From a virus: 31,796 nt of DNA. The notes below the pieces were generated by a model. That model was not told the origin of the DNA. It saw only the letters and a program-made list of their open reading frames with translations, and did no database searches. The position numbers and the translations under genes were made by a program. Below are positions 1 to 31,796 of the stretch, one piece after another (position 1 is the first letter of the stretch; every line of letters begins with the position of its first letter). The stretch spans positions 1 through 31,796 of IMG/VR virus record IMGVR_UViG_3300036770_006474, one strand, 5' to 3'.

Positions 1-102
1 CAATAGGCTGCAATGACTGTGAGTGCTACGCCATTGACGGAAACAGCATGAAAGTCCACGATCTGTGCCATAAGTTTTTGTTGAAACGTACATTGCCATC
101 AT
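1..102 (-). CDS. queD: QueD-like 6-carboxy-tetrahydropterin synthase, N-terminal fragment
   Basis: This is the start of a minus-strand gene whose remainder lies left of the window. Thirty-four codons are open to position 1. An AGGAG ribosome site (106-110) precedes three in-frame ATGs at 102, 99 and 90; 99 has the best spacing. The peptide contains GLSCCFRQWRSTHSHC, which fits the start of the phage-type 6-pyruvoyl-tetrahydropterin synthase/QueD family, where a Cys is followed by a Leu-His-Gly-Tyr/His stretch expected just past the edge. QueD converts dihydroneopterin triphosphate to 6-carboxy-tetrahydropterin, the second step to preQ0. Its presence beside folE (3048-3782), with a DpdA-like gene at 14490, supports this call. 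The canonical N-terminal zinc His (the AAH position) is not obvious, and the diagnostic second half is missing, so the assignment rests on a short segment. Confidence 0.6.
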   Translation of the reverse strand, partial: MMAMYVSTKTYGTDRGLSCCFRQWRSTHSHCSLL

Positions 103-129
103 TGTCTCCTGTGTGAGCAAGACACGCAG

Positions 130-137
130 AATTTATA
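130..137 (-). promoter_or_regulatory. possible T4-type late promoter box for queD
   Basis: On the minus strand this reads TATAAATT, seven of eight matches to the T4 late-promoter box TATAAATA. It lies about 30 nt before the queD-like start, leaving room for a short leader that carries the AGGAG site. A second near-match, GATAAATA (174-181), overlaps the stop codon of the HIT gene. T4 late promoters are activated through the gp45 clamp, and a gp45-like clamp is encoded at 16678. Eight-base AT-rich matches arise by chance, so this is only suggestive. Confidence 0.35.
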
Positions 138-172
138 GAGCGGGATGAGCGTCAGAGAGGCCGCTGGAAACA

Positions 173-598
173 TTATTTATCTGTAGGGTTTTTATAGCCG
201 GGCTTTTTGTAGTTGGCCTGGCCTGGAATGGTGGCCCGTACACCACCCACGGGATCTGTCACATCCCCGGCCCTGCGCGGTATGAGATGCACGTGCGGAT
301 ACATCACGGTCTGTCCGGCTTCGGTGCCCATGTTGATGCCGATGTTGAAGGCATCACAGTCACCGCGACGCACCATGGCCGTGCCGCGGATCAAGGCCAT
401 GCGGAACGCTTCTGTGATGTTGTCAATGGCGTCATATTCCGGCACAAACAAGAGATGACCTTCAGTCACAGGATAGCGATCCCGGAACACCCGGATGCCA
501 TTGAGATTGAATTCCAGATCATCCCAGGGTGCCACACCTTCCAATTGGGCCTGATTCAGGCTGTAGTGATTCAAAAACTGGTTCCGGGGTTCCGGCAT
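173..598 (-). CDS. HIT-family (histidine triad) nucleotide hydrolase/transferase-like protein
   Basis: A 141-residue protein of normal HIT length. The diagnostic C-terminal block reads GQTVMYPHVHLIPRR near residues 95-110. In most HIT proteins this is Q-x-V-x-H-x-H-x-H; here the first His is Tyr while the central (nucleophile) and last His remain. The N-terminal half has the usual HIT beta-sheet pattern (RDRYPVTEGHLLFVPEYD). HIT enzymes cleave or transfer nucleotidyl groups such as AMP-linked or dinucleoside polyphosphate substrates; the substrate here is unknown. I chose the ATG at 598 over a TTG at 601 because TGATG overlaps the stop of the preceding lipoprotein gene and AAGGAA sits 7 nt upstream. 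It probably shares the transcript starting near 3004. Confidence 0.85.
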   Translation of the reverse strand: MPEPRNQFLNHYSLNQAQLEGVAPWDDLEFNLNGIRVFRDRYPVTEGHLLFVPEYDAIDNITEAFRMALIRGTAMVRRGDCDAFNIGINMGTEAGQTVMYPHVHLIPRRAGDVTDPVGGVRATIPGQANYKKPGYKNPTDK

Positions 599-2982
599 CA
601 AAATTCCTTGCGATAGTTAAACTGGATCCTGTAACTGCCCTGCTCATTTACCGCGGCCGATGCCACCACGCTGTCCTCATGATGGCGCCAGCGATACTGG
701 GCACCCGCGAACATCACGGGTTCATTCCGGATCGCAGTGCTGTGCTTAGTATACTGTATCTTGCCCTGCGGGTCAATACCAGTGGGCAAGGTCATTGACA
801 TCGATCCAGAAACAATGGTGGGTTGCACTCCACCGTAGATGCTCCAGGTCTGGTCTTGCCAACCTGCCATGGCCGACGCGCTCCACAGCGGAGTGATAGA
901 GTCGATCAGGCCAGATTGGAAGTTTGTGGTGGTCTGCATCATGCTGGCCTGTGCGAACACGCCGTTTGACCAGCGCCGTCCCACTGTGGTGTCTACCATC
1001 ACACTGTCTTCGATACGGCCAAACACGCCCGAAAAACTCATCCAAGGACTGCCCGGCATGCGGGCTATGCCCAGATTGAAGTCCCAGTCTTCAGTAAGGC
1101 CCATGCGCCGTGTGCTCACAGAGGATGCGAATCGATCCGATGTACGGCCCGTGACACTCAAACCCAGACTGTGCATGGTAGCATCACCCACCAGGCGGCT
1201 GCTCCAGTTCTGTTCAGGTTCTGCGGCCGATAAGATTTGGTCAGCAGTGAAACTCACAGCGGGCTGATCCATCAAGGAGAGATCCACCCGGAAGTCTCTG
1301 CCCAATTGGTCCAGGGCCGTGATGTTGCGGAGGGCCACAGCGTTGAATCCTGGGACCGAAATGTGTCCCTGCAGGACCTGGCGCTGCCCAGCAATGTCCA
1401 AGGCCAGATCTCCCACGGGTGACCAGATGCGTTCGAGATCGATCACGGCCACGCCATCCACAAACGAGGTAGCAGTCTGGGCCAATACCTCGTTGGCTTC
1501 GGCTGCGCTCATCCAGGGCCATATCTGTTGCAGTGCTGCCACAGTGGCCGGGGCCGAAACAGTGCCCGTGCTGCCTATCAGGCTGAGGTAAGTGGCCATT
1601 TGTGCTACACCATTCTGTTCATACTCTACAGTTGAAAATAGATACACATTGCCGCCGGGACCACGCACCACAGAGATTGGATGCACCGTGCCGGCACCAG
1701 GGGTAGATGCCTTGATCTGATTGGCAAAGTCCTGGAACACAGAGGCATGGCTTTCAACAAACTTACCTTCTACTGTGCCCAACAACACTGCCGTGGTTTG
1801 GTCCGAGTTGATGCCAAAGTTGGCATTGCTCACCAGGATGTCCAGGATGCCGTCATTGTTCACATCCATGACCACGGGATTGTATGTGATGCTCCGCTCG
1901 TGTGTGTAGCCCACCAGCGTGGCATCAGTGACATCCACGAACACTCCACCGCCGTCATTGCGCAGGAACTGTATCTCGCTGTAGCCATTGGTGAGACCAC
2001 GACCTTCCAGTGTAGAAAACACGATCACATCCATGCGTCCATCACCGTTGAAGTCCATGGACACATTGCGCACAGCATGCGGTGAGATGGTGTTGGCTGC
2101 CCTGACCGCGTCCCACTTGGAGAGATAGAATCTATCGGCCGGCAACCTGGCCAGTTCTGTGAGTTCCAGTTTGCCCGCAGAGATCTGCCAGGCGTACAGT
2201 TTGGTGTCATGATTTTCGCTACCAAACATGGTGCCAGGGGCGTCAGTTAGCACTATGGTCTGGGTGCCATTGCCAAGATAGTCTGCCACTGAGATACCAG
2301 CACCGCCACCGAACCAATCGGATCGATACACAGTAAACGTACCAGCCGCGCTGCCAAAAGCCACCGCAGGCCGCAGATTCGCGATGTCAGTCACAAACAC
2401 ATCTGCGAAGCCGTCGGCATTGAGATCAGTGACGATGCTGTCGTGCGGATTCACTGCCCCAAAATCTAGGGTCTGGCGCGTGAAAGTGCTGTTGCCATTG
2501 TTGAGATACACAGTGCTGGGCGCCATGTAGGCCTGGGTATCTGTAAATGCCGCCACGAACAAGTCTGTGCGGCCTGAGCCTCGGAAATCACCAAATCGTA
2601 CGGTGCTGCCACCGGTGTTTACGTTTTCACCTGGCGCAAACCACCGGGTAGTCTCGTTGCTAAAATCACCGGTGTTCCAGCCATAGATCTGTAGGGCGCT
2701 GGGTTGCCATGCGGCCTGTGTCTGGGCCCACCCCACGCTCTGCACTACTACTTCCTGCGCGGCATCACCGTTTAGATCACGAGCATATACTTCTGTGTTC
2801 GGGGAAAGATAGGTGCTGCCTGTGAGGGGCTGGAAATGGTTCACGCGCACCGGTGCATGATATGGTACATCACTTCTCACAAACCCACCCAGGGTGGCTG
2901 ATGATCCACCTCCCCCACCACCGCCACAGGCAGAGAGACTGATGCTGACAGCCACGGCCAAACTGGTTCGACGAAATTGCAT
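598..2982 (-). CDS. FG-GAP/VCBS-repeat lipoprotein with C-terminal outer-membrane barrel-like domain
   Basis: A 794-residue secreted protein. It begins with a lipoprotein signal peptide (MQFRRTSLAVAVSISLSAC, lipobox L-S-A-C, Cys19) followed by a seven-glycine spacer. Six FG-GAP-like, calcium-loop repeats follow at about residues 69-80, 131-143, 186-197, 234-245, 310-321 and 373-384; the best are DFNGDGRMDVIV and DVNNDGILDILV. These usually form a beta-propeller. From about residue 600 the sequence alternates hydrophobic and polar residues and ends in Phe, as outer-membrane beta-barrels do; it resembles the C-terminal domain of some proteobacterial surface subtilases, but no protease domain is present. 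AGGAG lies 6 nt before the ATG, and a good sigma70-like promoter is just upstream. A surface adhesin, exclusion factor or receptor mask is possible. It is unlikely to be a virion part, because it carries an export signal. Confidence 0.8.
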   Translation of the reverse strand: MQFRRTSLAVAVSISLSACGGGGGGGSSATLGGFVRSDVPYHAPVRVNHFQPLTGSTYLSPNTEVYARDLNGDAAQEVVVQSVGWAQTQAAWQPSALQIYGWNTGDFSNETTRWFAPGENVNTGGSTVRFGDFRGSGRTDLFVAAFTDTQAYMAPSTVYLNNGNSTFTRQTLDFGAVNPHDSIVTDLNADGFADVFVTDIANLRPAVAFGSAAGTFTVYRSDWFGGGAGISVADYLGNGTQTIVLTDAPGTMFGSENHDTKLYAWQISAGKLELTELARLPADRFYLSKWDAVRAANTISPHAVRNVSMDFNGDGRMDVIVFSTLEGRGLTNGYSEIQFLRNDGGGVFVDVTDATLVGYTHERSITYNPVVMDVNNDGILDILVSNANFGINSDQTTAVLLGTVEGKFVESHASVFQDFANQIKASTPGAGTVHPISVVRGPGGNVYLFSTVEYEQNGVAQMATYLSLIGSTGTVSAPATVAALQQIWPWMSAAEANEVLAQTATSFVDGVAVIDLERIWSPVGDLALDIAGQRQVLQGHISVPGFNAVALRNITALDQLGRDFRVDLSLMDQPAVSFTADQILSAAEPEQNWSSRLVGDATMHSLGLSVTGRTSDRFASSVSTRRMGLTEDWDFNLGIARMPGSPWMSFSGVFGRIEDSVMVDTTVGRRWSNGVFAQASMMQTTTNFQSGLIDSITPLWSASAMAGWQDQTWSIYGGVQPTIVSGSMSMTLPTGIDPQGKIQYTKHSTAIRNEPVMFAGAQYRWRHHEDSVVASAAVNEQGSYRIQFNYRKEF

Positions 2983-3011
2983 GATCGCTCCTAGATCACG
3001 GACATGATGCT

Positions 3012-3041
3012 AGTATAACGAGATCCGGAATTTCTGGTCAA
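3012..3041 (-). promoter_or_regulatory. sigma70-like promoter for the FG-GAP lipoprotein
   Basis: Minus-strand TTGACC (3036-3041), an 18-nt spacer and TATACT (3012-3017), giving a start near 3004, about 22 nt before the lipoprotein ATG. It lies immediately after the folE stop codon. The match to the host consensus is close, five of six in each box, and it gives this gene and the HIT gene an independent start. Confidence 0.55.
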
Positions 3042-3047
3042 CCGGGG

Positions 3048-3782
3048 TTATCTGGGTGCGAAATCCTGTTGCAGTTTGATATTGTCCATGAACTCTTTTT
3101 TTACTGCCGGATCGGCTAGAAAAGCACCTTTGAGAACCGTGGTCTGGGTAAGGCTGCTATGGGCCATGATGCCGCGATTTTCACAGCATCCATGTTGCGC
3201 CTGGATGTATACACCGACGTCCTGGCTTTCGGTCACTTTCATGATCTCACGAGCGATGTCGTTGCAGAGTTCTTCCTGTAAGGTACCACGACGGCTGCAC
3301 CACTGTGCGATGCGTGTGTATTTGGAGAGTCCTATGAGTTTTTCTGCAGCCAGAATGCCAATATAAGCAACGCCAACAACGGGTTGGTGATGATGACTAC
3401 ACATACTGCGAATTTCACTGCGAACCACAAGCATGCCCTCATAGCGGTCCTCGCTGTCGTTAGGGAATGCTGTACAATCGGGTGCTGGATCATATCTACC
3501 CTCCATTATCTCGTTGAAGTACATCTTGGCCAAGCGTCGTGCTGTGCCTTTGCTGTTGGGGTCGGTCTCGCGATCGATTAGTAGCCGGTCCAACACCAGT
3601 TCGAACGCTTCGGTGGCTTCGTCGATCAAGACCCGTTTCATTTCCGGATACACATAGTCCGAGACATTGTCTCCGGCCCAGAATCGTTTGCCTTGGGCCC
3701 GCATGTTGGCGCGGATGGCATCACTGAGGTAGGTGCCTTTGGTGTCTTTGGGTTGGGTGTATTCGTTGAATTTTGCTACCAT
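3048..3782 (-). CDS. folE: GTP cyclohydrolase I (FolE)
   Basis: A 244-residue type I GTP cyclohydrolase, which turns GTP into dihydroneopterin triphosphate, the first step of both folate and preQ0 synthesis. Zinc ligands are visible: C128 and H131 in the block RSMCSHHHQP, and C199 in AQHGCCENRG, matching E. coli C110, H113 and C181. GLSKYTRI and TESQDVGVYIQAQH are further family blocks. The N-terminal 50 residues are typical of phage versions. The start has GGAG 8 nt upstream and its own promoter-like sequence. With the QueD fragment and the DpdA-like enzyme it argues for preQ0 made for DNA modification rather than for folate, as in other DpdA-carrying phages. The base composition is that of the GC-richer backbone, not of the ligase gene next door. 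Confidence 0.95.
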   Translation of the reverse strand: MVAKFNEYTQPKDTKGTYLSDAIRANMRAQGKRFWAGDNVSDYVYPEMKRVLIDEATEAFELVLDRLLIDRETDPNSKGTARRLAKMYFNEIMEGRYDPAPDCTAFPNDSEDRYEGMLVVRSEIRSMCSHHHQPVVGVAYIGILAAEKLIGLSKYTRIAQWCSRRGTLQEELCNDIAREIMKVTESQDVGVYIQAQHGCCENRGIMAHSSLTQTTVLKGAFLADPAVKKEFMDNIKLQQDFAPR

Positions 3783-3822
3783 TCGTTGTTCTCCGAGTTA
3801 GGGCGGTGGATTGCCAAAGTTA

Positions 3823-3851
3823 ATTGTAAATGATATCTAGATAAATTCCAA
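3823..3851 (-). promoter_or_regulatory. sigma70-like promoter for folE
   Basis: Minus-strand TTGGAA (3846-3851), 17-nt spacer, TACAAT (3823-3828). The -35 box falls in the last codons of the upstream ligase gene and the -10 box in the 54-nt gap before folE. This gap is one of the few in the window, which fits a transcription start here. Confidence 0.45.
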
Positions 3852-5309
3852 GTCTTTGTGGTCTACTATTATCTTAGATCTTATCTTTTTGGTAGTAAAC
3901 GTAGTAGGGATATCTTCTACTATTTTCATAATTTTTGGTATCATGTGTGGGTCCAGATGGTTTGATAAAAACTGCCTCAAATCTCCCACTGTCAGTCCTT
4001 TTGATGATTCGGTTAGAACTATATTTGCCACTAATATTTTTCGGTGTTGTGGTCCTATTACAATAGAAACCATGCACTCTTTGACAGAATCATGATTTAA
4101 AATCATGTTTTCAACATCAACTGGCGATACAAACAGTCCATTAATTTTATCACAGTCGTTTTTCCGACCAACATATCTGATCCTACCATGTTCTAATTTT
4201 TGAACAAGGTCGTTAGTTTTATACCATCCATCTTTGAAAGCATTTGCAGTAGCCACATAGTCATCAAAGTACCCTATGGCGCAGGTAGGACTTTTGATCA
4301 TTAGTTCCCCTATAGCACCTATACCAACTTCATTCTCGAGTTCATCTACTACTTTGATTTTGATACCTTTCCATGGTTTTCCCAGGGTTCCACTCATGTT
4401 ATCGTCGGGAGTATTTCCAATAACACATATTATTACTTCTGACATACCTATAGAATTCAAAACAGTTTTAGAATATTTTTTAAATAACCTAGCCTCTAAA
4501 TCATCCGACAGGTGTTCCCCACCGGATACCAACACTTCTACAGTGGAGAGGCCCGCTGGATCCAGTGTTGATCTCACTAAAGACGACAGCACAGTTGGTG
4601 TAGAAAAAAGATGTGTAACTTTATCGGCCTGCGTCGTTGACATAATCCTGTTGGGCGACGGAACGTGCTTGGTCAACACTATTTTATAACCAGAAAATAA
4701 TCCATATAGCACATTGAACAATCCGTATTGGAAACTGAGTTTAGCAGTGCTAAACACAACTTTGCCCGGATCGTTTCCATATGTATTCTTTAAAATGTCA
4801 ATGGATTGGCGCATTGAACTATGTCGATGCATGACAGATTTTGGCATATTGCCTGAGGTGCCAGAACTTGACAACCAAAGACTCTTGTGATCGTGATCTA
4901 CATCTACTGGGTCTGGAATGGAGGCTGATGGCGATGTGTGTTTGTCAAATGTCAAGATACCTTCTGGGACTGTGTAATCAACATCCGAGTCATAAGATAA
5001 CCAGGTAGCGCTGGTTATGTGTGCTGTATGTGTTACCCGTGCCGGCGAACAATTCCATGGTAAAAGTATTACTCTACCGCCTAGATAGATTGTAGCAAAA
5101 AAATCAATCAACCATTGAGAACTGTCTGGTCTCATGAAAATCACTCCATCATCTGATTGTAAACCCAGGGCTTGCATGATTTGTATTCTGTGCAGCACAC
5201 ACTGTTTAAGTTCTCGATAAGTCAGCATGATTTCATCATCCTTGATTGCCGTAGAATCAAAGCATTGATTGGTAATGATGCTGTCAAAAAACTCTTTTGT
5301 AAAATTCAT
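3837..5309 (-). CDS. AMP-dependent acyl/aryl-CoA synthetase-like ligase (ANL superfamily)
   Basis: A 490-residue adenylate-forming enzyme, slightly short for the family. Core motifs are intact: P-loop A3 SSSGTSGNMPK (147-157), A5 NSIGMSE (285-291), A7 GWYKTND (361-367), A8 GRKNDCDKINGLFVSP (381-396) and an A10-like lysine in TTFTTKKIR (469-477). Such enzymes activate a carboxylic acid as acyl-AMP and pass it to CoA or a carrier. The motif style recalls benzoate-CoA-ligase-like members, but the substrate cannot be read. No carrier-protein domain is attached. The start overlaps the transporter stop by 4 nt (ATGA). The gene is clearly AT-richer than folE. As the last gene of the cargo operon, it may supply an acyl donor for the acyltransferase at 6574; that is inference. 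Confidence 0.85.
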   Translation of the reverse strand: MNFTKEFFDSIITNQCFDSTAIKDDEIMLTYRELKQCVLHRIQIMQALGLQSDDGVIFMRPDSSQWLIDFFATIYLGGRVILLPWNCSPARVTHTAHITSATWLSYDSDVDYTVPEGILTFDKHTSPSASIPDPVDVDHDHKSLWLSSSGTSGNMPKSVMHRHSSMRQSIDILKNTYGNDPGKVVFSTAKLSFQYGLFNVLYGLFSGYKIVLTKHVPSPNRIMSTTQADKVTHLFSTPTVLSSLVRSTLDPAGLSTVEVLVSGGEHLSDDLEARLFKKYSKTVLNSIGMSEVIICVIGNTPDDNMSGTLGKPWKGIKIKVVDELENEVGIGAIGELMIKSPTCAIGYFDDYVATANAFKDGWYKTNDLVQKLEHGRIRYVGRKNDCDKINGLFVSPVDVENMILNHDSVKECMVSIVIGPQHRKILVANIVLTESSKGLTVGDLRQFLSNHLDPHMIPKIMKIVEDIPTTFTTKKIRSKIIVDHKDLEFI

Positions 5310-6565
5310 TTGATTACTTTCAAGGCGTATTTAGAATTTAGTGCTGCCAGTAAAGTAATTATTCCCAATCCAATCATCAACCAAGTTAACGATGATAGGT
5401 CGCCACTCGAAGTCATCCAAATGGCCAAGGGCGGTACGATTCCTCCACCAATTGCTGCGGCAATCTGGCATCCGAGACTGGCACCAGTAAATCTTATCTT
5501 GGCTGGAAAAATTTCTGTTAGATAAGCAGCCAAAGGTGCCATCATCAAGGCGTTGCCTAACACCATTCCCAGTACTATGCCTGGTAAAAAATAACCCGAA
5601 GATAACATCCAAAAGATTGGCCAAGCCATTACAACTGTCATGATAGACCCCAAAATATAAATGTTGGATCTTCCCACTCGATCACTGATACTTCCAAACA
5701 AAGGGATAGCTATCAAGTTAATGGCGCTGGCAATCAGAACAGCACCCATCGCGTCGGATCTTGAAAGGTCTAGATTCTGCACAGCATACATCACCATGAA
5801 AACACTGAGTAAATATGCCCAAGTCACCTCAGTTATTTTTAACCCAATACCAGTGATCAAGGTGCCAGGCCTTTTCAGAGTGGCAACAATTGGAAAAGCC
5901 ACTGTGCGGTGTTGTTTTTGTATGTCTAGAAATTCCGGAGTCTCTGATATTTTCTTTCTGGTGTAGTGCCCAATCAATACCAACACCAAACTCAACAAAA
6001 ATGGCAAGCGCCAACCCCATTGCATCAATTGATCATCTGGTAACAAGGTCACCAGATAAAAAATACCCGAGGCCATGAGCAAGCCAGCTGGATATCCTAC
6101 CTGTACAAAACTTGAATAAAAACCTCGATGTTTTTTGGGAACACTTTCTAAAATAACAGTGCTAGCGCCTCCCCATTCCCCACCGAATGCAATACCTTGA
6201 AGAAGCCTAAAAACTACCAATAATACCGGAGCCCAAAAACCAATTTGTGCGTATGTTGGTAACAGTCCAATGAGAAAAGTACTGATGCCCATTAACAGCA
6301 TAGTGGCCATAAGGGTGTTCTTTCTCCCGTATCGATCGCCAAAATGTCCAAATAGCACCGCACCCAATGGTCTCGCAATAAATCCCAATGAAAATGTCAT
6401 GAGAGACAACAGGATTCCACTGATGGGATCCACACCAGGAAAAAACAATTTACCAAACACCAGAGCAGCCGCAGTTCCAAATATCAAAAAATCGTACCAT
6501 TCAAACAGCGTACCAAATGCGCAGGCAAAAACCACTTTTTTTGTGGCACTGGATTCGGGTTTCAT
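5306..6565 (-). CDS. MFS transporter, metabolite:H+ symporter (MHS) type
   Basis: A 419-residue membrane protein with about 12 hydrophobic helices and no obvious truncation. FEWYDFLIFG near residue 21, the motif A loop GHFGDRYGRK between helices 2 and 3, and the second-half loop GSISDRVGRS identify the MHS family (ProP, KgtP and ShiA relatives), which import proline/betaine, 2-oxoglutarate, shikimate and similar acids with protons. The exact substrate cannot be told. AAGGA lies just before the ATG, overlapping the stop of the acyltransferase gene. Coupling by 4 nt to the ligase suggests the transported acid could be the ligase substrate; 2-oxoglutarate would instead serve the oxygenase at 7212. 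A full-length secondary transporter is very unusual in a phage. The gene is AT-rich relative to the backbone. Confidence 0.9.
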   Translation of the reverse strand: MKPESSATKKVVFACAFGTLFEWYDFLIFGTAAALVFGKLFFPGVDPISGILLSLMTFSLGFIARPLGAVLFGHFGDRYGRKNTLMATMLLMGISTFLIGLLPTYAQIGFWAPVLLVVFRLLQGIAFGGEWGGASTVILESVPKKHRGFYSSFVQVGYPAGLLMASGIFYLVTLLPDDQLMQWGWRLPFLLSLVLVLIGHYTRKKISETPEFLDIQKQHRTVAFPIVATLKRPGTLITGIGLKITEVTWAYLLSVFMVMYAVQNLDLSRSDAMGAVLIASAINLIAIPLFGSISDRVGRSNIYILGSIMTVVMAWPIFWMLSSGYFLPGIVLGMVLGNALMMAPLAAYLTEIFPAKIRFTGASLGCQIAAAIGGGIVPPLAIWMTSSGDLSSLTWLMIGLGIITLLAALNSKYALKVIK

Positions 6566-6573
6566 GCCGGTCC

Positions 6574-7215
6574 TTACATTATATTATAGGACAATGATGT
6601 TTCATCATTGATTTTTCGATTACCAAAATAGGTGCCTGATGTGTCAATGGGGCGATTTACTGCGCTATTCAACAAAAAATTTGTCCAGGGCGGAATATCT
6701 AGTTTCAGCGGTGGTTTTGGTACGAAACTGCTGCGAAGTCCCACTACAGAACCGGTACCAAGATTGGTGAAACAGAGATATGAGTATCCACAGATGTAGC
6801 AAAAATCAGAGATCGAGCTTTCATGGACCACGGTAACATAATTCACGACGTGACAATGATTGCCGATGGTCACCCCTGGCATGAACGAGTTGTTGTCTAG
6901 TATCACAGTATTGTGCCCAATGGCCACATCGTCGTCGATCAGGCTAGAATTATCAACTAGACTGACGAACGAAGAACCTTTGGCACTCAACCAATCGACC
7001 ATGGTTTTTTTAAAATTCATGGTACTTGATGTTGAAAAAAATTGGTGATCTTGGAAAAAAGAAATAGGTTGTTGTTGCACTTCTTCAAATGACAACAGGG
7101 TGACTTTTCTACTGCGTTTTACAATATCAAATGCCATGTGATTGACATAAGATTTTCCTACTATACAGATATGCCGGCCGTCGTCGTGTAGTATCTTAAA
7201 CTGTCTTGACATCAT
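6574..7215 (-). CDS. left-handed beta-helix acyltransferase (PglD/NeuD-like)
   Basis: A 213-residue protein. The N-terminal part (ICIVGKSY) resembles the nucleotide-sugar-binding domain of PglD/NeuD-type sugar acetyltransferases, and residues 90-170 contain hexapeptide repeats of the isoleucine-patch kind (SSLIDDDVAIGHNTVILD, PGVTIGNHCHV, TVVHESSISDFCYICGYS) with the candidate catalytic His in VVHESS. Such enzymes use acetyl-CoA or another acyl-CoA to acylate a sugar amine or hydroxyl. The start is ATGATG; the first ATG overlaps the oxygenase stop by 4 nt. Partners are the upstream aminotransferase, which could make the amino group, and the ligase, which could make the acyl-CoA. Acceptor and donor are not shown by the sequence. 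Confidence 0.75.
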   Translation of the reverse strand: MMSRQFKILHDDGRHICIVGKSYVNHMAFDIVKRSRKVTLLSFEEVQQQPISFFQDHQFFSTSSTMNFKKTMVDWLSAKGSSFVSLVDNSSLIDDDVAIGHNTVILDNNSFMPGVTIGNHCHVVNYVTVVHESSISDFCYICGYSYLCFTNLGTGSVVGLRSSFVPKPPLKLDIPPWTNFLLNSAVNRPIDTSGTYFGNRKINDETSLSYNIM

Positions 7216-7943
7216 GTGTTTTCTTTTCGATCATAAGGCTGTTTGGTCTTTTCATCAAACCAATAGAGACTGCGATGTGGCGGATTCAATGGTGTGGCGT
7301 TGCTAGTGAAATAAAACATGCGCAGACCGTCCCGACTGGCATCATCGGCGCAGTTGAAAGGTGTAGGATGTCCATGCACCAACCTTTCATCGTAGTTCCA
7401 TATCAGGAGACGATTAGGACGCGGTTCCACACGATGTATGCATTTGGTACGCTCGAAATCCCAAAATTCCAATGCACCTCCCCAGGACTCTTGCCAATCA
7501 CGACTGAGATAAAGTATCATACTCAAACATCGGTTGAGATGTAGTTGTTCGTTCCAATTGAAATCTGTGTGTAGTTTTAGGCTATCGCCAGCATGGCATC
7601 TCATCACTCCGGCACCTATGAGATGAGGATCTGGCACGATTTTGGAAATACCTGTCATGTCTTCGAGCCATTGTACAAATTCATGACTGTTCAAGTTCAA
7701 TACCAGTTCTCGGAGAGCTGATGAAAATTTCAAGTTGTTGCATTCTTTCATCATGCTGCCGGCTCGAGTAAACCGGGTCCATAGATGTGTAGGTATATTG
7801 TCTATCTCATCTTGTATCTGAGAGAGCAGATCTTTCGGCAGGAAATCGTCGAACGCTAACCAGGGCACTGGTTGCCCCTGACTATAATCTACGGCATAGT
7901 CTTTGGGATGATATTTGCTGGTAATTATGTCTATATCAATCAT
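7212..7943 (-). CDS. 2-oxoglutarate/Fe(II)-dependent oxygenase (prolyl-hydroxylase-like)
   Basis: A 243-residue protein with the double-stranded beta-helix iron site: H125-x-D127 in LKLHTDFNW, the distal His in RLVHGHPTPF (about 190) and a 2-oxoglutarate-binding Arg in SRDGLRMFYF (about 208). The block NRCLSMILYLSRDWQ followed by WGGALEFWD is typical of the prolyl 4-hydroxylase-like group (Tpa1/Ofd1 type). The enzyme should hydroxylate a side chain or small molecule. Phages often carry such oxygenases, but this one sits inside a coupled cluster of biosynthetic genes, overlapping the aminotransferase by 8 nt and the acyltransferase by 4 nt, so a small-molecule or sugar-linked substrate is as likely as a protein. 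Confidence 0.85.
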   Translation of the reverse strand: MIDIDIITSKYHPKDYAVDYSQGQPVPWLAFDDFLPKDLLSQIQDEIDNIPTHLWTRFTRAGSMMKECNNLKFSSALRELVLNLNSHEFVQWLEDMTGISKIVPDPHLIGAGVMRCHAGDSLKLHTDFNWNEQLHLNRCLSMILYLSRDWQESWGGALEFWDFERTKCIHRVEPRPNRLLIWNYDERLVHGHPTPFNCADDASRDGLRMFYFTSNATPLNPPHRSLYWFDEKTKQPYDRKENT

Positions 7944-8835
7944 TTTCGATCAGTCTATCAGCGATGCACAAACGATTGCTGGAGGTGCCACGGTTATATT
8001 GTTTCCATGATCCTGCACGATCTATTCCTAAGAACACTGTGGGACTTGCTTCAACTTCTAATTGTTCACACACAGATCGTTGCCTGTCTGCAAATTTTCG
8101 AAAACACTGGTCCGGAGATATTTTTTCCATAATAGATAGACCTAACCCTAGACCCATGCGGTTCAAGTAACCTGTTTTGTGATGGATCAAGAGACTGTCA
8201 TCATCGTCCGTTTTGGTGAATCTTATACCTATCCTGGCGTGGGCCACAGGCACAGTCTTGCTCAGGCTGAAAACAATATCGGTTATGCACTCACGATCAA
8301 AATCAAAACACAGTCCGGCGCATGCACCGAAAAAAGCACAATCTATCAGCACAGGAACTCCAAGACGATCACATTGATCCAGTGTTGAGTCCATATCTGG
8401 GTGCTGGTCTCCTGTATCGCTGAATGGGTAACTGATTATGACTGCATCTTGAGCGTCTATATCAGCATCATCTATCCAGCGCCAATTGGGGAAATAGTTC
8501 TTCCAGCTGGCAGCATGATACATGTATTCGCCTCTGAAACATCGAAATCGTCTGCGATGATTTTTGAGATAAAATTTGTCAAAAGATTCCGAGGTGCCGT
8601 TGCTGGCTGCACTGATTGGGTAGCAAGACAGCCCTTGGATTTCATTGAGCTCTGTATGGGAAATCCACTCACGATACTTGTCCACAAACTTTAGATGGAT
8701 GTCTTCTTCTGTGAGCCAACGATAGACCGAGCCTTGTTGCATCAGATCTTGGATAAGCGTAATCAACGCCGGATCGGGCACCGCCTTGGCTCCGCCAAAT
8801 TCTAAATGTTTAAGGCTCGGTAAATGATGTGTCAT
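7936..8835 (-). CDS. PLP-dependent (fold type I) aminotransferase-like enzyme
   Basis: A 299-residue protein, short for fold type I enzymes. ASNGTSESFDKFYL (77-90) resembles the phosphate-binding region, D165 in PVLIDCAFFG is the expected pyridine-nitrogen Asp, and K193 in VFSLSKTVPVAHARIGIRF is the likely Schiff-base lysine, followed by the arginine normally placed there. The small-domain C-terminus is much reduced, so this may be a minimal variant or a repurposed PLP enzyme. The substrate is unknown; with GalE upstream and a PglD-like acyltransferase downstream, an amino-sugar route is one option, an amino-acid-derived product another. It overlaps the glycosyltransferase-like gene by 4 nt and the oxygenase by 8 nt. 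Confidence 0.7.
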   Translation of the reverse strand: MTHHLPSLKHLEFGGAKAVPDPALITLIQDLMQQGSVYRWLTEEDIHLKFVDKYREWISHTELNEIQGLSCYPISAASNGTSESFDKFYLKNHRRRFRCFRGEYMYHAASWKNYFPNWRWIDDADIDAQDAVIISYPFSDTGDQHPDMDSTLDQCDRLGVPVLIDCAFFGACAGLCFDFDRECITDIVFSLSKTVPVAHARIGIRFTKTDDDDSLLIHHKTGYLNRMGLGLGLSIMEKISPDQCFRKFADRQRSVCEQLEVEASPTVFLGIDRAGSWKQYNRGTSSNRLCIADRLIEND

Positions 8836-9818
8836 AGAGAAATTATGTTTTTGATAGATTCAAGGCACTGATCAACGGGTTTATGATCTCGAAACTTGAT
8901 CCAATTGTCCCACCTGCGGTGTCTGGTTGCCACGAGCATATCATGTAAATCCAAGTCAACTATACGATCCAATTCGGCATGCATTTTATTTAATCTTGTT
9001 CTCGCATCCGTCTCAAAATCGTAGGAGTGATCAATGATATCATCAAAAACATCAAATCCCAATCGACGTAATTCAGATAGGATGCCTTGATTACCCAAGA
9101 CCAGAAACAATTGTCCAGAAAGGATAGGCTTCCAAGTTTTCTCTGTAATAAAAATCCTGCGTTTCACTGTGCTTTCATTTACTAGGTTCAGACATGTGTC
9201 AGTCCAGGCAGGATGTGTAGCTCTCAACTCAAAGGCAAAACCATTTGCCGGATCTTGGTCCTGGACACTGCGACAGATTGTTTGCCAATCTGCATTTTCT
9301 TCTTGGGTGAGTTCGAATCCATCGTCATATGCACTGCATTTTATCTGGTCGTGCCATAGGTTAACTATACTTTCATGTCGATAAGGTTTTTCTTGCATGA
9401 TCAGATAATTGGCGATTCGGAACGGCCTAGGTTGTCCGCCCAAACTGCTGACCAAAAAAGTTTTTTTCCTCGACATGTCTGGACAGGGTGGTAAATCCTG
9501 AGACCTTTGCCAGAACCAGAAAGGAAAATACACAATGTTGTTTTCCAGCGATTCGTAACCTGGATCATGGGTCAAGATCACGAAGTTTTCCACACAGCAT
9601 TTGCGAAAGATATCGACCAGACGCCTGGTCAACGGGTAACTATCATCGTTACCCCAATGTTCGGTGGCACAGTTGGCTATCACTGCTCGATAATGCGCTA
9701 AACGCCGGCAACGATCAAGGTCCGGGACTATCCAACCTTTGTCATTGGTAACAAAAAAGTCCTGGTAAGGTTGGTGAGATTCGAAGATGTCCTGTGCATT
9801 TTTGTCAAATAGGCGCAT
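8832..9818 (-). CDS. predicted glycosyltransferase-like protein, TEKT-motif family, copy A
   Basis: A 328-residue protein from the ATG at 9818 (MRLFDKNAQD), which lies 14 nt inside the end of galE. A longer open frame reaches 9884, but that part is galE read in another frame. The C-terminal third has LVNESTVKRRIFITEKTWKP, then a hydrophobic stretch, SELRRLGFDVFDDIIDHSYD and an acidic helix. The same arrangement occurs in two other proteins here (21777-22757 and 23067-24035). The N-E-S...I-T-E-K pattern recalls the donor-sugar motif of GT10-like and exostosin-like glycosyltransferases, hence the tentative call; the fold is not proven. Its place between GalE and the aminotransferase fits sugar transfer. 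No clear Shine-Dalgarno site is present, so it is probably coupled to galE. Confidence 0.55.
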   Translation of the reverse strand: MRLFDKNAQDIFESHQPYQDFFVTNDKGWIVPDLDRCRRLAHYRAVIANCATEHWGNDDSYPLTRRLVDIFRKCCVENFVILTHDPGYESLENNIVYFPFWFWQRSQDLPPCPDMSRKKTFLVSSLGGQPRPFRIANYLIMQEKPYRHESIVNLWHDQIKCSAYDDGFELTQEENADWQTICRSVQDQDPANGFAFELRATHPAWTDTCLNLVNESTVKRRIFITEKTWKPILSGQLFLVLGNQGILSELRRLGFDVFDDIIDHSYDFETDARTRLNKMHAELDRIVDLDLHDMLVATRHRRWDNWIKFRDHKPVDQCLESIKNIISL

Positions 9819-10776
9819 TTTTTTTATACCATGCCCAGGCATGCTGGATGATTTCGTGTGTGTTATAGCGTGGTACCCAACCACTTACGAGATTGAATTT
9901 TTGGCTCGTGGCGGTGAGCACAGCAGGGTCACCAGGTCGCCTTGTACCTAACACGTATTTTAGATCGCCGTCGGTAACAGATTCCGCTGCGGTCATGATC
10001 TCACGGTTAGATGCGCCCACCGAAGTACCAAGATTGTACACCCCCGTCGGCACCACTGCATACACGGCCATGTGGTGTGCATGTGCTATATCTTCCACAT
10101 GCACGTAATCTCTCACACAGGTACCATCTACTGTGGCATAGTCTGAACCGTAGAGCGTGAACTCACGATCGTCTCGCAGACTTTCTAGCACTCGGGCGAT
10201 GATGTGTGTGGCTCCAGGTTCCTGGCCGTGGCGACCTTCGCTGTCTGCACCACAGGCGTTGAAGTAACGGAATGCCACATAGTCCAGGCCATAAGCCCTG
10301 TGATAAGCAGCCAGCATCATCTCCGTCATGATCTTGCTTTCACCGTAGGGACTCACCGGCAGGGGTGGGTCAGATTCTTGGCAGGGCGTGATCACAGGTT
10401 CGCCATACACAGCAGCGGAACTGGAAAACACGATCCTGGTGTTGGGAGCATATCGGATCACGTAATCTGCCAGATTCTTGGTCTTGACAAAGTTGTTTCT
10501 ATAATAGGATTCAGGATCGGCGATGGATGGTCCTACCAGGCTGGTACCAGCACAATGTATCACAGCTACGGGACGGTGTTCCAGGATACGGCTCAAGCCA
10601 TGTTCCGAAGCAAAATCTTCCTGATAAAAACGATCTGGAATCGGTTTAAGATGCTGAGGTAAAGGTCGGATATCTATGCCAATCACCCGTATGCCTTGAT
10701 CTCTCAAGGCCAGCATGGTCTGACCGCCGATGTAACCGGCAGCACCTGTGACTATCACGGTGATAGGTGTGCTCAT
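9805..10776 (-). CDS. galE: UDP-glucose 4-epimerase family (GalE)
   Basis: A 323-residue extended short-chain dehydrogenase. The NAD loop GAAGYIGG (11-18), the SSSAAVYG block, the catalytic Y-x3-K in SPYGESK, RYFNACGAD, and the GalE-specific TCVRDYVHVEDIAHAH are all present and in order. The family interconverts UDP-glucose and UDP-galactose or their N-acetyl forms; this copy is close to classic GalE in length and motifs. Its start overlaps the GT4-like gene stop by 4 nt (ATGA), and the next gene starts inside its end. It probably supplies a UDP-hexose to the adjacent glycosyltransferases. Other sugar-nucleotide dehydratases or epimerases are possible but less likely given the VRDYVHV block. 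Confidence 0.93.
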   Translation of the reverse strand: MSTPITVIVTGAAGYIGGQTMLALRDQGIRVIGIDIRPLPQHLKPIPDRFYQEDFASEHGLSRILEHRPVAVIHCAGTSLVGPSIADPESYYRNNFVKTKNLADYVIRYAPNTRIVFSSSAAVYGEPVITPCQESDPPLPVSPYGESKIMTEMMLAAYHRAYGLDYVAFRYFNACGADSEGRHGQEPGATHIIARVLESLRDDREFTLYGSDYATVDGTCVRDYVHVEDIAHAHHMAVYAVVPTGVYNLGTSVGASNREIMTAAESVTDGDLKYVLGTRRPGDPAVLTATSQKFNLVSGWVPRYNTHEIIQHAWAWYKKNAPI

Positions 10777-11957
10777 TGATACTTGGCAGCGGCTACATGA
10801 TCACGATAACGATTGCCCCCGCGATTCCACTGCTCTCCTTCGCCCGTGATGATGTCCACCACACGGTCTACTGTGCCATCGTTCCAGTCAGAGATACTGC
10901 CCATTCTAGGATGCGGATCCGATAACAACCGTTCTAGTTTGGCCACTGCGTCATCCATGCTCCAAGGAACATAGAGCCGATCAGGATCATTGGCAAAAGT
11001 TTCAGGAAAACTACGATAAGCAGGATACAGAACATTACAACCGAGAGTGTCGGCTTCGGATACGGTGTTGCTGACCCAGTCTTGCAAGGCACAATTAAAT
11101 AGTACGCGAGTATCATTGAGCAGATCGTAGTAAGCATTCTTGGCCAATCCATCATAGATTTTCAACTTGCCGTCTGCCGCCATGCTCCGGGCACGCTCCA
11201 CATACTCTGGATTGTTGCTACGCAATGCACCCCCTTGGAAGATAGCGAACTCCACGTCGGGATTGGCTGTCTGCACCCGTTCGGCCAGATCCATGAAGAA
11301 CCCGGGTTGTTTTTCCTGATCGAAACGAGCAGCGAAGGCCACACGCATCTTTCGATCCGCAAATGACCGGATCTTGTCCGCTCCACCAATGCGCTCCAGC
11401 ACTTCCGACTTGCCAAATGCCAGACCGGAGATGTTGTAAATGGGAGCAGTCCAACCTGCGATACGCATGTGTGCTACCATCTCTTCGTTGGTGGCCAACA
11501 CTGCTACATACGGAATCTGGTTTACCATCCGCTCGTAAGTCGACATCCAGCCTGCCATGCCCCACACATGCACGAAATCGTCAGGGTCGATGGCCTGTGC
11601 CAGACAACGGACGAAGATACGAGGACGCTGATTCTCAGGCACTTGATCAAGGATGTAAGGCAGGCTTTCGATGCCAGGTTGGAACATGTCTTCGAAGTAG
11701 ATCACATCTTCATTGGTAACCTCCCCGTTGCGCATCATCTGCACCAGATTCATCATCTGGCTCATGGAGAAGTAGGAGCGACCGTGTGCATCCAAGACTT
11801 GACCCACAGAGATTGACTGTGTGTTGTCGATAGTGTCGCCGGACACATACACCACATCTAGACCACGGTGATCAAACACACGTCGATTCCATTCTGTGAG
11901 TTGTAGGGTGTAACGAGCCTCATAACTTTCGAGGCCCATGTAGAATAGTTTACGCAT
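10773..11957 (-). CDS. GT-B fold glycosyltransferase (GT4-like)
   Basis: A 394-residue protein. The C-terminal half has the hallmarks of group 1 glycosyltransferases: VAFAARFDQEKQPGFFMDLA, then PDVEFAIFQGG, LKIYDGLAKNAYYDLLNDTR, and FNCALQDWVSNTVSEADTLG, where the Glu of SEAD corresponds to the usual E-x7-E region. The N-terminal domain begins MRKLFYMGLE and has alternating strands and helices. It should transfer a sugar from a nucleotide sugar, plausibly one made by GalE just downstream. The start forms TGATG with the stop of the preceding small gene. The target could be host surface glycan, a phage protein or modified DNA; nothing in the sequence chooses between them. Confidence 0.8.
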   Translation of the reverse strand: MRKLFYMGLESYEARYTLQLTEWNRRVFDHRGLDVVYVSGDTIDNTQSISVGQVLDAHGRSYFSMSQMMNLVQMMRNGEVTNEDVIYFEDMFQPGIESLPYILDQVPENQRPRIFVRCLAQAIDPDDFVHVWGMAGWMSTYERMVNQIPYVAVLATNEEMVAHMRIAGWTAPIYNISGLAFGKSEVLERIGGADKIRSFADRKMRVAFAARFDQEKQPGFFMDLAERVQTANPDVEFAIFQGGALRSNNPEYVERARSMAADGKLKIYDGLAKNAYYDLLNDTRVLFNCALQDWVSNTVSEADTLGCNVLYPAYRSFPETFANDPDRLYVPWSMDDAVAKLERLLSDPHPRMGSISDWNDGTVDRVVDIITGEGEQWNRGGNRYRDHVAAAKYQ

Positions 11958-12169
11958 CAGCGGCTCCTGCGGCTGTCAATGCTCCACATGTCCTTGGCAA
12001 ATTTGCCCTGGAGATGCTTGTTGAACTGCTGGTAGGCATAACTGCGCCAGTTGTAGAGGTCGGCCTCGTTAAAGCGATAGCCAAAGTCTTGGCAAAAACC
12101 TAGATATTGCTCCAGGTCATCAAATATAGCAGTAACTCTTGGATTGTGTTTTAAGACTAGTTTTCCCAT
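11957..12169 (-). CDS. small conserved phage-type hypothetical protein
   Basis: A 70-residue basic, aromatic-rich protein (ADLYNWRSYAYQQFNKHLQG) ending in S-R-R-S-R. AAGGAA lies 7 nt before the ATG, and the stop overlaps the glycosyltransferase start (TGATG). I recognise the style as a small T4-like phage protein but know no function. It opens the cargo operon after one of the few intergenic gaps. There is no signal peptide or membrane helix. Confidence 0.65.
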   Translation of the reverse strand: MGKLVLKHNPRVTAIFDDLEQYLGFCQDFGYRFNEADLYNWRSYAYQQFNKHLQGKFAKDMWSIDSRRSR

Positions 12170-12243
12170 GACATAATTCCTTGTTGGAGGATCTAAAAAA
12201 TATTAGAATATTTACTGCTGTGATTTGACGCCTAGAAAATCCA
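12170..12243 (-). promoter_or_regulatory. 74-nt gap with possible promoter for the cargo operon
   Basis: This AT-rich gap separates the methyltransferase stop from the next start and is the only real break between 17410 and 3837. On the minus strand it holds AGTAAATA (12209-12216), six of eight matches to a T4 late box, and the A/T-rich TATTCTAATAT that could serve as a -10 box without a convincing -35. No hairpin terminator is evident. A promoter here would drive about 8 kb of coupled genes. Confidence 0.3.
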
Positions 12244-12996
12244 TCATTCAAACTTGTGCCATTGCTGTGCCGGCACAAGCCTTTTTTGTGCTACCACTAT
12301 CCAAAAATGTTTTTTACCTATTTCGACAAATTCTTTCCAGGCCGAATCGATTTTGACTATTTTAAGATGTGGTTCTATGGCTGACACGATGTCGACCATC
12401 GATCTTGTAATCAATCCGTCACAAACAGCAGCCACGTCTTCTCCGGAACCCAAACAGCTGATCCATATGCCGTTGATGGCAAGGAGATCATTGATTTTTT
12501 CCGCAAATCGTGCTCGATCTGACGCACGATTAAACAGATGAAAACAACCATCATCCACTATGAGATCAAATCGTTGGTTGCCGGTATCTAATTCTAACAC
12601 ATCTGCGGTTTTGTAAACTATCTTATCGACCAGATCAGGCATGTTTTTTTTGGCTAAATCAAGAGCGGTTGGTGAAATATCTACGGCCCAGGGTTTGAGA
12701 CCCTGTTGTGCGGCTTTAATGGCGTAAATTGGAAAATCTCCACAACCTAGTTCCATTACTGTTTTTTCATGATTTGAGGCGATATCTGAGATATAGCAAT
12801 CCACCAGAGCAAAAGATTGGTGGCGATTGGACCATGGCATATCCTGCGGATCTATACGAGAGTACCGAGCCTCCCAGACCAGATCCATAGAACCTTTGGG
12901 AAACTGCTGGTTTATTTCATCAACTAATGCATTATACTTCTGTAGTTTTGGATGCATGTCAAATGGTATAAGAAAGATTGGGACGGTGGGTTTCAT
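12244..12996 (-). CDS. class I SAM-dependent methyltransferase
   Basis: A 250-residue protein with motif I VMELGCGDFP (80-89), an acidic motif II AVDISPTALDLAKK, then IVYKTADVLEL and RFDLIVDDGCFHLF, a normal Rossmann methyltransferase order. The fold resembles thiopurine-methyltransferase-like and similar small-molecule methylases; the substrate is unknown. Two starts are possible: the ATG at 12996, 38 nt inside the preceding gene, or the ATG at 12957, two nt after that gene's stop (TGACATG). Neither has a strong ribosome site, and the second matches local spacing better. The gene looks more AT-rich than the genes before it. It would yield S-adenosylhomocysteine, the substrate of the hydrolase at 24035. 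Confidence 0.85.
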   Translation of the reverse strand: MKPTVPIFLIPFDMHPKLQKYNALVDEINQQFPKGSMDLVWEARYSRIDPQDMPWSNRHQSFALVDCYISDIASNHEKTVMELGCGDFPIYAIKAAQQGLKPWAVDISPTALDLAKKNMPDLVDKIVYKTADVLELDTGNQRFDLIVDDGCFHLFNRASDRARFAEKINDLLAINGIWISCLGSGEDVAAVCDGLITRSMVDIVSAIEPHLKIVKIDSAWKEFVEIGKKHFWIVVAQKRLVPAQQWHKFE

Positions 12997-13408
12997 ATCG
13001 GATCAGGCAACCATTCTCGCCATCTTCGGAGACCTCTATCCATACCGCCCGGCCTGGATAACGATCTGCTATCTGTATATATAGGTCATCCGCCATCATC
13101 TCACAACTTTTGAAGTCAAGGCTCAGAACTGCGTCTTGATTATTATACAGCGAGAGACACCAGCGTTTGAACTGGATGAACTCGATGTCCCGATCATTGT
13201 GGAACACATCGATCCACACCCGGAAATGGAAGATATGGCGATGAGGATAACCAAGGAACGAAACATCATATTCATCTCCAGTGGCCAGACCAGGATCTGT
13301 CAGTGCCGCCGGATACTTATGCACACCCTCGCGCTGGAAGGTGACCCAGATCTTTCTATCCGCTCGTTGCATGATGCGTTCTGCTGTTTGTCTTTCCGCT
13401 TGATTCAT
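12959..13408 (-). CDS. conserved phage-type hypothetical protein
   Basis: A 149-residue soluble protein. The middle block RVWIDVFHNDRDIEFIQFKR and the following CLSLY look strongly constrained and are of a kind seen in T4-like phages of aquatic bacteria; I know no function. There is no signal peptide or helix pair. The start overlaps the previous gene by 4 nt (ATGA). It belongs to a run of three unknowns between the YdcH-like gene and the methyltransferase. Confidence 0.7.
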   Translation of the reverse strand: MNQAERQTAERIMQRADRKIWVTFQREGVHKYPAALTDPGLATGDEYDVSFLGYPHRHIFHFRVWIDVFHNDRDIEFIQFKRWCLSLYNNQDAVLSLDFKSCEMMADDLYIQIADRYPGRAVWIEVSEDGENGCLIRYETHRPNLSYTI

Positions 13409-13716
13409 GATTGCCTCATCGATTCCATGGTTATGATCTTGCCCAGTTCGGAGTTGAAATCCTGCTCGTCAGTGATGATGTAGTTGCGCTCATCGCTCCT
13501 GTCTTTGATCCTGTCATAGGTTCTGAAACTGACCACGAATCCACCGATCATTTTCTTTATGTTGATACGGAGTCCATCGCTCCAGGGTGCTTCATCTTCT
13601 TGGAGCACCAGATGTTTTGTTGATAATGACTGGGAAGTTACAGCCACATCTGCTATGTCTCGGTTTTCCCAGGCCCACTTGCACTTGCGCACGAACCATT
13701 GATCGAACCACTTCAT
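13405..13716 (-). CDS. conserved phage-type hypothetical protein
   Basis: A 103-residue protein beginning MKWFDQWFVRKCKWAWE, an aromatic and basic amphipathic helix that might bind membrane or nucleic acid, followed by a beta-rich part (GLRINIKKMIGGFVVSFRTY). No family recognised. Both ends overlap neighbours by 4 nt (ATGA), supporting the start and showing it is part of the coupled operon. Confidence 0.7.
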   Translation of the reverse strand: MKWFDQWFVRKCKWAWENRDIADVAVTSQSLSTKHLVLQEDEAPWSDGLRINIKKMIGGFVVSFRTYDRIKDRSDERNYIITDEQDFNSELGKIITMESMRQS

Positions 13717-14291
13717 GTGGCTCTCCAGTAATCGTCGCCATCAGGATACTGGCTATCTAGCACTTCGTCTCTGTCGACCTTGTGCGCCACAGGCACCACT
13801 TCATCCTCGCTGTAGTCCGACCAACCAGTGAACCGATCTCTAGGCATGAGATCTCGCAGTTCATGCACCCACACACCGGGATTGGTGGCCGCAAAGTCCT
13901 GATCATCGATCTTGACACAGGTGTTGTAGTTCCAAAGTCGGATATAGGGGATAGGCACCTTGATGATGGGGATGAATCTATCCCGCTCGCACAAGCCGCC
14001 ATCGTTGAACTCAGCCACGTAACGGAACGGTATGTCCAGGCTGCACCAATAGCCACGATCCAGGAAGGTAGCAATCACGTTTTCCCATCGTACATGATCG
14101 TCACCGGTGCGCGGATCGTAACTGTCATTTGCACCAAAGAAGATGTGTTTGATATTCGGTCTGAGATACTGTTCGATTTCCGCCTGCTGATGGTACCCGA
14201 TCACGAACAAGGTATCCTGTCCCCAAGCCGGAGTGGTCTCTACTTCTCTACCGTAGAAAAAGTCCGCGGATTCATGTCCTGTTCTATTCAT
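13713..14291 (-). CDS. conserved phage-type hypothetical protein
   Basis: A 192-residue protein from the second ATG (14291); the first ATG, at 14294, adds one Met. GGAG lies 7 nt before the second. It has a Rossmann-like opening (DTLFVIGYHQQAEIEQYL), then IKHIFFGANDSYD and RGYWCSLDIPFRY, and a C-terminal acidic tail. I recognise no catalytic family. It sits two genes after the DpdA-like gene and may belong to the same functional unit, but only position says so. It overlaps the end of the YdcH-like gene by 8 nt and the next gene by 4 nt. Confidence 0.7.
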   Translation of the reverse strand: MNRTGHESADFFYGREVETTPAWGQDTLFVIGYHQQAEIEQYLRPNIKHIFFGANDSYDPRTGDDHVRWENVIATFLDRGYWCSLDIPFRYVAEFNDGGLCERDRFIPIIKVPIPYIRLWNYNTCVKIDDQDFAATNPGVWVHELRDLMPRDRFTGWSDYSEDEVVPVAHKVDRDEVLDSQYPDGDDYWRAT

Positions 14292-14490
14292 CATCTATCT
14301 CCACTGATTCATGATCATGTTCCCATTGCTTCCGGCGCAAGTCTGCGATCTGGTCTTTGAGATCCAGTTTCTGTTTCTTGAGATCATGGATCTGTGTGTC
14401 CGTAAATCGGCCAGTGCTTTCCAGTCCGGCGATGCGTTTGTCCAGTGCTGCGTGCATCTCTTCCAGATGACGGATGCGGTTTTCGTACAT
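14284..14490 (-). CDS. YdcH/DUF465-like small coiled-coil protein
   Basis: A 68-residue helical hairpin. IRHLEEMHAALDKRIAGLE and LKKQKLDLKDQIADLRRK reproduce the YdcH/DUF465 pattern (L-x2-x-H-x2-L-D-x2-I ... L-K-x2-K-L-x-L-K-D-x-I). These small proteins are common in proteobacteria and some marine phages; the function is unknown. Its ATG overlaps the dpdA stop (TAATG), so it is translated with that gene. Confidence 0.85.
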   Translation of the reverse strand: MYENRIRHLEEMHAALDKRIAGLESTGRFTDTQIHDLKKQKLDLKDQIADLRRKQWEHDHESVEIDDE

Positions 14491-16013
14491 TATACGCTGT
14501 CCTCTAGTTGGTCCAGTTGTGCCTGATCGAACTCCTCCGCGGGTTCGATCTCCTCGTCTACATCAAAAAGCGTGTTGAATTGGCTGTGCGCATTCACGGC
14601 TCGTTTTCCGGTGAATCCACGCGTGCCCACTACCCTTTCCCACACTTTAGCATGATCGTCGATGATGGCCAAGGATTTAGAGCGATCACGTGCGGCAAAC
14701 ACTCGATCAATGATCCTGCGGACGTCGAAGTCAGAATTGGTAGGATGTACCATCATATCCGGACATATGCCACGATCGTACTCGCGATTGGCGCGTTGCA
14801 CCGATTCGATGTGTGTCCACACATTGTGTCCCATCATGAGGGCATAACTGAACGAGTCCCAGGAGGTGGCGCCCTCCTTGCCGATCTTGTTCTTGTCGCC
14901 GGGTCGGTACACACATACATCTCGGATCCGGAGCCTGGCCGAGATCGGAGAATCTTCGAAGGCCGAATGGATGCCATCCTGTGTCACAGCATCACGGAAC
15001 GATCGATTGTCCGTGGCGTATTTCTTGTCATCCGCGGTAGGACTCATTTGGTATGACCATTTTGATCTGTTTGGGGTCAGGATGGAATGATAGATCTGGC
15101 CATTGGCCGTGGCCAGGAACGGCGAAGCGCAGTCAAATGAGATAGTGAATCGGGGATTGGCGTACTGGCGCACTGCCCGCTGGATGTCGGTGAGCAGCAC
15201 AGCCCACTCCAGTTTTGATGTGCCCAGGAAGTGCATCCAGTCATGCACACCCGGTTCTAACAGTCCATCGTGGATGAGGTGCACCAGGCGTTTCAGCACC
15301 AGGTGCACATCACACATGTTCTGTCCACCCATGCCCCAACCATTGAAATGTCGATCAGGATATTTCCGCGGATCACAGTAGTGCTTCATGAGATCATACC
15401 AGTGATCGGCCTCGGCGTGGTTGCCGCCTTGCAACACATTGAGTATCCGGGTGTCGCCGTAGCGGTTGGCGATCCAGAATTCGTTGTTGTATTGTGTGGC
15501 TCGCACAGCATCATCATAGGAGAAGATGCCGCAGGCAGCCGCAGCCACAGGATCTCGGAAGGTCCAGGTTGGTATGTCCATGGTCATGCCGTAAGTGGCG
15601 ATGCCCATCTGCCATTTCAGCACCTTCTCTCGTTGTGCCTCTGCTTTCCGATCGGTAAAGTCAGCCCAGCGACCGGGCCACACACCCTTGGCGATCTGGA
15701 ATCCGCCAGAGTCTGCCAGCATGATGGTCGTGGCGTCTCTGTTTCTGACCATATCTTCTTTGGGATCTGGCTTGGCGAGATCGAGATTGGCATGGCCTGC
15801 ACTGTACAGGCTCCAGCGATAAGGGAACAACGCCTTCTGAGGATTCAACCAGTTCATTGACTCCATGTCCGGAATGCCCGGTGGCATGCGCGTGGCTTCT
15901 ACATAGGCACTGGATCTTTGCCGGCCGATGTATGATGCATAGAAACTGCTGATGGCCGGCAAGAATATGGCATAATCCTGTTGGGCAGCGGTAAGGTCGT
16001 GATCTACTGGCAT
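14490..16013 (-). CDS. dpdA: DpdA-like tRNA-guanine-transglycosylase homologue (7-deazaguanine insertion into DNA)
   Basis: A 507-residue member of the TGT superfamily, from the ATG at 16013 (a TTG at 16022 is less likely). Catalytic landmarks are in order: DSGGFQ (101-106), D146 in MTMDIPTW, VLQGG (193-197), GWGMGG (225-230) and the nucleophile D294 in ISFDCASP, matching bacterial TGT D102, D156, Q203, G229-G230 and D280. The C-x-C-x2-C-x(n)-H zinc site of tRNA-modifying TGTs is absent. Divergence from bacterial Tgt, the phage setting and folE plus queD in the same window point to DpdA, which exchanges guanine in DNA for preQ0 or a derivative. It overlaps the sulfotransferase by 10 nt and the YdcH-like gene by 1 nt. 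Which 7-deazaguanine is inserted cannot be told. A tRNA or archaeosine-type target is the alternative. Confidence 0.82.
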   Translation of the reverse strand: MPVDHDLTAAQQDYAIFLPAISSFYASYIGRQRSSAYVEATRMPPGIPDMESMNWLNPQKALFPYRWSLYSAGHANLDLAKPDPKEDMVRNRDATTIMLADSGGFQIAKGVWPGRWADFTDRKAEAQREKVLKWQMGIATYGMTMDIPTWTFRDPVAAAACGIFSYDDAVRATQYNNEFWIANRYGDTRILNVLQGGNHAEADHWYDLMKHYCDPRKYPDRHFNGWGMGGQNMCDVHLVLKRLVHLIHDGLLEPGVHDWMHFLGTSKLEWAVLLTDIQRAVRQYANPRFTISFDCASPFLATANGQIYHSILTPNRSKWSYQMSPTADDKKYATDNRSFRDAVTQDGIHSAFEDSPISARLRIRDVCVYRPGDKNKIGKEGATSWDSFSYALMMGHNVWTHIESVQRANREYDRGICPDMMVHPTNSDFDVRRIIDRVFAARDRSKSLAIIDDHAKVWERVVGTRGFTGKRAVNAHSQFNTLFDVDEEIEPAEEFDQAQLDQLEDSV

Positions 16014-16681
16014 TTGACACAATCTATCAGTTCGTAATCATGACGATAGGCCTCGGTAATTGCGGCCCTGAGTTCCGGGACTGCCTGGATGCGTTGTCGA
16101 AGGAATTGCTGTATCACCCTGGCATCTTCGTTGCGATCCCCTTGGTTGCGATCGAGATCTGCAGCAGGTGCTGTCAAACCCAGGTAGTCAGCAAAGACCA
16201 CGTCGAATCCGTCGTCAAGCATGAAATATCGTCGTGGAATCTCTGGCAATAGATCTTTTAAAAACCATGTCTGTGGCCACACATGATCATCAAAGGTTTC
16301 GAGATTGTCAAAGATCAATCTTTCTGTGAGCCAGTCATACTGTTCAACGAATTCTTTGCCGGTCCTGCGTTGGAAATGTTCACTGGGTCCGTGCTTGGTG
16401 TAAAAAAATCTAGACCCATTCAACACCCAACCACACGCATACTGAGCGAAGCCACTCAACCATCTCTGCACAGGATCTCGCAGCACCACGATCACTTTCT
16501 GTAGTGTGTCATGATGGTGAGTGTCAGTCAAGGTATGCACATGCCACCCACCAGATCGGTGGGTCCAATCCAGGATGAAACTGCTGGCGTTTTTGGGGAT
16601 ATCCACGATGAATCGTTGATGCGATCGATCGACGAGACCAGATCCAAATTGATATCCTCTGCGATCGCTGTTGGGAATCAC
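16004..16681 (-). CDS. PAPS-dependent sulfotransferase-family protein
   Basis: A 225-residue protein with both PAPS-binding blocks of the sulfotransferase family: a 5'-phosphosulfate loop FIVDIPKNASSF (24-35) and a 3'-phosphate block VVLRDPVQRWLSGF (65-78). The rest is divergent. It would move sulfate to a hydroxyl or amine of a carbohydrate, small molecule or base. It starts with GTG in a GTGA overlap with the clamp gene stop; no better start exists. The overlap with dpdA means the two are co-translated. No PAPS synthesis gene is visible, so it would rely on the host supply. The acceptor is unknown. Confidence 0.78.
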   Translation of the reverse strand: MIPNSDRRGYQFGSGLVDRSHQRFIVDIPKNASSFILDWTHRSGGWHVHTLTDTHHHDTLQKVIVVLRDPVQRWLSGFAQYACGWVLNGSRFFYTKHGPSEHFQRRTGKEFVEQYDWLTERLIFDNLETFDDHVWPQTWFLKDLLPEIPRRYFMLDDGFDVVFADYLGLTAPAADLDRNQGDRNEDARVIQQFLRQRIQAVPELRAAITEAYRHDYELIDCVKCQ

Positions 16682-17409
16682 TTGGTCTGTGCGGGCAGGA
16701 TGTAGTTGTATTCGGCGATGCCGGAGTTTACAGTGATCTGCGCAGCACCATCATCGGAGATGCGCACGATCTTGTCTCCGGTGAGATCCAGGATGGAAAT
16801 CACCTGCTTCACGGGCCATGACCAAGCACGCTTGAGCTCGCCTGTGACTGCAGGATGGAACACGAATTCTCCGGCATGTGTTGAATGATCACCAAACATG
16901 AATTTGAGATCGCCTGCATCGGTCTTGGTCTGGAACGTGCTTTCTTCTGCGTTGGCTTGTGCCTGCATCTTCATGCGCTGGATACCAGCGATGGTGGGCT
17001 CAAACTCGATGTTCCAGTTAGCACCGCGAAACTTGGCAGTTTTCAGTTTCTCTGCCACGATCTCTGCGGTCATGAACCGGTAGTCGTTCTTGAAGTCTCC
17101 GGCAGCATTCTTGAAATGCAGCCCCACTGGTGCCTGTTCGCCGTTGCGTTCCTGGCGGCGCACTGTGATGTCTGCGTTCTCCCGATATTCCTGCAGGTTC
17201 AGCAGGATCTTGAGTTTGACCAGATTGGGCATGCCGAATGTGCCCATGAAGTCGGCCACTGGTGTGAGGAATCGGCCTTGCACCACTACCGAACGATCTT
17301 CAGCGATGCCGTCGATCACGGTTTCTTTGGCGGTGCCAGTGATCTTCACCAGATCGATGCAGCCAAGATCGTGTGTGTGTTCTACTAGGTCAAGCAAATA
17401 GTCTCTCAT
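16678..17409 (-). CDS. 45: gp45-like DNA polymerase sliding clamp
   Basis: A 243-residue protein, close to T4 gp45 (228). There is a two-lobed pattern: VVVQGRFLTPVADFMGTFGM early, and a C-terminal half ending PVKQVISILDLTGDKIVRIS and ITVNSGIAEYNYILPAQTK, the strand-rich close of a clamp subunit. Similarity to T4 itself is weak by eye, but the phage-type C-terminus and the location one gene after the polymerase fit. The polymerase ends NLFDFQ, like the clamp-binding tail of RB69 gp43. In T4 the trimeric clamp tethers the polymerase and activates late transcription. GGAG is 6 nt before the ATG, with a promoter-like sequence in the 38-nt gap. No clamp-loader genes are in the window. Confidence 0.78.
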   Translation of the reverse strand: MRDYLLDLVEHTHDLGCIDLVKITGTAKETVIDGIAEDRSVVVQGRFLTPVADFMGTFGMPNLVKLKILLNLQEYRENADITVRRQERNGEQAPVGLHFKNAAGDFKNDYRFMTAEIVAEKLKTAKFRGANWNIEFEPTIAGIQRMKMQAQANAEESTFQTKTDAGDLKFMFGDHSTHAGEFVFHPAVTGELKRAWSWPVKQVISILDLTGDKIVRISDDGAAQITVNSGIAEYNYILPAQTK

Positions 17410-17434
17410 GGGTTTCTCCGTTGGTTGATACTAC

Positions 17435-17464
17435 TATATAGATCATTTTAAGAATTAGCGACAA
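17435..17464 (-). promoter_or_regulatory. possible promoter for the sliding clamp gene
   Basis: Minus-strand TTGTCG (17459-17464) in the last codons of the upstream gene, an 18-nt spacer, and TATATA (17435-17440) in the 38-nt gap before the clamp gene. Four of six matches in each box; moderate at best. The gap itself, rare in this tightly packed stretch, is the main support. Confidence 0.3.
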
Positions 17465-18392
17465 TTTTGGCTAGGCTCTGACCACCGCGCACACTGGTCA
17501 ACTCACCTGATCGGCGCATTTCCAACCAGGTGTTGCTGTTGTCGATGTCGTAGCGCTGCAGTATTTCGAATCCCAGGCTCTGCGCTAAAGAGATCAACAT
17601 CATGCCTGGCGTATAGCACATGAAATGGCGTTCTGCCAATTCTACTCCGCCCCAGCGATCGCAGTCATTGAAAGTCAAGGCCACTACCCCACCCGGTTTT
17701 AACTTGCGATAGATATCGGCCAGATACAATCGGATCAGTTCAAAAGGTTTGAAATGGAAAAAATTCATGACCAGGCAGAACCCAAATTGATTATCTGGTA
17801 AATCTCGCAGCACTCGGCCTTCAGCATCAGTCTCGCGTAGCACATAGAGTCGGAGTCTGCGTTGGTATTCGGCAGGAAATTGTTTGGTTGCGGGATCTAA
17901 AAGGCTGGGCCTGATGTCTAGGAGATACAGCGGATCACTGCCCACCATCAATGGCAACCATTCGCCGGCACCAGGTCGTATTACCATGGCTGCATGATGC
18001 CAGTCACTGTGAAGACCGATGCGTGACGTGAGATAGCGTTGTACCGAAGGTTCCAATGCAGATCGACGATCCAGGATGTGCTGATCGCTGTCATTAAGCA
18101 TTTCTTGATCGTGCAATCTATAACTTTCTGCAAAGTAACCAGGTTGCATGCCTTCTATCAGGGCCACGAGATCTTGCCGGGTATCTGCGATATGATCTCG
18201 AAATGATTGTATGGCCGCAGCGGCCTGCGCACGATCCTGTGCCAGTTGATTTAAGCGCGCGGTGAGGCTGGGTTGTCCTTCTGACACCACTCTTGACAAT
18301 TCTCCCAGTTCTCGATCACACACCGCAGCTGGATCCGGCAGAGGTTGTGCATCAATTGAGTTGAGATAGTATACTAACTGACTTAGTTTCAT
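17448..18392 (-). CDS. methyltransferase-like protein with N-terminal helical domain
   Basis: A 314-residue protein. Residues 1-125 are mostly helical and Ala/Gln/Arg-rich with no recognised family. From about 135 the sequence follows a class I methyltransferase: VIRPGAGEWLPLMVG (motif I, 137-151), LYLLDIRP with acidic D159, NQFGFCLVMNFFHF, then YRKLKPGGVVALTFNDCD and a late beta-hairpin region. The glycine loop is slightly unusual (R-P-G-A-G). It overlaps the polymerase by 4 nt (ATGA) and lies between polymerase and clamp, where T4 has clamp loader and regA, so it is either a newcomer or a replication-linked modifying enzyme. The substrate is unknown. Confidence 0.65.
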   Translation of the reverse strand: MKLSQLVYYLNSIDAQPLPDPAAVCDRELGELSRVVSEGQPSLTARLNQLAQDRAQAAAAIQSFRDHIADTRQDLVALIEGMQPGYFAESYRLHDQEMLNDSDQHILDRRSALEPSVQRYLTSRIGLHSDWHHAAMVIRPGAGEWLPLMVGSDPLYLLDIRPSLLDPATKQFPAEYQRRLRLYVLRETDAEGRVLRDLPDNQFGFCLVMNFFHFKPFELIRLYLADIYRKLKPGGVVALTFNDCDRWGGVELAERHFMCYTPGMMLISLAQSLGFEILQRYDIDNSNTWLEMRRSGELTSVRGGQSLAKIVANS

Positions 18393-21049
18393 TGGAAATC
18401 AAACAGGTTCTGGAATGTGTTTTCTGTGTTGGTTGCGCTGACTAGATCCCAGTCCAGCACACCTAGGAGGTTGTCGATCTTTTGATCCACCACAGTGGCC
18501 TCCATTTCTGCATCATCAAACGGCAGTTCGCGGAACCACTGTGGCAAGTGCAGTTCGTCTGTGGGATAGGCGATCGAAGTCCAGCCCAGGGCATTGGGTT
18601 TCAGTTTGCACACGATGGCTTTCATTCCGTCCACGATCTGCATGCTGTAGTTGTCAGAGTTCATCCGGCGCATGGTGTTCCAGTTCATGCCTGCCCTGAC
18701 ATGGCCTGGCATGTTGGCACGACCTTCGCGTTCTTCCTTTTTGGAATATTGGGTGAGATTGTTCACGCGCTTGGGTGATCCTTTCTCCCAACCAGGACGT
18801 TCCGCAAAAGCATATTTGAAATCACGGATTTTTTCTACAATGGCATCTCTGGTGACACCGGTCAAGACATCGTTCAGCACTTCGCTTAAGAAGTCCTGGA
18901 TGATCTTGGGCGTGTCAGATCGTTTGAGATCCAGCCCCATGGCCTTGACCTTTCCGGGGCTGCCGTTGACATCTACTCGCCGACCTTCTTTGTCAATGAT
19001 CATCACAGCGTAGCGTTTCTTGGTGATGAACAGACCGCGAGAGGCTACCACCTCTCGACCGCCACGGATCACTTCGCCCATCTCACGTGGCACATGGAAC
19101 GCACGTTCCATGAATCCTGGAAAACTCTGATTTACTTGTTCGGCAATGGAATCGTACAGAGCAATGCAGGTCTCCTTTGACCATTCCATGCGGCCTGCTT
19201 CTACATCGGCACGCAGTACGGGCCATGCTGAGAAATAGCACGAATCTGTGTCACCGTAGATAATGGCCTCGCCCACATGGTCATATTTTCCCGTGATGCA
19301 TTCATTCACATGGGCATCCATGTGTTGCGCGATGGACCTGCCCGTGAGTGTAGTTGATTGTCCGATGCGTTTGTCAAAGAATCTGCAGCCGGGATTCAAG
19401 ATCGCGCCGTATAAGCTGTTCAAGTTGATCTTTTTCACCAACTGGCGTTTGTCCCAGTACTCTTCGTCTTCCGGAGTGGTGCACTCTTTCAGCTTCTTCT
19501 GCATGTCTTTGCGTTCTGCATACCAGCGTTTGAGCAGGCCCGGGATCACGGCTTCTGTTTCGTAGGTGAATATGGTGCCATTGGCAGTGAGCATCCAGGG
19601 CTGATTCGAGTCAAAGATCATGCGCCAAACTTCTGCGGCCGAGTGCACAGATTCATCTCCATCCTGCCAGTCTATGGTGATCTCTGTACCGCGCTGTTGT
19701 TCCATCACAGCGGTATACTCCAAGGTACCAAACAGGCCTTCCCAGGCCGCTGCGAAACTGCTGCCACCACGCTGTTTGTCCGCGATGTAACGGTCGGTCA
19801 TGGTGGGTCTCAGTTGCCCCACGATGGTCTCTGGGCCCATGTTCAAGGCTCGGATTGCGGAAGGATACAGGCTGTTGATGTCGATGGATCCCACCCAGTC
19901 GTGCATGCCTTTCTTGGGGTAGGCCACATAGGCGCCTGCGGCCTGTGTGTCATCGTCGGTGAGACGTTCTTTACGCACAGGCACTACCATGCCACGTTCG
20001 TGGGCCTCGTTGATGATGGCCTGTTCGGTCACTGCCACAGCACCCATGGTGGTGGGCAGCAGCACAGTGTTCTCGTGCGCTAGAGTGTTTGCCAAATCCA
20101 GGAATCTCAGTTTACGGTCGATGTCCGCAAGACCGCGCACGTCTTGTCGGTTGTATTCGATGAAGGTTTTCCAGTTTTGATTGTAAAGCTGATCTAGTGT
20201 ACCTTCGAACTTGGTCTTGCCGCCAAGCTCCTCATACTCGAGGATGGCATCCAGACTGTAGGAGTGACGTTCTTCATAGGTGTATTTCCTGTACAGTTGC
20301 ATATAGTCGAGATGCACACGACCGATGAGATCGAACGTGATATTTTCTGCACCAAATCTCTCGAAGGTACGCTGCTTGGGCATCTGCTCCCATAGGCAGA
20401 AACGCCGGGTATCATCTTTTGACAGCACTCGGGTGGTGCGCTGTATGGTATAAGGGATGTCATAGCCCTCGGAGTTCCAGCCCGACAGCACATCCGCATC
20501 TTGGATAAGATTGAGGAAGGTGTCTAGGAGATCCGATTCTTCCCAAAACACAAAGGTATTAGGGAATTCGGCAGCGATCTCCGCTGCAGTTTCTTGGCTC
20601 ATGTGTCGCGGTGGCCGCACCAAGGTCACCAACTGATCCAGCCAGTCTAGATACACTGATATGGCCGTGATGGGATTGAATGGGTCTTCGGGTCGGCTGA
20701 ATCCGCGTTCGGGATCAAAGTCTACTTCAATGTCAAAGAACGCTGTGTGCAAGCGAGGAGCATCAATGCCTTTGTAGTTTTCTTCCAGGCATCGGAAGAT
20801 GGGATTGATGTCGGCCTCATACAGGGTCTTACCCTTCTGTATGGCCATTTCTTTGCGGAATTCTTTCGAGTTGCGTGTAGAAAAGCGCGCCACGGGCGTA
20901 CCAAAGATCGAACGGAACCGTCCGCGCGGATCATCATAGTAAAAGATATAGTTTGCGGGATGCTCTTCATAGTAGCGCTCGCCGTCGCGGCGGCCCACGA
21001 TGTGTATGCGATCTCGATCCCGATCGAACAGTGCGTCGATGTAACTCAT
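18389..21049 (-). CDS. 43: family-B DNA polymerase with 3'-5' exonuclease, T4 gp43-like
   Basis: A complete 886-residue replicative polymerase (T4 gp43 is 898). Exonuclease motifs: D106-I-E108 in AFFDIEVD, SGWNSEGYDIPY (189-200), and Y299-x3-D303 in EYNRQD. Polymerase motifs: A SIDINSLYPS (388-397), B KKINLNSLYG (539-548), C YGDTDS (598-603). All acidic catalytic residues are present, so proofreading and synthesis should both work. The C-terminal TFQNLFDFQ resembles the clamp-binding tail of RB69 gp43. The start forms ATGA with the SGNH-like gene stop and its end overlaps the methyltransferase gene. There is no intein or intron. This gene is the best marker that the contig is a T4-like phage; a polymerase able to copy 7-deazaguanine templates would be expected. 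Confidence 0.97.
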   Translation of the reverse strand: MSYIDALFDRDRDRIHIVGRRDGERYYEEHPANYIFYYDDPRGRFRSIFGTPVARFSTRNSKEFRKEMAIQKGKTLYEADINPIFRCLEENYKGIDAPRLHTAFFDIEVDFDPERGFSRPEDPFNPITAISVYLDWLDQLVTLVRPPRHMSQETAAEIAAEFPNTFVFWEESDLLDTFLNLIQDADVLSGWNSEGYDIPYTIQRTTRVLSKDDTRRFCLWEQMPKQRTFERFGAENITFDLIGRVHLDYMQLYRKYTYEERHSYSLDAILEYEELGGKTKFEGTLDQLYNQNWKTFIEYNRQDVRGLADIDRKLRFLDLANTLAHENTVLLPTTMGAVAVTEQAIINEAHERGMVVPVRKERLTDDDTQAAGAYVAYPKKGMHDWVGSIDINSLYPSAIRALNMGPETIVGQLRPTMTDRYIADKQRGGSSFAAAWEGLFGTLEYTAVMEQQRGTEITIDWQDGDESVHSAAEVWRMIFDSNQPWMLTANGTIFTYETEAVIPGLLKRWYAERKDMQKKLKECTTPEDEEYWDKRQLVKKINLNSLYGAILNPGCRFFDKRIGQSTTLTGRSIAQHMDAHVNECITGKYDHVGEAIIYGDTDSCYFSAWPVLRADVEAGRMEWSKETCIALYDSIAEQVNQSFPGFMERAFHVPREMGEVIRGGREVVASRGLFITKKRYAVMIIDKEGRRVDVNGSPGKVKAMGLDLKRSDTPKIIQDFLSEVLNDVLTGVTRDAIVEKIRDFKYAFAERPGWEKGSPKRVNNLTQYSKKEEREGRANMPGHVRAGMNWNTMRRMNSDNYSMQIVDGMKAIVCKLKPNALGWTSIAYPTDELHLPQWFRELPFDDAEMEATVVDQKIDNLLGVLDWDLVSATNTENTFQNLFDFQ

Positions 21050-21780
21050 CGTATATAACTTAGTTCAACTAACTTAGGTATCAAAATATCGTCTACCCAA
21101 ATAGAGTGCGCCGAAGTCTTGGGATGATTTTTATCAAACCATTCTGTATTTCTGTCTGAACAAAATCCATAAAATCCTTGATGTTTACTGTTGCTGACAA
21201 ATTTCTCTTGATCGATTTGGTCGAAAATTTCAGGCACGATGTCGACGGCTCCCACATGGTAATGTAGTGGCATGACCAGAGGGAAAGACGAGGCCATGAC
21301 ATATTTTATTTTGCGAGTTTGTAAGTATAACTGAGAACTAATAATATTGCAATACCAATCATGAGTGGCCTTATGCGCACTGTAAAAAAATTTAAACCAT
21401 TTGTGTTTAAATCCACGAGGAACACTACCATTACAGTTGAATCCTGCATCAACCCGATAGATTCCATGATAATCAATAAATTTAGGTTGGACGCCATCTG
21501 GCCAAGATGCAGTGTTTATATCATTGACAAGATGTGGCACACTAGCATCTGTCCATAAATCAAATCTATCTGCACTGGGCCACATTATAACCACCAAAGA
21601 ATCATCTGGGCAAATGTCGGTGCTAGTAAACAATCTTTTCAATAAAAAATCTGAACCGGCCCCGCGCTCGGCACGATTTTCGAGTAGTGCCTGTAATCGA
21701 TCAGATAACAGATCGGCCCATGTTTTCTGATAATTGTCTTTGGTAAAACTACAGCCAAAAGTATAAATCTTTTTGATCAT
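21046..21780 (-). CDS. SGNH/GDSL-hydrolase-like phage protein
   Basis: A 244-residue protein starting MIKKIYTFGCSFTKDN; GCS with Ser11 matches SGNH block I, and the C-terminal NHPKTSAHSIWVDDILIPKL matches block V, where an acidic residue and His complete the site. The stretch DDSLVVIMWPSADRFDLW is a strand and loop of the same fold. Such phage proteins are common next to glycan genes and may act as esterases or deacetylases; activity is not proven. It overlaps the polymerase and the preceding glycosyltransferase-like gene by 4 nt each. The gene looks more AT-rich than the polymerase. Confidence 0.65.
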   Translation of the reverse strand: MIKKIYTFGCSFTKDNYQKTWADLLSDRLQALLENRAERGAGSDFLLKRLFTSTDICPDDSLVVIMWPSADRFDLWTDASVPHLVNDINTASWPDGVQPKFIDYHGIYRVDAGFNCNGSVPRGFKHKWFKFFYSAHKATHDWYCNIISSQLYLQTRKIKYVMASSFPLVMPLHYHVGAVDIVPEIFDQIDQEKFVSNSKHQGFYGFCSDRNTEWFDKNHPKTSAHSIWVDDILIPKLVELSYIR

Positions 21781-22757
21781 TTCAGCAGAGCCTGTTCGAA
21801 CGCACTATCTATGACGGACAAAATGTCCTCTTGCCAGTTCTGCTTCCATTTCGCTAGAATTTTCTTATTGTGTTGACACCCTTGCCACAGTCGATCGTTC
21901 AACGACGGAGTCATCTCAAGGTCAACCAAGGACTTGGCCTGCTCGATTATTTTATCAATTACCGGAGAGGCATTTTCAGATGTATCGATTTCGTTGTAGG
22001 AATGATCGATCACATCGTCGAATACTTCAAACCCCATGTCTCTGAGTTTTTGTACACATCCAGTCGCTGCAAACAACATCCAAGGTCTCGGAGTCTGTAA
22101 TGCTCTAAATGTCTTTTCGCTTAAAACTTTTGCATCAGTTCTTTCGAAGTAAGTTTCGACTATGATGCCGAATTTAGATTGTGCCGACAATGTGAACAGA
22201 TCGATTTGCGGATCAAAACTTTTATATGGTACGATTTTATCTAACTGTGGTTTAATAGAGTGAAATGATGACAAATACAATTCGTGATATCGATCAAATA
22301 TATCTTTGGAAGAGGTCTCAGGATAATCCAATTTCTGCCTTACTTCCATGTTAAACGATACATGCCCACGTTGGAGCAATGTGTTAGAATAAAGAAGATA
22401 AAACCACGTTTGCCTAATAGGGTCTATCCTATTAAGGAAACAGTTGAAATCTTTTGTTATCGCAGTGTCTACTTGGTGTTCGCTGTGGTACATTCCATAT
22501 AAACTGGACGGCAGTTGGAAAACTGTGACATTATCAGCAACATTTTCGATCGTGTGTTCTGAAATCACATAAAACTTTTTATCGGTCCTAGAAAAATCTT
22601 CAATCTCCTGACGCGAGAATGCATCTATCAAGTATGACTGCAGGTGAACAGGCTTGCGTCGTTTACGAAGAATCCGATTTTTTTCACCGACCAAAGAATG
22701 GATCCAGTCCTGGGCACCGCGCCACTGACGGTTCCACGCTACATCAATGGGGGACAC
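21777..22757 (-). CDS. predicted glycosyltransferase-like protein, TEKT-motif family, copy B
   Basis: A 326-residue protein if it starts at the GTG at 22757, one nt after the stop of the small upstream gene. A longer frame to 22826 exists but is that gene read in another frame. The C-terminal third (FGIIVETYFERTDAKVLSEK, then KLRDMGFEVFDDVIDHSYNE) aligns with copies A and C; S-E-K-T replaces T-E-K-T. The N-terminal part (NCFLNRIDPIRQTWFYLLYS) has the look of the nucleotide-sugar-family proteins found in phages and large viruses. Transferase activity is a guess. The gene is AT-rich compared with the polymerase. The start is uncertain because no ribosome site is clear. Confidence 0.55.
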   Translation of the reverse strand: MSPIDVAWNRQWRGAQDWIHSLVGEKNRILRKRRKPVHLQSYLIDAFSRQEIEDFSRTDKKFYVISEHTIENVADNVTVFQLPSSLYGMYHSEHQVDTAITKDFNCFLNRIDPIRQTWFYLLYSNTLLQRGHVSFNMEVRQKLDYPETSSKDIFDRYHELYLSSFHSIKPQLDKIVPYKSFDPQIDLFTLSAQSKFGIIVETYFERTDAKVLSEKTFRALQTPRPWMLFAATGCVQKLRDMGFEVFDDVIDHSYNEIDTSENASPVIDKIIEQAKSLVDLEMTPSLNDRLWQGCQHNKKILAKWKQNWQEDILSVIDSAFEQALLK

Positions 22758-22758
22758 G

Positions 22759-23019
22759 TCAGAGAGTTTTACCAACAGTGGTAAGGATTGTTTCCAACAA
22801 AGCATGGTCCTGCTGTTCCTTGCCAAATTCGGCCTTGTGCGCCAGGCGGATGGCTTTTTTTAGGATGTTGGGTTTGATCTCAATCTCTTCAGCCACGGCC
22901 TTGATGGTATCGCTCAGGCCACCGTTAAGCGTTTCGATCTCGTGCATGACCTGCATACCCTCGTTCACCATCTGCGTGAGTTTGGCCTTTTGTTCTGCTG
23001 AAAAATTGCGTGTGTCCAT
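22759..23019 (-). CDS. DsbA-like small dsDNA-binding/transcription-associated protein (T4-type)
   Basis: An 86-residue helical protein: MDTRNFSAEQKAKLTQMVNE, then a block with TLNGGLSDTIKAVAEEIEIK and NILKKAIRLAHKAEFGKEQ. Size and helical pattern resemble T4 DsbA and its relatives in aquatic T4-like phages, which bind double-stranded DNA and are tied to late transcription; the relation is judged by eye only. GGGAG lies 7 nt before the ATG, and the best promoter in the window lies directly upstream, so it should be strongly expressed. It heads the replication operon. Confidence 0.55.
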   Translation of the reverse strand: MDTRNFSAEQKAKLTQMVNEGMQVMHEIETLNGGLSDTIKAVAEEIEIKPNILKKAIRLAHKAEFGKEQQDHALLETILTTVGKTL

Positions 23020-23041
23020 GGTCGTTCTCCCTTAATGCAAA

Positions 23042-23070
23042 ACTATAACAGGGTTTTTGATCAAAGTCAA
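23042..23070 (-). promoter_or_regulatory. strong sigma70-like promoter for the replication operon
   Basis: Minus-strand TTGACT (23065-23070), exactly 17 nt, then TATAGT (23042-23047), five of six matches in each box with ideal spacing. The start would be near 23035, giving a short leader to the ATG at 23019. The spacer contains the perfect palindrome TTTGATCAAA, which could be an operator. The -35 box overlaps the stop of the preceding gene. Confidence 0.65.
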
Positions 23071-24035
23071 ACCTTGGTCTGTAAAAAATCCAGTATAGGC
23101 GAAATAACCCTCTGTTCAATGTTTCCATAAATCAAATCAAGATCAAAAAACCTGTCATGATTGTGCTTCAACTTGTGCTGCACAGATGGTTGATGCATTT
23201 TTTCAGCATCAAATTGCTGGACTTGTGTAACTACATGACGCATACGATCCTCTAACAGCGGCATGGTGTCATATCTTTCGTCAAACAGTTCTGGCCATGT
23301 TTCAAAACCAAATTCTCGCAGTTTAGCAAGCAAGCCGGGCCGGGCCACCAGCAAGAAAGGATGGTAATAAGCCAATGGCTTGCAGGTTTTTTCGGTCCAA
23401 AACAATGGTTGATTTTCTTCACAAGCCGATTCATTGACCAGGCTGAACCAAGTGCTGTCATACCACAAAGGTTCAAACCATCTTTGGTCTTCCAACGATT
23501 CTGCTGGTATTCCTGATAACCTACGGCCTTGGGCTACATAACTCCAAACAGCGCGGTCTAGTTGATCCCCCAACAAAGATACCATTTTATCACGAGCTTG
23601 TTTGTGTAATCTCATAGGCATGAAAAAAGTCTGGCCAGGCCGGTCAGCACTACGCCGGTACTTAGAATACCCCCGGTCATGATACCAAGGACTCTCAAAA
23701 TACCAAAACCATTCAAAAACATTGACGTTCGCGAAATGCGGTGATTTTTCATCACTGCCCGTGAGCAGGATCACCTGGTCAGCCCAGGGTTGCAGCAACC
23801 CTATATCTGGAATAACGGACTCCTGCAGATTGTCTACTATGATTTTGCAGCCCTGTTCCAAACAAGGTATCATTGATTCACAGTCAAATGGCGCTCCAAA
23901 CAGTATGGGATCCACACTGTGATCGTCTTTGTTCCATGCACGTAGATCAAACCATCTTGACATAAGGTCATCAAAATAGTATGGGTTGAAAGAATTGTGT
24001 TCTTTGGTATATCTCAGGGTGATATTTGCGCTCAT
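23067..24035 (-). CDS. predicted glycosyltransferase-like protein, TEKT-motif family, copy C
   Basis: A 322-residue protein from the ATG at 24035, which forms TGATG with the stop of the SAH hydrolase gene. The C-terminal third has FSLVNESACEENQPLFWTEK, then KLREFGFETWPELFDERYDT, matching copy A closely and copy B loosely. The N-terminal part (FGAPFDCESMIPCLEQGCKI) is unlike the other two, so the family shares a C-terminal catalytic-looking module with variable N-termini. It may transfer a sugar or related group. It is more AT-rich than the hydrolase before it. Confidence 0.55.
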   Translation of the reverse strand: MSANITLRYTKEHNSFNPYYFDDLMSRWFDLRAWNKDDHSVDPILFGAPFDCESMIPCLEQGCKIIVDNLQESVIPDIGLLQPWADQVILLTGSDEKSPHFANVNVFEWFWYFESPWYHDRGYSKYRRSADRPGQTFFMPMRLHKQARDKMVSLLGDQLDRAVWSYVAQGRRLSGIPAESLEDQRWFEPLWYDSTWFSLVNESACEENQPLFWTEKTCKPLAYYHPFLLVARPGLLAKLREFGFETWPELFDERYDTMPLLEDRMRHVVTQVQQFDAEKMHQPSVQHKLKHNHDRFFDLDLIYGNIEQRVISPILDFLQTKV

Positions 24036-25345
24036 CAATAACGATAGGTTTCTGCTTTGTACGGACCTTGCACAGCAACACCGATGTAGTCGGCCTGTTC
24101 CTGCGTGAGTTCTGTAAGCATGGCACCTATTTTACCAAGATGCAACCGAGCCACTTCCTCGTCGAGATGTTTTGGCAACACGTAAATCTCGCCTGGTGTA
24201 TATGCCGCATGATTCTGCCACAGTTCGATTTGGGCAAGGACCTGATTGGTAAACGAGTTTGACATCACGTAACTGGGATGGCCAGTGGCGCAGCCTAGAT
24301 TTACCAGGCGTCCTCGGGCCAAGAGAATGATCCTCTTACCGTCAGGCCAGATCACATGATCCACCTGGGGTTTGATTTCTTCCCAGGAAAGATCCGACAA
24401 GGCAGCCACATCGATTTCATTGTCGAAGTGACCGATGTTGCACACGATGGCCTGGTCTCGCATGAGATCCATGTGTGCGCGAGTGATCACATCCACATTG
24501 CCTGTGGCGGTCACGAAGATGTCAGCCTTGTCGGCTGCGTAATCCATTGTGACAACACGATAGCCTTCCATGGCGGCTTGCAGGGCGCAGATGGGATCTG
24601 TTTCAGTGATCCAGACCTGTGCTGACAGGGCACGCAGGGCCTGTGCTGACCCTTTGCCCACATCGCCGTAGCCCGCCACCACTGCGACCTTGCCAGCGAT
24701 CATCACATCGGTGGCACGCTTGATGCCATCCACCAGGCTCTCACGACAGCCGTAGAGATTGTCAAATTTTGACTTTGTGACAGAATCATTCACATTGATG
24801 GCCGGGATCGGCAGTTCTTCACGGGCTGCACGCTCACGCAGTCGCAGGATGCCTGTGGTGGTTTCTTCGCTAACACCCAGGATACCTGGCACCAGTTCGG
24901 GGTACTTGGTAAAAATGCGATCAGTGAGATCATGACCGTCGTCCAGGATGAGGTTGGGCTGCCAGCCTTCAATGGTCTGGTCGATGCACCACCAGTATTC
25001 TGATTCAGTCTCGCCTTTCCAGGCCCATACCGGAATGCCAAGGTCTGCGATGGCCGCGGCAGCATGATCCTGTGTGGAAAAGATGTTGCAGGAACTCCAG
25101 CGCACCTCTGCACCCAGAGCCACCAAGACCTTGATCAGCACAGCAGTCTGGATTGTCATGTGCAGACTGCCCACGATGCGAGCACCTCGGAGAGGTTGTT
25201 GGTCGAGGTACTTGTCGCGCACTGCCATGAGGCCAGGCATCTCAGTCTCAGCGATAGCGATTTCTCGGTGTCCCCAGGCGGCGAGACCAATGTCGGCCAC
25301 TTGGTACTGTGTTCGGGGTGTGATCATGGATATGGTATTTGTCAT
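24035..25345 (-). CDS. ahcY: S-adenosylhomocysteine hydrolase
   Basis: A 436-residue enzyme that splits S-adenosylhomocysteine into adenosine and homocysteine, removing the inhibitory by-product of methylation. Family blocks are intact: [46 protein letters not shown], the NAD site [18 protein letters not shown], and a C-terminus ending KAETYRY as in other bacterial enzymes. The length fits the family's usual 430-470 without a large insertion. I take the ATG at 25345; a TTG at 25366 and an ATG at 25327 are alternatives. No strong ribosome site is seen. Two methyltransferase-like genes (12244 and 17448) could feed it. The gene has the GC-rich composition of the backbone and is rare in phages. 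Confidence 0.95.
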
Positions 25346-25363
25346 AGATGTATGTATGATGCA

Positions 25364-25386
25364 CAAATATCTTTTTGAAATATTTG
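25364..25386. repeat. inverted repeat between divergent genes
   Basis: CAAATAT (25364-25370) and ATATTTG (25380-25386) form a perfect 7-nt inverted repeat with a 9-nt spacer, in the 64-nt gap between the SAH hydrolase and the divergent endonuclease gene. It could be an operator for either gene or simply AT-rich flanking DNA carried with the endonuclease. No T-run follows the right arm, so a classic terminator is unlikely. Confidence 0.35.
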
Positions 25387-25409
25387 CTCACTTGGCCAGA
25401 TAGGTAGTT

Positions 25410-26036
25410 GTGGTAAATAAAAGCGTGAAAACATTCAAACCAACCTATCTTTACATAAAACAGTGTAGAAGCACTGGACTCAAATATTTCGGCAAAACCA
25501 TAGCCAAAGATCCTATAAAATACAAAGGATCAGGCAAATACTGGATTAGGCATATCAATCGGCATGGCAACAATGTAGAAACAATATGGTATAAATTATT
25601 TACGGACAAAGACGAACTTGTGCGCTTTGCCACGCAGTTTTCAAGTCAAAACAACATCGTTGAATCATCCGAATGGGCTAATTTAAAAATAGAAGACGGC
25701 TTATGGGGAGGCGGTGTAAAGGGCCTTAAGTTAGGACCCATGAGCGATGATCATAAAGAAAAAATTAGCAAATCAGTTAAACGAAAGTTGATTGAATCCG
25801 GGTGGGTACCAAAGCCTGCAAAAGTTGTCGATCCTGATGGAAGAAAGTGGAAGCAGCAAGCAAAAGAAAAATTGTCGGAAACCAGGAAAGGAAGAACACC
25901 CTGGAATAAAGGTAAATCAATAGGCAGTTATATTGAGAATCGGAAACGCTGCGACCGATGTAATAATTACTTCGCACCTTATACCTTACGTAGATGGCAC
26001 GGAGACAAATGCAAAAGCGCTGCTTTTGGAGATTGA
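25410..26036 (+). CDS. free-standing GIY-YIG homing endonuclease
   Basis: A 208-residue protein and the only plus-strand gene. The GIY-YIG core appears as PTYLYIKQCRSTGLKYFGKT (11-30) followed by IKYKGSGKYWIRHINRHG. Two NUMOD3-type DNA-binding segments follow (MSDDHKEKISKSVKRKL and TRKGRTPWNKGKS), then a C-terminal four-ligand zinc ribbon, RCDRCNNYFAP plus WHGDKC. This is the usual phage SegA-like layout. The probable start is GTG at 25410 after TAGGTAGTT; a GTG at 25425 is possible. It is AT-rich, opposite to all neighbours and convergent with the gene at 26082, as expected for a mobile insertion. It does not interrupt a recognisable gene, so there is no sign of an intron. Confidence 0.93.
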   Translation: MVNKSVKTFKPTYLYIKQCRSTGLKYFGKTIAKDPIKYKGSGKYWIRHINRHGNNVETIWYKLFTDKDELVRFATQFSSQNNIVESSEWANLKIEDGLWGGGVKGLKLGPMSDDHKEKISKSVKRKLIESGWVPKPAKVVDPDGRKWKQQAKEKLSETRKGRTPWNKGKSIGSYIENRKRCDRCNNYFAPYTLRRWHGDKCKSAAFGD

Positions 26037-26081
26037 GGTAGCGAATCAAAATCTCCGGGCAGCAGCCGCCCACACGCAACC

Positions 26082-26321
26082 TTACGGTCCTAAGGTGGTG
26101 TTCTTGAGAGCATGATATATCTCTACCTGCTCTATCAGGCGTTGTAGTTCTGGATCTGTTTCTGCGGCCTCAAAGATGTCTCGCCAGAGTTGGCTGCGCA
26201 GGACTTTTTTGCGCAGAGGTCCTTCTCGGACCAGTTCGCGTTGGTTGGTTCCGGCTCTGCGCCGATATAGGGTGTCACCGCGGTCGGGTGATTCGTACAC
26301 ATATACTGTGGAGTCGCTCAT
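26082..26321 (-). CDS. small conserved phage-type hypothetical protein
   Basis: A 79-residue hydrophilic protein: STVYVYESPDRGDTLYRRRA, then LWRDIFEAAETDPELQRLIE. The first half resembles small T4-like phage proteins with a short beta-hairpin; no function is known. Its ATG overlaps the stop of a 26-codon frame by 4 nt (ATGA). It is the last gene before the convergent endonuclease gene. Confidence 0.65.
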   Translation of the reverse strand: MSDSTVYVYESPDRGDTLYRRRAGTNQRELVREGPLRKKVLRSQLWRDIFEAAETDPELQRLIEQVEIYHALKNTTLGP

Positions 26322-26398
26322 GCTGGTGAGTAAGGATTGCGTGGCAGGTCAGTGCCGTCGTCTTCGGGCCAAACAGGATATCTATCGATGCCGGTCAT
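26318..26398 (-). CDS. 26-residue coupled microprotein
   Basis: A short frame, MTGIDRYPVWPEDDGTDLPR and six further residues, fits exactly between two genes. Its ATG overlaps the stop of the gene at 26395 by 4 nt (ATGA) and its stop overlaps the next ATG (26321) in the same way. This chain of overlaps, matching the rest of the operon, and the sensible acidic/proline-rich peptide are the evidence. A longer frame upstream is a shadow of the neighbouring gene. The function is unknown. Confidence 0.5.
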   Translation of the reverse strand: MTGIDRYPVWPEDDGTDLPRNPYSPA

Positions 26399-26700
26399 TT
26401 CCGTGGCGCTGTTGATACTCTGACCGGAGCCTTTCCACTTCCGCCAGTGGACTTGCCCGGACGACCTGCTGCTCGCTGCGCAGAGCGCTTTCGAGAAACT
26501 GCACTCTTCTTCTCTGCAGCAGACATTGAGCGAGCCTTTGCTGCTGGAACACACTTCGCATAGCCACGCTGTTCTCCTGAAGTTCCGCACTCTGGGTGCT
26601 TGCCATCTTTCTTGCGACCGATGTTGACCCATTTCTGGCGGAACCACTTGCGCAGCCCGCCTTGGTATGCACCATCCATTATAAACTCATGTGCTCGCAT
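26395..26700 (-). CDS. small basic phage protein with M-R-A-H-E-F N-terminus and Ser/Lys/Gly-rich tail
   Basis: A 101-residue, very basic protein. After MRAHEFIMDG it has LRKWFRQKWVNIGRKKDG, HPECGTSGEQRGYAKCVPAA and a tail with KSTGGSGKAPVRVSTAPRK. This is a recurrent phage-type architecture that I recognise from aquatic T4-like phages; no enzymatic role is known. The charge suggests DNA binding, and the N-terminus is shared with three other small proteins (27370, 30288, 30769), like a capsid-targeting tag. GAGAGA precedes the ATG, with a late-promoter-like box 20 nt upstream. Confidence 0.8.
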   Translation of the reverse strand: MRAHEFIMDGAYQGGLRKWFRQKWVNIGRKKDGKHPECGTSGEQRGYAKCVPAAKARSMSAAEKKSAVSRKRSAQRAAGRPGKSTGGSGKAPVRVSTAPRK

Positions 26701-26720
26701 GGTCAATGATCTCTCTAGGA

Positions 26721-26728
26721 TATTTATT
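26721..26728 (-). promoter_or_regulatory. possible T4-type late promoter box
   Basis: Minus-strand AATAAATA, seven of eight matches to TATAAATA, overlapping the stop codon of the upstream gene and 20 nt before the ATG at 26700. The spacing leaves a short leader with a GAGAGA ribosome site. Chance occurrence is possible. Confidence 0.3.
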
Positions 26729-27368
26729 CGGTAGCCGTGCCACGATAGAACCAGGCATCGTCGCCGCCCGCTGACCATTTGGCACGATTCTCCACAGAGT
26801 AGGTTTCGGTGGGGATCTTGAAGTCTGGCGTCTTCAACTGAGCCGGCACCAGGCTCACATCGTACCACAGGCAACGATTGTTGGGTTGGCAGGCAAACTG
26901 GCCATTGTCCAGGCGGATAAAATTGTAACTCTTGTGTTCCTGCACGCCTTCTGTGAAGGTCACATCTAGGCGATTGTGATCCGGTGCGGCAAAGTCCACT
27001 GTGAACAGATACTGGCCGAAATGGAACTCTCGATCCTTGCCATAGTATTTGACCTTGAGTCCGCGCAGGTTCGATTTTTCAATCACGGCCATGTCATAGC
27101 CCAGGCAGTCCCAGATCTGCAGGTGATCCAGTTCATGATAGTGACCGTCGTCTGGCTTTTTCCATACATAGGCAGATATGGGCAATTTGTCGTAGAGCGC
27201 GCCGTAGTCCGTGAGCATGCATTCTATGCGGAAGGCCTGGCCTTTGATGGCCTTGACAGTGACCCAGTAACAGGGCTCCAGTTCGCCGTGGCCTTGTTCA
27301 TGATTGTACAGGAATTCCCTGCGCACGAAACACTTGATGGGTGGGATGTTGGCAACCAGGAATGCCAT
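26724..27368 (-). CDS. conserved phage-type hypothetical protein (probable structural)
   Basis: A 214-residue beta-rich protein with no signal peptide. Blocks such as FVRREFLYNHEQGHGELEPC, DKLPISAYVWKK and CQPNNRCLWYDVSLVP look constrained and are of the type found in aquatic T4-like phages. I know no assigned function; the location among other likely virion proteins suggests a structural or assembly part. The start lies one nt after the stop of the preceding gene. Confidence 0.75.
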   Translation of the reverse strand: MAFLVANIPPIKCFVRREFLYNHEQGHGELEPCYWVTVKAIKGQAFRIECMLTDYGALYDKLPISAYVWKKPDDGHYHELDHLQIWDCLGYDMAVIEKSNLRGLKVKYYGKDREFHFGQYLFTVDFAAPDHNRLDVTFTEGVQEHKSYNFIRLDNGQFACQPNNRCLWYDVSLVPAQLKTPDFKIPTETYSVENRAKWSAGGDDAWFYRGTATE

Positions 27369-27369
27369 G

Positions 27370-27651
27370 CTAGAGACCCGAGGCTGCTATGGCAGCACCC
27401 TTGTCGAAACTGGCGCTGCGGCTCAGGGGTGTGCGGCGATTGCGCTGCCACCATTCATAGCCGGCCCTGTGGCCGGAACAGTCCTGGGTGCATTGGCTTC
27501 CTTTAAAAGTCAATTCTGCCAGTTGTTCTTCGTCGGTTTTTTTCCTGCCGGCACAATAAGCACGTTGGCTGAAGCCACGCGGACGTTTACAATTTATTGA
27601 TCTTTTGTATCGGGTGGACCACTTCTCGGAAACAAATTCCAAGGCACGCAT
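27370..27651 (-). CDS. small Cys-rich phage protein with M-R-A-x-E-F N-terminus
   Basis: A 93-residue basic protein. MRALEFVSEKWS is followed by two Cys-containing blocks common in T4-like phages of aquatic hosts: INCKRPRGFSQRAYCAGRKK and CTQDCSGHRAGYEWWQRN, with a final Ser/Ala segment ending in SFDKGAAIAA. Four Cys in two pairs may bind metal. The role is unknown; the N-terminus matches the other M-R-A proteins here. The ATG follows the stop of the 27653 gene by one nt (TGACATG). Confidence 0.75.
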   Translation of the reverse strand: MRALEFVSEKWSTRYKRSINCKRPRGFSQRAYCAGRKKTDEEQLAELTFKGSQCTQDCSGHRAGYEWWQRNRRTPLSRSASFDKGAAIAASGL

Positions 27652-27652
27652 G

Positions 27653-29119
27653 TCAGTCTTTCTTGGGCTTGCCCATGCGCCAGCCACCACCCTTGCTCTT
27701 GTACCACTTGGCAGCCCAGGCATTGGCATAGGCCGATGGATACACATTAAACTTGGATCGCGCAGCACTCTTGGCCCTGCTCCACAGTTCAGGATTGGTG
27801 GGCTGGGGTTTCTTCTTGGCTTCGTCCAGTTCTGAACGCACTGAGTAATCTACGTCAATGTCTCGGACTTCACGACCTTGCTTTTCAAAATGCTTCCGGA
27901 TCTGATCTCGGAATCCTTCATCCGAAGTGATGCGCACTTTTTTTTCTGTGCCATCATCCAAGGTCACAGTGGCCACATGATATTCGCCATCACGCAGGCT
28001 CTCAGTGGTCACTGCGGTGCCCTTGCGCTGTTTGAGTTGTGTGAGCATGGCTTCCAGGCGTTCGATGTCGGCTTCCTCCATGTCGTTTTCAGCATCCAGG
28101 CGCGCGATGTCTGATCGATCCTGTGCCTGCTGGCCACGGAAATCCAGGATCAAGGCTTCGAGATCATTCTGTGCCTGTGGATTGCGGGCGCGCAACAACT
28201 GCAGGATTCGATCGATCCTGGCAGTGCTTCTCCGGCCGGAGTGTGCTTTGCGGCCGTGATGTGCCTGTGTTTCGCTCAGTCGCGATATGCGTCCCTGTTC
28301 GATGTCAGCAGACGCCCGTGCGGATTCAAAGTCCATGAAGTCGGTATGACTGCCATCGTCAAAGGTCACGCGGAAACGGAACGCACCCGCAGGACGCTCG
28401 CGTTCGATGTCCCGCATGGTCAAACGGTCACGCATCGAGGGCGGAATATCGCTGGGTTTCATGCCTTCCTTGACGCTTTGTTTTACAGCATATTTGAGTT
28501 CATCCATGGCTTCTTCAAAACTGTCGTAGCCACTGAGATCCGTGCCTGAAGCATAGTGCCTCATGTAGTACTGGCCCACACCGGGACTGCTTTCACGATC
28601 GATGCCGATTTCGCCTACGGGCTCACCATTCTTTTTGACAATCTTGCGTTGTTGATCAGCATGGCCTTCGGCTGCACCTTGCTTTTTAAGTTCAGATTCA
28701 AGTTGATGGATTTCTGATTTGACATCGGCTAGGCTTAGTCGGCCACTTTCTAACGCACGCTTGATGCTATTTTTAGTGTTGACCATGTCGGTCACTGAAT
28801 GGTTGTTCACATCGCCTAACAGTTCTGCGTATAATCCAGAATAGAAATCATTGTTGTCATTGTTCCCGGAGCCTTCCGCCACACCTTGTATCAAGGCCTG
28901 CACCGCTTCTATGATGTCTGACTGGAAGTCAGGGTCTCTCAGGTAAAAACGCACCCGCACCGCACTCATGCCCTGGTCGCTCAACACCCGGCCAGTGGCA
29001 GCCAGGATCTCACGCTCAGTGGCCTCACTGGGGTCGGGGTGTACTTGGCGCAGCACCTCAACCACGCGCTGGGCCGTGCTGTCCTCACCGGTGGCTTCAA
29101 AAAGTTGATCTAATATCAT
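27653..29119 (-). CDS. DUF5872-type phage protein with possible prohead-protease sites
   Basis: A 488-residue, highly charged protein. The N-terminus reads MILDQLFEATGED; the middle has Gln/Glu/Arg-rich helices (around 280-360, probable coiled coil) and KVRITSDEG repeats; the end, after SELDEAKKKPQPTNPELWS, has SAARSKFNVYPSAYANAWAA then KWYKSKGGGW, the DUF5872-like block common in T4-like aquatic phages. LFE|A and LDE|A match the T4 gp21 cleavage rule (L/I-x-E before A/G/S), so the N-terminal tag and the C-terminal domain could be released during head maturation. The start follows the previous stop by one nt. It is probably an internal or scaffold-associated protein; the exact role is unknown. 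Confidence 0.8.
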   Translation of the reverse strand: MILDQLFEATGEDSTAQRVVEVLRQVHPDPSEATEREILAATGRVLSDQGMSAVRVRFYLRDPDFQSDIIEAVQALIQGVAEGSGNNDNNDFYSGLYAELLGDVNNHSVTDMVNTKNSIKRALESGRLSLADVKSEIHQLESELKKQGAAEGHADQQRKIVKKNGEPVGEIGIDRESSPGVGQYYMRHYASGTDLSGYDSFEEAMDELKYAVKQSVKEGMKPSDIPPSMRDRLTMRDIERERPAGAFRFRVTFDDGSHTDFMDFESARASADIEQGRISRLSETQAHHGRKAHSGRRSTARIDRILQLLRARNPQAQNDLEALILDFRGQQAQDRSDIARLDAENDMEEADIERLEAMLTQLKQRKGTAVTTESLRDGEYHVATVTLDDGTEKKVRITSDEGFRDQIRKHFEKQGREVRDIDVDYSVRSELDEAKKKPQPTNPELWSRAKSAARSKFNVYPSAYANAWAAKWYKSKGGGWRMGKPKKD

Positions 29120-29120
29120 G

Positions 29121-29861
29121 TCAGGCTTCTTCTATGTAGTCCGCAGACTCTGCTGCTGATCTGCGCCGGGCACAGAACATCTCTACTGCCATGGTGGCTT
29201 CATCGAGATTAGGGAATCGGGTCTTGCTTTGTTTGTTCTTGATCGACACACGGAAACCGTCGTCTTCGTTGCCGGTGATCTTGATCTCGTGTCCGTCATT
29301 GGTTTTAAGAGTTTTTACGGCCTTGATCTGATCGATGTCTTTGGGAATCTTGTCTTTGAGATCGGGGTCTTGCTTGATGGCCTTGGCCACATCCTGCAGG
29401 TAGTCTCCCAGGCGCCGCTTCATGGTATCCAAGACATCTTCCGTGGCAGTTTCCTGTGCTTCTGCGAAAGGTCTGCGATCCTGCATCTCATCTCGATCGC
29501 CTCCGCGATCTCGCAGTTGGTCATGCACCATGTTCACATAGGCTGACACGTCTGATGACCCGATTTCTTCCCAATCTTCACCTTCGGTTACATCATCTAT
29601 AACCTGCATCAGGAACTCCACGCCATAGCGCATGATCCATTCCGGATGCTGATTCACGATCCTGCGCGTGACAGCCCGGGCCATGGGATTCACATCTTCT
29701 TCGCCTTCGCCCACGAGATAGCCACGGGTGGCATTGCGACCAGGATAAGGACCGCTGAGTTGTGGGCTGGTGTCTGCAGGGCGGAACAAGGCCGGCAACT
29801 GCTTCACGCTCTTCTGTGCGGCATCGAGATTTTCTAGGATGGTATAGATGTCGTGGCTCAT
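29121..29861 (-). CDS. phage-type hypothetical protein (probable structural/internal)
   Basis: A 246-residue acidic protein. Residues 55-130 (NPMARAVTRRIVNQHPEWIM and WEEIGSSDVSAYVNMVHDQL) form helices; the C-terminal part (TNDGHEIKITGNEDDGFRVS) is beta-rich and resembles a segment of the next protein (VRITSDEGFRD), so the two may be distantly related. It ends ADYIEEA. No family is recognised. Its ATG overlaps the Dps stop by 4 nt and its stop lies one nt before the DUF5872-type gene. Confidence 0.75.
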   Translation of the reverse strand: MSHDIYTILENLDAAQKSVKQLPALFRPADTSPQLSGPYPGRNATRGYLVGEGEEDVNPMARAVTRRIVNQHPEWIMRYGVEFLMQVIDDVTEGEDWEEIGSSDVSAYVNMVHDQLRDRGGDRDEMQDRRPFAEAQETATEDVLDTMKRRLGDYLQDVAKAIKQDPDLKDKIPKDIDQIKAVKTLKTNDGHEIKITGNEDDGFRVSIKNKQSKTRFPNLDEATMAVEMFCARRRSAAESADYIEEA

Positions 29862-30301
29862 TCGCGGTCTTCTTTGAGATAGGCCTTCATCATCCAGCCA
29901 TGCTTGCCTTGTGCATCGATGCGGCTGGCCAGGAAGTCCATGATGCCTTGCTGATTCTCTGCTTCGGCGGATGCAAAGCAGGTGTTGAGAAGATCGATCA
30001 AGGTCTGATTGTCGGCCAAGAGTTCTGTGAGCATGAGTCGGGCCCTGGGCACTCGAGTCTGTCCTGGTATCTGTGTGAGTTCAGCGAAACGCTCAAAACT
30101 GCCCGGGGTGTAGTCGCCCAGGATGCGGATGAATTCGGCTGTTTGGTCTATGCCGTTCTCAAACACTTCGTCATAGATTTTGCGGAAGAATTTGTGCAGT
30201 TGGCCAAAGTCTGATCCCTCCACGTTCCAGTGGAAGAACTGGGCCTTGATCACATAGGCATACTGTGTGGCCAAAAGTGTTTTCAAATCATCCGCGAGCA
30301 T
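29858..30301 (-). CDS. dps: Dps-like ferritin-family protein
   Basis: A 147-residue protein from the ATG at 30301, with GGAA 6 nt upstream; a GTG at 30328 would add nine residues without a better site. FFHWNVEGSDFGQLHKFFRK and GIDQTAEFIRILG reproduce the Dps ferroxidase region: H24, H36, D52 and E56 correspond to E. coli H51, H63, D78 and E82, with one extra residue between H36 and D52 and no clear match to D67. Dps forms 12-subunit shells that store iron and protect DNA; it also binds DNA. The phage copy could protect the replicating or packaged genome. It overlaps the M-R-A-H-E-F gene by 14 nt and the next gene by 4 nt. Confidence 0.88.
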   Translation of the reverse strand: MLADDLKTLLATQYAYVIKAQFFHWNVEGSDFGQLHKFFRKIYDEVFENGIDQTAEFIRILGDYTPGSFERFAELTQIPGQTRVPRARLMLTELLADNQTLIDLLNTCFASAEAENQQGIMDFLASRIDAQGKHGWMMKAYLKEDRE

Positions 30302-30464
30302 GTTGTTTCCGTTTCTGTACAGGTGCACTGTTCTGATATTTAGCAGGTTTTGCTGATAGTTGTCGGCTTATCATCGTGCCCAGGGGCTGCGCCACCACGG
30401 CCATGGCGCCTGCGGTAGTGGTGCCTGCTAACGATTCTTCTCTTAGGAATTCATGTGCTCTCAT
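30288..30464 (-). CDS. small M-R-A-H-E-F protein
   Basis: A 58-residue protein, MRAHEFLREESLAGTTTAGA then an Ala/Gly-rich hydrophobic segment and a basic end (QKRKQHARG). The hydrophobic part might cross a membrane but is short of a full helix. It shares its N-terminal tag with three proteins (26395, 27370, 30769). It overlaps its neighbours by 14 nt on each side, typical of coupled genes here. The function is unknown. Confidence 0.65.
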   Translation of the reverse strand: MRAHEFLREESLAGTTTAGAMAVVAQPLGTMISRQLSAKPAKYQNSAPVQKRKQHARG

Positions 30465-30750
30465 CTTCGATCCAGATAGTGCTGCCTTTTTTGATCCATG
30501 TGGCAGGACCATGTTCGATCCTGTGATTCCTGGTACGGAACTGGCTAAGACTGGGTCCCACAGACTCTACCCTTACGGCATATTTGCCTGGCTCAGCCTG
30601 GATCTGCAATATCTCCTGCAAGTGCTGATCGGTCCAGATCCAGGTACGTTCCGTGAAAAGTTCGTCGTTCACGAACACCCTGTACACAGGAGGCAAGCCT
30701 TCCCAGTCACAGTCGATGTCAAACACAGCGCGAACGTAAACAGTTTCCAC
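30451..30750 (-). CDS. conserved phage-type hypothetical protein (beta-sandwich-like)
   Basis: A 99-residue protein with alternating strands: TVYVRAVFDIDCDWEG, YRVFVNDELFTERTWIW, LQEILQIQAEPGKYAVRVE. The pattern suggests a small beta-sandwich such as a virion decoration or carbohydrate-binding domain, but this is only a fold impression. The only usable start is GTG at 30750; there is an in-frame stop upstream and no clear ribosome site. It overlaps the next gene by 14 nt. Confidence 0.65.
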   Translation of the reverse strand: METVYVRAVFDIDCDWEGLPPVYRVFVNDELFTERTWIWTDQHLQEILQIQAEPGKYAVRVESVGPSLSQFRTRNHRIEHGPATWIKKGSTIWIEDEST

Positions 30751-30768
30751 GCTGTATTTATGGGTAGA

Positions 30769-30969
30769 TTATGTTCGGAGTTCGCGCGGTTGGCCCACCA
30801 ACACATTGGCGTCGCCGTATTGCTGGCGCACGATCCTGCGAGCCTGCTCCGGATTGCGGGCCATCACGGTGCTGTCCATGTGCTGGGTGTAGCCTTTTTG
30901 TTTAAGACGCAGCCGCACTGCATAGGTTTTTAACTTTGCAGTGTGGCTGAGGAAATCCTGTGCTCGCAT
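30769..30969 (-). CDS. small phage-type protein with M-R-A-Q-D-F N-terminus
   Basis: A 66-residue basic protein: MRAQDFLSHTAK, then YAVRLRLKQKGYTQHMDSTV and MARNPEQARRIVRQQYGDA ending with GQPRELRT. The second half looks like a small strand-helix module seen in aquatic T4-like phages, role unknown. The ATG is one nt after the stop of the membrane protein gene (TAACATG). The N-terminal tag is shared with three nearby proteins. Confidence 0.7.
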   Translation of the reverse strand: MRAQDFLSHTAKLKTYAVRLRLKQKGYTQHMDSTVMARNPEQARRIVRQQYGDANVLVGQPRELRT

Positions 30970-30970
30970 G

Positions 30971-31387
30971 TTAGAACTGTGGAGGAGGAGGTGGCCGTGG
31001 AGCCGACACAGCAGGTGGCGGCGGCGGAGGGGGCGCTTTGGCGGCATTGTTGGCTGCTGTGTTGGCAGCATTGGCCAGATTTATGCCGGTCATGGCAGCA
31101 TCTTTGCCTGTGCCTGCCAGCATGATACCACTGAGAGTGCCGGTCAAGAACGTGGCGATGGGGATGATCAGTTCAAAGAACTTGGCATCAATGGGGCTCA
31201 TGGCATTCAAGGGCTGTGTGACAAAGATGATAGAATACAATACCACGAACACGATGCCGATCAAGGTCAGGGCCAGGCAAATACCAATGAAGAACTTGAG
31301 GCGTATCATGAGTTCTTCTTCGGTGAAGCGTTTGCGTGGAGGTGAGTCCTTTAGTATTTTCTCACCTAATCTTTGCCAAAAATTCAT
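30971..31387 (-). CDS. two-helix membrane protein with proline-rich tail
   Basis: A 138-residue protein. A basic N-terminus (MNFWQRLGEKILKDSPPRKR) leads to two hydrophobic helices at about residues 30-57 and 72-93 with a short polar loop, then an Asn/Ala helix and a tail of proline runs (PPPPPPPAVSAPRPPPPP). Holin-like size and topology fit, and the lipoprotein beside it would fit a lysis cassette, but an envelope or virion role is also possible; I know no functional assignment. ATGA overlap with the lipoprotein stop. Confidence 0.7.
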   Translation of the reverse strand: MNFWQRLGEKILKDSPPRKRFTEEELMIRLKFFIGICLALTLIGIVFVVLYSIIFVTQPLNAMSPIDAKFFELIIPIATFLTGTLSGIMLAGTGKDAAMTGINLANAANTAANNAAKAPPPPPPPAVSAPRPPPPPQF

Positions 31388-31611
31388 CTACATTCTCCTT
31401 TGGGTGCCGGTGCTGACACAGGTGCAGCCGGGGGTAATTTGATTGCGTTGTCTTCTTTGAAGATATGGTCAGGGCAGTCCCGATTCACTTCGCAGATAGG
31501 CCGTTTGCATTCGGCCTTGTCCCAGTTTGCGGGATCTTGGCAAGGATAGCGGAACTGTTGACTGCATCCTGACAAGATAACGGTGGTCAAAACAATGGCG
31601 GCGTATTTCAT
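31384..31611 (-). CDS. small Cys- and Pro-rich lipoprotein
   Basis: A 75-residue lipoprotein: signal MKYAAIVLTTVILSGC with lipobox L-S-G-C (Cys16), then four further Cys before the tail (PCQDPANWDKAECKRPICEV and DCPDH) and a proline-rich C-terminus (PPAAPVSAPAPKGECR) with a last Cys. Size, anchor and Pro-rich tail recall Rz1-type outer spanins, although the Cys content is higher than usual. The upstream coiled-coil gene could be the partner. The ATG at 31611 has no obvious ribosome site. It overlaps the membrane protein gene by 4 nt. Confidence 0.72.
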   Translation of the reverse strand: MKYAAIVLTTVILSGCSQQFRYPCQDPANWDKAECKRPICEVNRDCPDHIFKEDNAIKLPPAAPVSAPAPKGECR

Positions 31612-31624
31612 ATGTGTGTACTTA

Positions 31625-31796
31625 TCAATTGCTCAAAGGATTATCTAGTGCTTTTTTGATCTTGTCATCCACTTCTTTCCGCAGTTCACGCACGTCTTTG
31701 TCAGTTTCGCGCTGTGCAATCTTTGAATCACGCTCCACCTGTTCTACGATCTTTTCTATCCTGCGGATATCTTGCTTCAAGTTGGTGTTGATATCG
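31625..31796 (-). CDS. C-terminal part of a coiled-coil protein
   Basis: The 3' end of a gene whose start lies right of the window. The visible 56 residues (DINTNLKQDIRRIEKIVEQV, ERDSKIAQRETDKDVRELRK, then DDKIKKALDNPLSN) are a continuous charged helix with heptad-like spacing, followed by TGA (31625-31627). An inner-spanin or phage tail/neck coiled coil would look like this. Only the missing N-terminus, with or without a membrane helix, could tell. Confidence 0.6.
   Translation of the reverse strand, partial: DINTNLKQDIRRIEKIVEQVERDSKIAQRETDKDVRELRKEVDDKIKKALDNPLSN

Follow-up and report, generated by a model that had tools for sequence, protein, structure and literature searches.

Analysis of a viral DNA stretch of 31,796 nt, a genome fragment referred to here as the window, showed that eight closely packed enzyme and transporter genes at 3837-11957 fall into two groups. 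The glycosyltransferase (GT) and GalE genes belong to the backbone of a huge-phage lineage and are not cargo. The other six form an insert of recurrent modules in a variable slot bounded by GalE and FolE; at least two of the modules, PLP-2OG(-NeuD) and uptake-ANL-NeuD, are separable and are exchanged there. The relevant features are as follows.

3048..3782, minus strand: GTP cyclohydrolase I (FolE), which bounds the variable slot on its far side
3783..9804, no strand: hypervariable cargo slot bordered by GalE and FolE
3837..5309, minus strand: 490-aa acyl/aryl-activating enzyme of the ANL type, closest to benzoate-CoA ligases
5306..6565, minus strand: metabolite:H+ symporter-type MFS transporter, closest to the shikimate transporter
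6574..7215, minus strand: NeuD/PglD-like acyltransferase with a left-handed beta-helix; nine homologues all keep His131
7212..7943, minus strand: Fe(II)/2-oxoglutarate (2OG) oxygenase of the prolyl-hydroxylase type, HTD...H...R motif intact
7936..8835, minus strand: miniature fold-type I PLP enzyme of the class I/II aminotransferase type, from homologue alignment and an AlphaFold model
8832..9818, minus strand: predicted GT-B-fold glycosyltransferase-like protein (GT-like), TEKTWKP family, from AlphaFold and Foldseek; a longer form from a GTG start at 9884 is possible
9805..10776, minus strand: GalE-type UDP-hexose 4-epimerase (TIGR01179), backbone gene of the huge-phage lineage
10773..11957, minus strand: GT-4-like glycosyltransferase (GT), backbone gene with a median identity of 80% among relatives
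12959..13408, minus strand: conserved 149-aa protein with homologues beside a TGT/DpdA-like gene and GT in other phages
14490..16022, minus strand: TGT/DpdA-like protein with DSGGFQ, QGG and FDCASP motifs and an invariant Asp at both catalytic positions

Backbone genes and a variable slot

All eight open reading frames are present, intact and on the minus strand, and their spacing is as the first-pass annotation gave it. The GT/GalE, GT-like/PLP, 2OG/NeuD and MFS/ANL pairs overlap by 4 nt, PLP and 2OG by 8 nt, and GalE and GT-like by 14 nt when ATG 9818 is taken as the start of the latter; the sole gap, of 8 nt, lies between NeuD and MFS. That annotation had taken the eight genes to be one cargo unit. 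Nearly every gene in the window is packed equally tightly, so that packing alone is no proof of a unit. Composition instead splits the set: GT and GalE have the composition of the backbone (G+C, 0.51 to 0.52; GC3, 0.51 to 0.56), whereas the other six genes have a G+C of 0.39 to 0.45 and a GC3 of 0.36 to 0.44, and the sharp drop in G+C inside the slot coincides exactly with its borders. The description as cargo thus holds for the six genes in the slot and fails for GT and GalE, which are linked to the TGT/DpdA-like gene and FolE. GT lies downstream of the TGT/DpdA-like gene in 44 of 45 related loci, and GalE does so in 39. The median identity of GT among lineage relatives (80%) is close to that of DNA polymerase (81%) and FolE (82%), and GalE scored 290.7 bits against TIGR01179, above the curated cut-off of 262.3.

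We rejected a host chromosomal origin of the segment because the backbone genes on both sides of it are also found on dozens of viral contigs; the reading of these as phage genes stands. A search for near-identical DNA in known phages found none.

The slot measures 76 to 4345 bp in 50 relatives, versus 6.0 kb here. After GalE it holds a class I/II mini-aminotransferase in 8 of 41 loci and a mini-DegT in 27; some relatives carry an amidinotransferase-like gene with mini-DegT, and others carry further small-molecule enzymes. No mini-DegT copy was found in the window. A search for the same gene order showed that the insert genes do occur together elsewhere: on L092, a 352-kb phage contig, the order GalE-PLP-2OG-NeuD-MFS-ANL recurs, and L167 has GalE-GT-like-PLP-2OG-NeuD-DUF2061-ANL.

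Predicted enzymes and modules of the insert

The PLP protein alone matched no family in profile searches, and a single-sequence search of the PDB returned nothing; the alignment-based search gave matches, and 13 of 20 homologues matched Aminotran_1_2. K193, D165 and R288, corresponding to the Schiff-base lysine, pyridine Asp and substrate-binding Arg, are invariant in the 20 homologues, as is R201. The AlphaFold model (pLDDT, 92.5) matched class I/II PLP enzymes over its full length, with Z of 21 to 22 across about 280 to 293 residues. By modeled fold and residues, the gene product is predicted to be a fold-type I class I/II aminotransferase. The structural comparison singled out no substrate; readings as an arginine oxidase or a decarboxylase were not adopted because many class I/II enzymes tied at Z of 21 to 22. 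The neighboring oxygenase matched 2OG-FeII_Oxy_3 (3.6e-16). The GT-like protein, which has two paralogues within the window, had no match in phage records or Pfam; its model (pLDDT, 82.4) had fucosyltransferase 13 and exostosin as best Foldseek matches and gave Z of 12.2 to Gtf3 and alpha-1,3-fucosyltransferase, and a GT-B fold is predicted on this basis.

The ANL protein contains the P-loop SSGTSGNMPK, the GR..D motif and the C-terminal lysine (TTKKIR), and it belongs to the ANL superfamily by its AMP-binding match (5e-48; 164.2 bits versus a cut-off of 29.9), with a score below the cut-off of the benzoate-CoA ligase family TIGR02262 (213.4 versus 375.25). Single-protein pattern scans of viral and genome contigs found nothing for it, and a profile scan recovered the L092 contig only. 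We name no donor, since the matches listed by tblastn against "phage" records were about 22 to 25% identical and mostly on unannotated or bacterial-looking contigs. The transporter matched MFS_1 above cut-off (4.1e-33) and fell just under that of TIGR00883 (metabolite/H+ symporters; 406.5 versus 443.45), and its role is probably uptake. Its phage relatives are on L008 to L011 (50 to 59% identity) and L092 (37%). The acyltransferase scored above the Pfam cut-off for Hexapep (6.1e-7) and below that of TIGR03570, the NeuD/PglB/VioB sugar acetyltransferases (64.1 versus 160.8 bits), and is therefore called NeuD-like rather than NeuD.

The oxygenase gene is paired with the PLP gene in all 11 lineage loci that have it. 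A profile scan with NeuD alone recovered 7 loci, in each of which PLP and 2OG lie beside the NeuD-like gene. A NeuD-like gene accompanies ANL in 6 of 7 ANL loci (odds ratio, 55; P = 4e-5, a value that ignores the shared ancestry of the loci), the seventh contig beginning inside ANL, and L167 is an extra case. The ANL proteins are of different kinds (490/488 aa, 361 to 363 aa and 321 aa), they usually lie near one of three membrane or uptake partners (MFS, TctC-like or DUF2061), and ANL-NeuD modules are found at two genomic sites and on both strands. These differences argue for repeated, independent assembly of the ANL/uptake/NeuD sets. The first-pass annotation had also proposed a joint sugar or amine and acyl chemistry; the gene types fit this proposal, and what does not survive is that the eight genes are one unit.

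A candidate pathway and target

The TGT/DpdA-like assignment rests on motifs, a point against the DNA reading given below. The protein carries DSGGFQ and FD..xP, and D104 and D297 are invariant in 12 homologues. It aligned weakly with Escherichia coli Tgt in hhalign (probability, 17.5%; E, 0.0014), did not match the DpdA of phage 9g, and had no profile match in Pfam, PDB or PADLOC, the last of which scores even 9g DpdA at only E of 0.02. The 149-aa protein, with homologues in Pseudomonas phages (54%) and a Synechococcus phage (37%), resembles a T-fold (QueD-like) protein as we read its motifs. FolE catalyzes, in general, the first step of preQ0 synthesis. In Synechococcus phage BUCT-ZZ01 a GT homologue (65% identity) adjoins a TGT/DpdA-like gene, QueE/QueD/FolE and a 149-aa homologue; in Pseudomonas Wroclawvirus a GT homologue (23%) adjoins a TGT/DpdA-like gene, QueE, a 149-aa homologue and a GalE-like protein; and the GT/TGT-like pair is present in the cultured Pseudomonas aeruginosa phages Paride and PA5oct. 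This recurrence of GT beside TGT/DpdA-like and preQ0-synthesis genes makes sugar-decorated 7-deazaguanine DNA a candidate target.

Our preferred reading, held tentatively, is that an imported acid is activated and joined to an amine, and that the sugar so tailored decorates the phage's own DNA. We infer the product, the target and the steps from enzyme class to substrate. The MFS protein would bring in a carboxylic acid, a task that a TctC-like periplasmic binding protein may serve in relatives, and ANL would convert it to an acyl-AMP or acyl-CoA. The miniature aminotransferase would aminate a keto-sugar or comparable precursor, the NeuD-like enzyme would place the acyl group on the resulting amine, and the 2OG oxygenase might hydroxylate the acyl chain or the product. 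The GT-B enzymes and GalE would provide and attach the sugar. Phage DNA, as a glycosylated 7-deazaguanine whose sugar the insert tailors, appears the most likely end target because the TGT/DpdA-like gene and FolE lie in the same conserved region as GT and GalE. Against this pathway, the window, itself a genome fragment, showed no recognizable nucleotide-sugar 4,6-dehydratase (the GalE-like protein scored 112.0 against the dTDP-glucose 4,6-dehydratase profile; cut-off, 365.1), and a 4-keto sugar for amination is therefore not evident. L098, which carries PLP-2OG without GT and GalE, also counts against it.

A wider version of the DNA reading, which we regard as somewhat unlikely, is that the TGT/DpdA-like protein, GT and GalE sugar 7-deazaguanine DNA while the slot serves as an exchangeable tailoring library that outruns host restriction systems, with aminotransferase, amidinotransferase, oxygenase, radical SAM and an acyl module with importer and ligase as its modules.

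Competing readings and known systems

The main rival, possible if doubtful, is that an amino sugar, N-acylated or tailored in some other way, is produced by the insert and placed by phage GTs on host LPS or capsule, blocking receptors to competing phages. NeuD/PglD enzymes work on surface-glycan sugars, in keeping with the subthreshold TIGR03570 match. PLP homologues (25 to 49%) adjoin Asp/Arg-hydroxylase-like 2OG genes in polysaccharide loci of SAR11, SAR116 and Prochlorococcus, which counts against a DNA target, as does the presence of the PLP/2OG families in other phages near tail-fiber-like genes, with no evident DNA-modification genes. Hypervariable glycan genes of pelagimyophages have been interpreted as modifying the O-chain (PMC7029224). 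However, those regions are located with tail fibers (PMC7029224), whereas the present slot has GalE and FolE as its neighbors, within the polymerase/TGT region and away from tail-fiber genes. The partner GT is conserved like the polymerase, which would be unexpected if it were matched to varying host surfaces, and the window has no identifiable flippase or lipid-carrier GT.

A role of ANL and MFS as auxiliary metabolic genes for carbon scavenging, feeding an organic acid to host catabolism and unlinked to the sugar genes, is improbable. The nearest relatives of both proteins fit such a role, and the phages L008 to L011 have the MFS relative without the other insert genes, but the company of ANL and NeuD-like genes speaks against it and no catabolic genes accompany the pair. 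Synthesis of a small molecule, either free or secreted and of an aminoglycoside-like or amino acid-derived kind, is very unlikely: marine phage loci ordered carbamoyltransferase-2OG-Asp/Arg hydroxylase-PLP-amidinotransferase-radical SAM and the relatives' slots with amidinotransferase-like and mini-DegT genes favor it, but the transporter types suggest uptake rather than export and glycosyltransferases are nearly always nearby. Equally poor are the prospects of independent cargo genes gathered at a permissive site with no common pathway, an idea suggested by the highly variable slot content and by several families that occur elsewhere in different company, and opposed by the order kept in L092 and L167 at 27 to 76% identity and by the constant 2OG-PLP and frequent ANL-NeuD pairings.

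The combination was not found described in the literature searched, as the first-pass annotation had supposed. The anthrose ant operon, the Pseudomonas viosamine vio genes and NeuD/PglD are N-acyl amino-sugar pathways of bacterial glycans. Like them, the insert brings together an aminotransferase, a beta-helix or other acyltransferase, a glycosyltransferase and acyl-supply genes; unlike them, it has a miniature PLP enzyme, no 4,6-dehydratase seen in the window, and an acid importer and acyl ligase of its own, all in a phage swap-in slot. The region resembles phage 7-deazaguanine modification systems (DpdA, FolE, QueD and QueE; Hutinet 2019, PMC6884629) in having a TGT-like protein with both catalytic aspartates and FolE in the same region, and QueD/QueE accompany the homologous set in isolate phages. 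It differs in having a conserved glycosyltransferase and GalE as integral members of the set; no word starting with "glycos" occurs in the text of Hutinet 2019 (PMC6884629), and no glycosylated 7-deazaguanine in phage DNA was found in the literature searched, whose coverage was incomplete. The T4-like marine pelagimyophage regions (PMC7029224) share variable cargo, glycosyltransferases and radical SAM proteins, whereas the slot here lies in a replication/DNA-modification region and carries a transporter, an acyl ligase and an acyltransferase. Thymidine hypermodification and the carboxymethylcytosine-glycine amide (PMC12783734), phage DNA hypermodifications that use handle chemistry, likewise involve multienzyme tailoring of a phage base, but in contrast to such C5-pyrimidine hypermodification (PMC12783734), the enzymes here would tailor a sugar, and the base would be a 7-deazapurine.

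If the preferred reading is true, these phages own a full acyl-donor supply line, from import through activation to transfer, for sugar decoration, and 7-deazaguanine DNA modification has a glycosylation branch that would have been overlooked until now because its genes are mostly labeled hypothetical. The slot is an example of phages trading tailoring chemistry as cassettes.

Backbone and cargo in the virus record

The virus record, 31,796 bp long and listed with no completeness estimate, is most likely a fragment of a larger genome, and its DNA polymerase is closest to those of the huge phages Phosso of Sinorhizobium (50%) and Atu_ph07 of Agrobacterium (46%). The first-pass annotation had proposed that eight tightly packed genes act as one cargo unit, and all eight ORFs were found intact, on the minus strand and with tight spacing:

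10773-11957 (-), glycosyltransferase (GT)
9805-10776 (-), GalE
8832-9818 (-), GT-B-like protein
7936-8835 (-), PLP enzyme
7212-7943 (-), Fe(II)/2-oxoglutarate (2OG) oxygenase
6574-7215 (-), NeuD-like acyltransferase
5306-6565 (-), MFS transporter
3837-5309 (-), acyl/aryl-activating (ANL) enzyme

However, most genes in the window are equally tight, so packing alone is no sign of a unit. Using the TGT/DpdA-like protein (14490-16022, minus strand) as the query, we retrieved 80 related viral loci (58-90% identity) and mapped the window proteins onto them. The putative TGT/DpdA identity rests on motifs and context, with no significant profile match. A gene order recurs among the loci: polymerase, clamp-position protein, TGT/DpdA-like protein, 149-aa protein, GT, GalE, a variable interval, FolE, surface-type protein and HIT. 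Among loci of sufficient length, GT lies downstream of the TGT/DpdA-like gene in 44/45 and GalE in 39/45. The GalE-FolE interval ranges from 76 to 4345 bp across 50 loci (a few duplicate contigs included) and spans 6.0 kb in the window. G+C is 0.51-0.52 for GalE, GT and FolE, whereas the six intervening genes have 0.39-0.45. Locus mapping and composition therefore assign GT and GalE to the backbone, which removes them from the proposed unit, and retain the other six genes as cargo.

A sulfotransferase-like gene (16004-16681; PF03567, 23.7 bits with a cut-off of 22) sits between the TGT-like and clamp-position genes, and only some relatives have it. At 598-2982 the window encodes an FG-GAP repeat protein that begins like a lipoprotein; the surface-type proteins of relatives at this position are divergent or unrelated, with a subtilase-like one in the viral contig L092. 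The window also encodes an intact adenosylhomocysteinase, unusual in phage (24035-25366; TIGR00936, 603.9 bits, cut-off 497.6), and a long plus-strand ORF, homing endonuclease-like as read from sequence, in a gap between minus-strand genes (25410-26036).

Recurrent modules and a proposed pathway

The smallest occupied slots read between GalE and FolE hold a single miniature DegT-type aminotransferase of ~193 aa, with PLP motifs and no C-terminal domain. This type of aminotransferase occurs in locus L018 (15110-15691) and ~30 further loci. Some slots add a radical SAM protein (PF04055), an amidinotransferase-like protein and an Asp/Arg-hydroxylase-like oxygenase, the last two identified by reading the sequence, with no Pfam match. 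Window-type slots carry a 299-aa class I/II mini-aminotransferase and a 2OG oxygenase, often with a NeuD-like acyltransferase. Where GalE and FolE are both present (41 loci), a class I/II aminotransferase occurs in 8 loci and a DegT one in 27, with both types in a few.

The PLP gene is present in 11/11 lineage loci carrying the 2OG enzyme, and in a separate NeuD profile scan PLP and 2OG genes adjoined the NeuD-like gene in 7/7 loci. ANL genes were counted in seven deduplicated lineage loci; a NeuD-like gene accompanies them in six, and the contig of the seventh begins within ANL (odds ratio 55, p = 4e-5, a statistic that ignores shared ancestry). The ANL genes are of several kinds, lie at two sites (the GalE-FolE slot and upstream of the polymerase) and on both strands, and have differing membrane or uptake partners:

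Window and L092: MFS transporter
L070: TctC-like binding protein (Pfam, 1.1e-9)
L078, L079 and L183: TctC-like binding protein, by similarity
L167: DUF2061 protein
Second cargo site, upstream of DNA polymerase: genes for a NeuD-like protein, an ANL enzyme and a TctC-like periplasmic binding protein (L070 983-5209, L079 1775-4326, L078 3-1376)

The full order recurs in L092 (352 kb), with a divergent FolE in between (identities to the window: PLP 57%, 2OG 69%, NeuD 40%, MFS 37%, ANL 27%). The contig L167 (6.3 kb), which repeats it closely, was assigned to a Bacteroidetes bin yet carries phage-type genes.

Catalytic residues of the PLP enzyme are kept across 20 homologues, and its predicted model superposes on class I/II aminotransferases, making it a putative enzyme of that type. 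ANL retains the P-loop, GR..D motif and C-terminal lysine and resembles benzoate-CoA ligases, scoring under that family's cut-off; His131 of the NeuD-like protein is invariant. The 8832-9818 protein has a predicted GT-B fold. Its two paralogues (21777-22826 and 23067-24038) belong to another patch of low G+C, next to a GDSL-like ORF, and the family is abundant in the cargo regions of phages, with 64 members counted across 46 of the loci that carry the 2OG gene.

In the pathway we propose, an acid would be taken up and then activated, the aminotransferase would make an amine onto which the acyl group is moved, and hydroxylation and sugar attachment would complete the tailoring. The scheme is based on gene presence, residue conservation and linkage; we infer every substrate.

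Phage DNA or host surface as the possible target

The backbone GT and the polymerase are equally well conserved, and such conservation of the GT fits an acceptor that stays the same. Synechococcus phage BUCT-ZZ01 has a GT homologue (65%) adjoining a TGT/DpdA-like gene (assigned by motif reading and a weak hhalign match), annotated QueE, QueD and FolE, and a homologue of the 149-aa protein. Pseudomonas Wroclawvirus has adjoining GT (23%) and TGT-like (36%) homologues, annotated QueE, a GalE-like 170-aa protein and a 149-aa protein homologue. These observations point to glycosylated 7-deazaguanine DNA as a candidate target. Against DNA, genomes of SAR11, SAR116, Prochlorococcus and other bacteria (L168-L177) pair the PLP homologue with another 2OG gene, Asp/Arg-hydroxylase-like and mostly within polysaccharide loci, and PLP-2OG pairs lie close to tail-fibre-like genes in other phages. 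We rank the host surface as slightly less likely than DNA.

In marine phages (L120 5870-11000; similar in L124-L155), cysteine-rich tail-fibre-like repeats are followed by carbamoyltransferase, 2OG, Asp/Arg hydroxylase-like, PLP, amidinotransferase, radical SAM and GT-B-like genes, which looks like a guanidino compound pathway. Elsewhere, a 2OG oxygenase of the same family as the window's lies directly 3' of a gp23-like major capsid gene, identified by reading its sequence (L116 5964-6656, L138 3618-4331), and might hydroxylate a virion protein.

Phage glycan cargo (PMC7029224) and phage 7-deazaguanine DNA (PMC6884629) are already known kinds. A literature search of incomplete coverage found no description of the slot modules, the acyl-supply line or the GT-TGT/DpdA-like linkage. 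What is new is a slot with exchangeable tailoring modules, an acyl-supply line, and a glycosyltransferase conserved alongside a TGT/DpdA-like gene in three phage groups.
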